Part shown: in pieces, positions 1-64,000 of the stretch
Position numbering within the stretch: position 1 is the first letter of the stretch
Layout of the letters: each line of letters opens with the position of its first letter
Origin: Pedococcus sp. 5OH_020
GTDB taxonomy: Bacteria > Actinomycetota > Actinomycetes > Actinomycetales > Dermatophilaceae
Assembly (NCBI RefSeq): GCF_027812955.1
Contig: NZ_JAPYZV010000008.1
Coordinates: forward strand, 62,001 to 126,000
Direction: 5' to 3'
Length of the DNA: 64,000 nucleotides
The notes under the pieces: generated by a model
The model's input: the letters and a program-made list of their open reading frames with translations, nothing else
What the model was told of the DNA's origin: nothing
Database searches by the model: none
Position numbers and translations under genes: made by a program

Positions 1-160
1 CCGGTGTTCCACGGGCTTGCTGCTTGCCGCACTGGCTTGGTTGCCCGACGGTGCCGTGCGCCGTGGATCCCATCCGATCCGCTGGCGATGGCGGGATGCT
101 GCAACAGACCGGTTTCGTCCTGGCTATGGTCGATGCTGCCCTCTGGACGTGCGACCTGCC

Positions 161-793
161 TCAGCCGACGACGACGACCACGAGCGTCCGGGGGCCGTGG
201 ACCCCTTCGACGCGGTCGAGCTCGATGTCGCTGGTGGCGGAGGGTCCGCTGACGAAGGTGAGCGGTCGTTGGGGGTCCAGGCGTGCGAGGGCTTCGGGGA
301 CGGTCTGCACGATGTCGCGGGCGCGCACGACACAGACGTGGGTGTCCGGCACGAGCGTGATGGCGCGGCGGCCGCACAGCGGTCCGCCGTCCAGGACGAT
401 GGTTCCGGTCTCGGCGATGGCAACCACGGCGCCGGTGACGACCGCGGGGATGGCGTCGAGGTCGCGCGCTGAGAGCTGGCCTTCGTCGACGACCACGTCG
501 GCGAGCCATCCGGTCCACTCCCGCGGCGTTCCGCGAGGGGTGACAGCCTGGCCGATCTCGCGGCTCGCCAGGGCGTCCCCCACGGCCCGGCCGATGTCGC
601 CGTCGTCGGCCGCCCCGACGCGGACCACGGTGGCTCTGTAGTCCTCCAACCGGTCGACGAGCTGGAGGGCCAGCTCCGGTGACCCGGGAGAGTGCACGCC
701 GCCCCTCAGGCACTCGCGCGGGATCGGCGGCGCCGCCGGGCGGTCGCCGAGGGCGCTACGGATGCGGCCCAGGACCTCTTCCCGGGCGGTCAC
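161..793 (-). CDS. lutC: LutC-like LUD-domain protein of lactate utilisation
   Basis: A 210-residue LUD-domain protein, third gene of lutABC, the iron-sulfur complex that oxidises L-lactate to pyruvate in the cytoplasm. The end of the protein carries the family pattern AIAETGTIVLDGG followed by LVPDTHVCVV. The GTG start at 793 is chosen because it shares a GTGA overlap with the lutB stop. A longer in-frame reading upstream is only a shadow of lutB. The C-terminus ends in a run of valines (TLVVVVVG), which is normal for the family. It is co-transcribed with lutB and lutA. The enzyme class is secure. Lactate as substrate is inferred from the family and from the neighbouring rhamnose genes, which generate L-lactate. 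Confidence 0.93.
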   Translation of the reverse strand: MTAREEVLGRIRSALGDRPAAPPIPRECLRGGVHSPGSPELALQLVDRLEDYRATVVRVGAADDGDIGRAVGDALASREIGQAVTPRGTPREWTGWLADVVVDEGQLSARDLDAIPAVVTGAVVAIAETGTIVLDGGPLCGRRAITLVPDTHVCVVRARDIVQTVPEALARLDPQRPLTFVSGPSATSDIELDRVEGVHGPRTLVVVVVG

Positions 794-2316
794 CGGGTGC
801 CCCTGGTGCGGGTCCACCAGTCGCGGAACGTCTCCGCCGGCGGGGTGGGGGCGTCTCGGGAGGCGGTCCAGCCGTTCAGCGGCGGGGGGAGCGGGAGGAC
901 GGGTCTCCCGCGGCGGATGACGTGCCTTGCCAGCGTGGCGGCACGACCGGCCTTGGCGAACCGGCCGGCGTCGGCCATGGTCCACGCTGCGGCCTTCATC
1001 GCGGTGGCCTCGGCGGACGGCAGTCGATGGCTTTCCGTGTGGGCCTCGGTGTGCTGGGCGCGGAGCTGGACGAGCAGGTCGGGGAGGTTGATCTTGACGG
1101 GGCATACGTCGTAGCAGGCGCCGCACAGGGAGCTGGCATAGGGCAGCGAGTCGTTCGGGTCGTGACCGCCCGTGAGCCCGGTCAGCAGCGGGGTCAGGAC
1201 CGCCCCGATGGGTCCTGGGTAGACCGAGCCGTACGCGTGGCCGCCGGTGCGCTCGTAGACCGGGCACACGTTGAGGCAGGCGGAGCAGCGGATGCAGTGC
1301 AGTGCGGTGCGGCCGAGCTCGTCCGCAAGGGCCCTGGTGCGACCGTTGTCGAGGAGGACGAGGTGGAACTCCTGTGGCCCGTCCGGCACTCCGTCGGCGC
1401 TGCCGTCCACGGTGTGCACCCCGGTCCAGGTGGAGGTGTAGGGGTTCATCCGCTCGCCGGTGGAGGACCGGGGCAGCAGCTGCAGGAACACCTCCAGGTC
1501 CGCCCAGGTGGGGACGACCTTCTCGATGCCCATCACCGTGATGAGCGTGCGCGGTAGCGTCAGACACATCCGCCCGTTGCCTTCGGACTCCACGACCGTC
1601 AGCGTGCCGGTGTCGGCGACGGCGAAGTTGGCGCCGCTGACGGCGACCTCGGCGCGCAGGAACACCTCACGCAGGTACTTGCGCGCGGCGGCCGCCAGCA
1701 CCCGCGGCTCGTCCGTCAGTGCGGGGTCTACGCCGGGCATCTGGCGGGCGAAGATGTCGCGGATCTCGGCGCGCCCGCGGTGGATCGCGGGGACGAGGAT
1801 GTGCGAGGGCTTGTCGTGGCCCAGCTGGACGATCAGCTCAGCCAGGTCCGTCTCGTGCGCCTGGATGCCGGCGGCCTCGAGGGCCTCGTTGAGGCCGATC
1901 TCCTGGGTCGCCATGGACTTGACCTTGACGACCTCCTTCGCCCCCGTCGCGCGTACCAGGCGGGTGACGATCGCGTTGGCCTCGGCGGCGTCCCGGGCCC
2001 AGTGCACGACACCGCCTCGGGACTGGACGTTGGCCTCCAGCTCCTCGAGCAGCTCCGGCAGCCGGGCCATCACGTCGGCCTTGATGGCCGATCCGGCATC
2101 TCGCAGGGCCTCCCAGTCAGGAACCTCCTCCACGACGGCGGCCCGCTTGGCGCGGATGGTGGAGGTGGCGTGCGCGAGGTTGCGGCGCAGCCGGCTGTCG
2201 GCGAGCGCCTCGTGGGCCGCGGCCGGGAACGGACGGTCCCCGGACAGCTGGCCCACCGCGACGTCGGCGGCCGGCCCGGCGACCCTGGCCCGCGGAATCC
2301 CCAGGAACGTGCTCAC
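790..2316 (-). CDS. lutB: LutB-like iron-sulfur protein of lactate utilisation
   Basis: A 508-residue protein with an N-terminal LUD domain (about residues 60-300, including AVADTGTLTVVESEGNGRM) and two ferredoxin-like cysteine clusters, CIRCSACLNVCP near residue 340 and CGACYDVCP near 395. These can ligate two [4Fe-4S] centres. It is the electron-transfer core of the LutABC L-lactate dehydrogenase complex. The GTG start at 2316 overlaps the lutA stop by 4 bp, and the stop overlaps the lutC start by 4 bp, so the three subunits are translationally coupled. Length and motif order match Bacillus LutB. No key cysteine is missing. Confidence 0.95.
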   Translation of the reverse strand: MSTFLGIPRARVAGPAADVAVGQLSGDRPFPAAAHEALADSRLRRNLAHATSTIRAKRAAVVEEVPDWEALRDAGSAIKADVMARLPELLEELEANVQSRGGVVHWARDAAEANAIVTRLVRATGAKEVVKVKSMATQEIGLNEALEAAGIQAHETDLAELIVQLGHDKPSHILVPAIHRGRAEIRDIFARQMPGVDPALTDEPRVLAAAARKYLREVFLRAEVAVSGANFAVADTGTLTVVESEGNGRMCLTLPRTLITVMGIEKVVPTWADLEVFLQLLPRSSTGERMNPYTSTWTGVHTVDGSADGVPDGPQEFHLVLLDNGRTRALADELGRTALHCIRCSACLNVCPVYERTGGHAYGSVYPGPIGAVLTPLLTGLTGGHDPNDSLPYASSLCGACYDVCPVKINLPDLLVQLRAQHTEAHTESHRLPSAEATAMKAAAWTMADAGRFAKAGRAATLARHVIRRGRPVLPLPPPLNGWTASRDAPTPPAETFRDWWTRTRGTR

Positions 2317-3068
2317 GCCGCACGACCGTGGGTGGACGCGAGGATCTCGGCGAGATGGACGGGGCGCACGCCCGTCCTGAGGCGGGACAGGCCTCCGCCG
2401 ATGTGCATCAGGCAGGACGCGTCCCCGGCAGTGACGACCTCCGCCCTGGTCGTCAGTACCGCCGACATCTTGTCGGCCAGCATCGCCGTCGAGGTCTCGG
2501 CGTTCTTGACCGCGAACGTGCCCCCGAACCCGCAGCACGAGTCCGCGGCCGGCAGCTCGACCAGGTCGATCCCGCGCACCGCCCGCAGCAGGCGCAGCGG
2601 GGCATCGCCGACGCCCAGCAGCCGCAGCGAGTGGCACGTCGGGTGGTACGTCACGCGGTGCGGGTAGGACGCTCCGACATCGGTCACTCCAAGCACCTCC
2701 ACCAGCAGCTGCGACAGCTCGAAGGTCCTGGCTGCCACGGCCTCCGCCCGCATGGCCAGCACCTCGTCACCGGCGCGTCGCGCCAGCATCGCGTGCTGAT
2801 GCCGCACCGACCCCGCACACGACCCCGACGGCGCCACGATGGCCTCGGACCCGTCCGCCAACGCCTCCTCGAACACCTCCACATGGTGTCGCACGAGTCC
2901 GACCGCGTCCCGTTGGTACCCGGTGTTGGTGTGCATCTGGCCACAGCAGGTCTGGGCCTGCGGGAAGACCACCTCGTGCCCGAGCCGCTCCAGCACCTGC
3001 ACCGTGGCACGGCCGACGTCAGGGAACAGGACGTCCCCGAGGCAGGTCACGAACAACGCGATCCTCAC
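2313..3068 (-). CDS. lutA: LutA-like CCG-domain heterodisulfide-reductase-type subunit
   Basis: A 251-residue protein with two cysteine-rich CCG domains: TCCGQMH near residue 45 and DSCCGFGGTFA near 185, the signature of LutA/GlpC-like subunits. It is the first gene of lutABC, which oxidises L-lactate to pyruvate. The GTG start at 3068 follows AGGAAGG with 5-nt spacing. A longer frame upstream has no ribosome site and low-complexity sequence. The gene is divergent from the Gfo/Idh gene at 3288. The 219-bp gap between them holds two LacI-type operators, so lactate oxidation may be co-regulated with the sugar genes. Confidence 0.94.
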   Translation of the reverse strand: MRIALFVTCLGDVLFPDVGRATVQVLERLGHEVVFPQAQTCCGQMHTNTGYQRDAVGLVRHHVEVFEEALADGSEAIVAPSGSCAGSVRHQHAMLARRAGDEVLAMRAEAVAARTFELSQLLVEVLGVTDVGASYPHRVTYHPTCHSLRLLGVGDAPLRLLRAVRGIDLVELPAADSCCGFGGTFAVKNAETSTAMLADKMSAVLTTRAEVVTAGDASCLMHIGGGLSRLRTGVRPVHLAEILASTHGRAA

Positions 3069-3195
3069 GTCGACCTTCCTTTCACAGCCCTGGCCACGCC
3101 CGTGTCCGGTGCCCTTACCCCCACCCAACCCTAGAGGAGGGTGGCTTGGCGCGCCGCCTGGGCCCGCTGCATCCTGTCACTCGCGCAGGTCGGGA

Positions 3196-3209
3196 GGCAA
3201 GCGGTTTCC
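3196..3209. promoter_or_regulatory. LacI-type operator, distal copy
   Basis: GGCAAGCGGTTTCC fits the palindromic LacI-family pattern GGnAAnCGnTTnCC with a central CG. It is the exact reverse complement of the 3263-3276 site. The two copies flank a candidate promoter, their centres are 67 bp apart, and both lie between the divergent lutA and Gfo/Idh genes, which suggests looping repression of one or both directions. Confidence 0.7.
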
Positions 3210-3228
3210 ACGATGCCGCGCCAGCCCC

Positions 3229-3276
3229 TTGTCCCGCTGGCAGAAGACGGTTACCGTAGTCGGGAAACCGCTTGCC
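3229..3276 (+). promoter_or_regulatory. Promoter with LacI-type operator at the start site
   Basis: A TTGTCC hexamer (3229-3234) and TACCGT (3252-3257), 17 bp apart, form a plausible sigma-70-type promoter. The operator GGAAACCGCTTGCC occupies 3263-3276, where transcription would start, and AAGGAG follows at 3278-3283 before the ATG at 3288. Repressor bound here would block the promoter. Confidence 0.6.
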
Positions 3277-3287
3277 TAAGGAGAACA

Positions 3288-4442
3288 ATGACGACGACCC
3301 AGCGCCTCGGAATCATCATGAACGGCGTCACCGGCCGGATGGGGTACCGGCAGCACCTCGTGCGCTCCATCCTGGCGATCCGCGACCAGGGCGGGGTGGA
3401 GCTGAGCGACGGCAGTCGCGTCCAGGTGGACCCGGTCCTGGTGGGGCGAAGTGCCGACAAGCTCCAGGAGATCGCCGAGCGCCACGGTGTCGCGCGATGG
3501 ACCACGGACCTCACATCGGCCCTGGCGAACCCCGAGGACGGCGTCTACTTCGACGCCCAGCTCACCACGGTGCGCGAGAAGGCCATCCTCGAGGCGATCG
3601 CCGCCGGGAAGGACATCTACACCGAGAAGCCGATCGCGGACGACGTGGAAGGCTCCCTGCGCCTGGCCCGCGCGGCACGTGCCGCGGGCGTGCGCAACGG
3701 GGTCGTCCACGACAAGCTCTACCTGCCGGGCCTGCTCAAGCTGAAGCGGCTCATCGAGGGCGGGTTCTTCGGCCGGATCCTGTCGGTCCGGGGGGAGTTC
3801 GGCTACTGGGTGTTCGAGGGTGACTGGCAGCCTGCCCAGCGGCCGAGCTGGAACTACCGCAAGGAGGACGGCGGCGGCATCACCACCGACATGTTCTGCC
3901 ACTGGAACTACGTCCTGGAGAACCTGTTCGGGTCGGTCGAGGCCGTCACGGCGAAGACGGTCACGCACATCCCGCAGCGTTGGGACGAGTATGGCAAGCC
4001 GTACGACGCGACGGCGGACGACGCCGCGTACGGCATCTTCGAGCTCGCCGGCGGCGTCGTGGCTCAGCTCAACTCCTCCTGGACCACGCGCGTGCACCGC
4101 GACGAGCTGGTCGAGTTCCACGTCGACGGCACGGAGGGCAGTGCGGTGGCAGGCCTGCACCAGTGCGTGGTCCAGCACCGCTCGCAGACCCCCAAGCCGG
4201 TCTGGAACCCGGACCTCGAGGAGACCGAGCGCTACCGAGAGCAGTGGCAGCCCGTGCCCGCCAACACGGCGTTCGACAACGGGTTCAAGGCCCAGTGGGA
4301 ACAGTTCATCAGGTCGCTGCACGGTGACGGTGAGCACCCCTACGACTTCCTCGCCGGGGTGCGGGGCGTCCGGCTCGCCGCGGCCGGCCTGCAGTCTTCG
4401 GCGGAAGGACGCCGCATCGCACTCGAGCCGGTGGCGCTGTGA
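3288..4442 (+). CDS. Gfo/Idh/MocA-family oxidoreductase
   Basis: A 384-residue NAD(P)-dependent sugar dehydrogenase-like protein. The N-terminal Rossmann loop is the variant GIIMNGVTGRMG, and the family lysine motif appears as EKPIADD near residue 117. ATG 3288 is preceded by AAGGAG. An upstream extension in the same frame crosses the operator and is rejected. It is the first gene of a four-gene operon (dehydrogenase, DUF993, TIM barrel, glycerate kinase) with 4-bp overlaps, repressed in all likelihood by a LacI protein. Substrate unknown. Members of this family oxidise ring hydroxyls of sugars, inositols or glycosides, and the neighbours suggest an oxidised sugar as intermediate. Confidence 0.88.
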   Translation: MTTTQRLGIIMNGVTGRMGYRQHLVRSILAIRDQGGVELSDGSRVQVDPVLVGRSADKLQEIAERHGVARWTTDLTSALANPEDGVYFDAQLTTVREKAILEAIAAGKDIYTEKPIADDVEGSLRLARAARAAGVRNGVVHDKLYLPGLLKLKRLIEGGFFGRILSVRGEFGYWVFEGDWQPAQRPSWNYRKEDGGGITTDMFCHWNYVLENLFGSVEAVTAKTVTHIPQRWDEYGKPYDATADDAAYGIFELAGGVVAQLNSSWTTRVHRDELVEFHVDGTEGSAVAGLHQCVVQHRSQTPKPVWNPDLEETERYREQWQPVPANTAFDNGFKAQWEQFIRSLHGDGEHPYDFLAGVRGVRLAAAGLQSSAEGRRIALEPVAL

Positions 4443-5599
4443 CGCGGGTGAGGCTGCCCGGTAGGCAGACGGGGATCGAGGACTACACGGTCGTCAGCCG
4501 AGGTGGGCTGCCGGTGCCTCAGGGGACGCCGCGGTCGCGGGTGGCCTTCGCGGCGGCCCACGTGGTCGCCGACCCGCTCGGCGACAACACGCCCGGCATG
4601 CCGGCGGTCGTCGACTGGGACTCGACCCTGGCGTTCCGCCGACACCTGTGGTCCTACGGGTTCGGCCTTGCCGAGGCGATGGACACGGCGCAGCGCGGAA
4701 TGGGCTTGGACTGGCCCACGACCCAGGAGCTGGTGTCGCGCTCGGCCGCAGAGGCCGCCTCCTTGGGGGCCCGCATCGCAGCGGGGGCCGGGACCGACCA
4801 CGCTCCGGCTGGCCTCGACGGTGTCTCGGACGTCCTGGCGGCCTACGAGGAACAGCTGGAGTTCGTCGAGTCCACCGGAGCACAGGCGATCGTCATGGCG
4901 AGCCGGCAGCTGGCCCGGGTGGCGCGAGGCGTCGACGACTACCGGGCGGTGTACGACAAGCTCCTGGCGCAGGCGCAGGCGCCGGTCATCCTGCACTGGC
5001 TCGGCACGGCCTTCGACCCGGCGCTGCAGGGGTACTGGGGCTCGCCGGACGTCGCCACGGCGACGGCGGCCTTCCTGGACCTCGTCCGGGAGAACGCGGA
5101 TCGGGTCGACGGGGTCAAGGTCTCGCTGCTCGACGCCGACCACGAGAAGGCGCTGCGGGCCGCCCTGCCGGCGGGAGTCCGCCTGTACACCGGAGACGAC
5201 TTCAACTACCCCGAGCTCATCGCCGGGGACGGCACCCACCACAGCGACGCCCTGCTCGGCATCTTCGCGGCCATCGCACCTCTGGCGTCGCAGGCCCTGC
5301 ACGCGCTCGACCGCGGGGACGACGCCGCGTACGCCGCTGCCTTCGAGCCCACGCTGCCGCTGGCGCGCCACGTGTTCGCCGCGCCGACGTTCTACTACAA
5401 GACGGGGATCGCCTTCCTGGCCTGGCTCAGCGGTATGCAGCCAGGGTTCACCATGGTGGGGGGGCTCCAGAGCGCCCGCAGCATCCGGCACCTGGCCGAG
5501 ACCTTCCGGCTCGCCGACCAGGCGAACATGCTGCCCGACCCGGAGCTCGCCGTCCGGCGGATGGAGTCGCTCCTCGACGTCGCGGGGCTGCCGCGATGA
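4439..5599 (+). CDS. DUF993 family protein (dihydrodipicolinate-synthase-like barrel)
   Basis: A 386-residue protein recognised as a DUF993 member, distantly related to the DapA/aldolase superfamily. Visible stretches include AFAAAHVVADPLGDNTPG near the N-terminus, VILHWLGTAFDPALQGYWG near residue 180 and VDGVKVSLLDADHE near 220, the last placing a lysine where DapA-like enzymes form a Schiff base. GTG 4439 overlaps the preceding stop (GTGA). Function is not established. In this operon an aldolase or retro-aldol step on a keto-sugar produced by the dehydrogenase is reasonable, but it is inference. Confidence 0.8.
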   Translation: MTRVRLPGRQTGIEDYTVVSRGGLPVPQGTPRSRVAFAAAHVVADPLGDNTPGMPAVVDWDSTLAFRRHLWSYGFGLAEAMDTAQRGMGLDWPTTQELVSRSAAEAASLGARIAAGAGTDHAPAGLDGVSDVLAAYEEQLEFVESTGAQAIVMASRQLARVARGVDDYRAVYDKLLAQAQAPVILHWLGTAFDPALQGYWGSPDVATATAAFLDLVRENADRVDGVKVSLLDADHEKALRAALPAGVRLYTGDDFNYPELIAGDGTHHSDALLGIFAAIAPLASQALHALDRGDDAAYAAAFEPTLPLARHVFAAPTFYYKTGIAFLAWLSGMQPGFTMVGGLQSARSIRHLAETFRLADQANMLPDPELAVRRMESLLDVAGLPR

Positions 5600-6453
5600 C
5601 CGCCGCCCAAGGCCCCGCCGTGAGGGCGGACCTTCGGCGCCTGTCGCTGAACCAGAAGACGACGAGCTCGTGGTCCCTGGCCGAGGCCGTCGACGGCTGC
5701 GTCCGCGCGGGCCTGGAGTCCATCGGGGTATGGCGAGAGCCGCTCGCGGACCTGGGCGTTGAGAAGGCCTCGGCCCTCATCTCGGACGCGGGGCTGCGGG
5801 TCTCTTCGCTGTGTCGCGGCGGCTTCCTCACGGGGGAGGGTCCGACGGCCCAGGGGGCGGCGTTCGAGGAGAACGTGCGCGCGATCGAGGAGGCAGCGGC
5901 GCTCGGGACGGACTGTCTGGTCATGGTCGTAGGCGGGCTGCCGGAAGGATCCCGGGACCTGCCCGGCGCTCGCGGCCGGGTGGCGGAGGGGATCGCGCGG
6001 CTCGCGCCGATCGCCGCTGACCACGGCGTACGGCTGGCCCTGGAACCGATGCACCCGATCTTCACGGCCGACCGGGGCGTGCTCGCCACGCTGGGGGAGG
6101 CCCTCGACTTGGCCGAGCAGTTCCCGCCGGAGCAGGTCGCTGTGGTGGTGGACACCTTCCACGTGTGGTGGGACCCGCAGGTCGAGGAGCAGATCGAGCG
6201 CGCGGCGGGACGGATCGCGAGCTTCCAGGTCTGCGACTGGATCACCCCCCTCCCCGCGGACAGCCTGCTCTCCCGCGGGATGATGGGAGACGGCCACATC
6301 GACTTCACGCGGCTCCTGGGCCTCGTGACGGCCGCCGGGTACACCGGCGACATCGAGGTGGAGATCTTCAACGCAGAGGTCTGGGCGCAGGACCCGGACG
6401 AGGTCCTGGCCACGATGAAGGAGCGCTACCACCGCTGCGTGCTGGGGCTCTGA
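5596..6453 (+). CDS. Xylose-isomerase-like TIM-barrel sugar isomerase/epimerase
   Basis: A 285-residue AP_endonuc_2-type TIM barrel. The metal-site positions of the family are visible: E in LALEPMHP, D and H in VVDTFHVWWDP, H in GDGHIDF and E in EVEIFN. ATG 5596 overlaps the DUF993 stop (ATGA). Homologues isomerise or epimerise sugars, and some eliminate or hydrolyse 3-keto-glycosides made by Gfo/Idh/MocA partners. Its place between such a dehydrogenase and glycerate kinase suggests it rearranges the oxidised intermediate. Exact reaction unknown. Confidence 0.85.
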   Translation: MTAAQGPAVRADLRRLSLNQKTTSSWSLAEAVDGCVRAGLESIGVWREPLADLGVEKASALISDAGLRVSSLCRGGFLTGEGPTAQGAAFEENVRAIEEAAALGTDCLVMVVGGLPEGSRDLPGARGRVAEGIARLAPIAADHGVRLALEPMHPIFTADRGVLATLGEALDLAEQFPPEQVAVVVDTFHVWWDPQVEEQIERAAGRIASFQVCDWITPLPADSLLSRGMMGDGHIDFTRLLGLVTAAGYTGDIEVEIFNAEVWAQDPDEVLATMKERYHRCVLGL

Positions 6454-6455
6454 CC

Positions 6456-7562
6456 GTGCGTGTGCTGATCGCCCCGGACTCCTTCAAGGGGTCGGTCGGG
6501 GCAGCGGAGGCCGCCGCAGCCATCGCCCGCGGCTGGCTCGCCGTCCGGCCTCGCGACGAGGTGGTGCAGGTGCCCCTGGCCGACGGTGGCGAAGGCACGC
6601 TCGAGCTGCTCCAGGCGCGGCATCCGAAGGCCGTCGGGCATGCGCTGGTGGTCACGGGGCCGGATGGGAGGCCGGTCCAGGCGTGCTGGCTGCAGCTGCC
6701 CGACGGCACCGCGTTCGTCGAGCTGGCACGGGCCTCGGGCCTTCCCCTCATGCGGCGGCCAGACGCTCTCGGGGCGCACACCGTGGGTTTCGGGCAGCTG
6801 CTGGCGGCCGCGGCCGCCCATCCGGCGACACGGCGGATCGTGGCGGCCGTCGGCGGGTCGGCCTCCACGGACGGGGGCTCTGGTGCGCTCCGTGCGCTCG
6901 GAGCGCGATGGCTGGCCGGGTCCAGCGAGGTCGGGCTCGGCGGTGCAGGTCTGGCGCAGTGCGACGCAGTGGACGTCCGCGGGCTGGTCCCCGCCCCGTC
7001 CGGCGGCGTGACGGTCCTCGTGGACGTCGACGCACCCTTGCTGGGGCCGCGCGGCGCGGCCGCCCAGTTCGGGCCGCAGAAGGGCGCGACGCCGGCCCAG
7101 GTGGCGGAGCTCGAGGTGGCCCTCACGCGCTTCGCGTCGGTCTGCCGGACCGCGGGCGTGGGCAGCGCCGCTGACGTCCTCGAGCCGGGGACCGGCGCGG
7201 CGGGCGGCACCGCCTACGGCCTCATGGCCCTGTGGCAGGCGTGCCTGATGCCGGGCTCCGCCCTCCTCGGCACGATGGTCGGTCTGGCGGACGAGCTGGA
7301 TCGGGCGGACGTCGTGGTCACCGGCGAGGGGCGCCTGGACGAGCAGTCGACCGGTGGCAAGGTCGTCGGGCACGTCCTGGAGCTCGCTGGTCGAACAGGC
7401 ACGCCAGTCTTGGCCTGTGTCGGGTCCGCCTCGGGCCGGCTTCCCGCCTCGCTGGCCGACTGCAGGACGCTCACTGCCCTCGCAGGCTCCACCGCGGCGG
7501 CGATGGGTGACGCGGCCCACTGGCTCGAGGTGGCAGCCGGACAGTTGGCGGAGGGCAGGTAG
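6456..7562 (+). CDS. Glycerate kinase
   Basis: A 368-residue GlxK/GarK-type glycerate kinase, phosphorylating D-glycerate (usually to 2-phosphoglycerate) for lower glycolysis. Family motifs: IAPDSFKGSVGAAEAA at the N-terminus, PLADGGEGT near residue 45, and VVTGEGRLDEQSTGGK near 290. GTG 6456 lies 2 nt after the upstream stop. A longer frame starting inside the TIM-barrel gene is a shadow. It indicates that the unassigned pathway of this operon ends in glycerate. The product class is secure. The 2- versus 3-phosphate outcome cannot be read from sequence. Confidence 0.93.
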   Translation: MRVLIAPDSFKGSVGAAEAAAAIARGWLAVRPRDEVVQVPLADGGEGTLELLQARHPKAVGHALVVTGPDGRPVQACWLQLPDGTAFVELARASGLPLMRRPDALGAHTVGFGQLLAAAAAHPATRRIVAAVGGSASTDGGSGALRALGARWLAGSSEVGLGGAGLAQCDAVDVRGLVPAPSGGVTVLVDVDAPLLGPRGAAAQFGPQKGATPAQVAELEVALTRFASVCRTAGVGSAADVLEPGTGAAGGTAYGLMALWQACLMPGSALLGTMVGLADELDRADVVVTGEGRLDEQSTGGKVVGHVLELAGRTGTPVLACVGSASGRLPASLADCRTLTALAGSTAAAMGDAAHWLEVAAGQLAEGR

Positions 7563-7568
7563 GGTGCC

Positions 7569-7586
7569 TGGGAAAGGGGTTGCCCA
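7569..7586. promoter_or_regulatory. Candidate LacI-type operator, second family
   Basis: TGGGAAAGGGGTTGCCCA is an imperfect dyad similar to the sites at 3263, 10779 and 21432. It lies 7 bp after the glycerate kinase stop and 94 bp before the next ATG, in the only gap between two runs of overlapping genes. It probably controls the second operon (7680-10737), which encodes a LacI regulator. Confidence 0.5.
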
Positions 7587-7679
7587 TCAGGTAGGGTCGT
7601 CGACGCGCGACGCGCGGACGTGGGAGCCGCGAGGTCGCCACGGCGTCGAGGCGAGGCGAAGAGGGACCGGAGGCTGTTG

Positions 7680-8840
7680 ATGGTCGCACCACGAGTGGCG
7701 CTGCTCGGCGCGCATGGACACGGCGAGGTCCACCTGCGCAACATCAAGCGGCTGGCCTTGGCGGGCCGGGCCACCCTCGCGGGGGTGGCGGACCCCCGGC
7801 CACCGACCGACACGCTTCGTGACCTGGTCGGGCCCGGAACTGCGTGGGTGGCGGACGCCCGTACGCTGCTCGAGGAGCAACGGCCGGACGTCACGGTGGT
7901 CTGTACGCCCATACCGTTGCACCTCTCGCACGCGCAGGCTGCCCTGGCGGTCGGCTCCGCCCTGCTGCTGGAGAAGCCCCCGACCTCGACCCTGGCGGAC
8001 TTCCATGCCTTGGCGGCCTCCGTGACGGCCAGCGGCCTTGCCTGCCAGGTGGGCTTCCAGGCGCTCGGGTCGCATGCTCTCGAGGCGTTGTGCGGCGTAG
8101 TCGCCTCCGGGCAGCTCGGCACGGTCAGCAGCATCGGGGTGCTGGGCGAATGGGTCCGGGACGCGAGCTACTTCAGCCGCGCCCCCTGGGCGGGCCGACG
8201 TGAGGTGGACGGGACCCCGACGCTCGACGGTGCGGTCAGCAACCCGTTCGCGCACGGCGTCGCCGCCGCTCTCGCCTTGGACGACAGCCAGGAGGAGCAG
8301 GACCTGGTCTCGGTGGAGGCCGACCTCCTGCACGCCAACCCAGTGGAGACCGACGACACCTCCACGGTCCGGATCCGGACGCGGCGCGGCACGGTCATCA
8401 CCGTGGCGGTCACCTTGTGCGCGCAGGAGCCGCGGGAGCCTCGGCTCCTGGTCCGCGGGGACCGGGGCCACGCCGAGCTGGTGTACACGACGGACGAGCT
8501 GGCGATCGAGACCGGCGGGGTGACCAGCAATACCCGGACTGAGCGGACCGACCTTCTCGAGGACCTGCTGGACCACCTCGAGGACCCCTCCCACCCGCTC
8601 ATCTCGCCGCTCGCCCGCTCCGCCGCGTTCATGGCCGTGATGGAGCAGGTGCGCACCACGCCGACGAGGGCGATCGACTCCCGGTGGACCCAGCGGGCGC
8701 ACGTCGCAGACCTCGTCGCAGTGACGGTGCCGAACGTCCAGGAGACGCTGCGTAGCTGCGTGGAGTCCTCGCTCCTGCTCCGGGAGACGCCCACGCCGTG
8801 GGCCCGGGAGACCGTCGAGCTGTCCGGAGGTGCGCGATGA
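7680..8840 (+). CDS. Gfo/Idh/MocA-family oxidoreductase
   Basis: A 386-residue dehydrogenase-like protein with a modified nucleotide loop, LLGAHGHGEVH, and the lysine motif EKPPTSTLADF near residue 102. ATG 7680 is preceded by CCGGAGG at proper spacing. A 20-codon longer reading has no ribosome site. It heads a three-gene operon with a LacI regulator and a DUF6807 protein, the members overlapping by 4 bp. The central region is divergent from the other two Gfo paralogues here, so a different substrate or a non-catalytic role is possible. Confidence 0.85.
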   Translation: MVAPRVALLGAHGHGEVHLRNIKRLALAGRATLAGVADPRPPTDTLRDLVGPGTAWVADARTLLEEQRPDVTVVCTPIPLHLSHAQAALAVGSALLLEKPPTSTLADFHALAASVTASGLACQVGFQALGSHALEALCGVVASGQLGTVSSIGVLGEWVRDASYFSRAPWAGRREVDGTPTLDGAVSNPFAHGVAAALALDDSQEEQDLVSVEADLLHANPVETDDTSTVRIRTRRGTVITVAVTLCAQEPREPRLLVRGDRGHAELVYTTDELAIETGGVTSNTRTERTDLLEDLLDHLEDPSHPLISPLARSAAFMAVMEQVRTTPTRAIDSRWTQRAHVADLVAVTVPNVQETLRSCVESSLLLRETPTPWARETVELSGGAR

Positions 8841-9850
8841 CTGTCACCCTGGCCGATGTGGCGGAGCAGGCCGGTGTCTCGATCGCCACAGCGTCGCGGG
8901 TGGTGAACGGCAGCACGCGCGTCGTGGGGGAGGAGCTGCGCGCCAAGGTCCTGGCCACGGCCACCGCGCTCGGCTACCGGGCGAACCCCCACGCGCAGGC
9001 GGTCGCGCGCGGCTCGAGCACCGTCGCCGGTCTCGTGATCCACGACATCACGGACCCCTACTTCTCCGCCATCGCCGCGGGGGCCCTCGAGGTCGCGGAG
9101 TCGCGCGGCCTCATCGTGTCCCTGGGTACCTCGGTCGGAGGCGTGGAGCGCGAGCTCGAACATGTCTCCCTGCTCCGTGCGCAGCGCGCTCGAGGACTCA
9201 TCCTCGTGGGCAGTCGCACGTCGAACCGCCAGCGGACCAGGGCCCTGGCCGCCGAGCTCGCCGCCTTCACGAGCGAGGGGGGCCGCGTCTCGTGCGTCAG
9301 CCAGAACCGCCTCGGAGTCGACACGGTCGTCCCGGAGAACCGCGCCGGCGCGGCTGCCCTCGCGAACCACGTCCTCGACCTGGGGCATCGCGAGCTCGGG
9401 ATCCTCGCGGGGCCGGCGAACCTCCTGACGGCCTCGGACCGGGCGCGCGGCTTCAAGGGGGAGGTCGAGCGGCGAGGTGCTCGGGCCCGCGTCTTCGCCA
9501 GCGACTTCACCTGGGAAGGGGGGTTCGAGGCGGCGACCCAGGCCGCGCAGGCGGCATCCCGGCCCACGTGCCTGCTGGCGGTGAACGACGTGATGGCCAT
9601 GGGCGCGCTCGCCGCCCTCCGTTGTCTGGGCCTGAGCGTCCCCTGGGAGGTGTCCGTCGCCGGCTTCGACGACGTGCCGGCGCTGCGTGACGTGCTGCCC
9701 GCTCTGACCACCGTCCGGCTGCCCTTGACCGAGATGGGGCGACAGGCAGCGCGCCTGGCGTTCGTCGCGGAGCCCAGTGCGCACCCGCGCATCACCAGGG
9801 TGTCGGGTGAGGTCGTGGTCAGGGACAGCACGGCCCCTCCTCCGGCGTGA
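8837..9850 (+). CDS. LacI-family transcriptional regulator
   Basis: A 337-residue repressor. The N-terminal helix-turn-helix reads LADVAEQAGVSIATASRVVN, followed by the hinge and a periplasmic-binding-protein-like effector domain (GLVIHDITDPYFSAIAAGA, then VAGFDDVPAL near residue 275). ATG 8837 overlaps the upstream dehydrogenase stop. It sits inside the operon it probably regulates. Best guess is that it reads the GGGAAAnnGnTTnCCC-like operators at 3196, 3263, 7569, 10779 and 21432, because those precede its own and neighbouring units. The assignment is inference. The effector is unknown. Confidence 0.93.
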   Translation: MTVTLADVAEQAGVSIATASRVVNGSTRVVGEELRAKVLATATALGYRANPHAQAVARGSSTVAGLVIHDITDPYFSAIAAGALEVAESRGLIVSLGTSVGGVERELEHVSLLRAQRARGLILVGSRTSNRQRTRALAAELAAFTSEGGRVSCVSQNRLGVDTVVPENRAGAAALANHVLDLGHRELGILAGPANLLTASDRARGFKGEVERRGARARVFASDFTWEGGFEAATQAAQAASRPTCLLAVNDVMAMGALAALRCLGLSVPWEVSVAGFDDVPALRDVLPALTTVRLPLTEMGRQAARLAFVAEPSAHPRITRVSGEVVVRDSTAPPPA

Positions 9851-10737
9851 TCGCTCTGTCGGTGGACGACACCGAGGTCGCCGTCCTGCACTTCGGGGAG
9901 ACCCTGCCGACCACGCTGTCGCCCAGGCCGTACCTGCACCCTCTACGGACGCTGTCGGGATCGCCTGTGACGGGCTTCTCCCCGCGGGACCATCCGCATC
10001 ATCTGGGGCTCAGCGTGGGCATTCCGCTCGTCGACGACACCAACTTCTGGGGTGGGCCGACCTACCTGCCGCAGGAGGGGTACGTCTGGCGGGACGACCA
10101 TGGCCGCCAGCGAGTGGACCGGTGCGGGTCGGCTCCGGACCGGGTCTCGCTGGGTCTCAGCTGGCTGGACAAGGCCGGCGCTGTGCTTCTGGACGAGGAG
10201 CGCGACATCGAGGTCCTGCCTGGGCGAGCGCGTGGCGACGCCTGGAGGCTGCGCCACCGGTCCGTCCTGCGCAACCCGGGCCGCGAAGCGGTGACGCTCA
10301 GCGGCCCCGGAGCCCGGGGCAGGGCGGGTGCGGGGTACGGCGGCGTCTTCTGGCGCGGTCCTGCGGAGGCGACCGTCGCCGAGGCGCAGAGCCCGACCGC
10401 CCGCGGCGAGAATGCCCTCAACGGCCGCCACGCACCGTTTCTCGTGGTGCGCTCCGGGGTAGCGGACGGGGGTGGCACCTGGACCCTGGGGCTGCGCGAC
10501 CTGGCGGCGACGCCGGAGCCGTGGTTCCTCCGCCTCGAGGAGTACGTCGGTGCCGGCCCCGCGCTGGTCGGCTCCCGCCCACGCGTGCTGGCCCCCGGGG
10601 AAGAGCTGCCTTGCGGCCTCGCCATCGTCGTGGCCGACGGCGCGCTGTCCCTCGCCCAGGTGCAGGACGAGCTGCTCGAGCTCGGTGGGCCCGACCCTTA
10701 CCGGGCACCGGGTGGTGCGCCCCAGGGTGGGGCGTGA
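9847..10737 (+). CDS. DUF6807 (PmoA-like) family protein
   Basis: A 296-residue protein of the family once annotated as methane-oxygenase PmoA-like, now DUF6807. The typical pattern FSPRDHPHHLGLSVGIPLVDD followed by NFWGG is present near residues 44-70. It has no signal peptide or membrane segment, so it is not a methane monooxygenase subunit. GTG 9847 overlaps the LacI stop. Members are repeatedly found beside Gfo/Idh/MocA and TIM-barrel genes in carbohydrate loci, as here. The His-rich N-terminal motif could bind metal or sugar. Function not established. Confidence 0.8.
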   Translation: MIALSVDDTEVAVLHFGETLPTTLSPRPYLHPLRTLSGSPVTGFSPRDHPHHLGLSVGIPLVDDTNFWGGPTYLPQEGYVWRDDHGRQRVDRCGSAPDRVSLGLSWLDKAGAVLLDEERDIEVLPGRARGDAWRLRHRSVLRNPGREAVTLSGPGARGRAGAGYGGVFWRGPAEATVAEAQSPTARGENALNGRHAPFLVVRSGVADGGGTWTLGLRDLAATPEPWFLRLEEYVGAGPALVGSRPRVLAPGEELPCGLAIVVADGALSLAQVQDELLELGGPDPYRAPGGAPQGGA

Positions 10738-10778
10738 CCGATGCACCGCGGAGCCGGGCCGCGCTCCTCCAGCCGTGC

Positions 10779-10861
10779 TGGGAAAGTGCTTTCCCTTTTA
10801 TGCGCCAGCCTCTTGACTCCCGCGCGAGGCCCCCGTACATTCGCTGAATGAACCGATTCAA
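10779..10861 (+). promoter_or_regulatory. Promoter flanked by two different LacI-type operators
   Basis: Upstream dyad TGGGAAAGTGCTTTCCC (10779-10795), then a near-consensus promoter TTGACT (10813-10818), 17-bp spacer, TACATT (10836-10841), then ATGAACCGATTCAA (10848-10861), which sits on the expected start site and matches the rhamnose-type operator at 26250. The ABC transporter operon begins downstream, with GAAAGGGA before ATG 10902. Two operator types imply control by two repressors. Confidence 0.8.
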
Positions 10862-10901
10862 TCGGTACGGGAAAGCCTCTCAACGACGAAAGGGACCACT
10901 C

Positions 10902-12194
10902 ATGGGAATCCAGCAACTTTCGAGGCTCCGGGTGGTAGCCCTCGGAGCGGTGGCTGCGGCGGTCGTGCCGCTCGCAGCCTGCGGCGGAGGCAGTGGGAGT
11001 AGCGCCGGCAACGGCGGCAAGACCACGCTCCGCTTGGTCTGGTGGGGCAACGAGGACCGGGCCAAGGCGACGAAGTCCGCCATCGAGCTCTTCCAGAAGA
11101 AGCACCCGAACGTGACGGTGCAGACCGAGTTCTCGGCGTACGACGCCTACTTCCAGAAGCTCTCCACTCAGCTCGCCGGCGGCGGCGCACCGGACATCGT
11201 GCAGATCGACCGCCCCAACTTCGGCGACTACGCCCGGCGTCACGTGCTCAAGGACCTCACGCCCTACGTCGGCAAGACGATCCACACCAACGACATCGAC
11301 CCCAAGCTGCTTGCGGCCGGCAAGGTGCAAGGCCAGCTCTACGCCCTGCCGGGTGGCCAGCTGACCCAGTCGCTGGTGTACGACCCCGCCGCCTGGAAGA
11401 AGGCGGGCGTCAACCCGCCGCCGGCCAGTGGGTGGACCTGGGACGAGTTCACCGCCACCATGAAGAAGCTGGGCGCCAGTGGCACTCCCGGGACGACCGA
11501 CTTCGGCTGGGCCATCGACTGGTTCGAGGTCTGGCTGGCGCAGCAGGGCAAGCAGACCTACACCCCTGACGGCAAGCTCGGCTTCACCGAGGCCGACCTC
11601 GCGCAGTTCTGGGGCACCCTCGCCGACCTGCGCAAGAGCAAGGCCGTGTCGGCGCCTTCGGCCACCACGAAGATGGACGGCTCGATGCCCAACTCCGCCT
11701 ATGTCAACGGGCAGGCGGCCTCGGAGATCAACTACGACTCCAGCCTCACCGCGTACATCACCGCCAAGCCGGGCACGGCGGCGGCGCCCCTTCCCTCGGC
11801 CAACGGCAAGACGGGCATGAGCGCCCTGCCCACGGTGACCTGGGGCCTGACCAACCGGTCCAAGAACGCGGACGTCGCGGCACAGCTGATCGACTTCCTG
11901 GTGAACGACCCGGAGGCGGGCAAGATCCTCGGTGCCACTCGCGGTCTGCCGCCGAACCAGTCGGTTCGCCAGTCGGTGGCCGGCAGCGTCAGTGGTCCGA
12001 GCAAGGCTGTGTTCGACTACGAGAGCAGCGTCGCCAGCCTCGTGACGACCGAGGCGCCGGTCTGGCCGGTCGGCTCGGCCGAGATCAAGCGCAACTTCCA
12101 GCAGGTGTACGACGACGTCATCTTCGGCAAGACCTCCGTCCAGGCGGGAGCCAAGCGCGTCGTCGACGACGCCCACCAGAGCCTGGGCGGCTGA
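10902..12194 (+). CDS. ABC transporter sugar-binding lipoprotein
   Basis: A 430-residue extracellular solute-binding protein (family 1, MalE-like). A signal peptide ends in the lipobox PLAAC near residue 28, followed by a Gly/Ser linker and the mature domain starting TTLRLVWWGNEDRAKA. ATG 10902 follows GAAAGGGA. An in-frame extension to 10848 is just translated operator sequence. It is the first gene of the 10902-17261 operon. Two permeases follow, but no ATPase gene is present, as is usual for actinobacterial CUT1 importers that share an MsiK-type ATPase. The ligand is likely a pectin-derived or rhamnose-containing oligosaccharide by context. Confidence 0.93.
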   Translation: MGIQQLSRLRVVALGAVAAAVVPLAACGGGSGSSAGNGGKTTLRLVWWGNEDRAKATKSAIELFQKKHPNVTVQTEFSAYDAYFQKLSTQLAGGGAPDIVQIDRPNFGDYARRHVLKDLTPYVGKTIHTNDIDPKLLAAGKVQGQLYALPGGQLTQSLVYDPAAWKKAGVNPPPASGWTWDEFTATMKKLGASGTPGTTDFGWAIDWFEVWLAQQGKQTYTPDGKLGFTEADLAQFWGTLADLRKSKAVSAPSATTKMDGSMPNSAYVNGQAASEINYDSSLTAYITAKPGTAAAPLPSANGKTGMSALPTVTWGLTNRSKNADVAAQLIDFLVNDPEAGKILGATRGLPPNQSVRQSVAGSVSGPSKAVFDYESSVASLVTTEAPVWPVGSAEIKRNFQQVYDDVIFGKTSVQAGAKRVVDDAHQSLGG

Positions 12195-12205
12195 GGAGAC
12201 ACATC

Positions 12206-13138
12206 ATGGACCTGCATCCTGACCTCGCGGAGGCGGCCCTGCGGCTGCCACCCACAGACCTGACCGACGTTGCTGCGGCGCGCGGGACGAACGCCGAACG
12301 GCGTCCGGTGGCCCCGTACCGGCGGGCCGGCGAGGCCAAGGTGGAGGACGTGGTCATCGACGGCCCCGGTGGCGCCCTGGCGGTGCGGGTGTACCGCCCC
12401 AGCGCCGGTGTCACCGGGCCGACGGTGCTCTGGGTCCATGGCGGGGCCTTCATCATGGGGACTCTCGACTCGTCCGACGCGGTGTGCTCGCAGCTGGCCG
12501 TGGAGGCAGGTGCCCTCGTCGTCAACGTGGACTACCGCCTCGCGCCGGAGCATCCCTACCCCGCCGGGGTGGAGGACTCGTATGCCGCACTGGAGTGGCT
12601 GGCGCAGGAGGCTCGTGCCCTCGGTGGCTCGGCGGAGCAGCTGGTCGTGGCAGGGAGCAGTGCCGGCGGCTGCATCGCTGCGGCCGTGGCGCTGCGCGCT
12701 CGTGACCAGGGCGGCCCCCGGCTGGCGCGCCAGGTGCTGGTCCAGCCCGTGCTCGACCACCGGGGCCAGACCCCCTCGGCGACCTCCATCGTCGAGAGCC
12801 CGGTCTTCACCGCCACCTCGAACAGGATCATGTGGCGGACCCACCTCGGCGGTGGGCCGGCCGACGCCTACGCCTCTCCCGCCCTCGCCGAGGACGTCGG
12901 CGGCCTCCCGCCGGCGTACATCACAGCGGCCGCCCGCGACCCGCTGCGGGACGAGGCCATCGCCTATGCCTCCCGGCTGCTCCAGGCCGGCGTGGACGTC
13001 GAGCTGCATGTCTACCCCGGCGCCTTCCACGGGTTCGACTCGCTCGTGCCCGAGGCGCCCCTGTCCCAGCGTGCGAACGACGACCTGGTCCGTGCTGTCG
13101 CGCAGACCGTGCACGAGCTCGAGGGGGCTTCGCGATGA
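12206..13138 (+). CDS. Alpha/beta-hydrolase of the hormone-sensitive-lipase type
   Basis: A 310-residue cytoplasmic esterase-like enzyme. Oxyanion motif VHGGAFIMG near residue 76, nucleophile elbow GSSAGG near 152, acid and base supplied by the C-terminal part (GAFHGFD near 275). ATG 12206 has GAGGAGAC upstream and lies 11 bp after the binding-protein gene. It is embedded in an ABC importer operon with a Gfo/Idh gene, so deacetylation or de-esterification of the imported saccharide is plausible: rhamnogalacturonan is naturally acetylated. The exact substrate is not visible. Confidence 0.88.
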   Translation: MDLHPDLAEAALRLPPTDLTDVAAARGTNAERRPVAPYRRAGEAKVEDVVIDGPGGALAVRVYRPSAGVTGPTVLWVHGGAFIMGTLDSSDAVCSQLAVEAGALVVNVDYRLAPEHPYPAGVEDSYAALEWLAQEARALGGSAEQLVVAGSSAGGCIAAAVALRARDQGGPRLARQVLVQPVLDHRGQTPSATSIVESPVFTATSNRIMWRTHLGGGPADAYASPALAEDVGGLPPAYITAAARDPLRDEAIAYASRLLQAGVDVELHVYPGAFHGFDSLVPEAPLSQRANDDLVRAVAQTVHELEGASR

Positions 13139-14505
13139 GCCGCTCGCCCCGTCGCGCCGCGGTGGTCGGCCTCGGATCCCGGGCCACCATGTGGGCCGAG
13201 GGCCTGGCGGACGGTGGCAGGCTGGTGGCCTTCTGCGACGAGAACCGGCACCGGATGCGCGTCCAGGAGCAGTGGCTCCGCGAAAGCCACCCAGGGCTCG
13301 AGCTCACCTGCTGGCAGCCGCACGAGCTCCTCGACATGATCGTCCGCGAGCAGGTCGACACGGTGGTCGTCTGCACCCCGGACCACACTCACGAGGCCTT
13401 CGTCGTGCAGGCGGTGGAGGCCGGCTGCGACGTCATCGTCGAGAAGCCGCTCACCATCACCGAGGACGCCTGCCGCTCCATCGTGGAGGCACAGCGACGG
13501 ACCGGACGCTCGATCCGCGTGGCGTTCAACTACCGGTACAACCCCGTGCACGAGCAGGTGCGTGACCTCATCGCGGACGGCGCGATCGGGGAGGTCGGGT
13601 CGGTGCACTTCGAGTGGGCGCTGGACCTGCACCACGGCGCTGACTACTTCCGGCGGTGGCACCGCGACAAGGCCAGCTCGGGCGGGCTCCTCGTCCACAA
13701 GAGCTCGCACCACTTCGACCTGGTGTCGTGGTGGCTCGGCGCCTCGCCCGAGCGGGTGTTCGCCGAGGGTCGGCTCTTCTACTACGGCGCAGCCGGGGCA
13801 GAGCGAGGGCTCGACCACGGTGACCTGCGCGAGCGCCGTGACGCCGGCCTGAAGCCCTTCGACCTCGACCTCTCGGCCTCGGACCGGCTCCGGGCCCTCT
13901 ACCTCGAGGCCGAGGGGGAGCAGGGATACCGGCGGGACCGTAACGTCTTCGGCCCGGGGATCACCATCGAGGACGACATGGCAGTTCTCGTCCGGTACGA
14001 CACCGGAGCGACGATGACGTACCACCTCACGGCGTACTCACCGTGGGAGGGCTATCGCGTCACCTTCAACGGCAGCCAGGGCCGCCTCGAGCTCGAGGTC
14101 GAGGAGAGTGCCTGGGCTGCGCCGCAGGCTGGGGCGATGGCCGGCACCATCGCGGGCGCGGAGCCGCCGACCCCCAGGGCCCGGCTGGTCCACCGTCCGA
14201 TGTGGCGTGAACCGGTCGAGGTCGCGGCCCGGCCAGGCGTCGGCGCTCACGGGGGCGGAGACGCCCGCATGATGGCCGAGCTCCTGCAGGCCACCGACGA
14301 GGCCGACGGCCGGAGCGCCACCTTCGTGGACGGCGTCCGCGCCGCGATGACGGGCATCGCGGCCAACCACAGCATCGCCACCCAGCTGCCGGTCCCCGTC
14401 GGAGCCGTGCTGAGGGAGCTGACCGGCAGCGCCACCCATACCAGGGGCAATCCCACCCCTGGCCCAGAGCTCGTCCACGCCCGTGGCGGGAAGGAACGGC
14501 CATGA
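13135..14505 (+). CDS. Gfo/Idh/MocA-family oxidoreductase
   Basis: A 456-residue member, longer than usual, with the N-terminal loop AAVVGLGSRATMW, the lysine motif EKPLTITED near residue 102 and SGGLLVHKSSHHFD near 182, where the histidine is the usual catalytic partner. ATG 13135 overlaps the hydrolase stop. It is the third such dehydrogenase within 11 kb, and its closest relatives by layout are the oligosaccharide-associated type encoded inside ABC operons. It likely oxidises the imported sugar or a glycoside. Substrate unknown. Confidence 0.88.
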   Translation: MSRSPRRAAVVGLGSRATMWAEGLADGGRLVAFCDENRHRMRVQEQWLRESHPGLELTCWQPHELLDMIVREQVDTVVVCTPDHTHEAFVVQAVEAGCDVIVEKPLTITEDACRSIVEAQRRTGRSIRVAFNYRYNPVHEQVRDLIADGAIGEVGSVHFEWALDLHHGADYFRRWHRDKASSGGLLVHKSSHHFDLVSWWLGASPERVFAEGRLFYYGAAGAERGLDHGDLRERRDAGLKPFDLDLSASDRLRALYLEAEGEQGYRRDRNVFGPGITIEDDMAVLVRYDTGATMTYHLTAYSPWEGYRVTFNGSQGRLELEVEESAWAAPQAGAMAGTIAGAEPPTPRARLVHRPMWREPVEVAARPGVGAHGGGDARMMAELLQATDEADGRSATFVDGVRAAMTGIAANHSIATQLPVPVGAVLRELTGSATHTRGNPTPGPELVHARGGKERP

Positions 14506-15452
14506 GCACCCAGACTGTGGCTCAGCCGTCGGTCGAGAGCAGGAGCCCGGCGCCGCCGGCTCCGAAGAGCCGGCGCACCGAGCGATCCGCGTACCTGTTC
14601 CTGGCTCCCTGGCTCGTCGGGGCCCTGGTCCTGACGATAGGGCCGATGCTGGCGTCCCTGTTCCTGTCCTTCACCGACTACGACCTGTTCACCTCGCCGC
14701 ACTGGGTCGGTCTGGCGAACTACCGCCAGATGTTCACGGCCGACCAGAGCTTCCGCAGCTCGGCTGCGGTGACCGGCAAGTTCGTGCTGCTCTCGGTACC
14801 GCTCAAGCTGGCCCTCGCCCTCGCGGTCGCCCTCCTGCTCAACCGCCCCCGACGCGGACAGGGCATCTACCGGTCGCTGTTCTACGCTCCGAGCCTCCTG
14901 GGGGCCAGTGTGGCGGTGGCCCTGGTGTGGCGAGTGCTGTTCAGCGACAAGGGCACCGTCGACCGGCTGCTGTCCGCCGTCGGCATCCACACCGGGGGCT
15001 GGATCAGCAACCCCGACTACGCGCTGCTGACCCTCGTGGCGCTGGCCGTGTGGCAGTTCGGCGCTCCGATGGTCATCTTCCTCGCGGGGCTGAAGCAGAT
15101 CCCACGGGACCTGTACGACGCCGCCGCAGTCGACGGCGCCGGCCGCATCCGCACCTTCTGGTCGGTGACGGTGCCCATGCTGACGCCTGTGCTGTTCTTC
15201 AACCTCGTGCTGGAGTCGATCCACGCGTTCCAGTCCTTCACGAGCGCCTTCATCGTCAGCGGTGGCCGTGGCGGTCCGAGCGACTCGACCCTCTTCTACA
15301 CGCTGTACCTCTACCAGCGGGGCTTCGCGGACTTCCGGATGGGCTACGCCGCCGCGATGGCGTGGGTCCTCCTGGTCGTCATCGCGGTGCTGACCGCGCT
15401 GATCTTCCGTTCCTCCCGATCCTGGGTCCACTACGCCGGAGATGACCAGTGA
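14502..15452 (+). CDS. ABC sugar transporter permease (MalF-like)
   Basis: A 316-residue membrane protein with a Pro/Ala-rich cytoplasmic N-terminus and six predicted transmembrane segments starting SAYLFLAPWLVGALVL. The cytoplasmic EAA-type loop that contacts the ATPase reads YDAAAVDGAGRIRTFWSVT near residue 205. ATG 14502 overlaps the dehydrogenase stop (ATGA). It forms the channel with the next gene product and takes substrate from the lipoprotein at 10902. Confidence 0.93.
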   Translation: MSTQTVAQPSVESRSPAPPAPKSRRTERSAYLFLAPWLVGALVLTIGPMLASLFLSFTDYDLFTSPHWVGLANYRQMFTADQSFRSSAAVTGKFVLLSVPLKLALALAVALLLNRPRRGQGIYRSLFYAPSLLGASVAVALVWRVLFSDKGTVDRLLSAVGIHTGGWISNPDYALLTLVALAVWQFGAPMVIFLAGLKQIPRDLYDAAAVDGAGRIRTFWSVTVPMLTPVLFFNLVLESIHAFQSFTSAFIVSGGRGGPSDSTLFYTLYLYQRGFADFRMGYAAAMAWVLLVVIAVLTALIFRSSRSWVHYAGDDQ

Positions 15453-16327
15453 TGACTGCCGTACCCGTCGGTGAGAGCACCGTTGCCAAGATCAGGCGTC
15501 CCGCGTCCCGGGTGCTGTGGCACCTCATGGTCGTCCTCATCCTCATCGTCCTGCTGTACCCCGTCGTGTGGCTCGTGGGCACGTCGTTCAAGCCCGCCGA
15601 GGAGGTCCTCACGAACATCGGTGTCCTGCCGACGCACCCGACCGGCGCCAACTACGGCTCGGTGCTCCAGGGCGTGGCCGGCTACAGCCTCTGGACGTAT
15701 GTCGGGAACTCGCTGATCGTGTCCGTGGGCGCCGTGCTGGGCAACATCCTGACGTGCTCGCTGGCCGCCTACGCCTTTGCGCGCCTGCGGTTCCGCGGAC
15801 GCTCGGTGTTGTTCGGGTTCATGATCGCGACGATCATGCTTCCCCTGCACGTGGTGCTGATCCCGCAGTACATCATCTTCCAGAAGCTCGGCCTGGTGAA
15901 CACGTTCCTGCCGATCATCCTGCCGAAGTTCCTGGCGACCGACGCCTTCTTCGTGTTCCTCATGGTGCAGTTCATCCGCGGCCTGCCGCGCGAGCTCGAC
16001 GAGGCCGCGACGATCGACGGCTGCGGGCCCGTCCGGATCTTCCGCTACGTCGTCATGCCGCTCCTGCGGCCGGCGCTCATCACGACGGCGATCTTCACCT
16101 TCATCTGGACCTGGAACGACTTCTTCACCCAGCTCATCTACCTGAACGACCCGTCGAAGTACACGCTGCCGCTGGCCCTGCGGATCTTCGTCGACCAGAC
16201 CAGCCAGTCGGCCTTCGGCCCCATGTTCGCCATGTCGGTCCTGTCGCTGGTGCCGATCGGCGTCTTCTTCCTGGCGTTCCAGCGCTACCTCGTCGAGGGT
16301 GTCGCGACGTCGGGACTCAAGGGATGA
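15449..16327 (+). CDS. ABC sugar transporter permease (MalG-like)
   Basis: A 292-residue inner-membrane permease with six predicted transmembrane segments. The EAA loop is clear: DEAATIDGCGPVRIFRYVVM near residue 188. GTG 15449 gives a GTGA overlap with the first permease. ATG 15452, one codon downstream, is an equally possible start. It pairs with the 14502 product. A separately encoded ATPase is required. Confidence 0.93.
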   Translation: MMTAVPVGESTVAKIRRPASRVLWHLMVVLILIVLLYPVVWLVGTSFKPAEEVLTNIGVLPTHPTGANYGSVLQGVAGYSLWTYVGNSLIVSVGAVLGNILTCSLAAYAFARLRFRGRSVLFGFMIATIMLPLHVVLIPQYIIFQKLGLVNTFLPIILPKFLATDAFFVFLMVQFIRGLPRELDEAATIDGCGPVRIFRYVVMPLLRPALITTAIFTFIWTWNDFFTQLIYLNDPSKYTLPLALRIFVDQTSQSAFGPMFAMSVLSLVPIGVFFLAFQRYLVEGVATSGLKG

Positions 16328-16932
16328 GCCCGTCCCCGCGTTCCGCTCAGCCGCCGGCGGCCTCGCGCTTCGAGCTTCTCGGCGAGGCGCTGGGAACGTT
16401 GGTCCTCGTCGGCCTGCTGTGCGGCCTCCTGGTGCCCGCACTGCCCGCGGTGACCGCAGGGATGCGGCAGCTACGCCGTCAGCGGGAGGGTCTGACCGTG
16501 CGGTGGATCGACCAGCTGAGGTGTACGTGGCAGGTCCTGAGCGAGCGGCCCAGCACCGGCCTGGCGGTCCTCGGCCCCGCCGCCCTCAGTGCGGCAGCCG
16601 CCCTTGCGGCTGCGTCCGGGCTTCCACATGGCGGGGCCTACCTCGCGCTGCTGGCTGTGGTGTGGGCCCTCACGGCGCAGGTCGTCCTGCGGGCCGCCAC
16701 GCTCTGGGCGCCCGGCGAGCGATGGCTCGAGCTGGTCGAGCGGGCGGCCGGCCACTCGACTGACGACGTCAAGGGCAGCATGGTGGTCGTGGCGACCATC
16801 GTTGCTGCGACCGCTATAGCGTTCCTCGTGCCTCCGTTGGCCGTGCTGGTTCCCGGGATCTTGTGCCTGGCGACGCTCGCAGCCACCGAGCGAGGACCAG
16901 CTGCTCTCCGGGCAGCTGGACGGGGAAGGTGA
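16324..16932 (+). CDS. Small membrane protein, possibly DUF624/YesL-like
   Basis: A 202-residue protein with about five hydrophobic segments. The N-terminal part FELLGEALGTLVLVGLLCGL followed by LPAVTAGMRQL resembles the DUF624 (YesL) family found next to rhamnogalacturonan and other oligosaccharide ABC importers in Firmicutes. That match is by eye and not certain. ATG 16324 overlaps the permease stop. It is 8 bp from rhaM and translated in the same operon. Role unknown, perhaps transporter assembly. Confidence 0.65.
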   Translation: MSPSPRSAQPPAASRFELLGEALGTLVLVGLLCGLLVPALPAVTAGMRQLRRQREGLTVRWIDQLRCTWQVLSERPSTGLAVLGPAALSAAAALAAASGLPHGGAYLALLAVVWALTAQVVLRAATLWAPGERWLELVERAAGHSTDDVKGSMVVVATIVAATAIAFLVPPLAVLVPGILCLATLAATERGPAALRAAGRGR

Positions 16933-16940
16933 GAGGGCCG

Positions 16941-17261
16941 ATGCACAGGATCTGCTTCGTCCTACAGGTCAAGCCGGACAGGGTCGCGGAGTACCGCGAG
17001 CGGCACCGTGACGTGTGGCCGTCCATGCAGGACGCGCTGAGCGCCGCGGGGTGGGGCAACTACTCCCTGTACCTGCGCGACGACGGCCTGCTGGTCGGCT
17101 ACCTCGAGACCCCGAACTGGGAGTCGGCTCAGCGCGAGATGGCGCTCACCGAGGTCAACGCGCGATGGCAGGAGTCGATGAAGGACTTCTTCGTCAACCT
17201 CGAGGGGCAGCACCCCGACGAGGCGATGTCCCCGCTACCGGAGATCTTCCACCTCGACTGA
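16941..17261 (+). CDS. rhaM: L-rhamnose mutarotase
   Basis: A 106-residue RhaM-type enzyme that interconverts alpha- and beta-L-rhamnopyranose, supplying the anomer used by rhamnose isomerase. Family pattern: CFVLQVKPDRVAEYRERH, VWPSMQDALSAAGWGNYSLY, then GYLETPN. The length is standard. ATG 16941 follows GAGAGGG. It closes the ABC operon, tying the importer to rhamnose. Its last 27 bp overlap the convergent MFS gene (17235). Confidence 0.93.
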   Translation: MHRICFVLQVKPDRVAEYRERHRDVWPSMQDALSAAGWGNYSLYLRDDGLLVGYLETPNWESAQREMALTEVNARWQESMKDFFVNLEGQHPDEAMSPLPEIFHLD

Positions 17262-18575
17262 CTCGGCGGCGACTGACTCGGCGGCGACTGACTCGGCGGC
17301 GCCTGACACGGCGGCAACGGCCTCGGCGGCGCGGCGCCGGCGAGAGCGGTAGGCCAAGGCGACACCGAGACCGGCCAGCGCGCCCAGTACGTGGATGGAA
17401 CCCATCGTGACCAGGAGCCCGCGGGCGCCGAACGCGGCGAGCGTCCCGCCCAGCGCCGCCCCTACGGCTCCTGCGGCTCCCTTGAGGCTGGCCGCCGTCG
17501 TGAAGATCTGGGTACGCATGCCAGCGGGGGAGCAGTCCGCGCGGATCGCGAAGGTCGTGACGAGGCCTGGGCCGTTCACGAGACCGGCGAGCGCGAAGCA
17601 GGCCACCATGACGTCGAACCGGGGCGCCAGCCCTGCGAGGCCGAGGAACACACCGGTGGCAGCCAGGCTGCCGAGGACGAGTAGCTCGGGAGAGCTGCGG
17701 GGCGTCCTGAGTACGGTGACGAGCAGGCTTCCCAGAAGCGCACCAGCGGCGAACCCCGAGAGGGCCAGCCCACCGGCGGACCGGTCGTGACCCAGCGTCC
17801 CGGCCACGAGCGCGGTGGCTAGCGCGACCGGGCCGAAGCCCACGAAGGCGAGCGTCGACCCCACGGTCACGACGGACAGCGGGCGCACCGTGACCATGTG
17901 CTTCAGACCTGCTCCCGTCTGGCGTAGGAGTCCGACGGCCCGTCGCTCCTGGGGCGCCGTCGCGGGCAGGTCCAGGGTGCCGACGAGCAGCGCGCCCACG
18001 GCGACCAGGACCGCGCAGGCCTGCACCGCTGCTGCGGCGCCCAGCGTACTCGCGACGGCAGCGGCCAGGCTCGGACCAGCCACGCTGGCCGCGCTGTACG
18101 CGATGGAGTCCAGGCCGAAGGCCCGGGCCGAAGGCGTGCCCCTGGTGAGGTCGGGCACCAGGCTGCTCAGGCCGCCGCTCACCACGGTGAGCGTGCAGCC
18201 GGCCAGGAGAGCGGCCAGGATGGGAGCGGCTCCCAGCCGTGGCCCGAGGAGAATGCTCAAGGACCCGATGCACGTGGCGAGGAAGGCCAGGGCACCGACG
18301 TATGTCGCGCGCCTCCTGCGGACGCGGTCGAGCAGCGTGCCGCCGAGCGGCCCGGCGACCAGGCTCGGCGCGAGAAGGACGGCGAGGAGGACCCCAGCGG
18401 TGCGGGCATCGCCGGTCCGGTCCAGGGCCAGGAGCACCAGGGCGGTCGCATGGCCCTCGACGGCCAGCCTGGCGAGGCCCGCCCCGAGCAGGTAGCGGGG
18501 AAGGTCGGGCACGCGCGCGGGCTTGCCGCGTGCTGGGTTGCAGGCCCGGAGGAAGGACAAGGCGGGCCGTGTCAC
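17235..18575 (-). CDS. MFS transporter
   Basis: A 446-residue major facilitator with about 12 transmembrane segments and the cytoplasmic loop DRVRRRRATY after the second segment. GTG 18575 is taken as start, with GGAGG 4-5 nt upstream. The longer frame runs through the coding end of the lyase gene and is rejected. The C-terminus carries AAESV repeats encoded by a 15-bp minisatellite. It lies 46 bp downstream of the exo-rhamnogalacturonan lyase gene and may be co-transcribed. It could export or import sugars, but the sequence looks like the drug-exporter branch. Substrate unknown. Confidence 0.85.
   Translation of the reverse strand: MTRPALSFLRACNPARGKPARVPDLPRYLLGAGLARLAVEGHATALVLLALDRTGDARTAGVLLAVLLAPSLVAGPLGGTLLDRVRRRRATYVGALAFLATCIGSLSILLGPRLGAAPILAALLAGCTLTVVSGGLSSLVPDLTRGTPSARAFGLDSIAYSAASVAGPSLAAAVASTLGAAAAVQACAVLVAVGALLVGTLDLPATAPQERRAVGLLRQTGAGLKHMVTVRPLSVVTVGSTLAFVGFGPVALATALVAGTLGHDRSAGGLALSGFAAGALLGSLLVTVLRTPRSSPELLVLGSLAATGVFLGLAGLAPRFDVMVACFALAGLVNGPGLVTTFAIRADCSPAGMRTQIFTTAASLKGAAGAVGAALGGTLAAFGARGLLVTMGSIHVLGALAGLGVALAYRSRRRRAAEAVAAVSGAAESVAAESVAAESVEVEDLR
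17256..17300. repeat. 15-bp tandem repeat, three copies
   Basis: The unit GACTGACTCGGCGGC is repeated three times (17256-17270, 17271-17285, 17286-17300), with a degenerate continuation. The first copy contains the rhaM stop. On the minus strand the array encodes the AAESV repeats at the C-terminus of the MFS protein, so copy number changes would only alter that tail. Confidence 0.85.
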
Positions 18576-18621
18576 GGGGTCCTCCACCCCGGGACACGAC
18601 CCGCCTCGGCATGTCGGGTGG

Positions 18622-21360
18622 TCAGGGCGCTTCCTGCGGTGCCAGAGCCAGGAGCTCGATGATCGCCAGGTTGCGCTGCGCGAAGTCGTTCGTCGCGAAG
18701 TCGCCGGCCGGGATCTCCTCGACGGGTGCGAGGACGTCGGTGCCGTCCACCGTGACAGCGGCGGGCCAAGGCCGGCCCGCGGGGTCGGACTGGAGCTGCT
18801 GCCAGCCGCGCTTGCGCAGCGAGGCGTCGTCGAGCTCTGCACCCGCCCATGCGGTCACCCGGGAGTAGATGGTCTTGAAGACCTGGGGATCGAACGTGAA
18901 CCCGTAGCGCGCCACCTTCTCGGCCGTCGGCGCCTGCACGTAGCGGGCGAAGTCCAGCAGCACCTTCCTGAACTCCGGCACGTCCACCAGCTCCACCACC
19001 TCGAACATGATCTGGTCGCCGCAGAACGCCATCGCGAGGTTGTAGCCGCCCTTGTAGTCGCCGGCCTCGAGGTTCACCAGGTGCGCGGTCCGGGGGTCGT
19101 ATCCGACGGCCCCACCGCCCTCACCCGTGAACAGCCCCGCCGGGAAGGTGGCGATGTCGCGCATACCGGTGATGATCCGGTCGCGCCATCGGACGTCGCC
19201 GGTGCGCTCCCACTCCGTCATCCAGTTGCTCACGAGGGCGTACCAGTCGGGCCCGATGCGCAGCCGGCTCGGCGCCTTGTCCGTGGCGGGCAGGATGTCC
19301 CGCAGCGGCTCGTACTTCAGGAGCGTGTCGTCGGCCTGCAGGGTCGCGCGCATCCAGTCCCCGACGAGCTCCTCCGCGGTGACGTAGTAGAGGAAGCGCT
19401 TGTTGAAGGACTCGTTGACCCGGCCCTCCTTCGACCCGCAGCCCCACTGGACGACGTTGTGGCGCGAGCCGAGACCCGCGAAGCGGCCGGCCAGGTAGCT
19501 GTCGGACTCCGAGACGTGGCGCGTCATGGCTTTCGCCAGCCGGAAGGTGCCGGCATCCCCGGTGCGCAGGAACGAGTACCAGAGCGACGCGTCGCTGCCG
19601 AGCTCGGCGTTGTCCCAGGCGAAGCCGCCCACGTCGTACCGCCAGGTGTGACGGTCGGCGTCGTACGTGTGCATGACGTCGCCGTAGTCCCAGAACCCGT
19701 ACCACTGACGCTGCTGCACCTGCTTGGTGTAGAACGCGATCCCAGCCGTGATGGAGTCCTCCAGGGCGACCCGCGCTGCCGTGGACCGGTCGGGCAGGCT
19801 CCAGTGGCCGAACACCGAAGCGCCATGGTAGGTCTGCGGGGACGCCACCACCTGCGCAGGTGCGGACACCGCCTCGGCGAGGTCGGCGAAGCGCTCGCGA
19901 GACGGGGTCGCGCCCAGCGCCCACAGCTCCAGCTCCGTCGACCGTGAGATGCCGCGGGGATCGCCGAACCCGTCGCGGTTGTCCTCGTAGGCGAGGTCGA
20001 GGCCGTGTCCGTGCGCGTCGTACGGCCGCAGGTCCATGGCGTTCCCGTGGGGCGACCACGACCACAGCGTCACGGTGGCCGCGTCCCCCGCAGCTCCGCG
20101 GATGTCGAGCGCACGGGGGAACTGCTGCCAGAAGTCCCGCATCCCGAAGGCCAGGCCGCCGCTGACGCCGCCGACGTAGCCGAGGCCGGGCGCCCGGGTT
20201 CCGAAGCCGGCCCCCTTGAGCCAGCAGTGGGCGGGGGAGGTCCGCTTCCAGACGGCGAAGCTCGACGCGTTGTTCTGCACGAGGGTGAAGTCGTTCCACA
20301 GCGGCAGCTCCTGGTAGCCGTCGCGGACCTGGGCGGCCCAGGCGCTCACCGGGGGAGTGGCGGTTCCCTGGAACTGTGCCTCGTTCACCGCGGCACCGGG
20401 GTCGCGGCGAAGCCCGGTGAGGACCCGTACGGGCTCACCCCACACGCCTCGCTCGCTGCCTGCGAAACGGATGTGCCGGTTGTGCGCCTCGTCCGACAGA
20501 GGCACCTGGACCTGCAGACCCAGCCCGCGGACGAAGTCCTTGCTCGCATCGCCGTCCCACACGAAGCTGTGCACCAGCCGGAGAGACTCGCTTCCCGCCG
20601 TCGCGTAGACCCGTAGCGTCCAGGGGAGGATCTGGCGGTCACCGTTGCCGTGGTTGGGGCCCTGGTCGAGCGTGTACTTCCCCTCGAGCCGCACGACGGC
20701 TCGCACCGGGCCCTGCTGCTCGACCGTCGCCTTGGTCACCGCGCCTGTCCAGCTGGACTGGCGTGCCTCGCCGTCGTGCTCCTCGGGCTGGTCCTGAAGG
20801 CGAAGCACCAGACGCCCGTCGCGTGCGGTGGTCCGGCTCCCACGGGTGAGGGACTTGAGGGCCACGTCGCCGGAACCGCCCAGCGTGACCGTCATCGCAC
20901 CGGTGTCGATGACGACGTCGTCCCCTCGCTTGTCCACTGTCACGCGCTTCGCCGGGGAGGCCGGTTGTCCCTCGGCGAGGCGGAGCGTCTTCTCCAGCCC
21001 TTGGTCCGCAGCGATCGCGTGCCCGGTCCACTTCAGGCTGCCGTCCGGCCAGTAGGCCAGCGGCCAGGACTGCAGCGGCACGGGCTTTCCGCTCGCGGTC
21101 GTGAGCGCCAGAGCGGTGCCCTTGGAGACCTTTCCGCGGGCCCAGGGGACCCCCCACGCGGCGCCGTTCGTCGTGGCCGGAGCACCGTCGAGCCAGTGCA
21201 GCAGTACACCGTCTCCGGCGTCGTCCGCTACGACGGGGCTGACCGAGGTGGTGTCGGCGGCACTCGCACGCGCCTGTGCGGTCACGACGGGAACGGTCGC
21301 GGCGGCGGCCGCGAAGCCACCGAGAAAAACTCTTCGGCTGAAGTCGCCCTGTGCACCCAC
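18622..21360 (-). CDS. Secreted exo-rhamnogalacturonan lyase-like protein (PL26/YetA type)
   Basis: A 912-residue protein with a twin-arginine signal (SRRVFLGGFAAAAA) near residue 8 and cleavage expected around ARASA. The N-terminal domain has the family opening LLHWLDGAPATTNGAAWGVP, followed by WPDGSLKWTGHA. The middle and end (QQRQWYGFWDYGDVMHTY, GGYNLAMAFCGDQ) fit the alpha/alpha-barrel of PcRGLX/YetA proteins. Such enzymes cleave the galacturonate-rhamnose backbone of rhamnogalacturonan I from one end, releasing unsaturated galacturonosyl-rhamnose. GTG 21360 follows GTGGAGG. It has its own promoter with two operator types. Activity is inferred from the family. Confidence 0.82.
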   Translation of the reverse strand: MGAQGDFSRRVFLGGFAAAAATVPVVTAQARASAADTTSVSPVVADDAGDGVLLHWLDGAPATTNGAAWGVPWARGKVSKGTALALTTASGKPVPLQSWPLAYWPDGSLKWTGHAIAADQGLEKTLRLAEGQPASPAKRVTVDKRGDDVVIDTGAMTVTLGGSGDVALKSLTRGSRTTARDGRLVLRLQDQPEEHDGEARQSSWTGAVTKATVEQQGPVRAVVRLEGKYTLDQGPNHGNGDRQILPWTLRVYATAGSESLRLVHSFVWDGDASKDFVRGLGLQVQVPLSDEAHNRHIRFAGSERGVWGEPVRVLTGLRRDPGAAVNEAQFQGTATPPVSAWAAQVRDGYQELPLWNDFTLVQNNASSFAVWKRTSPAHCWLKGAGFGTRAPGLGYVGGVSGGLAFGMRDFWQQFPRALDIRGAAGDAATVTLWSWSPHGNAMDLRPYDAHGHGLDLAYEDNRDGFGDPRGISRSTELELWALGATPSRERFADLAEAVSAPAQVVASPQTYHGASVFGHWSLPDRSTAARVALEDSITAGIAFYTKQVQQRQWYGFWDYGDVMHTYDADRHTWRYDVGGFAWDNAELGSDASLWYSFLRTGDAGTFRLAKAMTRHVSESDSYLAGRFAGLGSRHNVVQWGCGSKEGRVNESFNKRFLYYVTAEELVGDWMRATLQADDTLLKYEPLRDILPATDKAPSRLRIGPDWYALVSNWMTEWERTGDVRWRDRIITGMRDIATFPAGLFTGEGGGAVGYDPRTAHLVNLEAGDYKGGYNLAMAFCGDQIMFEVVELVDVPEFRKVLLDFARYVQAPTAEKVARYGFTFDPQVFKTIYSRVTAWAGAELDDASLRKRGWQQLQSDPAGRPWPAAVTVDGTDVLAPVEEIPAGDFATNDFAQRNLAIIELLALAPQEAP

Positions 21361-21375
21361 TGAGAAGCCTCCACG

Positions 21376-21482
21376 TTGAGTCGATTCAAGTGTGCCGGAC
21401 CGGAAGCGACCCAGCTCTCGGCACGCTAACGTGGAAAACCCTTTCCCACAAGAGGCATATGCTGCCATCTCAATGTTTGCAA
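21376..21482 (-). promoter_or_regulatory. Promoter region of the lyase gene with two LacI-type operators
   Basis: Reading the minus strand: TTGCAA (21477-21482), 17 bp, TATGCC (21454-21459), then a GGGAAAGGGTTTTCC-type dyad (21432-21448), then TTGAATCGACTCAA (21376-21389), then GTGGAGG and the GTG start. The first dyad belongs to the 3263/10779 family, the second to the 26250/10848 family, the same pairing as at the ABC operon. Confidence 0.7.
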
Positions 21483-21501
21483 CGGGATTGGTGGGTGTCG
21501 T

Positions 21502-22926
21502 TCAGGCGGGGTGGAAGGACCGCACCTCGGCAGCGTCGGCCAAGGTCGAACGCAGCTCCTCCAGCGTCGCCGGCGCCGCACCGTGGGCCCGGGCCTGGAC
21601 GAGGATGTTTCCCAGGGCGGTCGCCTCCACCGGGCCTGCGGTCACCTCGCGACCGGACAGGTCCGCCGTGAGCTGGCAGAGCAGCCGGTTCTGCGACCCT
21701 CCGCCCACGATGTGGATGGCGTCGACGGGCTGGTCGGCCAGGGAGCTGGCCAGCTCCACGGTGTGGGCGTACGCCGTGGCCAGGGAGTCCACGATGCACC
21801 GGACGACGGCGGCGGCGGACGTCGGGGGCCGCTGGTCGCGCTGCGTGGCGGCACGTCGGATGCGCCCCGGCATGTCGCCCGGCGGGATGAGCGCCGGGTC
21901 GTCGACATCGATCACCGGACCGCCGGCGGGAAGCGCCTCGGCCTCCCGCAGCAGGGTGGCAAGGTCATGGTGGAGCCCTCGGCCCGCCCACGTCCGCAGT
22001 GACTCCTGCAGCAGCCAGAGACCACCGATGTTGCGCAGGAACCGGTAGCGGTCGTCCACCCCGCGCTCGTGCGTGAAGTTCGCCAGGCGGCTCGGCGCGG
22101 TGAGGATCGGCTTGTCCAGCTCCAGCCCCGCGAGGGACCACGTACCGCTCGAGACGTATGCGAAGCTCCGGTCGCGGGCAGGTACCGCCACGACGGCCGA
22201 CGCCGTGTCGTGCGAGCCCACCGTGGTCACCACTGTCGCGCCCGTCAGGCCCACCTTCGAGGCCACACCGGGCAACAGCCTGCCGCGCACCGTTCCGGGC
22301 GGCTCCAGGGCCGGCAGCCGCGCCGGGTCCAGCTGGAGAGCCTCGAGAACCTCGCTCGACCAGGCATCCCCGTGCACGTCGAGCAAGCCGGTCGTCGAGG
22401 CGTTGGTGACCTCGGTGCACAGCTCCCCGGTGAGCCAGTACGCGAGCAGGTCCGGAAGGAGCACGATGTGTGCAACCTGGTGCCACAGCCGTCCCGACCG
22501 CTCTGCCTCCAGCTGGTAGGTCGTCGTGAACGGTAGGTGCTGAAGCCCGTTGGCCTCGTACAGCTTCTCCGGGGAGATCCTGGCGTGGAGCAGGTCCACC
22601 GCCGGGCCCGTGCGGCTGTCCCGGTAGGAGACCGGCTCGCCCAGCAGTCGCCCCTTCGCGTCGAGCAGTCCGTAGTCGACCGCCCAGGTGTCGATGCCGA
22701 TGGACTCGACCTGCGGGAACCGCTCCGCCAGGCGGCGCAGACCGGTGAGGACCTGGTCGAAGAGGCCCGTGAAGTCCCAGCGCAGGTGGCCCTCGCGAGC
22801 CACTGGGCCGTTGGGGAAGCGATGGACGGTATGCAGGGTTGTTCGACCCGCCGCGTCGACGACTCCGGCGATCACGCGACCACTCGAGGCGCCGATGTCG
22901 ATCGCGCCGAAGACCCTCCCTGCCAT
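21502..22926 (-). CDS. rhaB: Rhamnulokinase
   Basis: A 474-residue FGGY-family kinase converting L-rhamnulose to L-rhamnulose-1-phosphate with ATP. N-terminal phosphate loop GAIDIGASSGRVIAG, sugar-site segment GIDTWAVDYGLLD near residue 78, and the C-terminal ATP motif IHIVGGGSQNRLLCQL near 408. ATG 22926 lies 3 bp after the rhaEW stop, so rhaI-rhaEW-rhaB form an operon in pathway order. Length and motifs are intact. Confidence 0.94.
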   Translation of the reverse strand: MAGRVFGAIDIGASSGRVIAGVVDAAGRTTLHTVHRFPNGPVAREGHLRWDFTGLFDQVLTGLRRLAERFPQVESIGIDTWAVDYGLLDAKGRLLGEPVSYRDSRTGPAVDLLHARISPEKLYEANGLQHLPFTTTYQLEAERSGRLWHQVAHIVLLPDLLAYWLTGELCTEVTNASTTGLLDVHGDAWSSEVLEALQLDPARLPALEPPGTVRGRLLPGVASKVGLTGATVVTTVGSHDTASAVVAVPARDRSFAYVSSGTWSLAGLELDKPILTAPSRLANFTHERGVDDRYRFLRNIGGLWLLQESLRTWAGRGLHHDLATLLREAEALPAGGPVIDVDDPALIPPGDMPGRIRRAATQRDQRPPTSAAAVVRCIVDSLATAYAHTVELASSLADQPVDAIHIVGGGSQNRLLCQLTADLSGREVTAGPVEATALGNILVQARAHGAAPATLEELRSTLADAAEVRSFHPA

Positions 22927-22929
22927 GGT

Positions 22930-24966
22930 CTAGCGCAGGAAGGCGTTGGCGACCCCGGCATCCACGGGGATGTGCAGACCGGTGGTGTGGCTGAGCTCGT
23001 CCGAGGTCAGCAGTGCGGCCGCGTTGGCGACGTGCTCGGGCAGCACCTCGCGCTTGAGGAGGGTCCGCTGGGCGTAGTACGCGCCCAGCTCCTCCTCCGG
23101 TACGCCGTAGACCGCGGCCCGCTTGGCGCCCCAGCCGCCGGCGAAGATGCCGCTGCCGCGCACGACGCCGTCGGGGTTGATGCCGTTGACCTTGATGCCG
23201 TGCTCTCCGAGCTCGGCGGCGAGCAGCCGGACCTGGTGGGCCTGGTCGGCCTTGACGGCGGAGTAGGCGATGTTGTTCGGGCCGGCGAAGACCGAGTTCT
23301 TGGAGGAGATGTAGACGATGTCGCCGCCGAGCCCCTGGGCGATCATCGCCCTGGCCGCGGCCTTGCTCACCAGGAAGCTGCCCTTGGCCATCACGTCGTG
23401 CTGTAGGTCCCAGTCGGCCTCGGTGGTCTCCAGCAGAGGCTTGGAGATCGAGAGGCCGGCGTTGTTGACCAGGAGGTCGATCCCACCGAACGCCAGCAGC
23501 GTCGCGTCGACGGCCGCCTGCACCTGCTCGGCGTTGGTGACGTCGGCCTCGATGCCGACGGCGACGTCCGGGCCACCGATTTCGGCCGCCGCATCCTGCG
23601 CCTTGGTGAGGTCGAGGTCGGCGATGACGACGCAGGAGCCCTCGGCGGCGAGGCGGGTGGCGATGGCCTTGCCGATGCCCGAGGCGGCGCCGGTGACCAG
23701 CGCGATACGGCCGGCGTGCGAACGGGGCTTGGGCATCCGCTGCAGCTTCGCCTCCTCGAGCGCCCAGTACTCGATCCGGAACTTCTCGGACTCGTCGATG
23801 GGGGAGTAGGTCGAGACCGACTCGGCGCCGCGCATGACGTTGATGGCGTTGACGTAGAACTCACCGGCGACGCGGGCGGTCTGCTTGTCCTTGCCGTAGG
23901 AGAACATGCCGACGCCGGGGACCAGGACGATGGCTGGGTCGGCGCCGCGGATAGCGGGAGAGTCCGGGTTGGCGTTGCGGTCGTAGTACGCCTGGTAGTC
24001 GGCACGGTATGAGGCGTGCAGCTCAGCGAGGCGCGCGACGATCTCCTCGACCGTCGCGTCGGCGGGCAGGTCGACGACCAGCGGCTTGACCTTGGTGCGC
24101 AGGAAGTGGTCGGGGCAGGAGGTGCCCAGCTCGGCCAGGGGTGCCAGCTTCTCGCTGGCCAGGAACTCCAGGACGACGTCGGCGTCGGTGTAGTGGCCGA
24201 CCATCGGCCTGTCGGCCGAGGCGACCGCGCGCAGGTGCGGTGCCAGCGCGGCGGCCTTGGCGCGGCGCTGGTCCTCCGGCAGGGCGGCATACCCGGGAAC
24301 CGGAGCCCCGAAGGGGTCGGCCTTCCCGTGCTCGTCGAGGTAGGCCTGCGCGGTCCGGATGATCCATAGCGAGTTCTGCTCCGTCTCCTCGCTCGTCTCG
24401 CCCCACGCCGTCACTCCGTGTCCACCGAGGATCGTGCCGACAGCCTGGGGGTTGGCCTTCTTGATGTCGGCGATGTCGAGGCCCAGCTGGAAGCCCGGTC
24501 GACGCCAGGGCACCCACACGACCTTGTCGCCGAAGATCTCCTTGGTGAGCTGCTCACCGTCCCTGGCGGTGGCGATGGCGATCCCGCTGTCGGGGTGGAG
24601 ATGGTCCACGTGCGACGCGTCGACGAGCCCGTGCATCGCCGTGTCGATCGACGGCGCCGCGCCACCCTTGCCGTGCAGGCAGTAGTCGAAGGCGGCCACC
24701 ATCTCGTCCTCACGCTCGACGCCGGGATAGACGTCGACCAGCGCGCGCAGCCGGTCTACCCGCAGGACCGCCAGGCCGGACTCCTTCAGGGTGCCCAGGT
24801 CGCCGCCGGAGCCTTTGACCCACAGCAGCTCGACCTGCTCACCGGTCACCGGGTCGGTCTCGCTTCCCTTGCCCGAGGTGTTGCCCCCGGCGTAGTTCGT
24901 GTTCCTCGGGTCGGCGCCCAGGCGGTTGGAGCGGGCGATGAGCTCGGCGACGGTGCGGTTCGTCAT
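22930..24966 (-). CDS. rhaEW: Bifunctional rhamnulose-1-phosphate aldolase / lactaldehyde dehydrogenase
   Basis: A 678-residue fusion. Residues 1-400 are a class II aldolase with the zinc histidines in HVDHLHPDSG near residue 117 and GGHGVTAWG near 183. Residues about 420-678 are a short-chain dehydrogenase with TGAASGIG and YSAVKADQ. The aldolase yields DHAP and L-lactaldehyde, and the SDR domain oxidises lactaldehyde to L-lactate, as in the Bacillus and Chloroflexus RhaEW enzymes. ATG 24966 is clear. It links the rhamnose genes to lutABC at the left end of the window. Confidence 0.93.
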   Translation of the reverse strand: MTNRTVAELIARSNRLGADPRNTNYAGGNTSGKGSETDPVTGEQVELLWVKGSGGDLGTLKESGLAVLRVDRLRALVDVYPGVEREDEMVAAFDYCLHGKGGAAPSIDTAMHGLVDASHVDHLHPDSGIAIATARDGEQLTKEIFGDKVVWVPWRRPGFQLGLDIADIKKANPQAVGTILGGHGVTAWGETSEETEQNSLWIIRTAQAYLDEHGKADPFGAPVPGYAALPEDQRRAKAAALAPHLRAVASADRPMVGHYTDADVVLEFLASEKLAPLAELGTSCPDHFLRTKVKPLVVDLPADATVEEIVARLAELHASYRADYQAYYDRNANPDSPAIRGADPAIVLVPGVGMFSYGKDKQTARVAGEFYVNAINVMRGAESVSTYSPIDESEKFRIEYWALEEAKLQRMPKPRSHAGRIALVTGAASGIGKAIATRLAAEGSCVVIADLDLTKAQDAAAEIGGPDVAVGIEADVTNAEQVQAAVDATLLAFGGIDLLVNNAGLSISKPLLETTEADWDLQHDVMAKGSFLVSKAAARAMIAQGLGGDIVYISSKNSVFAGPNNIAYSAVKADQAHQVRLLAAELGEHGIKVNGINPDGVVRGSGIFAGGWGAKRAAVYGVPEEELGAYYAQRTLLKREVLPEHVANAAALLTSDELSHTTGLHIPVDAGVANAFLR

Positions 24967-25018
24967 GGTCGGTTCTTCCTCGTTGCGCGTCGTTGGGAGA
25001 AGGGAAGGGCGGAGGTGT

Positions 25019-26185
25019 TCAGGCGCCCCAGCCGGCTTGGGTGCCGCCGACCCGGTCGGCGACGATCTGCTCCTGGTACCCGCTGACCGTGTAGGCCTTC
25101 ATCGGGTCGGCCGGCAGCCCGCGGGACACCCGCCAGTCGGCCAGGTCCGCGCGGACGTCGGTGTAGAACGCGTCCATGAGGACCCCGTTCCCCCCCAGCA
25201 CGTCCCCGGCGCGCTCGGCCTCCACCAGCGCGTCGCGGTCCACCATCAGGGCTCGTGCGGTCATCTCCTGGACGTTGAGGACGGAGCGGATCTGCCCCGG
25301 CACCTTGTCCTCGACGTTGTGGCACTGGTCGAGCATGAACGCCACGTCGCTGTCCGGGCCGTACCCGCCGCCCCGCACCACCTCGTACAGGATGCGGAAG
25401 AGCTGGAACGGGTCGGCCGCCCCGACGATAAGGTCGTCGTCCGCGTAGAAGCGCGAGTTGAAGTCGAACGCGCCCAGCCGGCCCAGTCGCAGCAGCTGCA
25501 TGACGATGAACTCGATGTTCGTGCCAGGCGCGTGGTGACCGGTGTCGAGGCAGACCACCGCCCGCTCCCCCAAGGCCAGGCACTGCACCAACGAGGTGCC
25601 CCAGTCCGGCACGTCGGTGGCGTAGAACGCCGGCTCGAAGAACTTGTACTCCAGGACGAGCCGCTGGTGCTCACCGAGCCTGGCGTAGACCTGCTGGAGG
25701 CTGTCCGCGAGACGGTCCTGGCGGCCACGGAGGTCACCCTGACCCGGGTAGTTCGTGCCGTCGGGGAGCCAGATCTTCAGGTCGCGGCTGCCGGTGAAGT
25801 CCATGATCTCGATGCACTCCAGCTGGTGCGCGATCGCCTTCGCCCGGATGCGCTCGTCGACGTGTGTCAGGCTGCCGAACTTGTAGTCGTCGTCCTGGAA
25901 CGTGTTCGAGTTGACGGTGCCCAGCCGGACCCCGAGGTCCTCGGCGAACAGGCGCAGCTTGTCGAAGTCGTCGACCCTGTCCCAGGGGATGTGCAGCGCC
26001 ACGCTCGGCGCCAGGCCGGTCAGCTCGTGCACCTTGGCGGCGTCAGCCAGCTTCTCCTGCACCGTACGCGGCGTTCCGGGCGTCGCGAACACCTTGAAGC
26101 GGGTCCCCGAGTTGCCGAAAGCCCACGACGGCAGCTCGATCGCCTGCTGCTCGAGCCGGCCTGCGATGTCACTGAAGGTGGCCAT
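25019..26185 (-). CDS. rhaI: L-rhamnose isomerase
   Basis: A 388-residue TIM-barrel isomerase converting L-rhamnose to L-rhamnulose, of the RhaI type used by actinobacteria and Pseudomonas rather than E. coli RhaA. Metal-binding stretches are LVLEYKFFEP near residue 190, CLDTGHHAPG near 228 and GAFDFNSRFYADDD near 250. ATG 26185 is preceded by GGAGTAGGC. An in-frame extension to 26263 is translated operator DNA. It is the first structural gene of the rhaI-rhaEW-rhaB operon, 65 bp downstream of a perfect LacI operator. Confidence 0.93.
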   Translation of the reverse strand: MATFSDIAGRLEQQAIELPSWAFGNSGTRFKVFATPGTPRTVQEKLADAAKVHELTGLAPSVALHIPWDRVDDFDKLRLFAEDLGVRLGTVNSNTFQDDDYKFGSLTHVDERIRAKAIAHQLECIEIMDFTGSRDLKIWLPDGTNYPGQGDLRGRQDRLADSLQQVYARLGEHQRLVLEYKFFEPAFYATDVPDWGTSLVQCLALGERAVVCLDTGHHAPGTNIEFIVMQLLRLGRLGAFDFNSRFYADDDLIVGAADPFQLFRILYEVVRGGGYGPDSDVAFMLDQCHNVEDKVPGQIRSVLNVQEMTARALMVDRDALVEAERAGDVLGGNGVLMDAFYTDVRADLADWRVSRGLPADPMKAYTVSGYQEQIVADRVGGTQAGWGA

Positions 26186-26249
26186 GCCTACTCCGTCCGC
26201 GTCGCCGTCGTCGTCGCGCTGCCGTGAGCGGCATCTGTCGACGGACTGA

Positions 26250-26263
26250 TTGAACCGATTCAA
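26250..26263. promoter_or_regulatory. LacI-type operator of the rhamnose operon
   Basis: TTGAACCGATTCAA, a near-perfect 14-bp palindrome with central CG, lies between the LacI gene (stop 26327) and rhaI (start 26185). It is the best copy of the first operator family in the window, with the others at 10848-10861 and 21376-21389. It probably controls rhaI-rhaEW-rhaB and is read by the adjacent LacI protein. Confidence 0.8.
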
Positions 26264-26326
26264 TTCCGGAACCGAGTTAACCTCAAGTACGGCGGTGCGT
26301 CAAGAGCAGCGCGAGTGGGCGCGGCC

Positions 26327-27352
26327 TCAGGCGGGGCGTCTGCCCGCCATCACGTCGACGCGGCTCGAGTCACGGACCACCAGCTCGGGCGTGAACATCA
26401 CCTGCCGATGCCTGTGTGCGGCACCCTCGTCCACCTCCTCGAGCAGCAGCTCGACGGCCACCCGGCCCAGCTCCTGCCGCGGTTGGCGCACGGACGAGAG
26501 GGGGACTGCGGCGGCGGACGCGAACTCGATGTCGTCGTACCCCACCAGGGCCAGGTCCGACGGGACGTCGAGCCGCTGACGCGTGAGCTCCTGCAGCATG
26601 CCGAGGGCAAGGAGGTCGTTGGCGCAGAAGGCGGCCGTCGGCCTGCGGTCGGAGCTCGCGAGGATCGCCTTGGCTGCCTCACGCCCTGCCGCGACCGTGA
26701 GGTCGGCGGTCGGGTGGACGGCCAGATGCGCGCCACCCGGCAAGGCGCCCTGCGCGCCCCGAAGGCGGTCGCGCACCTGCCGCACGCTCGGTTCGCCGCC
26801 GACGAAGGTGATTCGCTGGTGGCCCTGTGCGACGAGGTGCTCCACGACGAGCCTGCCTCCCATGACGTCGTCGACGGTCACCGAGCACCTCTTGCGCACG
26901 CCACGTGCGGCGTCGAGCAGGACGACCGGGGTGCCGCGTTTGACCATCTCGTCCACGTGCGGGTCCCGAGTTCCCGCCGGCGTCAGCAGCACCCCGAGGA
27001 CACGTTGCTGCTCGAACATCTCCAGGTGACGCTGCTGTCGAGCGACCTCGTTCTCGCTGCTGCACAGCATCACCATCATGCCGAGGGCGTCGGCAGCCTC
27101 CTGCGCGCCGCGTGCTACGTCGGTGAAGAAGGGGTTGCCCACGTCGAGCACGACGAGCCCGATGGCGCGGTTGGCGCCGACCCGGAGCGAGCGCGCAGAG
27201 GCGTTGCGGACGAACTCGAGCTCGCGCACCGCGGCGAGGACCCGCTCCTGCGTGGGGCTCGCCACCAGGTCGGGTCGGTTGAGGACGTTGCTCACGGTGC
27301 CCACGGAGACACCGGCCAGCCTCGCCACGTCCTTGATCCGCGCGCGTGCCAT
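26327..27352 (-). CDS. LacI-family regulator, probably of rhamnose utilisation
   Basis: A 341-residue repressor. The helix-turn-helix is IKDVARLAGVSVGTVSNVLN at residues 6-25, and the effector domain includes VVLDVGNPFFTDVARGAQEA and VGYDDIEFASAA. It lies immediately upstream of rhaI on the same strand, with the 26250 operator between them. It therefore probably binds TTGAAYCGRTTCAA and responds to rhamnose or a rhamnose phosphate, as the RhaR-like LacI regulators of actinobacteria do. That link is inference from position and motif. Confidence 0.93.
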   Translation of the reverse strand: MARARIKDVARLAGVSVGTVSNVLNRPDLVASPTQERVLAAVRELEFVRNASARSLRVGANRAIGLVVLDVGNPFFTDVARGAQEAADALGMMVMLCSSENEVARQQRHLEMFEQQRVLGVLLTPAGTRDPHVDEMVKRGTPVVLLDAARGVRKRCSVTVDDVMGGRLVVEHLVAQGHQRITFVGGEPSVRQVRDRLRGAQGALPGGAHLAVHPTADLTVAAGREAAKAILASSDRRPTAAFCANDLLALGMLQELTRQRLDVPSDLALVGYDDIEFASAAAVPLSSVRQPRQELGRVAVELLLEEVDEGAAHRHRQVMFTPELVVRDSSRVDVMAGRRPA

Positions 27353-27469
27353 GTCCGACTCCCTCGACTCCCCTGGGCACCTCGTCGAGCACCCGCAGCA
27401 AGCCTAGCCACCCGCCGGTAGCCGACGGCGGATGCACCCCGCCGAACGCCGCCTCCCCCGCTGTCGTGG

Positions 27470-28696
27470 CTACCCGGGCTCCGCCGCCACCAGGACCAGG
27501 GGACCGCGACGCCCTATGGCCCATACAAGCAGCGCCGCGAGGCTCAGGACGATGCCGGCGGTCGTCACGGCCGTCCAACCGCCGACCGACCAGAGCAGCG
27601 CCGAGGCCGCTGAACCCATCGCCCCGCCGACGAAGTTCACTGTGACGTATGCCGTGTTGAGCCTGCTGCGCGCCTCGTGGGACACCGCGAAGACGCGCAG
27701 CTGGTTGAGGATCCCCATGGCCTGAAGGCCGACATCGAGGGCGACGACCACGACCAGGACGAGGACGACCGAGCGCTGGGCGAACGCAGCGAGCACGAAC
27801 GACAGGAGAACCAGGACCCAGGCCGCGCCCGTCCCGGGCAGCGACCAGCCACGGTCGTGCAGGAGACCGGCTCGTCGTGCCGTGACCGCGCCGGCAAGGC
27901 CTGCGAGACCGAACAGCCCGATCACCGAGACGGGGTAGGAGAACGGCGGCGCACTGAGCAGGAACGTCAGCGACGTCCAGAACATGGTGAAGACCGCGAA
28001 CCCGGTGGCGGACAGGACGAGCGTCCACCGTACGGTGCGCGCGCCCATCACCACGGAGCCCACGGAGGCGATCAGGGCGGGGTAGGGGAGGTGCGCCTTG
28101 CGGGCGAGCGGCGGGACCGATAGGTAGACGAGCAGGGCACAGACCACCGTGACGACCGCGGCCGCGACGAAGATGGCCCGCCAGCCCGCGACGCCGGCGA
28201 CGAGACCGCTGATCGTTCGCGACGCGAGGATGCCGGTGAGGATGCCGGACATGACGGTTCCCACCACCCGCCCCCGGTCATCCGGGTCGGCGAGGTCGCC
28301 GGCGAGCGGTGTCAGGATCTGCCCGGCCACGGTGGTCAGCCCTAGGGCGGTGATGGCAGTCAGGAGCACCGTGAAGCTCGGCGAGACCGCGCAGGCGGCA
28401 AGGGCCGCAGCAGCGCATAGCATCATCACGGGGATCAAGCGGCGACGGTCGAGGACGTCGCCCAGCGGGACGATGAAGAGGATCCCGACGGCGTACCCGA
28501 CCTGGGTCGCCGTGACCAGCCATCCTGCTGTGGCAGGTGAGGCGTGCAGGTCCTTGGCGATCAGCTCCAGCAGAGGCTGCGACCAGTACAGGTTCCCCAC
28601 GGCGGCTCCACCGGCTGCCGCGAAGAGGAACGTCCTGCGCCGAGTCATGCCCGGAGCCGGCGCGTCGGCCTCGGTACTGACATGGTTCGGCTCCAT
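27470..28696 (-). CDS. MFS transporter
   Basis: A 408-residue major facilitator with about 12 transmembrane segments, starting RRTFLFAAAGGAAVGNLYWSQPLL and with loop PLGDVLDRRRLIPVM. This opening (NLYWSQPLL) is typical of the YgaY/arabinose-efflux-like branch of exporters. ATG 28696 is preceded by GGAGGGAGC. It lies 117 bp upstream of the LacI gene, on the same strand. No link to rhamnose is demonstrable. Substrate unknown. Confidence 0.85.
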   Translation of the reverse strand: MEPNHVSTEADAPAPGMTRRRTFLFAAAGGAAVGNLYWSQPLLELIAKDLHASPATAGWLVTATQVGYAVGILFIVPLGDVLDRRRLIPVMMLCAAAALAACAVSPSFTVLLTAITALGLTTVAGQILTPLAGDLADPDDRGRVVGTVMSGILTGILASRTISGLVAGVAGWRAIFVAAAVVTVVCALLVYLSVPPLARKAHLPYPALIASVGSVVMGARTVRWTLVLSATGFAVFTMFWTSLTFLLSAPPFSYPVSVIGLFGLAGLAGAVTARRAGLLHDRGWSLPGTGAAWVLVLLSFVLAAFAQRSVVLVLVVVVALDVGLQAMGILNQLRVFAVSHEARSRLNTAYVTVNFVGGAMGSAASALLWSVGGWTAVTTAGIVLSLAALLVWAIGRRGPLVLVAAEPG

Positions 28697-28832
28697 GGTG
28701 CTCCCTCCGGTGGATGGTTCTGTGCTCGAGGGCTCTGAGAGCAGTGGCGAGCCGGGCGCAGCAGAGCCGGTCTCGGCCAGGGGTGGTTCGGCGCTCCATT
28801 GTGGTCCACGCCCCCGCCGGTGTCCCTACGGC

Positions 28833-29051
28833 GTGGTGCTCGGGAATGCCGCCCAGGAACGGCGATGGCCCCACTTCATGCCGCAGGCCGTGGCCCGGGG
28901 GCTTCGCGCCCAGATGGTGCAGTACGACCTGGACGAGGCCAGGGCGTTTCAGTACCTGGCCAGAGTCTCGCAGAACACCAACCGCAAGGTGCGCGATGTA
29001 GCGGTCGAGGTCGTGGCCGACGTCAACGCGCGCAACCGGCTCACCGAGTGA
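28833..29051 (+). pseudogene. ANTAR-domain fragment
   Basis: A reading frame ending at 29051 contains QAVARGLRAQM, LDEARAFQYLARVSQNTN and KVRDVAVEVVADVNAR, closely resembling the three-helix RNA-binding ANTAR domain that ends many actinobacterial response regulators. No sensor or receiver domain precedes it, and no ribosome site is visible before GTG 28833 or ATG 28878. It is either a remnant of a larger ANTAR regulator or a very small stand-alone protein. Confidence 0.5.
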
Positions 29052-29217
29052 GCCCTTCGAGCTGAGCCCTCGTCCCCCCCGCGCCGTCCGGTTCGCAAAC
29101 CGGTGGAGGGGCCGGGGTAGGCACTCAGGTGCCGTCGCTGCCGTCCTCCAACAGCGTGGGGTCGGCGGCGCCGTCGCGTCGCGACGGTGCGGATGGCGAT
29201 GGTGGCGTACCAGCATG

Positions 29218-29308
29218 TGACATCGTTGTCATAGTTTTGGCAAATCCTCTGCTCCACCTATTGACCTCAACGAGCAGGGCGCGTAGACAGTGCGCGACAA
29301 CGTTGTCA
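29218..29308 (+). promoter_or_regulatory. Promoter and paired LacI-type operators of the GH32 gene
   Basis: TGACATCGTTGTCA (29218-29231) and CGACAACGTTGTCA (29295-29308) are related 14-bp palindromes with central CG, 77 bp apart. Between them TTGACC (29261-29266), a 17-bp spacer and TAGACA (29284-29289) form a likely promoter whose start site falls in the second operator. GACGAGGA then precedes the GTG start. The half-site differs from both rhamnose-region families, so another LacI protein is implied. Confidence 0.72.
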
Positions 29309-29329
29309 GATCGACGAGGAAGTGATCGC

Positions 29330-31897
29330 GTGAACCACCACGTCCCCAGCCGTGCCCGCGCCCGCCTGTCCGCCCGGATCACCAGTGTCGCGGGGGTCGC
29401 CGTCCTGGCTCTCTCGGGCGCGATGACGACGGGCGCGGCACCGTCGTCCGCGCAGCAGCCGCCGTACACCGAGCGGTACCGGCCGCAGTTCCACTACACG
29501 CCGGCGAAGAACTGGATGAACGACCCGAACGGGCTGGTCTTCTACGAAGGGGAGTATCACCTCTTCTACCAGTACAACCCGTCCGGGAACCAGTGGGGGA
29601 ACATGTCCTGGGGCCATGCTGTGAGCCCCGACCTCGTGCACTGGACCCAGCTACCGGTCGCCATCCCTCAGGACGACCAGTCGATGGTCTTCTCAGGAAG
29701 TGCAGTCGTCGACAAGGACAACACCAGCGGGTTCGGGACGAAGGAGCACCCGGCGATGGTGGCCGTGTACACGCGCCTGGACAAAGCCACCGGGATCCAG
29801 GCCCAGGCGCTCGCGTACAGCACTGATCGCGGGCGCACCTTCACCAAGTACGCAGACAACCCCGTCCTCGACATCGGCTCCCGCGACTTCCGCGACCCCA
29901 AGGTGTTCTGGTACGAGCCGGGCCACGAGTGGATCATGTCCGTGGCGCTGAGCGCCGAGCGCAAGGTGCGCTTCTACCGCTCGAGCAACCTCAAGAAGTG
30001 GGAGCACCTGAGCGACTTCGGGCCTGCCGGGGCCACCGGCGGCGTGTGGGAGTGTCCTGACCTCTTCCCGCTCCCGGTGGACGGCGACTCGAAGAAGACC
30101 AAGTGGGTGTTACTGGTCAACATCAACCCGGGCGGCATCGCGGGCGGCTCGGCCAACCAGTACTTCACCGGGACCTTCGACGGAACGCGCTTCGTCTCCG
30201 ACGACAAGCCCTATGTCGCTCCGACAGGGCGCGACCTCGGCAGCTTCGACAACGGCACGTATGGCGGCTGGGCGCCCGACGGCGCAGCCTTCGGCACCGA
30301 GCCGGCGACCGGCAACCTGCCCGGCCAGGGAGGTGTCTCCGACTGGGTGGGGACGGGGCTTGCCAACAGCTTCCATGGCGCGGACGGGGCGGTCGGAACG
30401 CTGACTTCCCCGGAGTTCACGCTCGACGCCGGCTACCTCAACTTCAAGGTCGGCGGTGGACACCACCCCTACGTGCCCGGGTCCACCCTCAGCCCGGCAC
30501 CACCGGTGGGGGAGGTGTTCGCAGACTTCGAGGGTCCTGACTACGGGCACGGCTGGGTGACGACGGGCGACCTCGTCGGCACGGGCCCGGTCAAGGGCAC
30601 CATCGGCGACCAGCAGCAGGTCACCGGCTACCTCGGCCAGCAGCTCGTCAACACGTTCCTCGACCACGACACCACGAAGGGGACCATCACCTCCCCGGCG
30701 TTCACCATCACCAAGAGCCACATCAACCTGCTGGTGGGTGGCGGCAACCACCCGTGGACCACGAGCGAACCGACCTCCGTCAACCTCCTGGTGGACGGCC
30801 AGGTGGTCAAGAGCGCGACCGGCACGAACAACGAGGCCCTGGACTGGGCGACCTGGGACGTCAGCCAGTACGCCGGGAAGACGGCCAAGATCCAGATCGT
30901 CGACCAGAACTCTGGCGGCTGGGGCCACATCAACGTCGACCACATCATGTTCTCCGACGAGGCAGCCAAGCCTCGTGCGGTGGACACCTCCGTGCGCCTG
31001 GTCGTGGACGGCCAGGTCGTCAGGTCAGCCACCGGCTCGGACAGCGAGATGCTCGACTGGCAAGGCTGGGATGTCCGCGACCTGGCTGGAAAGACGGCCA
31101 GGATCGTATTGGCTGACAACAACACCGGGGGCTGGGGGCACATCCTCGCCGACCAGTTCAGCCTCTCTTCCACGCCGGCCAGGTCGACCGTCCAGCGGGC
31201 GCACTGGGTGGACTATGGCAAGGACAACTACGCCGGTGTCACCTTCAACGACGTGCCGGGCCATCGCCGGGTGATGGTCGGCTGGATGAACAACTGGAAC
31301 TATGCCGGCTCCATCCCCACCGACCCATGGCGCAGTGCGATGACGGTGCCTCGCGAGCTCGGTCTGCGGACCACGGCGGACGGTGTCCGTTTGCTGCAGA
31401 GGCCGGTTCATCAGCTTCAGGACCTGCGTGAGGAAGCGGTCCTGAACGCCAAGGGCCTGGTCGTGCCGACCGGCTCAACCACCTTGCCAGCGCATGCCAC
31501 GGCATACGAGCTGTCCGCCACGCTGGCGCCCGGCACGGCGCAGAGCTCCGGGATCGCCGTTCGGACCGGCAACGGTCAGGAGACGCGAATCGGCTACGAC
31601 CGCACCACCGGTGAGCTCTTCGTCGACCGCACGAAGTCGGGCGACGTCGGCTTCAGCGACGACTTCCCCGGCGTCCAGCGGGCGCCGTTCGCCGCAGGTG
31701 CGAACGGAGACGTCTCGCTTCGCGTCCTGGTGGACTGGTCGTCGGTCGAGGTCTTCGCCCAGGACGGGTCGGTCGCCATCACGGACCAGATCTTCCCTGA
31801 CCCGACCAGCGACGGAATCCAGGCGTTCGCCACCGGCGGCTCGGCCATGCTCAAGTCGGTCAAGGTGACGCCCCTGCGCTCCGCCTGGGGCAAGTAG
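29330..31897 (+). CDS. Secreted GH32 fructan hydrolase with a nested beta-sandwich insertion
   Basis: An 855-residue secreted levanase/fructanase-like enzyme. A signal peptide of about 45 residues is followed by the catalytic propeller: nucleophile motif WMNDPNG near residue 62, RDPK near 188, acid/base motif ECPDLF near 241. At about residue 300 the propeller is interrupted by about 320 residues and resumes at WVDYGKDNYAGVTFND near 627, followed by the usual C-terminal sandwich. The insert holds two related modules, one inside the other (VGGGHHPY and VGGGNHPW, LLVDGQVVKSATG and LVVDGQVVRSATG). GTG 29330 follows GACGAGGA. Likely releases fructose from levan or inulin. The insert may bind carbohydrate. 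Confidence 0.9.
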   Translation: MNHHVPSRARARLSARITSVAGVAVLALSGAMTTGAAPSSAQQPPYTERYRPQFHYTPAKNWMNDPNGLVFYEGEYHLFYQYNPSGNQWGNMSWGHAVSPDLVHWTQLPVAIPQDDQSMVFSGSAVVDKDNTSGFGTKEHPAMVAVYTRLDKATGIQAQALAYSTDRGRTFTKYADNPVLDIGSRDFRDPKVFWYEPGHEWIMSVALSAERKVRFYRSSNLKKWEHLSDFGPAGATGGVWECPDLFPLPVDGDSKKTKWVLLVNINPGGIAGGSANQYFTGTFDGTRFVSDDKPYVAPTGRDLGSFDNGTYGGWAPDGAAFGTEPATGNLPGQGGVSDWVGTGLANSFHGADGAVGTLTSPEFTLDAGYLNFKVGGGHHPYVPGSTLSPAPPVGEVFADFEGPDYGHGWVTTGDLVGTGPVKGTIGDQQQVTGYLGQQLVNTFLDHDTTKGTITSPAFTITKSHINLLVGGGNHPWTTSEPTSVNLLVDGQVVKSATGTNNEALDWATWDVSQYAGKTAKIQIVDQNSGGWGHINVDHIMFSDEAAKPRAVDTSVRLVVDGQVVRSATGSDSEMLDWQGWDVRDLAGKTARIVLADNNTGGWGHILADQFSLSSTPARSTVQRAHWVDYGKDNYAGVTFNDVPGHRRVMVGWMNNWNYAGSIPTDPWRSAMTVPRELGLRTTADGVRLLQRPVHQLQDLREEAVLNAKGLVVPTGSTTLPAHATAYELSATLAPGTAQSSGIAVRTGNGQETRIGYDRTTGELFVDRTKSGDVGFSDDFPGVQRAPFAAGANGDVSLRVLVDWSSVEVFAQDGSVAITDQIFPDPTSDGIQAFATGGSAMLKSVKVTPLRSAWGK

Positions 31898-31934
31898 GGC
31901 CGGCCTGGTCCAGGAGGCCAGCACCCCCATACGA

Positions 31935-31969
31935 GATGGAGCGTCGGTGACACCCCCCGGCGCTCCATC
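31935..31969 (+). terminator. Probable terminator after the GH32 gene
   Basis: GATGGAGCGTCGG pairs with CCGGCGCTCCATC (13-bp arms, one mismatch, 9-nt loop), 38 bp after the stop. There is only TCTTC downstream rather than a long U tract, as is common in high-GC genomes. Confidence 0.7.
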
Positions 31970-32127
31970 TTCGGTGTCGCGGTCCCGAGGAGGACGGTCG
32001 CCTTCTGGTCCGAACCTCTCTCCTGTCACGCCGGCCCGTTCGTTGCCCAACCCCTCCGAGACTCTCCCCATGCGGTGACGCCTGCCTCTGGGTACCGTCG
32101 GGAACGAACCCCTCTGGAAGGAGCGAC

Positions 32128-32319
32128 ATGGCAAGCAGCGCTAAGTTCGAGGTTTTCCGCGACTCCAAGGGCGAGTACCGCTGGCATCTTCGCTCGGCCA
32201 ACAACCACATCATCGCCACTTCTGGCGAGGGCTACCTCTCCGAGCAGCATTGCCGTGACGGCATTACAGCTGTCCAGAAGGACGCGCCGCAGGCGCCGGT
32301 CACAGCAGTGGTCAAGTAA
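32128..32319 (+). CDS. YegP/DUF1508 family small protein
   Basis: A 63-residue protein consisting of one DUF1508 unit: KFEVFRDSKGEYRWHLRSAN followed by a GEGYLSEQHCRDGI-type helix. GGAAGGAG precedes ATG 32128 at good spacing. Members are small cytoplasmic proteins of unknown function, often with two tandem units. This one has a single unit. It stands alone between the GH32 terminator and an APC permease gene. Confidence 0.85.
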   Translation: MASSAKFEVFRDSKGEYRWHLRSANNHIIATSGEGYLSEQHCRDGITAVQKDAPQAPVTAVVK

Positions 32320-32528
32320 AGGAAGGCAGGTCACTGCCCTGGCGGCTCCTCGGCGGTGACCGGCGCCGTGCCGGCTGGTGGCTCACCAGAAACTTTCACC
32401 TCATTCCCCGGTAGCGGATCTACAATTTGCTCAGCGCCGCGACCCTCGGCGCCATGGAAGGCTCGGCTCTGCGCGTCCAGCGCACATGCGCTTCTCCGTG
32501 GCCGGACCTCGTCACAGGGAGGTGCCGT

Positions 32529-34193
32529 ATGTCGACGACCACAGCAACCGAACGACCCGGTAGGTCGACGCACACCTTGCGCCGAGAAGTGGGTCTGATC
32601 GGCCTCCTCTGGGCGTCAATGGGCTCCATCATCGGGTCCGGATGGCTCTTCGGCGCACAGAAGGGACTGATGGCAGCAGGCCCCGCGGCCATCATCTCGT
32701 GGGTGATCGGCGGTGTGGCCATCCTCGTCCTGGCCCTCGTCCATGCAGAGCTCGGAGGGATGTACCCGGTCTCCGGCGGTACGGCGCGCTTCCCGCACTA
32801 TGCGTTCGGTGGCGTGGCAGGCGCCTCGTTCGGCTGGTTCTCCTGGCTCCAGGCGGCAACCGTCGCGCCCATCGAGGTCTCCGCCATGCTCACCTACGCG
32901 CAGCACTACTCCTTCGCGCACAGCTGGTTGAACCCCAAGACCGGTGTCCTGACCGGAACGGGCATCGTCATCGCGGTCGTCCTCATGGCGATCCTGACGG
33001 CCGTCAACTTCCTCGGGGTCAGAAAGCTGGCGGCCACGAACAGCGCGGCAACGTGGTGGAAGGTCGCCATCCCGTTGTTGACGATCTTCGTGCTCGCCTT
33101 CGCCAACTTCCGGCCCAGCAACTTCAATGCGGCCAACGGCTGGAACCCCGAGGGCATCAAGGGCATCCTGGGCGCCGTCTCCACCAGCGGGATCATCTTC
33201 TCCTACCTGGGCTTCGAGCAGGCGGACCAGCTGGCGGGCGAGAGCAAGAACCCCCGGCGAGACGTTCCGTTCGCCATCATCGGCTCGATCCTGCTCGGCA
33301 TGGTGATCTATATCGCCCTGCAGCTGGCCTTCCTCTACGCCCTACCTGCGAGCACCATCGGCAAGACGTGGACCGACACGAGCAGCAAGGCTTACTACAC
33401 CGTCTTCACAGGCCCCTTCGCGGAGATCGCCACCGTCCTCAGCATCGGCTGGCTCGCCGCTGTGCTCTACGCCGACGCGATCATCTCCCCGGCAGGGACA
33501 GGGCTGATCTACACGACGGGCAGCTCGCGGGTGTCCTACGGCTTGTCCCGCAACGGCTACATCCCGACGATGTTCGAAAGGCTCAGCAGCCGCGGCGTCC
33601 CCAGCGTCGGACTGGTCGCGGCCTTCATCACCGGGTGCATCTGCTTCCTTCCGTTCCCGAGCTGGCAGTCGCTCGTCGGTCTCATCACCAGCGCGTCGGT
33701 GCTGATGTACGCCGGTGCGCCGCTGTCCCTGGGCGCCTTCCGCCGCCGGCTGCCTCACGCGAACCGGCCGTACCGGCTGCCCGCTGCGCACGTCATCTCG
33801 CCCCTGGCCTTCGTCATCTCCGGGCTCATCATCCTGTGGTCCGGGTGGACGACGGACTGGAAGCTGGGCGTCGCAATCCTCATCGGGTACGTGATCCTCG
33901 TGGTCAGTAGAGCCTTCCACCTCAACGACCGTGAGCCGGTCCTGGACTGGCGGGCGGCGTCGTGGCTCCCGCCATACCTGGTCGGCATGGGGCTCATCGT
34001 GTACTTCAGCGACTTCGGACCACTGAAGCACCCGGTCTTCGGACTGTGGTGGGACATGCTGGTGGTGGCTGCTTTCAGCCTCGTCATCTACTACTGGGCC
34101 ATGCAGGTGGCGCTCCCGTCGGAGAAGATTCAGGAGATGGTGTCGGAGGTGGTCCTGCCGGAGGAGGAGACGCTGGACTACCACACGGTCTGA
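32529..34193 (+). CDS. APC-family amino acid/amine permease
   Basis: A 554-residue permease with about 12-14 transmembrane segments. The family opening is GLIGLLWASMGSIIGSGWLF, with FEQADQLAGESKNPRRDVP near residue 235. ATG 32529 is preceded by AGGGAGG. Unusually, a 100-codon C-terminal region carries further hydrophobic segments and an acidic cytoplasmic tail. An FAD amine oxidase-like gene 1.4 kb downstream suggests amino acid or polyamine uptake, but substrate cannot be read from sequence. Confidence 0.9.
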   Translation: MSTTTATERPGRSTHTLRREVGLIGLLWASMGSIIGSGWLFGAQKGLMAAGPAAIISWVIGGVAILVLALVHAELGGMYPVSGGTARFPHYAFGGVAGASFGWFSWLQAATVAPIEVSAMLTYAQHYSFAHSWLNPKTGVLTGTGIVIAVVLMAILTAVNFLGVRKLAATNSAATWWKVAIPLLTIFVLAFANFRPSNFNAANGWNPEGIKGILGAVSTSGIIFSYLGFEQADQLAGESKNPRRDVPFAIIGSILLGMVIYIALQLAFLYALPASTIGKTWTDTSSKAYYTVFTGPFAEIATVLSIGWLAAVLYADAIISPAGTGLIYTTGSSRVSYGLSRNGYIPTMFERLSSRGVPSVGLVAAFITGCICFLPFPSWQSLVGLITSASVLMYAGAPLSLGAFRRRLPHANRPYRLPAAHVISPLAFVISGLIILWSGWTTDWKLGVAILIGYVILVVSRAFHLNDREPVLDWRAASWLPPYLVGMGLIVYFSDFGPLKHPVFGLWWDMLVVAAFSLVIYYWAMQVALPSEKIQEMVSEVVLPEEETLDYHTV

Positions 34194-34302
34194 CGTGACA
34201 GCGGTTCCGGTCATCGCTCCACAGCAGGAAGCGCTAGCGTGTCTTCCCACGAAAGCGCCGCCGGTTGCCTCCGGGGGTTTCAGTACTTCGAGAGGTGAAA
34301 CG

Positions 34303-34752
34303 TTGAAGGTCACGATCGACTCCACGGAACCGTTGAGCGACGCCCTACGCGTCATCGGCGCGCTGTACGAGGTCACCCTCGATGTCGTTGACGAAACGGC
34401 TGCCGCCCAAGCGCGAGGCGCTGACGGTCCGGCCCCCGCCCCCGACGGTTCGGCCCCGGCCCCCGACGGTTCGGCCCCGGCCCCCGACGGTTCGGCCCCG
34501 GCCCCCCAGGGTTCGGCCCCGGCCGCCGAGGGTTCGGCCCCGGCCATGCGCAAGGTGTCTCGCAAGCCGACGGCGACAACGCCACGACAGCGGTCGCAGC
34601 GCCCCACGGCACGGCGCAAGACCGGCGCCGACGCGCCCGTCAGCGTCTCGGAGATCCGCAGCTGGGCGCAGGCCAACGGCCATCTGGTCAAGAGTCGGGG
34701 CACGTTGCCGGCCTTCGTCAGGGCTGCCTACGCCGACGCGCACGGCGGCTGA
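34303..34752 (+). CDS. Lsr2-like protein with repetitive Pro/Ala linker
   Basis: A 149-residue protein. The N-terminus (VTIDSTEPLSDALRVIGALY) is a small alpha/beta segment. Residues about 42-85 are repeats of PDGSAPA. The C-terminus, VSEIRSWAQANGHLVKSRGT followed by LPAFVRAAYADAH, matches the DNA-binding half of Lsr2, the AT-hook-like nucleoid silencer of actinobacteria. The TTG start at 34303 is preferred because AGAGGTGA lies 5 nt upstream. A GTG 36 codons earlier has no site. The canonical Lsr2 RGR motif is changed to SRG. It may bridge or silence DNA. Confidence 0.75.
   Translation: MKVTIDSTEPLSDALRVIGALYEVTLDVVDETAAAQARGADGPAPAPDGSAPAPDGSAPAPDGSAPAPQGSAPAAEGSAPAMRKVSRKPTATTPRQRSQRPTARRKTGADAPVSVSEIRSWAQANGHLVKSRGTLPAFVRAAYADAHGG
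34423..34545 (+). repeat. 21-bp coding minisatellite
   Basis: About six tandem copies of a 21-bp unit (CCCGACGGTTCGGCCCCGGCC and variants) encode the PDGSAPA repeats in the linker of the Lsr2-like protein. The central copies are nearly identical and the outer ones diverge (PQGSAPA, AEGSAPA), as expected for a length-variable array. Confidence 0.9.
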
Positions 34753-34839
34753 CTGCTGAGGGCTTCCGCTATCGGGCTGGCCCGCGGCGTGGGGCTCTGG
34801 CTGCGGCCACTGTTCCTGAGCTGACTAGGGCATTTCCAC

Positions 34840-35439
34840 TCAGGATCGTGGGCTCTCGAGGCGTTCGCCGCGTAGTCCCACGCAGTCCAGAGCCCAGAAG
34901 GTGTCGGAGTAGACGAAGGTGCCGGTCATCCAGCCCTCGTACGCGGACAGCCTGGCGACCTGGAACGCGCCCGGTGGGTGACGCAGTGTGGGTGGGCGGA
35001 AGCCCAGCTCTGTGGCCTCCGAGAAGCCCCGCGCACCGTAGTAGTGCGGTGAACCCTCGAGGAACACCAACGGGACGCCCTCACTGTCCGCTTCCATCAG
35101 GGCGTCGGCAACGAGTCGTGTGCCGATGCCCTGGCTTTGGAACTCCGGCAGCACGCCCAGCGGGGACAGCGAAAACACGTCCACGAGCCTAGGCAGTGCG
35201 TCGAGGCGGCAGGCACTGAGCATCACGTGCCCGACGACCCGGTCATGGACGGTGGCGACCAAGGACACTGGCCTCCGGGCAGCCTGAGCCGCGCGCAGCG
35301 CGTCGACGAGCGCAGGCACTCGACCACCGTCACCAAAGGCCTTCGCGTGGAGCGTACGGACCTCCCCTTGGTCCTCAGACCTCTCCCGCCGGACTACCAG
35401 CTCGTCATGACTGCGCTGACCTGCGCCGTTGGAAACCAC
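34840..35439 (-). CDS. GNAT-family N-acetyltransferase
   Basis: A 199-residue GNAT enzyme. The acetyl-CoA loop is PEFQSQGIGTRLVADAL near residue 99, followed by LEGSPHYYGARGF, the YhbS-like signature. The start is GTG 35439. No ATG is in frame. Substrate not identifiable. It faces the Lsr2-like gene and is divergent from the FAD oxidoreductase. Confidence 0.85.
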   Translation of the reverse strand: MVSNGAGQRSHDELVVRRERSEDQGEVRTLHAKAFGDGGRVPALVDALRAAQAARRPVSLVATVHDRVVGHVMLSACRLDALPRLVDVFSLSPLGVLPEFQSQGIGTRLVADALMEADSEGVPLVFLEGSPHYYGARGFSEATELGFRPPTLRHPPGAFQVARLSAYEGWMTGTFVYSDTFWALDCVGLRGERLESPRS

Positions 35440-35532
35440 GCCGTAACGCTAGCCGCGGAACGACCAGGGGGCGACGGAGTTGAGTAGCGTCGGGCCTTCG
35501 ACGTAAGGAGCTCCCGACACTGGACAATGGGG

Positions 35533-35560
35533 CTGGTTCCTGGTTCCTGGTTCCTGGTTC
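35533..35560. repeat. 7-bp direct repeat, four copies
   Basis: CTGGTTC is repeated four times without interruption (35533-35560) in the 154-bp gap between the divergent GNAT and FAD oxidoreductase genes, 33 bp before the latter's ATG. It lies where a promoter would be, so copy number could affect expression by changing promoter spacing. Confidence 0.85.
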
Positions 35561-35593
35561 TCGGACTCCGACACAGAACAAGGAGGGTGCCCG

Positions 35594-36979
35594 ATGACCC
35601 AGCCCGCCGTCCGCAACGGGGGAGTCTCGTTCTGGTACGCGCAGATCGGGTTGCCGGAACCGCGTCGGCCACTGCCCGGCGACATAGAGCTCGATGTGGC
35701 CATCGTGGGCGCCGGCTTCACCGGCCTCTGGGCCGCCTACTACCTTCAGCGAAGCCAGCCCGACCTGCGGATCGCCCTCATCGAGAAGGAGTTCGCCGGT
35801 TTCGGGGCGAGCGGTCGAAACGGAGGATGGCTCTCGGCGGAGCTGGCGGGGACGCGTAAGCGGTACGCCAGAACGCATGGCATCGATGGTGTCGCCGCGT
35901 TGCTGCGTGCGATGAGAGAGGCCGTTGACGAGGTGATCTCCGTCGCCGAGGCGCAGGACATCGACGCCGACATCGCCAAGAACGGCCTCCTGCACGTCGC
36001 ACGCAACCCCGCCCAGGTGGAGCGCCTCGAAGAGGCGTTGGCCGAGGAACGCTACTGGGGCGCAGGCCCGGACGACTTCACCCGTCTGACGAAGGACGAC
36101 CTCGACGACCGAGTGCGGGTCAACGGCGCCCGAGCAGCGATCTACACGCCGCACTGCGCCCGTGTGCAACCAGCCAAGCTGGTCCAAGGACTTGCCCGGG
36201 TGGTCGAGGGGAGCGGCGTTGCGATCTACGAGCAGACGACAGCCACAGAGATCAGGTCCGGCGAGGTCGTCACCGACCGCGGCCGAGTATCCGCTCCGAT
36301 GGTTCTGCGATGTCTCGAGGGGTTCACCGCCAGCATCAAGGGAGAGCGGCGGAACTGGCTACCCATGAACTCGTCGATGATCGTGACGGAACCCCTTGAC
36401 GACCAGGCGCGCGACGAGATCGGCTGGGAGAGGGCGGAGCTGCTCGGGGACTTCGCACACGCCTACATGTATGCGCAGCGGACCGTCGACAACCGGATCG
36501 CCTTGGGTGGCAGGGGAGTCCCGTACCGGTATGGTTCGCGAACCGATGACCGCGGTGCGACCCAAGAGTCGACCATCGAGTCCCTCACTGGGCTGCTGCA
36601 CGACATGTTCCCCCCGACCCGTGGCGTTCCCGTCACCCAGGCCTGGTGCGGTGTGCTGGGCGTACCTCGGGACTGGTGTGCCACGGTGGAGGTGAACCAC
36701 TCGACGGGGCTGGGCACTGCGGGAGGCTACGTAGGCAGCGGTCTGACCACCACCAACCTCGCGGGCCGAACCCTCGCCGACCTGGTGCTCCGTCGCGATA
36801 CCGAGCTGACACGGCTTCCCTGGGTCGGCCGACACGTGCGCCAGTGGGAGCCCGAGCCGCTCCGATGGTTGGGGGTGCAGACCATGTACACCCTCTACCG
36901 CGCCGCCGACCGTCGGGAGCAGGAGCTCAACCACACCAGCAGGATTGCCCGGCTCGGCAACGTGCTGACCGGCCGCTGA
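35594..36979 (+). CDS. FAD-dependent amine/amino acid oxidoreductase
   Basis: A 461-residue DAO-superfamily flavoenzyme. FAD-binding loop DVAIVGAGFTGLWAAYYLQ near residue 34, ASGRNGGWLSAEL near 73 (typical of PuuB-like gamma-glutamylputrescine oxidases), and the C-terminal FAD segment GGYVGSGLTTTNLAGRTLADL near 375. ATG 35594 has AAGGAGGG upstream. It likely oxidises a primary or secondary amine with release of ammonia or an aldehyde. The APC permease nearby may import the substrate. Confidence 0.88.
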   Translation: MTQPAVRNGGVSFWYAQIGLPEPRRPLPGDIELDVAIVGAGFTGLWAAYYLQRSQPDLRIALIEKEFAGFGASGRNGGWLSAELAGTRKRYARTHGIDGVAALLRAMREAVDEVISVAEAQDIDADIAKNGLLHVARNPAQVERLEEALAEERYWGAGPDDFTRLTKDDLDDRVRVNGARAAIYTPHCARVQPAKLVQGLARVVEGSGVAIYEQTTATEIRSGEVVTDRGRVSAPMVLRCLEGFTASIKGERRNWLPMNSSMIVTEPLDDQARDEIGWERAELLGDFAHAYMYAQRTVDNRIALGGRGVPYRYGSRTDDRGATQESTIESLTGLLHDMFPPTRGVPVTQAWCGVLGVPRDWCATVEVNHSTGLGTAGGYVGSGLTTTNLAGRTLADLVLRRDTELTRLPWVGRHVRQWEPEPLRWLGVQTMYTLYRAADRREQELNHTSRIARLGNVLTGR

Positions 36980-37051
36980 CGGCTGACTAGGCAGGGATGA
37001 AGAACGAGGACGCTGTGAAAGGCTGAGCAGATGAAGTAACAGGCCGACACC

Positions 37052-37267
37052 ATGGAAGCGGATGAGGTGGTTGTGGTCCTCGACTGGCTGGAGGACCGTG
37101 GCTACGTGGTGACAGAGGACTGGCGCCCGGTCCGCGTGCAGCTCGCCGCCCGTCAGGGGAGGGTGGACGTGCATCCGATGCACGTTGGACCCAATGGTGA
37201 CGGAGTGCAGCAAGGCCAAGGCGGTGAGGTGTTCCTGCACGCGGCCGACGACCTCAGGTCCCTCTGA
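37052..37267 (+). pseudogene. Nucleotidyltransferase fragment (lincosamide/aminoglycoside type)
   Basis: A 71-codon frame reads LEDRGYVVTEDWRPVRVQLA followed by GRVDVHPMHVGPNGDGVQQG. This is the middle of the small nucleotidyltransferases in which a GGWGVDAL/DLD catalytic part should precede and a C-terminal helix domain should follow. Both are missing: the frame starts at ATG 37052 without a ribosome site and stops at 37267. The family match is by eye. It is best read as a decayed remnant. Confidence 0.55.
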
Positions 37268-37280
37268 GAGGACGGGCCGG

Positions 37281-37931
37281 TCAGCTGGATGCGGTGCGGC
37301 GTAGGGGAGAGCTCGTGAAGCCTCTGGTTGCAGAGTCGGAGAAGGACTCCGCCGGGAGGCGGCGATCCATCAGCGCCATGAGCAGGTAGCGGGCGGGGCC
37401 GCGGAACGGTTGCCCGTCGCCGAAGGCCCAGTCGACGTCGTCGGCCTCGAGCCTGATCCCGGTCAGGTCGAGGTTGAAGTGCTTGAGGCTCAGCGGTGTC
37501 GTCGCGTGGTCGAGAACCAGGCGCATGGCGCCCACGCCGACGGGGTGGTCCACGCCAAGCGGGATAGTGATGTCCAGGCCGTGGACGATGTCATGGGTGA
37601 GGGCGCCCTTCAGGCCGCCGCCTGGGGGCTTCCACGGGTGGTTCTGGTTCTTCAGCCAGTCGTCGAGCAGCGCGTCGATCGGCGCCTGTGCGTCGCGGCG
37701 GGCGACACGGTCGGCCATCCGGGCGAAGCTGCCCCGGGAGCGCACCATCTCGCCCAGCAGCCTGGGGGCTGAATAGCGGAACGGCATGGTCATGTGCGCG
37801 ACGACCTCGCGCACCCGCCACCCCTCGCACAGTGAGGCGCTGTCCCAGTCACCGTCAGCCAGCTCGCGGAGGACGTCACCGAACGCCTGCCGCTCGGCGA
37901 CGACCGTCGCCATCAGGTCGCTGGTCGCCAT
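37281..37931 (-). CDS. Maleylpyruvate-isomerase-like (MDMPI/DinB fold) protein
   Basis: A 216-residue protein of the TIGR03083/MDMPI_N type. N-terminal helical bundle with FGDVLRELADGDWD and CEGWRVREVVAHM (the usual W...V.H motif near residues 38-48). Members are mycothiol-dependent enzymes or unassigned DinB-fold proteins. ATG 37931 abuts the stop of the SRPBCC gene (TGATG). Third gene of an ArsR-SRPBCC-MDMPI operon, a combination common in actinobacteria. Confidence 0.85.
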   Translation of the reverse strand: MATSDLMATVVAERQAFGDVLRELADGDWDSASLCEGWRVREVVAHMTMPFRYSAPRLLGEMVRSRGSFARMADRVARRDAQAPIDALLDDWLKNQNHPWKPPGGGLKGALTHDIVHGLDITIPLGVDHPVGVGAMRLVLDHATTPLSLKHFNLDLTGIRLEADDVDWAFGDGQPFRGPARYLLMALMDRRLPAESFSDSATRGFTSSPLRRTASS

Positions 37932-38374
37932 CACCGCTGCGCCACTGTGAGGGTGGCCAGATGGCTGGCGAACCGGTCCAGGGACGTCAGGAAGCCGGCC
38001 TGCGCCCGCGGGTCGAGAAGCTGCTCCGGGACGTTGGACTGCTCGATGTCGACCTGGGTCCGGTTGTCCCCGAGGTCGGTGAAGGTGACGGTGACGGCCA
38101 TCCCGGAGTGACCCTCCAGCCACGACAGTCGCTCAGGGGCGCGGACCTCCACGTACGTCGCGCTCGTGGCATAGCGGCTGCCGTCGGAGTCGTTGACCAT
38201 CACCGTCGCGAAGGTCCCGCCGGGTCGGGCGTCCACGCTGATCTGGTCGAGCGGTGTGCTCGTGCCGATCGGTCCCCAGAAGCGGGTGAGATGGTGCGGC
38301 TCGACCATGCATCGGAACACCAGGTCCCGAGGGGCGTCGAACACGCGGGTGAAGTTCAGGACGTGCTCAGGCAT
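37931..38374 (-). CDS. SRPBCC/AHSA1-domain protein
   Basis: A 147-residue START-like helix-grip protein of the AHSA1 family: FTRVFDAPRDLVFRCMVEP at the N-terminus, HHLTRFWGP, and a C-terminal helix GFLTSLDRFASHLA. ATG 38374 has GGAGAG upstream and overlaps the arsR-type gene by 8 bp. Such proteins bind small hydrophobic molecules. Ligand unknown. Co-regulated with its neighbours by the ArsR-like protein. Confidence 0.88.
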   Translation of the reverse strand: MPEHVLNFTRVFDAPRDLVFRCMVEPHHLTRFWGPIGTSTPLDQISVDARPGGTFATVMVNDSDGSRYATSATYVEVRAPERLSWLEGHSGMAVTVTFTDLGDNRTQVDIEQSNVPEQLLDPRAQAGFLTSLDRFASHLATLTVAQR

Positions 38375-38723
38375 CGTTCTCTCCGTTCGGGTTGGCTTGC
38401 AACGTACGCAGATGGACATCGAGCTGGTCGAAACGCTGGGACCACAGGCGCCGGTTCGCCTCGATCCAGTCCACGGCGGCGTCCAGCTGGTCGCGCTCCA
38501 GATGACAGGGACGGAACTGCGCCTGCCGGCTGCGGGTTATCAGGCCGGAGCGCTCCAGCACCTTCAGATGCTTGGAGATGCCCGGCAGGCTCAGGTCGAA
38601 AGGCTCGGCGAGCTCCTTCACCGTCGCATCGCCGGCCGTGAGCCGGGTCACGATGGCCCGACGAGTTGGGTCGGCGAGGGCGGCGAACGTCGCGTCGAGT
38701 CGCTGCTCCACGGTGGTGGTCAC
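38367..38723 (-). CDS. ArsR-family transcriptional regulator
   Basis: A 118-residue winged-helix repressor. LDATFAALADPTRRAIVTRL at the N-terminus, recognition helix region LSLPGISKHLKVLERSGLI near residues 43-61. No metal-binding cysteine pair is seen, so it is of the metal-independent type that accompanies SRPBCC genes. GTG 38723 follows GAGGAAA. A longer frame upstream passes through the promoter and is rejected. It probably represses its own operon through the dyad at 38754-38767. Confidence 0.9.
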   Translation of the reverse strand: MTTTVEQRLDATFAALADPTRRAIVTRLTAGDATVKELAEPFDLSLPGISKHLKVLERSGLITRSRQAQFRPCHLERDQLDAAVDWIEANRRLWSQRFDQLDVHLRTLQANPNGENDA

Positions 38724-38750
38724 GGTGTTTCCTCGGACTTCATGTCCGGT

Positions 38751-38779
38751 ACTTAACCGTATGGTTATTTGACTGTCAA
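38751..38779 (-). promoter_or_regulatory. Promoter and dyad operator of the ArsR operon
   Basis: On the minus strand TTGACA (38774-38779) and TTAAGT (38751-38756) are separated by 17 bp. The dyad TAACCATACGGTTA (38754-38767) covers the -10 element and adjoining spacer, a position from which the ArsR-like protein would shut off transcription. Confidence 0.75.
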
Positions 38780-38928
38780 GCGAAATTAACGACGCTGGCG
38801 TCGGCGGCCGAGCCGAGGCATGAAGACCGGTGGTCGGGAGAGAGTTGCGCATGACGCGTCCGGTCGGGCGGGCGCGATGCGGTCGCCCGGCCGGCCCGCC
38901 AGACCACCGAGACGCTCGTGCTGCGGCA

Positions 38929-40035
38929 TCACGACACCCGGAAGCGGACGACATCTCCATCACGGAGGGTCAGCCCGTGTCCCGCGGAGTCGTCGCGCGG
39001 GCTGAGTGAGCCGCCGCACGGGTCCAGGGCACCTTCGAAGAACATCCTCTCTATCCGGGCGTGGTCGTGGAACCACTCGAGGTGCCGCAGGTTCGGGGTG
39101 GCCGCTGCGACGTGCACGTGCAGGTGGGGAGCGCAGTGCCCGGACACGTCGAGACCGAACGAGGCGGTCACCGCGGCCGCGCGCAGCCACTCCGTGATGC
39201 CACCGCACCGTGTCACGTCCACCTGGACGCAGTCGACCGCGCCGGTCTGGCACAGCCGGCGGAAGTAGTAGAGGTCGCTTCCGTACTCCCCAGCCGTCAC
39301 GTCTGCGTCCACGGCGTCGCGCACTTCCCGGAGGCCCTCGTGGTCGTCAGAGGAGACCGGCTCCTCCAGCCACCGGATGTCCAAGGCCGACGCTGCGCGC
39401 ATCAGCCGGATCGCCTGCTTCCTGGAGTATCCGCCGTTGGCGTCCACGTAGAGCTCGACGTCGCTCCCGATGACGCCTCTGGTGTGGCGCATCCGCTCCA
39501 GGTCGCGGTCGGGTCGGGTGCCCCACGCCTCGCCGATCTTGATCTTCACCCGCGGGATCCCCTGCTCGAGCCACCCCTCGAGCTGCTGGTTCAGCTGCGC
39601 CTGGTCGTACGTCGTGAAACCGCCACTGCCGTACACCGGAACGCTGGTGCGCACTGAACCCAGCAGCTGGTGCAGCGGTAGGCCCAGAAGGCGGGACTTG
39701 AGGTCCCACAGAGCCACGTCGACGGCGCTGATGGCGTACGACGCCAGCCCGGGACGACCAGCATTGCGCACCGCGCGGATCATCGCCTGGGACAGGCCGG
39801 GGACATCGAAGGGGTCAGCCCCTTCGACCACTGGCTCGAGGAGCTCATGCACGAGGCCTGCAGCTGCTGCCGGTGCGTACGACCATCCCGTTCCCACCGC
39901 ATCCGCGGCGCCAAGCTGGACCAGCACCAGCGAGGTCGAGTCCCACGACGCCGTACCGTCAGCCTCCGGGGCGTCGGTGGGCACCGTGTAGGCCCGCACC
40001 TCCACCCTGTCGACAGGAGCGGGGGGCTCCCGCAT
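38929..40035 (-). CDS. Enolase-superfamily enzyme (mandelate racemase/sugar-acid dehydratase type)
   Basis: A 368-residue member of the mandelate racemase/muconate lactonising subgroup. Base lysines KIKIGEAW near residue 163, metal ligands in YVDANGGYS, WLEEPVSSDD and TAGEYGS, and a histidine in SGHCAPHLHVH near 310, the arrangement of acid-sugar dehydratases. ATG 40035 overlaps the stop of the TPP-enzyme gene by 1 bp (TGATG). Probably dehydrates or epimerises a sugar acid. Which one is not visible. Confidence 0.88.
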   Translation of the reverse strand: MREPPAPVDRVEVRAYTVPTDAPEADGTASWDSTSLVLVQLGAADAVGTGWSYAPAAAAGLVHELLEPVVEGADPFDVPGLSQAMIRAVRNAGRPGLASYAISAVDVALWDLKSRLLGLPLHQLLGSVRTSVPVYGSGGFTTYDQAQLNQQLEGWLEQGIPRVKIKIGEAWGTRPDRDLERMRHTRGVIGSDVELYVDANGGYSRKQAIRLMRAASALDIRWLEEPVSSDDHEGLREVRDAVDADVTAGEYGSDLYYFRRLCQTGAVDCVQVDVTRCGGITEWLRAAAVTASFGLDVSGHCAPHLHVHVAAATPNLRHLEWFHDHARIERMFFEGALDPCGGSLSPRDDSAGHGLTLRDGDVVRFRVS

Positions 40036-41828
40036 CAGTCCCCGCCGCCTGGCATGACTTCGGCCACCTTCGTCCTGACGCCTTCCTTGATGACGCCCCA
40101 GCGGTCCTCGTCGCCCTTCAGGATGGACTTCGCCGTGGACTTCATCTCCGTCCAGCTAGCGTGAGGAGGCACGGGTGGCACATCGGGGTCGACGTGCACG
40201 TCCAAGACCGTGGGACGGGTGGCCGCGAACGCCTGCCGCCACGCGTCAACCAGCTGGTCGGGGCTGGTGACCCGGATCGCCTGCAGTCCTAGGCTCTCGG
40301 CGAACCCCGCATAGTCCACTTCCGGCAGGGTCTGGGACTCCACGAACTTGGGCGCGCCCTCCATGGCCCGCATCTCCCAGGTGACCTGGTTGAGGTCGTT
40401 GTTGTGCAGGACGGCTACCACCAGCCGCGGGTCGCTCCACTGGTGCCAGTAGTGCTTCACCGTGATCAGCTCGGCAAGGCCGTTCATCTGCATTGCGCCG
40501 TCGCCGGCGAAGACGACAGCCGGCCGGTCAGGGTGGGCGAACTTGGCCCCGATGCCATATGGCACCGCCGGTCCCATCGTGGCCAGGGTTCCCGACAACG
40601 ACCCGCGCATCTGCGACCGGAACTTCAGCTGGCGGGCGTACCAGTTCGCGGACGAGCCGGAGTCCGCCGCCACCATCGCATCCGAGGGCAGCTGCTTGGA
40701 TGCCTCGTGGAACAGCAGCTGGGGGTTGACCGGGTCGGCCTCGACCAGCGCCTCCCGCTCCATGGCGGCCCACCAGTCGGCCACGTTGGACTCGATGGTC
40801 TCTCGCCAGCCCCGGTTCTCGTTCCGGCGCAGGTGCGGGATGAGGGCCCGCAGGGTGGTCGCCGCGTCCCCGACGAGGTTGAGCTCATAGGGATAGCGCA
40901 TGCCGATGAACTTGCCGTCCAGGTCGATCTGGACCGCCCGGGCCTGTCCGAACGCCGGCATGAACTGGGTGTAGGGGAAGTTGGACCCCACGGTCAGGAG
41001 CGTGTCGCAGCCCGCCATCAGCTCGTAGCTGGGGCGAGTTCCGAGCAGGCCGATCGACCCGGTGACCCAGGGCAGCTCGTCGGACAGGACATCCTTGCCG
41101 AGCAGCGCCTTCGCCACGCCGGCGCCCAGGACCTCGGCGACCTCCTCGATCTCGGCGCGAGCACCCCGAGCGCCCTGACCGATCAGGATGGCGGGCTTGG
41201 TGCCGCTGCTCAGCAGGTCGGCCGCCTCACGCACCGCCTCGTCTCCCGGCGCCACCTCGGGCCACCGGACGCCCAAGCTGGACGGCACCATCTTCATGGC
41301 ATGAGTGGGTGCCGAGTACGCGAGCTCCTGGACGTCGGAGGGGATGATGACGGCCGTCGGGGCGCGCTCGGCAAGGGCTATGCGGACCGCGCGGTCCAGC
41401 ACGTTCGGCAGCTGCTCCGGCACGGTCACCATCTGGACGAACTCGCTCGCCACGTCCTTGAACAGCGAGAGGAGGTCCACCTCCTGCTGGTAGGCCCCGC
41501 CCATGCCACTTCGAGCGGTCTGACCGACGATGGCGACGACCGGTACGTGGTCGAGCTTGGCGTCGTAGAGACCGTTGAGCAGGTGAATGGCGCCCGGTCC
41601 AGATGTCGCCATGCACACCCCGAGCCTCCCGCCGAACTTCGCGTAGCCCACAGCCTCGAACGCCGACATCTCCTCGTGGCGCGACTGCACGAACTGCGGT
41701 GAGTTGTCGGCTCGCCCGAACGCGGCGAGGATGCCGTTGATGCCGTCGCCCGGAAAGGCGAACACATGCTCGACCCCCCATTCGCGCAGGCGCTCGAGCA
41801 GATGGTCGGAGACCGTCTGTGCAGCCAT
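40035..41828 (-). CDS. Thiamine-pyrophosphate-dependent oxidase/decarboxylase
   Basis: A 597-residue TPP enzyme of the pyruvate oxidase/acetolactate synthase superfamily. N-terminal FAFPGDGINGILAA with the activating glutamate in SRHEEMSAFEA near residue 51, and C-terminal diphosphate motif GDGAMQMNGLAELI near 433 with NND about 28 residues on. Closest to PoxB-like and unassigned TPP-requiring proteins found near sugar-acid genes. Co-translated with the enolase-superfamily gene, so it may act on a 2-keto acid derived from its product. Alternatively pyruvate oxidase. Confidence 0.88.
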   Translation of the reverse strand: MAAQTVSDHLLERLREWGVEHVFAFPGDGINGILAAFGRADNSPQFVQSRHEEMSAFEAVGYAKFGGRLGVCMATSGPGAIHLLNGLYDAKLDHVPVVAIVGQTARSGMGGAYQQEVDLLSLFKDVASEFVQMVTVPEQLPNVLDRAVRIALAERAPTAVIIPSDVQELAYSAPTHAMKMVPSSLGVRWPEVAPGDEAVREAADLLSSGTKPAILIGQGARGARAEIEEVAEVLGAGVAKALLGKDVLSDELPWVTGSIGLLGTRPSYELMAGCDTLLTVGSNFPYTQFMPAFGQARAVQIDLDGKFIGMRYPYELNLVGDAATTLRALIPHLRRNENRGWRETIESNVADWWAAMEREALVEADPVNPQLLFHEASKQLPSDAMVAADSGSSANWYARQLKFRSQMRGSLSGTLATMGPAVPYGIGAKFAHPDRPAVVFAGDGAMQMNGLAELITVKHYWHQWSDPRLVVAVLHNNDLNQVTWEMRAMEGAPKFVESQTLPEVDYAGFAESLGLQAIRVTSPDQLVDAWRQAFAATRPTVLDVHVDPDVPPVPPHASWTEMKSTAKSILKGDEDRWGVIKEGVRTKVAEVMPGGGD

Positions 41829-41864
41829 GTCGTTTCTCCTGTCGAGTGAATCGGCGTTACGTCG

Positions 41865-43535
41865 CTAGGGCTTTCGCGTCGGGGGCTGCCCGGACCGGGC
41901 GCCCCGGGCGAGTAGGTCTGCCGCCCTGGCCGCGAGGGCCATGATGGTCAGTGCAGGGTTGGCGCTGCCCTGGGTCGGCAGCACGCTTCCATCGGTGATG
42001 AACAGGTTCGGGACGGCGAAGGTCCGGCATGACCGGTCGACCACGCCCTGTGATGCGTCGGTGGCCATGCGTGCACCGCCCACGAGGTGGGCGAACCGGT
42101 CGATGGTGATGACCTCGTCGGCGCCCGCGGCACGCAGGATGCACTCCATGACCTCCCGGGCGGCCTTCATGAGCATCCGGTCGTTGTCCCCCTGGGAGTA
42201 TGCGAAGTGCGCTACCGGCATACCGTGACGGTCCTGTTCCGAGTCCAGCGTCACGCGGTTGTCCGCTCGGGGCAGGAACTCGCACAGAGCGCCCAGGCAG
42301 GCCCAGTGGGGATAGTCGCTCATGTAGCGACGAAGGTCGTCGCCGAAGTGCCCTTGGGCCGAGACGTGCTCCGCCCAGGTGATCGGTAGCGGGGACACCG
42401 TCTGGATGGAGAAGCCGCGCTTGTACGGCTTCGTCGGGTCCGTCTCGTAGAACGCCTCGGTGCTGACCTCGGGTGGCGGGCCCTTCCACATCCGCACCTC
42501 GGTGCCGAACCGGCCGGCGGTCTGCGGCGCCCCCTGGACCATCAGGTACCTGCCGACTTGGTCGTAGTCGTTGCACAGGCCGTGGGGAAAACGCGCGGAT
42601 GCCGAGTTGAGCAGGAGGCGTGGCGTCTCGATGGAGTAGCCGGCTACCGCGACCAGGCGGGCCCGCTGGAACCGTTGCCTGCCGCGCCGCAGGAAGTGCA
42701 CCCCGGTGGCCAGCCCGCTGCGATCGTCCACCTGCACGCGCGTGACCATAGAGTCGGCACGCACCTCCGCCCCCCGCGAGAGGGCGTCGGGGACGTGCGT
42801 GATCAGGGGGGACGCCTTCGCGTTGACCTTGCAGCCCTGCAGGCAGAAGCCGCGGTAGATGCAGTGCGCCCGGTGGCCGAAACGGCCGTTCGCTATTGCG
42901 ACCGGTCCCACGCGCGCGTCGATCCCCAGGGCGTGGGCACCACGCAGGAACACCTCGCCGTTGCCGCTGACAGGGTGTGGCGAGTGTGGGTACCCGTGCG
43001 GGTCGCCCCACGGCCAGTGTTCGCCTGCGACCGGCAGCTCGCCCTCGATCTCCTCATAGAAGGAGCGGAGGTCCGCGTACGTGATCGGCCAGTCCGCGCC
43101 TACTCCGTCCTCGGACCGGGTGCGAAAGTCGCTGGGGTGGAACCGGGGGGTGTATCCGGCGAAGTGCACCATGGAGCCGCCCACCCCTCGGCCGGAGTTG
43201 TTGGAGCCGAGGGGGACCGGGTCTGCCCCGGAGATGACGCGGGGTTCCTCCCAGTACAGGTGGTGCGAGCCGGCTTCGTCGCTGACCCAGTCCTGCTCCG
43301 GATCCCAGAACGGGCCCGCGTCGAGGGCGACGACCCGCCACCCGCGCCGCGCCAGACGCTGCAGGAGTGTCGAGCCACCGGCGCCGCAGCCGACGATGAC
43401 GAGGTCCACCTCGTCATCGTCGTCGAAGGTCCGCATGTCCGCGCGTAGCCGGTGGTTCACGTCCCGACCGTCGGCGGGGACCAGCCAGGCCGACTCGTTC
43501 CGCCGACGCAGGGCGCGGCTGTCGAGGCCCTTCAC
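41865..43535 (-). CDS. GMC-type oxidoreductase (gluconate 2-dehydrogenase large-subunit-like)
   Basis: A 556-residue flavoprotein. FAD loop VDLVIVGCGAGGSTLLQRLA near residue 42, GRGVGGSMVHFAGYTPRF near 110, and the C-terminal GMC segment TDGSVLPTQGSANPALTIMA near 515. The Cys in HCIYRGFCLQGCKVNA suggests a redox or metal site. GTG 43535 overlaps the stop of the subunit-3-like gene by 4 bp. The pair resembles membrane sugar dehydrogenases that feed electrons to the respiratory chain, though no cytochrome c subunit gene is present. Confidence 0.9.
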   Translation of the reverse strand: MKGLDSRALRRRNESAWLVPADGRDVNHRLRADMRTFDDDDEVDLVIVGCGAGGSTLLQRLARRGWRVVALDAGPFWDPEQDWVSDEAGSHHLYWEEPRVISGADPVPLGSNNSGRGVGGSMVHFAGYTPRFHPSDFRTRSEDGVGADWPITYADLRSFYEEIEGELPVAGEHWPWGDPHGYPHSPHPVSGNGEVFLRGAHALGIDARVGPVAIANGRFGHRAHCIYRGFCLQGCKVNAKASPLITHVPDALSRGAEVRADSMVTRVQVDDRSGLATGVHFLRRGRQRFQRARLVAVAGYSIETPRLLLNSASARFPHGLCNDYDQVGRYLMVQGAPQTAGRFGTEVRMWKGPPPEVSTEAFYETDPTKPYKRGFSIQTVSPLPITWAEHVSAQGHFGDDLRRYMSDYPHWACLGALCEFLPRADNRVTLDSEQDRHGMPVAHFAYSQGDNDRMLMKAAREVMECILRAAGADEVITIDRFAHLVGGARMATDASQGVVDRSCRTFAVPNLFITDGSVLPTQGSANPALTIMALAARAADLLARGARSGQPPTRKP

Positions 43536-44194
43536 GGGTTCTCCCGCAGTCGCAGTGGGTCGAGGGTCGGCCGGATGTCCTTGACCTCCCACGGCTCGCG
43601 GGCATCCAGCCCCAGGTGCTTGTAGCCCCGCGGGTACGCAGGGCCCCCGAAGCCGATCTCGTCCCAGGCCCAGGGGTGGGCGTAGAACGCGGTGTCGGCG
43701 TAGCGCGTCCACAGGCTCCACACCGACTGGGCTGGCATGCCGTGCCACGCTCCTCGCCATCGCTGTATGGCGCGCAGGCTAGCCTCCTGCTCCGGCCAGG
43801 AACAGTCAGCGAATGGCGCGCCGAGCCGGGAGCAAGCGTCTTCCTCGAGCGCGGCGAGGCTGTTTCGCCACGCCAGGTCGTCCGGCGGCATGTCCACGTG
43901 GTGCCAACCGTCGCCTTGGCCCTCGGCGAGCCGACTGTCGATCATCCGCACCACCGGCACCCGAGGATCCTCGTGCTGCCCGAGCAGCTGGTCCGTGAGC
44001 GCGCACGCCACCGCCTCCTCCCGCTGGGTGAAGAAGCGCAGGCCGACGGGAATGCCGACTCGCGGTGCGACGACGCCCGTGGTGGCCATGTCCCAGTGTG
44101 AGCTCTGTCCGAGCGTGTCCAGCCCGGGGTAGCGACCGCCGCCGTGATCGACGCTCAGGGGCAGCTTGGGTTGACCTGAGGAAGAGGCGCTCAC
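43532..44194 (-). CDS. Gluconate 2-dehydrogenase subunit 3-like protein
   Basis: A 220-residue protein of the gluconate 2-dehydrogenase subunit 3 family, the small partner of GMC flavoproteins: FFTQREEAVACALTDQLL near residue 53, WHHVDMPPDDLAWRNSLAAL, and a C-terminal FYAHPWAWDEIGFGGPAYPR near 180. No Tat or Sec signal is evident at the chosen GTG 44194, which overlaps the preceding stop. Possibly both subunits are cytoplasmic or the signal is absent from this family branch. Confidence 0.88.
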   Translation of the reverse strand: MSASSSGQPKLPLSVDHGGGRYPGLDTLGQSSHWDMATTGVVAPRVGIPVGLRFFTQREEAVACALTDQLLGQHEDPRVPVVRMIDSRLAEGQGDGWHHVDMPPDDLAWRNSLAALEEDACSRLGAPFADCSWPEQEASLRAIQRWRGAWHGMPAQSVWSLWTRYADTAFYAHPWAWDEIGFGGPAYPRGYKHLGLDAREPWEVKDIRPTLDPLRLRENP

Positions 44195-44655
44195 GCCTCC
44201 CTCCTCAACACCGCTGCCAGCAGGCCCATGCCGCCGACCAGCGTGACGAGCAAGGGAGCCAGCAGCGGGGGTCCCATCTCCACGTTGTATCGCCAGTTGC
44301 CCCACCCGCCGGGTTTCTGGGCGACTCCGCGGGCGTGCAGGTAGGTGCCCTGTAGCCCGTTCGCCACGATCGCAGCCGATGCGATCGGAAGCGCTGTCTT
44401 GGCGGCCCGGTGGCTCACGACGCCAGCCACACCCGCTGCAGCCCCGATCGGGCCCAGGACCACAGGGGACCACATCCACGGGTTGCCGAAGCTCGCCTTG
44501 TCGTGCTCGAAGTAGATCTCGGTCGCCGTGACAAGCGCTCCTGCCGCCGTCACGGCGGAGAGCCCGCGCTCGAACCGGCCATGCTTGACATCACCGACCA
44601 AGCGGTCGATGCCGTGCGTCGCGACCGACGCGGACCGGGCGTGGTGAAGGTGCAT
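44191..44655 (-). CDS. Hypothetical membrane protein of the GMC operon
   Basis: A 154-residue protein with four likely transmembrane segments (GLSAVTAAGALVTATEIYFE, PVVLGPIGAAAGVAGVVSH, IASAAIVANGLQGTYL, PLLAPLLVTLVGGMGLLA). ATG 44655 follows GGGAGGAG. It is the first gene of the operon with the subunit-3 and GMC genes and could anchor the dehydrogenase. No known family recognised. Divergent from marR. Confidence 0.75.
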   Translation of the reverse strand: MHLHHARSASVATHGIDRLVGDVKHGRFERGLSAVTAAGALVTATEIYFEHDKASFGNPWMWSPVVLGPIGAAAGVAGVVSHRAAKTALPIASAAIVANGLQGTYLHARGVAQKPGGWGNWRYNVEMGPPLLAPLLVTLVGGMGLLAAVLRREA

Positions 44656-44694
44656 GGCGGCTCCTCCCAAGAATCCGTTGTCTGCCCTACAATC

Positions 44695-44765
44695 GTTGCG
44701 TCCATGCAACTACTGTTCAGCATCACATGCTTCCAAACGGACCGCAACCATTGAGGTCATGCAAC
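44695..44765. promoter_or_regulatory. Two candidate MarR operators in the divergent promoter region
   Basis: GTTGCGTCCATGCAAC (44695-44710) is an imperfect 16-bp dyad. ATTGAGGTCATGCAAC (44750-44765) shares its right half. Both lie in the 129-bp gap between the GMC operon and the MarR gene. A third related site is at 46594-46609 before the SDR operon. Confidence 0.55.
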
Positions 44766-44784
44766 TGATGGCATACTGCTGGCC

Positions 44785-45279
44785 ATGAGCCCTAAGCCGA
44801 AGGCCACCGCTGACGACCCGGAGGCGCAGGCCGATGCCGTCATGCGAGCCGCCCGGGTACTCGTCGGAGTCGTCGCCAGGTCGGTGGCCGAGGTGGAGGA
44901 CGTCGTCTCGCTGCCGCAGCTGCGCGTGCTGGTTCTCGTGGCCAGCCGCGGCCGCCTCAACCTCGGACAGGTTGCGGAGGCGCTCGGTGTGCATCCCTCC
45001 AACGCCACGCGAACGGTCGACCGGCTCGTCGTGGCAGGTCTGGTGGAACGCACGGATGACCCAGCGGACCGGAGGTATCTCGCCCTGGAGCTCACCTTGC
45101 GCGGTCACGACGTCGTCGAACGTGTCATGGCGTACCGCAGGGCGTCGATCCTGGAGGTGATGGACCACATGAGCAGTACTCAGCGAAGGGCGCTCGCCCG
45201 CGCGCTGGAGACGTTCGCCGAGGCGGCAGGGGAGCCGTCGCAAGGGGAGGAGGCGTTCGTTCTGGGACTACCCGCCTGA
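44785..45279 (+). CDS. MarR-family transcriptional regulator
   Basis: A 164-residue winged-helix regulator: LPQLRVLVLVASRGRLNLGQ, then recognition helix HPSNATRTVDRLVVAGLVER near residues 72-91, and wing DDPADRRYLALELT. ATG 44785 is clear, though with little ribosome site, so the mRNA may be nearly leaderless. It is divergent from the GMC dehydrogenase operon and convergent with the SDR operon. Matching candidate sites occur before both, suggesting it controls them. Confidence 0.92.
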   Translation: MSPKPKATADDPEAQADAVMRAARVLVGVVARSVAEVEDVVSLPQLRVLVLVASRGRLNLGQVAEALGVHPSNATRTVDRLVVAGLVERTDDPADRRYLALELTLRGHDVVERVMAYRRASILEVMDHMSSTQRRALARALETFAEAAGEPSQGEEAFVLGLPA

Positions 45280-45315
45280 CAGCGCAGCGGCGGAAGGCAG
45301 TCGATGAAGCTCCGA

Positions 45316-46371
45316 TCATGATCGGACGGCACGCGGGCTGAGCAGGACGCGGGCAAGGAGTGCTGCGCTGGCGGCAAGGGCTGCGCCGAGCAGCCCGTGA
45401 TGATGGGATGCCCAGAGCTGGGGGCTGAGGTAGGTGGATCGTTCGTCGAACCTCCCGTGGGCCCCGAAGTCCTCGCCACGGTCGGCCGGTGCCCACAGGT
45501 TCTTGGGGGCGTCGCCGGGCTGCGGCTCCTGCGTCTGCTGCGAGGAGATCCCGGTCCTGGCCAGGTAACGGTCCAGCAGACCGGGTGCGACAGCATTGGC
45601 GGCAAGGGTGGCGGCGGTGCTCCCCCCGACCCAGTACTCCCGGCGGGAGGGGTGCTCCGCTGCGTAGACGACGGCCCTCGCAGCGACCTCCGGCTGGTAG
45701 ATCGGCGGCACAGGCTGCGGTCGCCGCGGCAACCGCGACAGGACCCACGAGAACTGCGGTGTGTTGACGGCAGGCATCTGCACCATGGTCACCTTCACCG
45801 TGCTCTTGTCGTGCAGCAGCTCGCACCTGAGAGCCTCGTGGAACCCTTGGATGGCGTGCTTGGCCCCGCAGTAAGCCGTTTGCAGGGGAATGCCGCGGTA
45901 GGCCAGCGCGGACCCGACGTGCACGATGGTCCCGTGGTGGCGCTCCTTCATGCGGGGCAGCACGGCCATCGTCGCGTACACGTAACCGAGGTACGAGACC
46001 TCGGTCACCCTGCGGTACTCCTCGGCGGTGATCTGCTCGAAGGGGCTGAACACCGAGGTGAACGCCACGTTGACCCACACGTCGATCGGTCCCAGCTCCT
46101 CCTCGATCAGGGCTACCGCCTTATCCACCTGGTCTGGGTCGGCCATGTCGGTGGGGACCAGCAGGGCCGTGCCGCCGGCGGCTCGCACCTCCGCGGCTGC
46201 CGCCTCGAGCCCCGTCCGGCCGCGCGCCAGCAGGGCGACGGCAGCGCCTTGGCGGGCGAAGGCCACTGCGCTGGCTCTGCCGATACCGCCCGAGGCTCCG
46301 GTGACAGCCACGACCTGGGGACTGCCACGACGCCGTCCGCCGCCTCCGACGCTGTCTGATCTTCCCGTCAT
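45316..46371 (-). CDS. Short-chain dehydrogenase/reductase
   Basis: A 351-residue SDR with cofactor motif TGASGGIGRASAVA near residue 24 and active-site AYCGAKHA near 166. The serine of the triad lies in HVGSALAYRG. About 70 extra residues follow the catalytic domain and end in a hydrophobic helix (GLLGAALAASAALLARVLLS), probably a membrane anchor. ATG 46371 overlaps the preceding small frame by 4 bp. Its last codons lie in a perfect palindrome TCCGATCATGATCGGA (45311-45326) that may help terminate both convergent transcripts. Substrate unknown. Confidence 0.88.
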   Translation of the reverse strand: MTGRSDSVGGGGRRRGSPQVVAVTGASGGIGRASAVAFARQGAAVALLARGRTGLEAAAAEVRAAGGTALLVPTDMADPDQVDKAVALIEEELGPIDVWVNVAFTSVFSPFEQITAEEYRRVTEVSYLGYVYATMAVLPRMKERHHGTIVHVGSALAYRGIPLQTAYCGAKHAIQGFHEALRCELLHDKSTVKVTMVQMPAVNTPQFSWVLSRLPRRPQPVPPIYQPEVAARAVVYAAEHPSRREYWVGGSTAATLAANAVAPGLLDRYLARTGISSQQTQEPQPGDAPKNLWAPADRGEDFGAHGRFDERSTYLSPQLWASHHHGLLGAALAASAALLARVLLSPRAVRS

Positions 46372-46571
46372 GATGTCCGTCCTTCCTCTCGTGCATACGC
46401 GCTGGTAACGCCGACAAGGGATGTGAAGACCGCGTCGTCGCCCCAACGGGCTGCGCACGTCCATGCGACGTCGCCTCCTGGGCGCGGAAGAACCCCGCCC
46501 TCGCCGTCCGCCAGCAGTGCGTACTCGCGCAGCACGTGAGGGGTGAAGCCGGCAAGAGGCTCATAGGCCAT
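46368..46571 (-). pseudogene. GH15-like N-terminal fragment
   Basis: A 67-codon frame reads LREYALLADGEGGVLPRPGG then DVAWTCAARWGDDAVFTSLVG, which matches the first beta-sandwich strands of bacterial GH15 glucoamylase/trehalase-like enzymes (normally about 600 residues). It then changes to unrelated sequence and stops with an ATGA overlap to the SDR gene. It looks like the stub of a large gene cut down by deletion, now serving as a leader for the SDR gene. ATG 46571 is the first codon. Confidence 0.6.
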
Positions 46572-46593
46572 GCCCTAGTCTTAGCACGCAATC

Positions 46594-46609
46594 ATTGCAA
46601 GGACACAAG
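46594..46609. promoter_or_regulatory. Candidate MarR operator before the SDR operon
   Basis: ATTGCAAGGACACAAG matches the reverse complement of the 44695 site (GTTGCATGGACGCAAC) at 12 of 16 positions. It lies 22 bp upstream of ATG 46571. Further TTGC/GCAAT repeats surround it (46587-46625). Confidence 0.5.
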
Positions 46610-46680
46610 CATTGCATTGTTGCGCCTCGCCTGGGCCGGTTGCGCTTCGCGCTGGAACGTGCCGATGGTTGAACGTCCGG

Positions 46681-47613
46681 TCAGTGGCCCCAGTGATCCG
46701 GGATGAAGGACATGCGGTCCTTCGGGCCCACGAGCTGGCTCCACGGGATCGTGAACTCCACGGCACCCGAGGCGCACGAGAACAGGGCGCAGTGGTCGAC
46801 GGTGATGGCCATGCCGGCTCTCGTGGGATACATCCCCACGTCGGCGCGTGATGGGGCGACCTGGGGCTCCTGCGGACGGGCCAGCCGGGCATACCGTCGT
46901 AGCTCCCGCTCGAAGTCCCACTGCGGTCCGCCCGTCCTCTGCATCTCGGCGAGCATGCCGGCCTTGGTGAAGGGGCGACCGGTCCTTGTGTCGACACTCA
47001 CGCTGCGGAGCAAGGTGAGCGGGTGCGCGGCACCGGCGGCATAGCGCACGATCTCCAGCGAGACCACGGCCAGACCGTCGACGTCGACTGGTGTGCTCAG
47101 ACGTGCGGAGAAACCGCTCGCCGGTTCGTCAGTGGCTGGGGGGCTGCCGGCCGTGCCCTTCCAGTCCTCACGCTCGGACACCACCATCCCGTTCACGGCA
47201 CGCTGCATCGCTGCTGCCGCCTGCACCGCGCCACAGGGAGAGCTGACCCCCAGTACTGGGTACTCGAGCGGACCACCGCGCCACGTCTCCTGGTGGACGG
47301 TGACGTGGAGCTTCAGCGGGGTTTGTCCCGCACAGGCGCCAGTCGGTGTGCGGGTCTGGCCCGTCTGACCTGGCGCTGACTGGGCGCTCGTCGAGGGCGA
47401 CGAAGGCGTCGTGGCAAGCGCCGTGGCTGTCGTGGGCTTGGTGGCCGTCGCGCTGACGGCTGCGCTGGGCGTCGCGTGCGTGCGCGCCGCCGTCGAAGCC
47501 CGGTCGGTGCCGTGGTCCGACGCGCATGCCGATAACGCTGTGGCGACCAGCAGCACAACGGCTCGCGAAGCAGCCGCACCACGCCAGGTCGACGCCATGT
47601 CGCCACCGCCCAT
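46681..47613 (-). CDS. Lipoprotein with RsiV/DUF3298-like domain
   Basis: A 310-residue exported protein. The signal peptide ends in the lipobox LSACAS near residue 28, followed by a Thr/Ser/Ala-rich linker and a domain beginning PLKLHVTVHQETWRGGPLEY. Elements such as LEIVRYAAGAAHPLTLLRSV and TVDHCALFSCASGAVEFTIP resemble the DUF3298 region of RsiV and related proteins. The match is by eye. ATG 47613 is chosen; ATG 47598 is an alternative. No sigma gene adjoins it, so an anti-sigma role is not supported. Confidence 0.75.
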   Translation of the reverse strand: MGGGDMASTWRGAAASRAVVLLVATALSACASDHGTDRASTAARTHATPSAAVSATATKPTTATALATTPSSPSTSAQSAPGQTGQTRTPTGACAGQTPLKLHVTVHQETWRGGPLEYPVLGVSSPCGAVQAAAAMQRAVNGMVVSEREDWKGTAGSPPATDEPASGFSARLSTPVDVDGLAVVSLEIVRYAAGAAHPLTLLRSVSVDTRTGRPFTKAGMLAEMQRTGGPQWDFERELRRYARLARPQEPQVAPSRADVGMYPTRAGMAITVDHCALFSCASGAVEFTIPWSQLVGPKDRMSFIPDHWGH

Positions 47614-48009
47614 GAGCACCCCTTCGACCTCAGCCGCCGCCGTCGACCTTCGGCATCCCAGAACAGCGGTTCGAGGGCGATCGGTCAACCACCTTCTGCG
47701 GCATACATGGCCGTCACCCGTGCGAGAAGGTCTCGGAGCTCACCCTTTGACGCGCCGGAAGGTCGCGGTCTCGGGATCGCAGGCGTCGGGGATGGCGATC
47801 CGGACAGGGCCGGAACCGACGAGCACGGGAACCGGGCTTCCCTGCCACCTGCCGCTGTCCGCCGGGCTGCCGTCCGCCTGGGCTGGTTGGCCTGATGGAC
47901 TGGACTACGCCGCGAGGAGTACGTGGGGAGACGCCCGGCGGAGGACGTGAGAGCGTGGTGGCCCGGGCATGCTTGGGTAGCGACCATAGGGACGGGAAGG
48001 CAGTGTGAG
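47614..48009. other. 396-bp stretch without a supported gene
   Basis: Only short overlapping frames are seen on both strands, none with a ribosome site. A 30-40 codon minus-strand frame around 47740-47860 has protein-like composition (VGSGPVRIAIPDACDPETAT) but no start and no continuation. It may be a gene remnant. No repeat or operator was recognised. Confidence 0.6.
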
Positions 48010-48426
48010 ATGACCGAAGGTGACCTGATTGCTACCACGGCGCGCCTGCGGAGCAGACTGAGGCAGCTTCTTGCGATGCTGGCCGCTGAGTTTCTGCTGG
48101 GCATGGGCGCCAACCTGATCGGCCTACCGTCCGAGGTCACTGGTGCCGCAGGAGTCACCACGCTCACCCTGGTCGGGCTTCATGTGGCCCTCGCGATCGC
48201 GATCGTCGTCGTTGCGATCATGGTGACCATGTCGCGACCGGCGCAAGTGCGTCGATCGACGACGGGTGGCATGGCTAGCGTTGTCATGACCTTCCTTGCC
48301 GGCGCGGGCACCTTGATGACGGGGAATGGCTGGCTCTCCTTCGTCATGGCCACCGGATTCCTCATCGCGGCCGGCCTCTACGGCGCCGCGTACGTGGAGA
48401 CGACCAGATCGCCAAGAACGACGTAG
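48010..48426 (+). CDS. Hypothetical four-helix membrane protein
   Basis: A 138-residue protein with four predicted transmembrane helices (LLAMLAAEFLLGMGANLIGL, GVTTLTLVGLHVALAIAIVV, SVVMTFLAGAGTLM, LSFVMATGFLIAAGLYGAAY) and short loops. ATG 48010 follows GGGAAGG. The layout resembles small DoxX/DUF-type membrane proteins, but no family can be named. It stands alone between two minus-strand genes. Confidence 0.7.
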   Translation: MTEGDLIATTARLRSRLRQLLAMLAAEFLLGMGANLIGLPSEVTGAAGVTTLTLVGLHVALAIAIVVVAIMVTMSRPAQVRRSTTGGMASVVMTFLAGAGTLMTGNGWLSFVMATGFLIAAGLYGAAYVETTRSPRTT

Positions 48427-48533
48427 GCCCGGCACGCTCTCCGTCTGGACTGCCGCGGCGAAACGGCTCAGCTGAGCCTCTTACCGGGAGTGCCGCGAGG
48501 CGGACGCACAGACCCGACCGTGTGCTGGGCGAG

Positions 48534-49832
48534 TCAACCGAGCACCACGACGGTGTACCCGCCGAACACTTGTCCCTGCTGGCTGGCCGTCACGCGGTAG
48601 ACGTGGGCCGATCCGGGCGCCGGTGGGGCGTCCGTGGTGGTCAACCCCACCTGCTGGTGGTCCGCTGTCACCTCCTGTGAGCTGGCGGCACCGATGCCCA
48701 ACCCCGCGCCGGCGATGTCGCGGGGAGGAGTCAGGAGTACGTCGCCCGTGGCAGGCGCACCTGCCGGGAACTGGCCACGAACGCCCGTGCGCAGCTGCAG
48801 CCACGGCATACCCGCCGGCACGACACGTTCCACGGCTACGGTGGCTGGCGCATCGTAGAGGGGCCCTACCCGCAGCATGAGCGGCGCATCCACCAAAGCC
48901 GCCGCGGCGACCGCTCCTGGCCCGGCAGCGATGCGCGCCTGGGCGCCGCCTGTGGCGATGACATGGATGTTGCGCTGGGCCACGTGACGGTTCAGAGCGG
49001 CATCCCACGGCGGTGTCCCGAGCCCGTCGGACGTCTCGTCCCAGACGCGGACGACAAGGCACTCATGGCCGCCGTTGACGAACGTGGGGACCCAGACGTT
49101 GGGGCACTTGACGAGGCGGTGGCTGCGTCCGCTGTCGCGTGCGCCGAGGGCAACGACCGTCTCCCCGATCAGGTTGGCGCTTCCGGGCCCGATGCCCAGT
49201 GAGGGGTCGCACCAGAAGAACTGGACGATGACGTTGGGCGCCTGCGCCCGGCCGAAGTTCCAGACGTGGGCATACAGAGTGTTGGGCATGCCCGCGAGCG
49301 CGGTCTGCCCGAGGTCAGGAGGGATCTCGGGTGCGAAGGCCGGCTCGACGCCGGCCAGCAACAGGATGTCGGGGCTCTCCCAGAACGGTCCTGCCACCGG
49401 ACGGGCACCGCGGTCTCCGGGGTTGGCCCGCATGAACAGGAACGGCAGGTACATCTGGTCCCGCGGTCCTGGCCACTGGTTCGGCGGATGGTGGTCGAAG
49501 TTGCCCGGGCGAACCTCGCCGCCGGGGAGCTGACCCGTCGACGTCCCGCAGTGGTGACCCGGACGCTTGGGGTTGTTCCACCCCACGGTCGTGCCACCGT
49601 CGTCGCCGTGCCCACCACCGTGTCCACCACCGTGTCCACCATGCCCGCCGCCGTGGCCACCATGCCGTCCCTTGCAGGTGCAGCCGCAGTCGCAACCGAA
49701 GGAGCAGTCGCAACTGCAGCAGCAGTGGTCGTGCTGGTGATCGTGGTGGTGATCCCCGTCGTGGCGGTGGGAGTCATCGTCATGTTCATGGTGGTGGTGG
49801 CCGTCGCCGCGCGTGCAGCAGTCGTGGCTCAT
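48534..49832 (-). CDS. His/Cys/Gly-rich protein with a C-terminal beta-rich domain
   Basis: A 432-residue protein not recognised as a known family. Residues 2-75 are extreme: clusters HHHHEHDDDSHRHDGDHHH and CCCSCDCSFGCDCGCTCKG, then GGH repeats, a composition that should bind transition metals strongly. The remaining 350 residues are beta-rich (LYAHVWNFGRAQAPNVIVQF, HECLVVRVWDE) and resemble CARDB/immunoglobulin-like surface domains. No signal peptide. ATG 49832 overlaps the stop of the zinc phospholipase-like gene by 4 bp, so the two products probably work together. Possible metal store or cofactor donor. Function unproven. Confidence 0.75.
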   Translation of the reverse strand: MSHDCCTRGDGHHHHEHDDDSHRHDGDHHHDHQHDHCCCSCDCSFGCDCGCTCKGRHGGHGGGHGGHGGGHGGGHGDDGGTTVGWNNPKRPGHHCGTSTGQLPGGEVRPGNFDHHPPNQWPGPRDQMYLPFLFMRANPGDRGARPVAGPFWESPDILLLAGVEPAFAPEIPPDLGQTALAGMPNTLYAHVWNFGRAQAPNVIVQFFWCDPSLGIGPGSANLIGETVVALGARDSGRSHRLVKCPNVWVPTFVNGGHECLVVRVWDETSDGLGTPPWDAALNRHVAQRNIHVIATGGAQARIAAGPGAVAAAALVDAPLMLRVGPLYDAPATVAVERVVPAGMPWLQLRTGVRGQFPAGAPATGDVLLTPPRDIAGAGLGIGAASSQEVTADHQQVGLTTTDAPPAPGSAHVYRVTASQQGQVFGGYTVVVLG

Positions 49833-52438
49833 CGCAGGTTGCCTCCTCCGCCGTGGTTGCCGTCGCCGTGGTTGCCGTCGCCGTGGTTGCCGTCGCCGTG
49901 GTTGCCGTCGCCGCCCGTGCCCGCAGAGGCCGAGCCGGGGGGATCGACGTACTTCAGGCGTAGCGGTGGCTGTGGCCTCCACTTCGTGTGGGCGCCGTCG
50001 TACCGCTGCGGCTCGACGAGGGGCGTGTGGTACTCGATGCCGAGGTCTGTGGTGTCCGTCTCGGTGCCACGCACCCAGTCCCAGGTGAGGTAGGCGTAGG
50101 CACGGTCGGCGTCGAGGTTGAACTGCGTCCCGTAGCCCGTGGGGTTGGCCAGCTGTCCGATGAGGTATGCCGAGAACGGCACCGGGTCACCCAGCGGACT
50201 GCGCCGGTCGCGGGCCTTGCCGATGAAGGCCTCGTTGAGCTGGTCGGTCTGCCATGGGGTCTGGGCGCGCTCGTAGCGGTAGCGGGCCTCTCGGTCGGGC
50301 TGGGCCGTGGTGCGGAAGAAGACCTCGTCGGGACGGGTGCCCTCGGCATAGGGGCCCGGGCGCATCGGCTTGAACGCCAAGGAGGGGGCCTGCGGGTCCC
50401 CGGCATGGGGGTCGTACGTCTCAGTCGGCGTGGTGATCCTGGTGTCGGGTCCGGGCCCGGTGGAGAGCAGACTGATGCTGGGGTAGGCCCAGGGACGGCG
50501 GAACTCCCAGTCCTCCCAGTCGGACCCGACGGTGCCGTGGTACCGCAGCACCGGGTAGTAGGGGTAGTTCGGGTCGCGCGTCGAGTGGCTGACGATCACC
50601 GACGGATCGGTGTCCAGGTGGCCGAGGGGGTCGACTGCGTCGGCCAGCGCCTGTTGGAAGGCCCCGTCGACGGTGGCGCCGAGAGTGATGAGCGGCAGGT
50701 CGATCTCGTTGGGCAGCCGGAGCTCGCCGTCCTCGTACCGCTGCTCCCCGTGAGGCATGAGGATGCCCGTGTGCGCCATCACGTCGTGGGTCTTGGCGGC
50801 GACGTCCCAGATCTTCATGGCGAGCTCGTACAGGCCGAGGCGCACCGGGTAGGTGAGCGGGCTCAGGGCCATCTTGATGAGGTCGCCCACCAGCTTGATG
50901 GCGTCCTCGATCTCCTTGATGGCCCACTCGATGAGCGCCACGAAGATCTCGCAGACGTCGACGATCGGGTTCGAGGAGTCGACTCCGGAGAAGTCAGGCG
51001 GCTGGGCGAGGTTGGTGAAGTCCGAGGCGGGCGGAACGATCACGAAGTCGGGCTTGCGCGGCTTCTGCAGCTCCCACGAACCGCTGAAGTTGAGCTTGTA
51101 CAGCGTGATCATGAGGCGGTACATCGTCTGCACCTGCCATGGCAGCGGGAAGCCCCGCGGCACAGCGAAGTCCGGCGGGGGAGCAATGCCGTCGAGTATC
51201 TCCTGGAACGGCCCGTCCAGGCCGTGCCCGGTGACGTCCTTGACCACAGTGGCCAGGAGCCCGGAGTCGATGCTCTGCTGGAACGCGTCGCCCTGGTAGA
51301 TCTTCGGGTGAGGGTGGTCGGCGAAGGTCTCGAGCATCGCCTTGACGATCGCGTCGGCCATCCAACCCGGCATCTCCCCGTCGACGTCGAGCTGCGTCTT
51401 GCGGGCGCGGGGGTCGTCCGAGAGCGGCGACGGGCGCTGCGCGCCGCGGGGGTCGTCCGGGGTGAGCTGGACGAGGAACCACAGCGCAGACATCGACAGC
51501 TCGGGGTAGTCGTCGGTCTTGCCCCACGGGTCTTGGGGGATGGTTCCGCCTTCGCCTGACTGCTGGTAGTTCCAGGCGTCGATGTGGTTCTCGATGAGGT
51601 GGTGGCGGGTCGGGTGGTCGCGGTAGGGACCGCCGCACTGCTCGTTGACGAAGCTGTGGGCGATGGTGTCCGTCCCAACGTGGACGACGTAGCCGAGCGC
51701 GAAGGCGAGGAACTGGTCAGACCGCTGTTGGCCCTCGTCAGTGCCGTCGTCGAGGTCCTGGGCCTGTCGTACGAGCGCCTGGCACATGGCGGAGGTGCGG
51801 CGGTAGTGGGTCATGTCGCTCCAGAGGAAGTCCTCCTCGGGCCACCCCTTCTGGATGACGGTGTTCATCAGTCCCCAGATGTCGGTGAAGGAGGTGAGCT
51901 CCTCCAGGCCGATCTCCTTGATCGCGACGAGCAGTTCCTCCAGACCGGTCTGGATCGAGCTGAGGATCCCGCCGGTCAGGTCGTCGGCGAGCTCGCCCAC
52001 GGTGTCGACGAGCGGGCCGAGGGTCTTGTCCCACCAGGCCGTGAAGTCCTTCCAGACCTTGTCGAGCTTGATGAGGAAGCGGATGATCCCGGCCAGTGTG
52101 GAGTTCACCTCGTCGAGGATGACCAGGAGGGGCTCCCAGTCGTCCTCCTTGGCGGCGTCGAAGTAGTAGTAGGTGGCCAGGGCCAGCATGATGAGGTCGG
52201 AGCGTGGGCCGAGGACGTCGTTGCTCCAGTCCTGGGAGAAGAAGAAGAGGTCGGGACCGATTGCCCCGATCGCCGTGAACTTCTCCCACTCGTGCATGAC
52301 GTCGGCGCACTTCTGGGGGCTGAATGCCGACGGGACGTCGTCGCCTCCTCCCAGCCCCGGCCAGTCGTTGAAGTCGCCGCCGGCCAGCAGGTCTGCGACC
52401 CGTCGAGCGGTGTAGAGGTGCGTGAAGTGACCTGGCAT
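49829..52438 (-). CDS. Zinc-dependent phospholipase C-like domain protein
   Basis: An 869-residue protein whose N-terminal part matches the zinc-dependent phospholipase C fold: MPGHFTHLYTARRVADLL, IGAIGPDLFFFSQDWSND near residue 50, and the helix GYVVHVGTDTIAHSFVNEQ near 230 with HHLIENHIDAWN supplying His/Asp ligands. The remaining 550 residues are not recognised and end in GDGNH repeats. ATG 52438 is favoured (GAGG 6 nt upstream, family N-terminus begins here). ATG 52525 or 52558 would add a poor leader. No signal peptide. May be a structural relative rather than an active lipase. Confidence 0.8.
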   Translation of the reverse strand: MPGHFTHLYTARRVADLLAGGDFNDWPGLGGGDDVPSAFSPQKCADVMHEWEKFTAIGAIGPDLFFFSQDWSNDVLGPRSDLIMLALATYYYFDAAKEDDWEPLLVILDEVNSTLAGIIRFLIKLDKVWKDFTAWWDKTLGPLVDTVGELADDLTGGILSSIQTGLEELLVAIKEIGLEELTSFTDIWGLMNTVIQKGWPEEDFLWSDMTHYRRTSAMCQALVRQAQDLDDGTDEGQQRSDQFLAFALGYVVHVGTDTIAHSFVNEQCGGPYRDHPTRHHLIENHIDAWNYQQSGEGGTIPQDPWGKTDDYPELSMSALWFLVQLTPDDPRGAQRPSPLSDDPRARKTQLDVDGEMPGWMADAIVKAMLETFADHPHPKIYQGDAFQQSIDSGLLATVVKDVTGHGLDGPFQEILDGIAPPPDFAVPRGFPLPWQVQTMYRLMITLYKLNFSGSWELQKPRKPDFVIVPPASDFTNLAQPPDFSGVDSSNPIVDVCEIFVALIEWAIKEIEDAIKLVGDLIKMALSPLTYPVRLGLYELAMKIWDVAAKTHDVMAHTGILMPHGEQRYEDGELRLPNEIDLPLITLGATVDGAFQQALADAVDPLGHLDTDPSVIVSHSTRDPNYPYYPVLRYHGTVGSDWEDWEFRRPWAYPSISLLSTGPGPDTRITTPTETYDPHAGDPQAPSLAFKPMRPGPYAEGTRPDEVFFRTTAQPDREARYRYERAQTPWQTDQLNEAFIGKARDRRSPLGDPVPFSAYLIGQLANPTGYGTQFNLDADRAYAYLTWDWVRGTETDTTDLGIEYHTPLVEPQRYDGAHTKWRPQPPLRLKYVDPPGSASAGTGGDGNHGDGNHGDGNHGDGNHGGGGNLR
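49851..49910 (-). repeat. 15-bp coding tandem repeat, four copies
   Basis: CCGTGGTTGCCGTCG is repeated four times without interruption. On the minus strand it encodes GDGNH repeats at the very C-terminus of the zinc phospholipase-like protein, just before the His/Cys-rich gene starts. Confidence 0.92.
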
Positions 52439-52673
52439 GCGGTACCTCGGCTCGGCGGGTGATGCGGGGATCGGTGTTGCGCAGAGGGCACGTTGAGTAG
52501 CAACGTGCTCCGTTTGACTCTCCATGGCGGACTTGCGTCTGTCCTCCACCGTTTGCATGATCCTGCTCTCCGGGCCATCGATGCGGACCGGCTGAACTTT
52601 GCGAGGGCAAGCCTCGTGTACGTAGTGGCGCCTGCCCATCTCGGGCTGTCCGCTCCTGAACGGGAGGTTGTCC

Positions 52674-53783
52674 ATGACACGCATCATCCGTCGTCCGTCA
52701 TCGCTGCTGGTGTTCGGAGCCGGCCTCGGCGCAGCCGTAGGGCTGCTCGCCGTCAGCGTCCCAGCCGGCGCTACCGCCTACTCGGCATACCAACAGGTCA
52801 ACCTCGTCTCGGACGTTCCCGGGCTGGCCCAGGTCACCGATCCCCACCTCGTCAACGCCTGGGGCGCCTCGTACCTGGGCGCCAGCCCTCTATGGGTCTC
52901 CGACAACGGCACCGACGTGACCACCCTTTACTCCGGTGGGGTCGACGGAAGCCCGCAGACCATCGTGCCGCTGGTGGTCAGCATTCCGGGTGGCGCCCCC
53001 ACCGGTCAGGTGTCCAACGCGACCACCTCCTTCGTCGTGCATGACGCGGCGGGCCACTCTGCACCCGCGCGGTTCCTGTTCGTCGGAGAGACGGGCCATC
53101 TCAGCGGCTGGAACCCCGCGGTGGGTGGCACCGGGGCGCCACCGTCGACCCATGCCGTCGACGCGGTGGTCACCCCCGGTGCCGTCGACAAGGGGATGGC
53201 CATGGGCCAGACAGCCGATGGCCCGCAGCTGTATGTTGCCGACTTCTCCGCGGGCGTGGTGGACGTCTACAACGGTGAGTTCCAGCGCGTCATCACCAAG
53301 GGGAACTTCATGGACTCGCGACTGCCCCGCGGCTATGCGCCCTTCAACGTCATGGTGGCCGGCGACAAGGTGTATGTCGCGTACGCGAAGCAGGACAGCG
53401 CGCGCGTCGACGAGGTGGCCGGTGATGGACGCGGCCGGGTCGACGTCTTCACCCTTGACGGTGTCCTTCTGCGGCGTCTGGCGAGCCATGGTGTGCTGAA
53501 CGCCCCGTGGGGCCTCACCATCGCGCCCACCGGGTTCGGCGCGTTCTCTGGCGACCTGCTCGTGGGCAACTTCGGTGACGGGCGGATCAATGCCTTCGAC
53601 CCGACGACGCTGACCTTCGCCGGCGCCATCCGAACTCCCGGTGGCAGGGCTGTGGCGATCGATGGGCTGTGGGCCCTCCTGCCGGGCAACGGCACCGAGG
53701 CGTCGACTCACGACGTGCTGTTCACCGCGGGTCCGCAGGACGAGGCACACGGCCTGCTGGGTCTGCTCCGCCTGGCCCCCTGA
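52674..53783 (+). CDS. TIGR03118 family secreted protein
   Basis: A 369-residue exported protein. Signal peptide LLVFGAGLGAAVGLLAVSVP with cleavage near AGATA, then the TIGR03118 pattern: LVSDVPGLAQVTDPHLVNAW, LWVSDNGTDVTTLYSG, and the closing DVLFTAGPQDEAHGLLGLL. It is a predicted six-bladed beta-propeller (NHL-like) of unknown function. ATG 52674 has GGGAGG at 6-nt spacing. Divergent from the phospholipase-like gene. Confidence 0.9.
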   Translation: MTRIIRRPSSLLVFGAGLGAAVGLLAVSVPAGATAYSAYQQVNLVSDVPGLAQVTDPHLVNAWGASYLGASPLWVSDNGTDVTTLYSGGVDGSPQTIVPLVVSIPGGAPTGQVSNATTSFVVHDAAGHSAPARFLFVGETGHLSGWNPAVGGTGAPPSTHAVDAVVTPGAVDKGMAMGQTADGPQLYVADFSAGVVDVYNGEFQRVITKGNFMDSRLPRGYAPFNVMVAGDKVYVAYAKQDSARVDEVAGDGRGRVDVFTLDGVLLRRLASHGVLNAPWGLTIAPTGFGAFSGDLLVGNFGDGRINAFDPTTLTFAGAIRTPGGRAVAIDGLWALLPGNGTEASTHDVLFTAGPQDEAHGLLGLLRLAP

Positions 53784-53793
53784 ACTGCTGAGG

Positions 53794-53842
53794 CGATGCT
53801 ACGGACCCGTTCCTGGAGGCCCGGGAGGAGCCCGTAGCATCG
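53794..53842. terminator. Inverted repeat between convergent genes
   Basis: CGATGCTACGG (53794-53804) pairs perfectly with CCGTAGCATCG (53832-53842) around a 27-nt loop that can itself fold. It lies just after the TIGR03118 stop and ahead of the convergent NAT gene end, so it probably terminates in both directions. Confidence 0.65.
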
Positions 53843-53931
53843 TGCGTCAAGGGCGACGACCACCCGAGCTGTCGAGTGGCTGGACGACGCGGCCTCGCCG
53901 CTGGCAAGCCCTGCCAGCGGACTGATGCGGC

Positions 53932-54765
53932 CTACGCATCGGCCAGCTCCCGTACCTTCCCCACCAGCCGGGTGCGCTCGTCGGAGCTCAGGGGAACGTC
54001 GAGCTTCGAGAGCCACTCGTCGATGTCACCCTCGCGGAGGGGACGATGGTCCGTCGGCTGCGCTGGCGTGCGGATCGTGAGCGACTGGTGGGTCACGGTC
54101 ACGTGTCGGCCGGGTAGGTGCCTGGCAAGGATGAGGCCGGTGGTGAAATGCGAGCCGGGATAGGTGCTCGTGTAGTGATGACCCATGACGACGTCGACAG
54201 GTCTCACCTCGAGCTCGTCGGTGGTGTGCGTGGCCTCCCAGCCGTCCTCGCCCATGCGGTACATCGTCCAGGTGGCGCGGTCGGTCCTGCGTAGCCGGTA
54301 GCGCCACCCGGGGAGGTAGTCATCCTCGGCGTCATCAACCATGGGAATCGGTCGCAACAGACTCATCCCGAAGCCTGGGTCGCACAGCAGTCGCTGACCG
54401 TCGAGAACCACCTCGACCACCATGTGGGTGCGGCTCTGTTGACTACCCGTGTCCGGGTCGCCGACCCGACCCAGGTGCCGCCGGACCTGGTAGCCGAGCC
54501 GTTCCAGAGCGGCCGCGAAGATCGTGCTGTGCTCGAAGCAGTAGCCGCCGCGACCCCGACCGACGAACTTCTCCTGGACGGCGTCGAGGGAGACACCCGG
54601 GTGCTGGTCGAGCAGCACGTCGATGTTGTCGAATGTGAAGGCGCGGACGTGCCTCTCGTGGATCTCCGCCAGCGCCACGCGGCCGGGTTCACGGGCGGGC
54701 GTGCCGAGGCGCTTCAAGTAGCCGGCGAGGTCCAGCACGTCGATCTGCCAGTCAGCGGTCGCCAT
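53932..54765 (-). CDS. Arylamine N-acetyltransferase
   Basis: A 277-residue acetyl-CoA:arylamine N-acetyltransferase. Catalytic triad visible: Cys in GRGGYCFEHST near residue 70, His in RTHMVVEV near 109 and Asp in LLCDPGFGMS near 125. Length is typical when ATG 54765 is used. ATG 54882 would add 39 unconserved residues. The gene acetylates aromatic amines or hydrazines. The natural substrate is not known. Confidence 0.92.
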   Translation of the reverse strand: MATADWQIDVLDLAGYLKRLGTPAREPGRVALAEIHERHVRAFTFDNIDVLLDQHPGVSLDAVQEKFVGRGRGGYCFEHSTIFAAALERLGYQVRRHLGRVGDPDTGSQQSRTHMVVEVVLDGQRLLCDPGFGMSLLRPIPMVDDAEDDYLPGWRYRLRRTDRATWTMYRMGEDGWEATHTTDELEVRPVDVVMGHHYTSTYPGSHFTTGLILARHLPGRHVTVTHQSLTIRTPAQPTDHRPLREGDIDEWLSKLDVPLSSDERTRLVGKVRELADA

Positions 54766-55009
54766 GCGAACAGTCAAGCGCACAGTCGAACGCGGTGGCG
54801 CCAGAAGGGCACCACAGATCTGGGCCGAACTCACTGCGCGCCGCCTGAAGTCCTCGGGCTCCACCAGCGACCGGTAGCTCATGCTCGTTTACGGCTGATC
54901 TTCGCCGCACGCGCTCCCCGGGCTGGCGAGGATCACCGCGGGGACGGGTGTATCGGTGCTGCGGTTTGACCGCATGAGAGCGCCATCCGGCCGAGGCGAG
55001 AGCTGGGTT

Positions 55010-55366
55010 CTAGGTCGGCCTGCGGTGCCAGCGGACAGGTCCGACCACGATGTGCGGCTGGTTCGGTGGGTTGCCGGGGTAGCGGACCCCGGCGCCGACG
55101 CGGGTCGGGGTGCTCCTGGCGCCTTGGGTGACGCGCTGGTCGTACTCGGCTCGGCGGGCCGGGTCCCCGAGGGTGGCGTATGCGGCGATGGCCCGTTGGA
55201 GGGTGGTGTTTGCGGCGGCAGTCGCGGCGTCGGCCGGTGCGACCGCGGTGCGGGTGTCGGGGTGGTGCTGGCGCATCAGGGTGCGGTAGGCGTGCCGGAT
55301 CTGTTCCTGGGTCGCGTGCGGGCTCAGGCCCAGGACGGCGTACGGGTCGGATCGGTCAACGGTCAT
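55010..55366 (-). CDS. Small J-domain protein
   Basis: A 118-residue protein with an N-terminal J domain: DPYAVLGLSPHATQEQIRHA, the HPD motif in MRQHHPDTRT near residue 38, and YATLGDPARRAEYDQR near 78. It would stimulate an Hsp70 (DnaK) ATPase. The rest of DnaJ (Gly/Phe and zinc parts) is absent, and the tail is Pro-rich. ATG 55366. A perfect 15-bp hairpin lies 24 nt upstream. It follows the Hsp20 gene on the same strand. Confidence 0.88.
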   Translation of the reverse strand: MTVDRSDPYAVLGLSPHATQEQIRHAYRTLMRQHHPDTRTAVAPADAATAAANTTLQRAIAAYATLGDPARRAEYDQRVTQGARSTPTRVGAGVRYPGNPPNQPHIVVGPVRWHRRPT

Positions 55367-55733
55367 GTGGAAGGGCTTGCTCTGGCTGGTGTGGTCCCGG
55401 CCGCGGCTGTGCGGCGGCCGGGACCACACATCGTTCAGTTGTGGATAGCGATGTTGGCCTCGCCTGGGCCCGCGAACTGGTACGCCGTCAAGGCGTGGGC
55501 GTCGCGCATGGTGCGTCGGAGGCGCTGGCACGAACGCGGCCCGGGCGAGAGTCTGCCTGGATTGCGTCATTGCGGGTGCTTGATGTCAGGCGACCACCTA
55601 CCTTCGTTCATCCTGTTCTGTTGGGTTCTGGTGGCGCGCCGGCCGCGGGAGAGTGGCACCGACGGCGCGCGCAGACAGCAGGTGCGGCAGGACGCAACGG
55701 TCGGGACCTCGGGCATGGGCTTCACCACCGGGG
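55367..55733. other. 367-bp gap with a strong hairpin between hsp20 and the J-domain gene
   Basis: Holds the 55390-55428 hairpin. No supported gene is seen in the remainder; frames on both strands lack starts and family similarity. It may carry the promoter of the J-domain gene. Confidence 0.6.
55390..55428 (-). promoter_or_regulatory. Perfect 15-bp hairpin before the J-domain gene
   Basis: TGTGGTCCCGGCCGC (55390-55404) is exactly complementary to GCGGCCGGGACCACA (55414-55428) with a 9-nt loop. It ends 24 nt before the J-domain ATG. There is no U tract after it on either strand, so it is either an attenuator-like terminator of the hsp20 transcript or a leader structure. Confidence 0.6.
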
Positions 55734-56048
55734 TCAGGGGCTGATGGGCTGCCGGCCCTCGTTGGTGCTGCTGATCTCGATCTTGCGCGGCTTGGCCCGC
55801 TCGGCGGCGAGCAGCTCCGCGTCGGCGGCCAGCGGCGGGCGTTCGGCCCGGACGGTGACCACGTTGCGTTCCACGTCGATGTCGATCGAGTCCCGGCTGA
55901 CGCCGGGCAGGTCGAACGCGACGTGGAAGCTGTCCCCTTCACGCCAGGCGTCCATCGGCATCGCCGCGGGCCGAGCGGGCGTGCCGTCCGGAAACAACTG
56001 TTGGGTCAGTCGGTCCAGGTCGCGGAACGGGTCGGTGCGCATCAGCAT
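55734..56048 (-). CDS. Hsp20 small heat-shock protein with internal deletion
   Basis: A 104-residue Hsp20 relative. The N-terminus ([17 protein letters not shown], then [19 protein letters not shown] near residue 35) and the first strands of the alpha-crystallin domain are normal, as is the C-terminal tail [10 protein letters not shown]. Between [10 protein letters not shown] and [11 protein letters not shown] about 35-40 residues are missing compared with the usual 140-residue family, removing the later strands of the domain. The frame is intact and the junction falls at a repeated AER. ATG 56048 follows GGAGGTGA. Probably unable to form the normal dimer. Confidence 0.75.
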
Positions 56049-56115
56049 GGCCGTCACCTCCATCGGGTTCGCCTGATGCCTTCCAGCGGGGCCAATTGGG
56101 GTGCCTGTGGTGCTC

Positions 56116-56135
56116 GCTACAGGGTTTTCTGTAGC
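56116..56135. promoter_or_regulatory. 20-bp dyad upstream of hsp20
   Basis: GCTACAG-GGTTTT-CTGTAGC, perfect 7-bp arms with a 6-bp spacer, 68 bp before the hsp20 ATG. It does not match the CIRCE or HAIR consensus. Probably an operator for an unknown regulator. Confidence 0.55.
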
Positions 56136-56260
56136 ACGCCTGGCATGCTGGTGCAAGACCGCGATACGAGAATGTTCCAGGGAGACCGCACGGGAATTGC
56201 AGCGCCCAGCCCACAAAATGACGGCTGCAGGGCCTACCGCATCTCGGGCCCCGCAGCGCC

Positions 56261-57169
56261 TCAGCGGGGGGCGTACCAGTCCGGCAGGCTCCCGAGCTTG
56301 GCACGAGCGGCAAGCCGGGTACGCGACGCACTGGACGCCGCGGCGGCCATGACGGCTGGGTTGACCTGTCCGGGGTCACCTACAGCGAAAGCCGTGATGT
56401 CGAGCAGCAGGTGCGTCGTCGCGGAGCTGTAGATCGAGACCCTATCGGCCGCACTGGTTCCGGTCACGGCGAAGTTGGCGATGACGGCGTTGGCCGCGAA
56501 GTTGATCGTTGACGTGGCAGGCCGGACTCCGCCCGGCCACAGCGTCATGAAGCCGCCCTTCAGGGGGCCGACCGCAGTAAGGTTGCAGTATGCCGCCGTT
56601 GCGGCGACCTCCAGGTCCGACAGGTCAACAACGATGGAATGACCGGCGAGCAGGCGTCCGGCGGAGTCGAGGTTCCCCGCCACGTTGGTGATGTTGCTCC
56701 GGCCGGCCAAAGTCCGCGTGTCGACCACTCGCTGGGGGTTGATCGGGACGAGCTGGTTGGCTGTCACTGAGGTGTAGACGAATCCCGTGAAGGGCCCGTT
56801 TGGGTCCCCGGTGGTGTAGTACAGGTCACCGCCGTAGTTCGTCAGGTCCCCACTCACGAGGGCCGGCTCCGTCGCCGGAACCGCCTGCTGCACCAGTCTC
56901 AAGGGAGCCAGACCGCCCGTGTGGGCGACCGCGAAGGTCGGGCCCGCGCTGGGGGCGCCTGCCAGGCTCGTCACGGTGGCGGCCGCGTTGTTCGATGCGC
57001 CGATCACCACGGGGTCCCCTGGCGCCGCGCTGGCGGTGCCACCCAGAACGGTCTCTGCTACAGCGAATCCCGCCAAACCGGCTACGACCGCAGCGCCGCC
57101 GCTGTGCAGCAACGCTCGTCGGTTCGGCCCACCGGTCCCCTCGCGCCCTGAGCTGCTCTCACTGTTCAT
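56261..57169 (-). CDS. Tat-exported surface protein with RVVDTR-type domain
   Basis: A 302-residue exported protein. A twin-arginine signal ([19 protein letters not shown]) is followed by SAAPGDP. The C-terminal half is the beta-sandwich seen in many actinobacterial surface proteins: [68 protein letters not shown] 57169. Function is probably structural or adhesive. No anchor motif is seen. Confidence 0.82.
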
Positions 57170-58170
57170 GTCTGTTCCCTTCCAAGCCGTAGAGGCCGAC
57201 ATCTCGGCCCCCCGCGATGCGAAGCCCCTTCGGCTCGCCCCCCGCTAGTCGCAATCCTGCAGTGCATCTGGAACGGGAGCAAGAGTCCGCGAGGACCAGA
57301 TCTCGCCCGGCACCGCAGTGGAGCACCATGTTGTCCCGCAAGAATTGCTGAGCACGCTGCGGGCTCCGGCCACGGAAGCCGACCGAAGCGCTCAGCAGGG
57401 CGAGCCGGAAGCCGCGTGCGGTCAGCACCCCGACAGGAGCACCACGGGTACACGAAGAGGCTGGCAACGGTCCGGTGGTCCCAGCACGACGCGCAGCGGC
57501 AAGCGGGTCCGGCAGGCTGGCGGCGTCAGTCCAGGCCCGCACGCAATGCGGCTCGTGGGGCGCGTGCGAACCACGTGAGGGGATACGGGCCCACGCGTGC
57601 CGACATCCGGGGTCGGCGCCCGGGTCCACCGGGGCCACTCCAGCGAACGCGGATCGCCGCCGACGCCAACGGTGTGCCGCCCGCAACACTGGCAGCGGCA
57701 CGATCTGCAGCACCGCCTCATACGTCATGGCCACTACTACGGGGCCGGCCACGTCGTCTGGATGGGCGCGTGCCCAGTTGACTGCGGGCCCACTGCCGTT
57801 GCTGCCGTCTACGTCCCCGTGATCCACGCCGGCGTGCCGCTGGTGCCTACGGTTGGCCGCCCGGTCGCCCGCGAACTGACGGACCGCGTGGGGGCCGACG
57901 AGCTGAGGGTGTGTCGGCCCGGCCCCCTCCGTCGTGGGTCCCGAGTAGGGCGACGCCTGCACCCACCAAGCACGCCAAACGGCTGAAAGGCCTCATGCCC
58001 GCGCGAGTGACGGCCACTTCGCAGGTTGTGGGCCGGACCGATGTCCTGCCTCAGGTCGTGCGTCCAGGATGCGCCGGGCAAGGCCGCTAATTGGCCCCTG
58101 TGGGTGCAGGGTCGTTTGGTTGCCCTGGACCGCTGCGTGGTGCACGACTGGGCGCGCCGCCACCCGTAGC
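57170..58170. other. 1-kb stretch without a supported gene
   Basis: Several medium frames overlap on both strands here, none with a ribosome site or recognisable domain, and third-position GC bias does not single out one frame. Stretches such as AVYVPVIHAGVPLVPTVGRP (plus, about 57800) look protein-like but cannot be extended. It may be decayed coding DNA. The right end probably carries the gtrA promoter. Confidence 0.55.
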
Positions 58171-58767
58171 ATGATCCGCATGACGCAGCGAGATCGCACC
58201 CTCCGCGCCGCCGCATCCTTCCGGCTAGCCAGCCGGAGCCAGCTGATGGCCGTCGTCGGCCAGCTGTGGAAGTTCGGCTTGGTCGGTCTCGTCGCCCTCG
58301 TCGTCGATGTCGGTGGGTTCAACTTGTTGCGGTTCGTCGGGGGCCGGGGTCCGCTCTACGAGTGGCCACTGATGGCCAAGGTCCTCTCCGCCTGTGCGGC
58401 GACTGTGGTCTCGTGGATAGGAAACCGGACGTGGACCTTCAGTGGCGGACGGGGCCGACGCCGCGCTCACCACGAACTGGCGCTGTTCTTCATCGCGTGC
58501 GCCGCTGGCACCCTTGTCGCACTGGCGTGCCTGGCGCTGTCCCATTACGTGCTGGGCTACACGTCGCCGTTGTCGGACAACATCTCCGCCAACTTGGTGG
58601 GCCTGGTGCTAGGGACCGCATGCCGCTTCTTGCTCTACCGCACGTGGGTGTTCAAGAACGACGTGCGGACAGGGGACGTCCCTGAGCTGGCTCTGGTCAG
58701 CGGCGGAGCCAGCGAGCCCGAAGGCGTGTCCGCAGCACCAAGCCGATCATCTCGATCCCAAGACTGA
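58171..58767 (+). CDS. GtrA-family membrane protein
   Basis: A 198-residue protein with four transmembrane helices: LWKFGLVGLVALVVDVGGFN, VLSACAATVVSWIGNRTWTF (the conserved N-x-x-W-T-F motif of GtrA near residue 88), FFIACAAGTLVALACLALSH and ANLVGLVLGTACRFLLYRTW. GtrA proteins help move polyprenyl-linked sugars across the membrane. ATG 58171 or 58180. No ribosome site and a TAGCAT box right before suggest a leaderless mRNA. Its 3' end overlaps the convergent GT2 gene by 71 bp. Confidence 0.9.
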   Translation: MIRMTQRDRTLRAAASFRLASRSQLMAVVGQLWKFGLVGLVALVVDVGGFNLLRFVGGRGPLYEWPLMAKVLSACAATVVSWIGNRTWTFSGGRGRRRAHHELALFFIACAAGTLVALACLALSHYVLGYTSPLSDNISANLVGLVLGTACRFLLYRTWVFKNDVRTGDVPELALVSGGASEPEGVSAAPSRSSRSQD

Positions 58768-59416
58768 CGGTCTTGCCAAAGTCGCCTGTGACCGAAGACA
58801 CACCGACGCGAGGGCGGTAGTTCACGGGGACCTGCACGACCTTGGCACGTCTGACGACCGCCAGGAGCAGCATCTCAAGGCCGTAGGCGGACCCGTCCAG
58901 CCGTGACTTGCTCAGGATGTCGTGCTTGCGCTCGCGCGACAGAACGCGGAAGGTGCATCCCACGTCGCTCAGTGAGCTGGTGTTGAAGAGGACCTCGACA
59001 AGTTTGGCGACGGCCCAGTTGCCCCACTGCAGGAACCAGCCCATGTTCGCGCCGTCCCAGATGAAGTTGGATACGGTGCGCGAGCCGATGACGAAGTCGC
59101 ACTCTGCCGTGAAGGGCAGGAGTTTGAAGAGGTCCTCGGGCTGGAACGTGCCGTCAGGCTCACAGACGCAGACGAGGTCGGTGTCGACCTCCTTGAGGCC
59201 GCGCTGGATCGCCGCCCCGTAACCCTGACGGGTCTCCACGACCTCCCGTGCCCCCGTGGTGGCGACCTCCTCGGTCGTCCCAGGCGCAGCGTTGTTGTTG
59301 ATGACGACGACCTCGTCAACGATGCCGGTCGCTTCGAAGCGGCGGATGACCTCCGCGATGCTGTCCTTCTCGTTGTAGGTCGGCAGGACCACCGACAGCG
59401 TCATCGCGTTCCACAT
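58697..59416 (-). CDS. Family 2 glycosyltransferase (polyprenyl-phosphate sugar synthase-like)
   Basis: A 239-residue cytoplasmic GT-A enzyme resembling dolichyl-phosphate mannose synthase: SVVLPTYNEKDSIAEVIRRF at the N-terminus, CEPDGTFQPEDL near residue 95 (nucleotide-sugar metal site), and FVIGSRTVSNF. No C-terminal membrane segments. ATG 59416 gives a 12-bp gap after the DUF2142 gene. It likely charges a lipid carrier for the GtrA flippase-type protein and the neighbouring membrane transferase. Confidence 0.88.
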   Translation of the reverse strand: MWNAMTLSVVLPTYNEKDSIAEVIRRFEATGIVDEVVVINNNAAPGTTEEVATTGAREVVETRQGYGAAIQRGLKEVDTDLVCVCEPDGTFQPEDLFKLLPFTAECDFVIGSRTVSNFIWDGANMGWFLQWGNWAVAKLVEVLFNTSSLSDVGCTFRVLSRERKHDILSKSRLDGSAYGLEMLLLAVVRRAKVVQVPVNYRPRVGVSSVTGDFGKTVSLGIEMIGLVLRTRLRARWLRR

Positions 59417-59427
59417 GCGGTACTGCC

Positions 59428-61050
59428 CTACGCCGATGTGCTGGTGGTCACGGACCGCACCAGCGGAGGCTCGTGATGGGGGTCCCCGTCTATCGCGTGA
59501 GCGTCCCGGCAGCACCTCGTGGCGAAGCACGCCAGGGCCGCCGCTGCGAGTCCGGCCAGGAGCAACCAGGGTGTCCAACCCAGTGGTGGGGCCCACTGGG
59601 CATGACCCGAGAACCACAACGGACCCTCAAGGCCCACGGCGTACCGGCGGGCGTTGACGTAGGGCGACGTCGCCTGGACCAACCCGGCAACCACAGCCAC
59701 GATGACGAACAGTCGCGGAATGATGGCCCCGAGACCGCCCTCCCGGAGTCGTTCGACGAGGACCACGCCGGACAGGAGCGGCAGCAGCATGAACATGGGG
59801 AGCATGTGCCGACCCTGCAGGCCAGCCCGGATCGGCAGGAAGACGACGGAGTAGACGACGTACGCTGTCACGAGACAGGCGCCGAGGATGGTGAGCAGCG
59901 TCCAGAGGTCCCTCTTGGTCGCCAACACCAGGGCGCCACCGCAGACCAGCACGACCATGCAGACCCAGACGGCGAGCGCCACTTGCGGGAGGGGGGTGTC
60001 GAGCCAGCCGAAGTTCCCGATCCCGCTCCGCGTAGTGCTCAGCAACCTGATGTCCATGTCCCGGAGTCCCTGCGCGGACAACGGCGATCCAGTGAGCGCC
60101 GGGTGGTCATACGTCAGCTCCCACCAGATGACGCCTCCGCAGGCGACGATGAGTGCGAGGAGCCATCCCGCGAACAATCGCGAGGGGCGCCGCAGCAGTC
60201 GCCACAGCGCCGTGGGTCCGAGTCGTGCGGCCATGATGAGCAGGAGCACGCCCAACGTCAAAATGCCCATCTGCCGGCTGAGGACGAGTAGTATCGCCGA
60301 CACCGCCAGGAGCACCACGCTCAGCCCGTCGCCGAGCACCGCAGGTCGTCGGCTGACGACGACGACCGTGGCCGCCACGGCGAAAGCCGCCGAGATCTCG
60401 ACTCCACTGGTCGAGACGACGGAGCCCGAGAAGACCGCCATCGGGGTCAGCGCCACGAAGCTTCCGAGGAGTGCCCACCTCCCCAGCCAGCGGACCAGCT
60501 GGAAGGCGCCGGCGAAGAGGAGCAGCCCTGTGAGGACCGCATACGTCGCACGGGCTAGGACGAAGGCCTGCACGGGCGTCTGAGCGACGAGTGTGGCCAC
60601 TCCAGCCGGAAGGTATAGGAAGGGTGGGTAGGCCCCGACGGGCGTCACCCGTTGCACCGTGCCTGACGCCGAGTTGTTGCGCTCGGGCAGGCATTTAGCT
60701 GAGGTGTCGCCTTTGAAGGCAGTGCACTTGTAGCCGTCCGGCGCCAACCTCGCAGGGATCGTCACTACCCGGCTGATGGAGGCATTTCGCTGGGCCAGCA
60801 GGCGGTTACCTGCCTCACCGGTGTAGGTGCTGCCGATCGACAGCCGCCCCACTCCCAACGCCTTGACAAGGTGGTCCGACTCGTCGGGGGCAGCCCCTGG
60901 AGGGTTGGACGCAACCCACACCACCATGAGTAGGAAGTAGGGCAGCACGAACATCCCGGCCAGACGAGCCGACCGCCGGGTGCCGTTGGCCGGCTGAGGG
61001 GTGTCGTTGACCGGCTGCCCCTCCTCGAGCAACTGGTGTGCGCCCCTCAT
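59428..61050 (-). CDS. DUF2142 multi-pass membrane protein
   Basis: A 540-residue membrane protein with about 11-12 transmembrane segments and a large external loop (NRLLAQRNASIS to NNSASGTVQRVTPVGAYPPF). The opening FVLPYFLLMVVWVASNPPGA followed by PDESDHL is the DUF2142 signature, which places an Asp-Glu pair as in GT-C glycosyltransferases. ATG 61050 overlaps the methyltransferase stop by 4 bp. Probably uses a lipid-linked sugar to decorate an envelope polymer. Confidence 0.88.
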   Translation of the reverse strand: MRGAHQLLEEGQPVNDTPQPANGTRRSARLAGMFVLPYFLLMVVWVASNPPGAAPDESDHLVKALGVGRLSIGSTYTGEAGNRLLAQRNASISRVVTIPARLAPDGYKCTAFKGDTSAKCLPERNNSASGTVQRVTPVGAYPPFLYLPAGVATLVAQTPVQAFVLARATYAVLTGLLLFAGAFQLVRWLGRWALLGSFVALTPMAVFSGSVVSTSGVEISAAFAVAATVVVVSRRPAVLGDGLSVVLLAVSAILLVLSRQMGILTLGVLLLIMAARLGPTALWRLLRRPSRLFAGWLLALIVACGGVIWWELTYDHPALTGSPLSAQGLRDMDIRLLSTTRSGIGNFGWLDTPLPQVALAVWVCMVVLVCGGALVLATKRDLWTLLTILGACLVTAYVVYSVVFLPIRAGLQGRHMLPMFMLLPLLSGVVLVERLREGGLGAIIPRLFVIVAVVAGLVQATSPYVNARRYAVGLEGPLWFSGHAQWAPPLGWTPWLLLAGLAAAALACFATRCCRDAHAIDGDPHHEPPLVRSVTTSTSA

Positions 61051-61748
61051 CGTGAGGCGACCACGAGCATCTGGCCGGCCAGGGGCTTGAGGGGCGAGCG
61101 CAGGTACCACGGGACCAGGAAGGTCAGTCGAGAGCCGCGTGACTTCAGGGTCAGCGGCAGGAACCGCGGCATGACGGCTCGCACGGTCCAGCCATCCGAG
61201 GCCAGGTAGTCGGCCAAGGATCTGTCTGTGTAGATCGCGACATGGGTGTAGTCGTCGAAGTAGCCACCGGGGTTCAGGCGAAAGTTCGGCTGCAACAGGA
61301 TGAGCTGGCCATCACGCCGCAGGACCCGCCGCGCCTCCGCGAGGAGGCGCGTGGCTGTTGGGCGCGTGAGGTGCTCGAGCAGGTTGGAAGCGAACACGAC
61401 GTCGAAGGACCCGTCCGCGAAGCGGCTCAGGTCGGTGCAGTCACCAGTCACGGCAGTCACGTGCGGCGCGGCCGCTCGCTCAACGGTCCTGTCGATGTCC
61501 ATCGCCACGACCGAGCCAGCCCTGACGTTGTTCGCGAAGTCGCACCAGCCGGCGCCGACTTCCAGCACGGCTGCATCCGGTGCGATCCAGCGCTCCAGGT
61601 ATGTACAGATGTGCTGCCAGACTCTGGTCCGGCTCGGGCTGGCCGCTAGCCTGGTCTCGAAGTACTTCGGCATGTAGATGCCCCCCGACACCTCTGCCTC
61701 GGTGGCGGGTGCGTCCTTGTCGTTGTCGTACAGCGCTCGGCTCCTCAT
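61047..61748 (-). CDS. SAM-dependent methyltransferase
   Basis: A 233-residue class I methyltransferase: SAM loop VLEVGAGWCDFANNV near residue 62, acidic residue after strand 2 in VVAMDID, and FDVVFASNLLEHL near 118. ATG 61748 is used, but ATG 61673 (GGGGGG upstream, MPKYFETRLA) may be the real start. First gene of an operon with DUF2142 and GT2 genes, so it may modify a glycan or its lipid carrier. Confidence 0.88.
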   Translation of the reverse strand: MRSRALYDNDKDAPATEAEVSGGIYMPKYFETRLAASPSRTRVWQHICTYLERWIAPDAAVLEVGAGWCDFANNVRAGSVVAMDIDRTVERAAAPHVTAVTGDCTDLSRFADGSFDVVFASNLLEHLTRPTATRLLAEARRVLRRDGQLILLQPNFRLNPGGYFDDYTHVAIYTDRSLADYLASDGWTVRAVMPRFLPLTLKSRGSRLTFLVPWYLRSPLKPLAGQMLVVASR

Positions 61749-62041
61749 CGGGACTGGCGTTGGGGAAGGCTCTCCAGTTCGCCAGCAGGATAACAGCGGC
61801 CTCACGGCCCCACGCGGGTCGTTCATGCTGTTGGGCGTCGTTCGCGACGGGTCGGAGTCGCGACCGGCGCGACGGTCGGCTCGCTGGGGCTCAACACACC
61901 AATCGGCGACCGCCCTCTGATCAGCCAGGCTATGCGCGGGGATGACGCGGCAACGGCTGTGTGAAGAATGGTCATCATCGAGGGAACCGAAGACCATCGC
62001 CGACCCGTCGTTCGAGGACAAGAACCCAGCCAGGAGGAACC

Positions 62042-62572
62042 GTGCCCCGGGACGACGAGTTCGCCGCTTATGTTGCGGCGCGGTGGCAGTTGCTCGTCCG
62101 CTCAGCGGTCCTCCTGGGCTGCGCGCTGTCAGAAGCCGAGGACGTGACGCAGACGGCACTGACGCGGTGCTACACCCGCTGGGACAAGGTCAGCGTGGCT
62201 GATGACCGCGACGCCTACGTGTATCGCGTACTGGTGAACTGTCTGCGCGACTCCAAGCGTCGACGTTGGTGGGGTGAACGGCCGGTCGCCGACCCAGAGC
62301 AGCACCGTGCCCGCGCTCCGCTGTTCGACAACACCGACGCCGTTGCGGCCGCCGACGCGGTGGCGAGGGCCGTCGGCGGGCTGTCGGCCGAGCAGCGCGC
62401 CGTCGTCGTACTGCGGTTCTACAGCCACCTGAGCGAGGCCCAGACGGCGCGAGCGCTGGGTATTCCCGCAGGCACAGTCAAGAGCCGGATGTCCCGAGCG
62501 CTGGCCACGCTGGCGTCCAACCCGCACCTGGCCGACCTAACAGGTACGCCACGCGATAGGAGTCCCTCGTGA
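62042..62572 (+). CDS. SigE-family ECF-type RNA polymerase sigma factor
   Basis: A 176-residue sigma factor of the SigE/SIG-24 actinobacterial group (TIGR02983-like). Region 2: FAAYVAARWQLLVRSAVLLG and SEAEDVTQTALTRCYTRWD. Region 4: LSAEQRAVVVLRFYSHLSEA followed by LGIPAGTVKSRMSRALATL. GTG 62042 follows AGGAGGA. It overlaps the next gene by 4 bp, the usual arrangement with its regulatory partner. Confidence 0.93.
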   Translation: MPRDDEFAAYVAARWQLLVRSAVLLGCALSEAEDVTQTALTRCYTRWDKVSVADDRDAYVYRVLVNCLRDSKRRRWWGERPVADPEQHRARAPLFDNTDAVAAADAVARAVGGLSAEQRAVVVLRFYSHLSEAQTARALGIPAGTVKSRMSRALATLASNPHLADLTGTPRDRSPS

Positions 62573-63450
62573 ACGAGCACCAGGCCACCGAACTGCTCGA
62601 GCGGCTCGCCGGTTCTATCCCCGCCGGGGTCGCCCCGGTGGATGACCTACTCGAAGCGGGGCGGCGAGCGCGAAGGCGCCGGACCGTCCTGGGCGGCGGG
62701 ATGGGCGTCGTCGCTGCGGTCGGCATCGTGGTCGCCGTGTCCGCAGTGGTGCCCGGAGCCGTCGGAGGGCACTCGGCCGACCAACCAGCGGTCCCTGCCA
62801 ACGAGCCGGCCGCTCACCCGGCCATTCCCAGCGGAATGCGGTTGGTGGGCCTGAACGACGTCGTGGTCGCTGTCCCCCAGTCGTGGAGCACCAACGACGT
62901 GCGCTGCGGAACCCCGGTGGCTTCTACGGTGCTCTACGACCTTCGTGTCACGACAGCGTGTCTGGTGCCGGCGAGGCCCGGGGTCAACATCGTGCGCATC
63001 TTCGACACCGACTCAGCAGAGATGGGATCCGTGAAGCGCGGGGCGCTGCGAAAGGCGACCATCAACGGTGTCGCCGTGGAGCGCAGCGGAGTCAGCTGTC
63101 TTCTCAGCGACCCCCCCAAGTGTGTCGAGTCCCTCGTGGTCCCGAGCGCGCACGTCGCCTTCCGCGTCGAAGTCAACGATGGCAGCAACATCATGAACGC
63201 GATCACGGAGTCGCTCCACTCGCTACCCGCCGGCTGGGTCACCGTCCCCGCGCCACCTGTCGCGGACCCTGCGCAAGCGCCCAGGAGCGCCGATATGGTT
63301 GCCGAGCTCCAGCGCGTCGGGCTGGTCCCGCAGGTCGTCAGGCAGCGCGTTCCAGGAGTTCCTGCCGGCCAGCTGCTCAGCCAGTCGCCGGCTGTCGGCC
63401 TCCCGGTCCGCGTCGGAAGCACCGTCACCATCACCGAGACGGGGCTCTGA
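62569..63450 (+). CDS. Single-pass membrane protein with C-terminal PASTA domain
   Basis: A 293-residue protein. A short cytoplasmic N-terminus (NEHQATELLERLAGSIPAGV) resembles the sigma-binding segment of SigE-partner proteins. One transmembrane helix (VLGGGMGVVAAVGIVVAVSA) is followed by an extracellular domain and a C-terminal PASTA module (ELQRVGLVPQVVRQRVPGVP then SQSPAVGLPVRVGSTVTI). GTG 62569 overlaps the sigma gene stop. It is probably the anti-sigma factor or a sensor, with PASTA reading peptidoglycan or antibiotic state. Confidence 0.82.
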   Translation: MNEHQATELLERLAGSIPAGVAPVDDLLEAGRRARRRRTVLGGGMGVVAAVGIVVAVSAVVPGAVGGHSADQPAVPANEPAAHPAIPSGMRLVGLNDVVVAVPQSWSTNDVRCGTPVASTVLYDLRVTTACLVPARPGVNIVRIFDTDSAEMGSVKRGALRKATINGVAVERSGVSCLLSDPPKCVESLVVPSAHVAFRVEVNDGSNIMNAITESLHSLPAGWVTVPAPPVADPAQAPRSADMVAELQRVGLVPQVVRQRVPGVPAGQLLSQSPAVGLPVRVGSTVTITETGL

Positions 63451-63554
63451 CACCAAGTCGCCCACAGTCGGTGACTGGCGGTGTCTCAGATCCGCGCCAC
63501 CTCCTGTGCAGCAGGTGCAGCACGGTGGTCGTCCACGGTGGCCGGCCATCGGCC

Positions 63555-64000
63555 GCAACCAACTTGGCGCCTGGTGACACCAACGGCAGGCAGGACGTCT
63601 TCGTCCGCGAGTGGACCCTCAATATGGCGAGCCGCGTCAGCGTCGCGACCGACGGCACGCAAGGGGACTTCAACAGCAGCAGCAGCGCGCTCAGCGGCGA
63701 CGGCCGGTACGTCGCAGACACGGCGGGACACGCGTCAGCCCGCAGAACGGCCACGATGTTTCGCAACCTACTCCCACCTGAGGCCCGACCCGGATTCCAG
63801 ACGGTCACCCGGCCCGCAACGTTGGACGACACGCTGGCAACGGCGATCTGCCGCCGGGAGTCCCTGCCCACCTTCGACCTGCTGCGGCGTCCTGCCTCGT
63901 GCACGTACCGGATCACCAGACCGGTTGGTCGCAAGTCGACCTCTGACAAGGCTCGAGCGGTCGCGTTTGAGAGCTTCTCCTCTGACGAGCCCAACCTCCG
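63555..64000 (+). pseudogene. Degenerate PD40/beta-propeller repeat gene, runs off the window
   Basis: A frame open to the right edge begins with a PD40-like repeat: ATNLAPGDTNGRQDVFVR, RVSVATDGTQGDFNSSS, ALSGDGRYVA. It then loses similarity (63718-63948) and returns in the same frame with AVAFESFSSDEPNL at the very end. Intact homologues are long secreted TolB-like proteins with many such repeats and a signal peptide. None precedes this one. It is either a decayed copy or the middle of a gene with an unrelated insert. Confidence 0.55.

Follow-up and report, generated by a model that had tools for sequence, protein, structure and literature searches.

Known galacturonate routes include the Kdu pathway, the uronate isomerase route, and the oxidative route. 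Unsaturated galacturonate is degraded by KduI, KduD, KdgK, and KdgA, which belong to families other than those described here, and the galactarate/glucarate (gar) pathway of Escherichia coli runs through GarL, GarR, and GarK. In the 2-keto-acid aldolases of the DHDPS fold, a GTTGE motif and a tyrosine have functional roles. We analyzed a window of 64,000 nucleotides from Pedococcus sp. 5OH_020, which contains a trio of genes encoding a Gfo/Idh/MocA oxidoreductase (GfoA), a DUF993 protein, and a xylose-isomerase-like TIM barrel (TIM), together with a glycerate kinase (GK). Like the Kdu pathway, the route proposed here for the trio would serve the products of pectate/rhamnogalacturonan lyases with an isomerase, an oxidoreductase, and an aldolase in that order. 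Unlike the Kdu pathway, the trio unit ends at a glycerate kinase, and KduI was not found in the window's genome with PF04962, which recovered only IolB. The unit resembles the gar pathway in its terminal GarK-type kinase, but none of the scanned operon genes matched GarL or GarR, and DUF993 has a predicted DHDPS fold. Solved, uncharacterised relatives of DUF993 (4dnh, SMc04132, structure available since 2012) and of TIM (3ju2, SMc04130) occur in SMc04130–SMc04133 of Sinorhizobium meliloti. Our literature search found no published function for SMc04130–SMc04133, and no relevant paper for DUF993, PF06187, or the solved-structure codes; one report (PMC12542648) tabulates SMc04132 and SMc04133 with negative values in connection with PhaR.

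Organization of the locus

The features of the locus are summarized in Table 1. All of the genes named in the original prediction, which was made from the window's sequence, were found where it had placed them, and the chain of GfoA, DUF993, TIM, and GK (3288–7562) is a tightly packed operon. The 4-base overlaps at the GfoA/DUF993 and DUF993/TIM junctions and the 2-base gap between TIM and GK support the translational coupling that had been proposed. The unit is, however, larger than was then described, because the importer genes and RhaM extend it to 17261, the PcRGLX gene lies at 18622–21468, and a PL4-like gene is situated outside the window. A rhamnose route (RhaM, RhaI-like, RhaB-like, RhaEW, and LutABC) lies beside the trio, and the LutABC operon is divergent from the DUF993 operon. 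LutA and LutB genes also occur beside the trio in two other loci (L048 and L066), and the L066 counterpart of the LutB-like gene matches TIGR00273 (LutB). We take the LutA-like product to be a member of the LutA family, and the true start of the LutB-like gene probably gives a shorter product than the ORF bound. The PcRGLX-like lyase has a signal-like N terminus, as judged by eye.

Table 1. Features of the locus (positions in the window)
Feature	Position	Strand	Evidence
LutC-like, LUD domain, end of LutABC (L-lactate oxidation) operon	161..850	-	PF02589, E 5.8e-21
LutB-like	790..2637 (ORF bounds)	-	62–64% identity to trio-adjacent genes in L048, L066
LutA-like	2313..3128	-	61–67% identity to genes in L048, L066
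LacI-type operator GGCAAGCGGTTTCC, between LutA and GfoA	3196..3209	.	Motif match
LacI-type operator GGAAACCGCTTGCC, upstream of GfoA	3263..3276	.	Motif match
GfoA, Gfo/Idh/MocA oxidoreductase	3288..4442	+	513 bits to 3oqb ("Oxidoreductase"), the closest solved chain
DUF993 protein, predicted DHDPS/aldolase fold	4439..5599	+	PF06187, 597 bits
Xylose-isomerase-like TIM barrel	5596..6453	+	PF01261; solved relatives 7vpf, 3ju2 (SMc04130), 3qc0
Glycerate kinase (GK), GarK type	6456..7562	+	PF02595, 320 bits
LacI-type operator GGAAAGGGGTTGCC, upstream of GfoB	7571..7584	.	Motif match
GfoB, Gfo/Idh oxidoreductase	7680..8840 (ORF from 7620, likely start 7680)	+	
LacI-family regulator	8837..9850 (ORF from 8798, likely start 8837)	+	
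DUF6807 protein	9847..10737	+	PF14100, 177 bits
LacI-type operator GGAAAGTGCTTTCC, upstream of importer operon	10781..10794	.	Motif match
Sugar ABC substrate-binding protein	10902..12194	+	Weak carbohydrate-binding-protein matches, best 50 bits
Abhydrolase_3 esterase-like protein	12206..13138	+	
GfoC, Gfo/Idh oxidoreductase	13132..14505	+	Weak matches, incl. glucuronide-3-dehydrogenase chain 8tdi, 61 bits
ABC permease 1	14502..15452	+	PF00528
ABC permease 2	15449..16327	+	PF00528
202-aa ORF	16324..16932	+	No Pfam match
RhaM, L-rhamnose mutarotase	16863..17261 (ORF bounds; likely start near 16941)	+	PF05336, 105 bits
PcRGLX-like exo-rhamnogalacturonan lyase, three domains	18622..21468	-	PF19501, PF21345, PF21346
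LacI-type operator GGAAAACCCTTTCC, 22 bases inside longest PcRGLX ORF	21433..21446	.	Motif match
Rhamnulokinase-like (RhaB)	21502..22926	-	TIGR02627, 434 bits, below cut-off 528
RhaEW, rhamnulose-1-phosphate aldolase/short-chain dehydrogenase	22930..24966	-	TIGR02632, 1032 bits, over cut-off
L-rhamnose isomerase-like	25019..26263	-	PF06134, 25.6 bits, just over cut-off 22

The presence of Gfo/Idh and sugar-isomerase-like TIM genes raises the possibility that the locus encodes an oxidation-elimination-hydration-reduction set for glycoside cleavage, comparable to those of the levoglucosan and Agrobacterium OGE operons. The available portions of two reports (PMC7676230, PMC10628242) describe these gene types in levoglucosan and 3-keto-glycoside operons, and do not mention an aldolase-fold enzyme or a glycerate kinase there. 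The levoglucosan dehydrogenase model matched GfoA with 64, GfoB with 24, and GfoC with 67 bits, and GfoC also matched the glucuronide-3-dehydrogenase chain. However, the GfoA and GfoC scores amount to roughly one tenth of the equivalog cut-off (650), and the single TIM gene, the aldolase-fold enzyme, and the GK gene of some loci are not needed by such a scheme. We consider this explanation very unlikely, and we rejected a levoglucosan/3-keto-glycoside operon identity for the trio because the model scores were far under the cut-off. The scheme may apply to GfoB, GfoC, and DUF6807. Some GfoB relatives in other genomes are fused to DUF6807, and a scan of viral sequences for DUF6807 found nothing.

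Conservation of the trio and features of DUF993

GfoA, DUF993, and TIM formed an ordered trio in most of the 127 DUF993 loci examined. Among the 80 genome_contigs loci, which are the closest relatives found, 75 had GfoA directly upstream of DUF993 and 77 had TIM directly downstream, an arrangement far beyond chance; the recurrence of the gene set, a neighborhood check named beforehand, was borne out. Neighbors were counted with tblastn over the 127 loci. This replaced a first neighbor clustering, in which the selection of antisense ORFs in GC-rich loci caused noise and DUF993 itself was detected in just 97 of the 127 loci. A GK gene was located beside DUF993 in 18 of the 127 loci (raw count) and belonged to two different families, and in 8 of the 13 Micrococcaceae genomes scanned, a GK gene on another contig bears the rare LacI-type operator of the trio. 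Based on the two families and the operator-bearing kinases, GK is a looser but real functional partner of the trio, so the role first assigned to it holds, but not as part of a constant core. As in the gar pathway, GK may be supplied with D-glycerate; what was observed is the gene association.

The genes around the trio are varied. As judged by eye, the flanking genes are xylose genes in Arthrobacter and, in Streptomyces, ribose genes. L009 contains sulfatases together with amino-sugar-type genes, and Alphaproteobacteria have SsuA-type binding proteins as well as enolase-superfamily genes; 15 of 40 further loci had an enolase-superfamily gene close to the trio. KdgD/GudD lies beside the larger gene set in L168 and L030, aldehyde dehydrogenases occur in 4 of 80 loci without GK (L021, L022, L023, and L071; raw count), and plasmid variants carry a GMC oxidoreductase (L003 and L008) and a reductase annotated as 3-ketoacyl-ACP reductase (L008). 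For a pAO1 relative, a link to D-xylose has been reported, and the neighboring gene carries an IEA annotation note to this effect.

The AlphaFold model of DUF993 (pLDDT 94.9) matched DHDPS, YagE, and NAL in Foldseek and VIA-align searches, with 11–17% identity among the matches listed, which assigns it the TIM-barrel fold of the DHDPS/NAL class I aldolase superfamily; a profile comparison against three sequences of the DHDPS family gave a weak result, with 2.5% probability. K227, which is invariant in 70 DUF993 sequences and lies on strand 223–229 (β6), is the putative Schiff-base lysine by topological equivalence. The model and this lysine agree with the aldolase-like character originally ascribed to the protein. 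Compared with YagE, DapA, and KdgD, DUF993 has histidine for tyrosine on strand 5 and MDTAQR for GTTGE after strand 2. In the 70-sequence alignment and the model, the catalytic tyrosine was not present, and the invariant H186 is on strand 183–188 (β5), where it would be expected (an equivalence by topology only); the GTTGE carboxylate motif was likewise not present, and AMDTAQRG stands at that place. In TIM, residues E150, D186, H189, D214, and E256 are invariant in 49 sequences.

A LacI-type operator shared with pectin lyases

The pattern GGNAANSNNTTNCC, which was derived from the window's own sites, has 9 matches there on both strands, against 0.30 expected from shuffles, at positions 3196, 3263, 7571, 10781, and 21433. 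Because the pattern was built on these sites, its recurrence in other genomes is the independent test. An operator-type site was found upstream of GfoA in 25 of the 70 genome_contigs loci tested, against 1% of control windows, which upholds the predicted co-regulation by motif, and was absent in the other 45. In the window's genome, the operator also precedes the PL4-like lyase just outside the window, assigned on one accessory domain (PF14683), and the PcRGLX exo-lyase; because GGAAAACCCTTTCC lies within the longest ORF, it is upstream of PcRGLX only if the gene starts later. Sites in 6 other genomes lie ahead of pectate lyases, PL11 rhamnogalacturonan lyases, or a GDSL esterase. A putative co-regulation with pectate/rhamnogalacturonan lyases, of the kind that marks a Kdu-type pathway, was found through a shared predicted operator in the window's genome and these 6, and the trio appears to be co-regulated with pectin lyases in some lineages. 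The lyases in the regulon point to pectin, a link that the original scheme of an oxidative sugar route had missed, although its glycerate end and aldolase fold fit. Rhamnose as the only substrate was rejected because a rhamnose route already adjoins the trio and some operators precede pectate lyases.

Several observations count against a pectin reading. Of the loci tested for the operator, none of 25 from Alphaproteobacteria and none of 4 on plasmids had it, 1 of 5 from distant actinobacteria did, and 45 of the 70 genome_contigs loci lacked it. For 18 of the 27 other non-trio operator sites, we recognised no pectin gene, and the PL4-like lyase is assigned on a single accessory domain. The xylose, ribose, and pAO1 associations described above have the same bearing. 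PcRGLX was detected in 8 of 50 genomes tested, including the window's own, and was ruled out as a constant partner of the trio. With groups defined by fetched-locus content and the genome of L215, in which PcRGLX adjoins GfoB, left out, it was present in none of the 7 other larger-set and none of the 10 partial-set genomes, in 7 of 16 trio-only genomes, and in none of 16 DUF993-negative genomes; its absence from the first two groups also argues against pectin. GH88/105 gave one weak match (42 bits), on another contig of the window's genome. The trio might instead be a general sugar or sugar-acid module for pentoses and glycosides, in which keto-sugars of diverse origin undergo one chemistry, with pectin lyases linked only in some lineages. 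The varied neighbors favor this explanation; however, the operator targets are GK and GfoB, rather than pentose genes, in the Micrococcaceae that carry it and pectin lyases in six other genomes, and we regard it as unlikely.

A proposed route from pectin to glycerate

In our reading, the locus belongs to a pectin (rhamnogalacturonan I) regulon under LacI control, in which the trio and GK would turn galacturonate-type lyase products into D-glycerate and a second three-carbon compound. We assign this reading as a whole, with all chemistries that fall inside it, a probability of roughly 0.6. The gene set, the operator, the genes linked to it, the fold, and the GK partnership were computed; the substrate, the order of the steps, and every reaction we infer. 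Secreted lyases would cut the rhamnogalacturonan I backbone and the ABC importer would take up the products. Rhamnose would be processed via RhaM/RhaI/RhaB/RhaEW and LutABC, and GfoA, TIM, DUF993, and GK would handle the galacturonate-type unit. TIM and GfoA would alter this unit by an isomerisation and a redox step, DUF993, as a class I aldolase-fold enzyme, would cleave its carbon chain, and one half would become D-glycerate, phosphorylated by GK. The order of dehydrogenation, rearrangement, and retro-aldol cleavage in the original prediction likewise stands as a prediction, as does the exact reaction of DUF993, given its missing GTTGE and tyrosine.

In the chemistry that we tentatively prefer, which is itself rather unlikely, TIM would convert 5-keto-4-deoxyuronate to the 2,5-diketo acid in KduI's place, GfoA would convert this to 2-keto-3-deoxygluconate in KduD's place, and DUF993 would cleave the latter to pyruvate and D-glyceraldehyde, which would yield D-glycerate and, through GK, 2-phosphoglycerate. 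The missing GTTGE and tyrosine count against such 2-keto-acid aldolase chemistry. The window's operon has no glyceraldehyde dehydrogenase, and the occurrence of aldehyde dehydrogenases near the trio in loci without GK likewise counts against the reading. KduI is present in 3 of the 7 genomes with lyase-linked operators (G1093, G1094, and G1120), where the trio therefore cannot be a simple substitute for the Kdu route. Within the same pectin reading, but quite unlikely, GfoA would oxidise C1 of the (unsaturated) uronate to 5-keto-4-deoxyaldarate, DUF993 would split this in a GarL-like manner into pyruvate and tartronate semialdehyde, and TIM would act as a hydroxypyruvate/tartronate isomerase before reduction and GK. 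This resembles the final steps of the gar pathway, which is in its favor; L168 and L030 have KdgD, a user of the same intermediate, next to the larger gene set, enolase-superfamily genes are found near the trio, and TIM matches hydroxypyruvate isomerase at 33 bits, but 5-keto-L-gluconate epimerase more strongly, at 45 bits. However, the operon has no reductase, and the KdgD-type DHDPS-fold proteins of L168 and L030 retain GTGE, which DUF993 does not have.

Saturated galacturonate, another chemistry inside the pectin reading, appears less likely still. TIM would serve as uronate isomerase (galacturonate to tagaturonate), DUF993 would cleave a 5-keto-aldonate to dihydroxyacetone and tartronate semialdehyde, GfoA would reduce the latter to D-glycerate, and GK would phosphorylate it. 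Each of the four genes would have a step, with only dihydroxyacetone left over, and a carboxylate far from the ketone would explain a DUF993 without GTTGE. The GMC oxidoreductase and the reductase of the plasmid variants could provide the keto acid and carry out the reduction, and the three genomes with KduI also fit. However, those depolymerases that could be recognised at operator sites belong to the lyases and give unsaturated ends, and the KdgD/GudD of L168 and L030 would be redundant for saturated galacturonate. Furthermore, we know of no Gfo/Idh tartronate semialdehyde reductase.

Returning to the pectin-to-glycerate reading, it is possible, at slightly short of even odds, that DUF993 represents a new class of C–C lyase with a DHDPS fold and a His/MDTAQR active site. 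Together with GfoA and TIM, it would convert pectin-derived (unsaturated) galacturonate to D-glycerate by an undescribed route that does not depend on KduI. This route would be present in several bacterial phyla, and in actinobacteria it would be under the control of a LacI pectin regulator not recognised before. GfoB and GfoB-DUF6807 genes are under the same operator as the trio, which ties DUF6807 to its system. A named regulator and operator could aid the annotation of actinobacterial pectin regulons, and DUF993, for which the literature search found no function, gains a testable substrate class and product. If this is true, soil bacteria would have another route to use the acidic sugar of pectin.

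Operon structure and recurrence

The original prediction described an operon of a Gfo/Idh dehydrogenase (GfoA), DUF993, a TIM barrel protein (together, the trio) and a glycerate kinase; this operon is present at positions 3288–7562 of the window, and its families were confirmed with Pfam. GfoA and DUF993 overlap by 4 bases, as do DUF993 and the TIM barrel gene, and the glycerate kinase gene starts 2 bases after the latter. A second coupled unit consists of GfoB (the second Gfo/Idh), LacI and DUF6807, and a third of a binding protein, an esterase-like gene, GfoC (the third Gfo/Idh), two permeases, an unknown ORF and the L-rhamnose mutarotase RhaM. LutABC is divergent from GfoA, and PcRGLX, RhaB-like, RhaEW and RhaI-like genes lie on the other flank of the units. 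The 4.43 Mb genome contains one DUF993 match. Elsewhere in this genome, the third-position GC of the catabolic cluster L198 is below that of the other stretches fetched; its genes include a DHDPS-family member and a GH88-like one and, by eye, an importer together with KDPG-aldolase-like, CoA-transferase, MaoC-like and PhyH-like genes.

DUF993 was detected in 29 of 396 genomes sampled from the phylum of the window, in 35 of 385 from the class to which the Mesorhizobium genome G396 belongs, and in 2 of 299 from the phylum that includes the Halalkalibacter genome G397 (center genomes counted). In a contig scan, the best 80 of 592 confirmed loci were close relatives of the window protein; GfoA was directly upstream of DUF993 in 75 of these 80 and the TIM barrel gene directly downstream in 77. 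The corresponding numbers were 24 and 24 at the 35 loci from the class of G396 (here labeled alphaproteobacterial), 5 and 4 at five distant actinobacterial loci, and 4 and 3 at seven plasmid loci, hand-picked from annotated rows among 147 plasmid records matching DUF993. The larger set (GfoB, DUF6807, GfoC, binding protein and permeases, with varying completeness) was found at L168, L030, L065, L051, L015, L172 and L180. A variant cluster on two alphaproteobacterial plasmids combines a GMC oxidoreductase, a Dabb protein, DUF993, LacI and a MOFRL-type glycerate kinase, without GfoA or the TIM barrel gene.

A glycerate kinase occurred in the fetched stretch of 18 of 127 DUF993 loci, i.e., 8 of the best 80 of the 592 contig loci, 2/35 alphaproteobacterial, 2/5 distant actinobacterial and 6/7 plasmid loci. 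The kinase was of the GarK type (PF02595) at 12 loci and of the MOFRL/DUF4147 type at 6 (representatives checked). That DUF993 adjoins kinases of two separate families catalyzing the same reaction suggests that glycerate is among the products of the pathway. Aldehyde dehydrogenases near DUF993 and the kinase (L002, L007, L008 and L167) would fit glyceraldehyde oxidation; such genes are common, and one was also near the trio at four loci without the kinase.

Operator sites and pectin breakdown

The LacI-type operator palindrome GGNAANSNNTTNCC was derived by visual inspection of the window, where it matched 9 times on both strands (0.30 expected). Genome-wide, 17 forward and 19 reverse matches were obtained (the reversed pattern gave 9 on each strand), and six of these places fall between C31:61936 and C31:83446. 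The first lies outside the window, upstream of a PL4-like protein with a signal-like N terminus by eye; this assignment is based on PF14683 (98 bits), which is an accessory domain. A second palindrome, just ahead of the binding-protein gene, is unlike this operator and is perhaps a site for another regulator. The window also contains a GH32 fructan hydrolase-like gene (922 aa), with no operator match near it. A slightly looser form of the operator, often GGAAAGCGCTTKCC, was sought within 320 bases upstream of GfoA, and was found at 25 of 70 loci tested from the best 80 of the 592 contig loci, compared with 1% of random windows of the same 70 loci. It was found at 1/5 distant actinobacterial, 0/25 alphaproteobacterial and 0/4 plasmid loci.

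The main result is a recurring operator link to pectin and rhamnogalacturonan breakdown. Searches of 25 trio genomes (9 with GGNAAGCGCTTNCC and 16 with the tighter GGMAAGCGCTTKCC) identified a site in 23, and the reversed control gave 0–2 per genome. Thirteen of the 25 are Micrococcaceae, as assigned by genus. Eight of these had 12 sites away from the trio, all of which were fetched: 8 precede a glycerate kinase, one per genome and on a different contig from the trio, and 4 precede GfoB. The remaining five had a single site, upstream of GfoA. The ORF as drawn begins ahead of the operator for the kinase of L214, L216, L217 and L219 and for GfoB of L218 and L220; in L214, the family match begins 69 residues in, so the true start is likely to be later. 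GH78 rhamnosidases (L215, L218), a PcRGLX protein and GH42 (L215), GDSL esterases (L213 and, by eye, L218) and permeases 55–59% identical to those of the window (L213, L220) surround the GfoB sites.

In eight further genomes, 27 of 31 non-trio sites were examined, leaving out 4 of Umezawaea endophytica (G1093), and 8 of the 27 sit at lyases. RhaEW and RhaB relatives adjoin the PL11 gene of L227. A ninth site (L225) is at a GDSL esterase, whose tie to pectin is a guess. No pectin gene was recognized at the remaining 18, a minority of whose genes were scanned. Of these 18, one, from Leekyejoonella, is located before a transporter with weak similarity to sugar-acid carriers (TIGR00893, 112 bits; cut-off 395), and others fall within unrelated genes, next to ThuA-type proteins or beside an integrase.

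At four loci, two from Micrococcaceae and two from Umezawaea, GfoB and DUF6807 share one open frame, which ties DUF6807 to a Gfo/Idh substrate. GfoB of L215, L218 and L220 has no DUF6807 part.

Locations of the features and operator-linked loci
Feature	Location
Window	G000:C31:62001-126000
GH32 fructan hydrolase-like gene	window 29129-31897
Second palindrome, ACCGATTCAATCGGT	window 10852-10866
Catabolic cluster L198	G000:C32:8000-27900
Operator sites preceding glycerate kinase	L203, L211, L212, L214, L216, L217, L219, L221
Operator sites preceding GfoB	L213, L215, L218, L220
Pectate lyases at operator	L206, L207 (Micromonospora echinofusca); L222 (two divergent genes); L223; L224
PL11 rhamnogalacturonan lyases at operator	L209, L227, L230
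GfoB and DUF6807 in one frame	L213:6073-8151; L030:12145-14172; L209:940-2841; L230:8523-10409
Plasmid variant cluster	L003:542-5928; L008:7083-12463
Trio and kinase, Leekyejoonella antrihumi	L009:6414-18222

Proposed substrate and pathway

The lyases yield unsaturated galacturonate. A PF04962 search of 16 trio genomes identified KduI in three (G1093, G1094 and G1120) and not in the other 13, which had IolB-type proteins (46–69% identity to IolB of the window, or NCBIfam for L253), a fragment or nothing. Because KduI was placed in only these three, four of the seven genomes with lyase-linked operators, including that of the window, show none by this search. KdgD adjoins the larger set in L168; in L030 the adjoining genes are KdgD and a glucarate dehydratase scoring 786 bits against a cut-off of 829. 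Neither was found at the other five larger-set loci.

A role of the trio in pectin breakdown only is opposed by the xylose genes flanking it in Arthrobacter and the ribose genes in Streptomyces (read by eye), and by the alphaproteobacterial loci, which often have an enolase-superfamily gene and no operator. This gene (460–490 residues) was in or near the trio operon at 15 of 40 additional loci, all alphaproteobacterial (L151, L172, L174, L180 and others); the L151 copy scored 34 bits for MR_MLE_C. In L. antrihumi, the trio and kinase share their locus with two sulfatases, a gene resembling a sugar-phosphate isomerase/deaminase, one ROK and one PfkB-type (hexose-phosphate) kinase, and an aldolase of the tagatose-bisphosphate type; such a set would be consistent with a sulfated amino-sugar/uronate polymer.

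Earlier regulon predictions, or the xylose work reportedly done on pAO1, may bear on novelty. In the literature searched, which lay mostly outside subscription papers, we found no paper naming DUF993 or PF06187, none relevant to the codes of its solved structures, and none joining pectate lyase, the LacI family and rhamnogalacturonan lyase with glycerate kinase. No paper contained all of 5-keto-4-deoxyuronate, glycerate kinase, tartronate semialdehyde and pectin; a review was without the first. SMc04132 and SMc04133 are mentioned in a passage of PMC12542648.

For the pectin reading, a Kdu-like order of steps is on balance favored over two rival orders, with the enzyme activities predicted. Pectin lyases would supply unsaturated galacturonate, the TIM barrel protein would perform an isomerization, GfoA a redox step and DUF993 the cleavage. 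Dehydrogenation followed by rearrangement, the first two steps of the original prediction, may occur. Its last two steps, retro-aldol cleavage and entry as phosphoglycerate, fit in outline: one DUF993 cleavage product would be converted to D-glycerate and passed to glycerate kinase.
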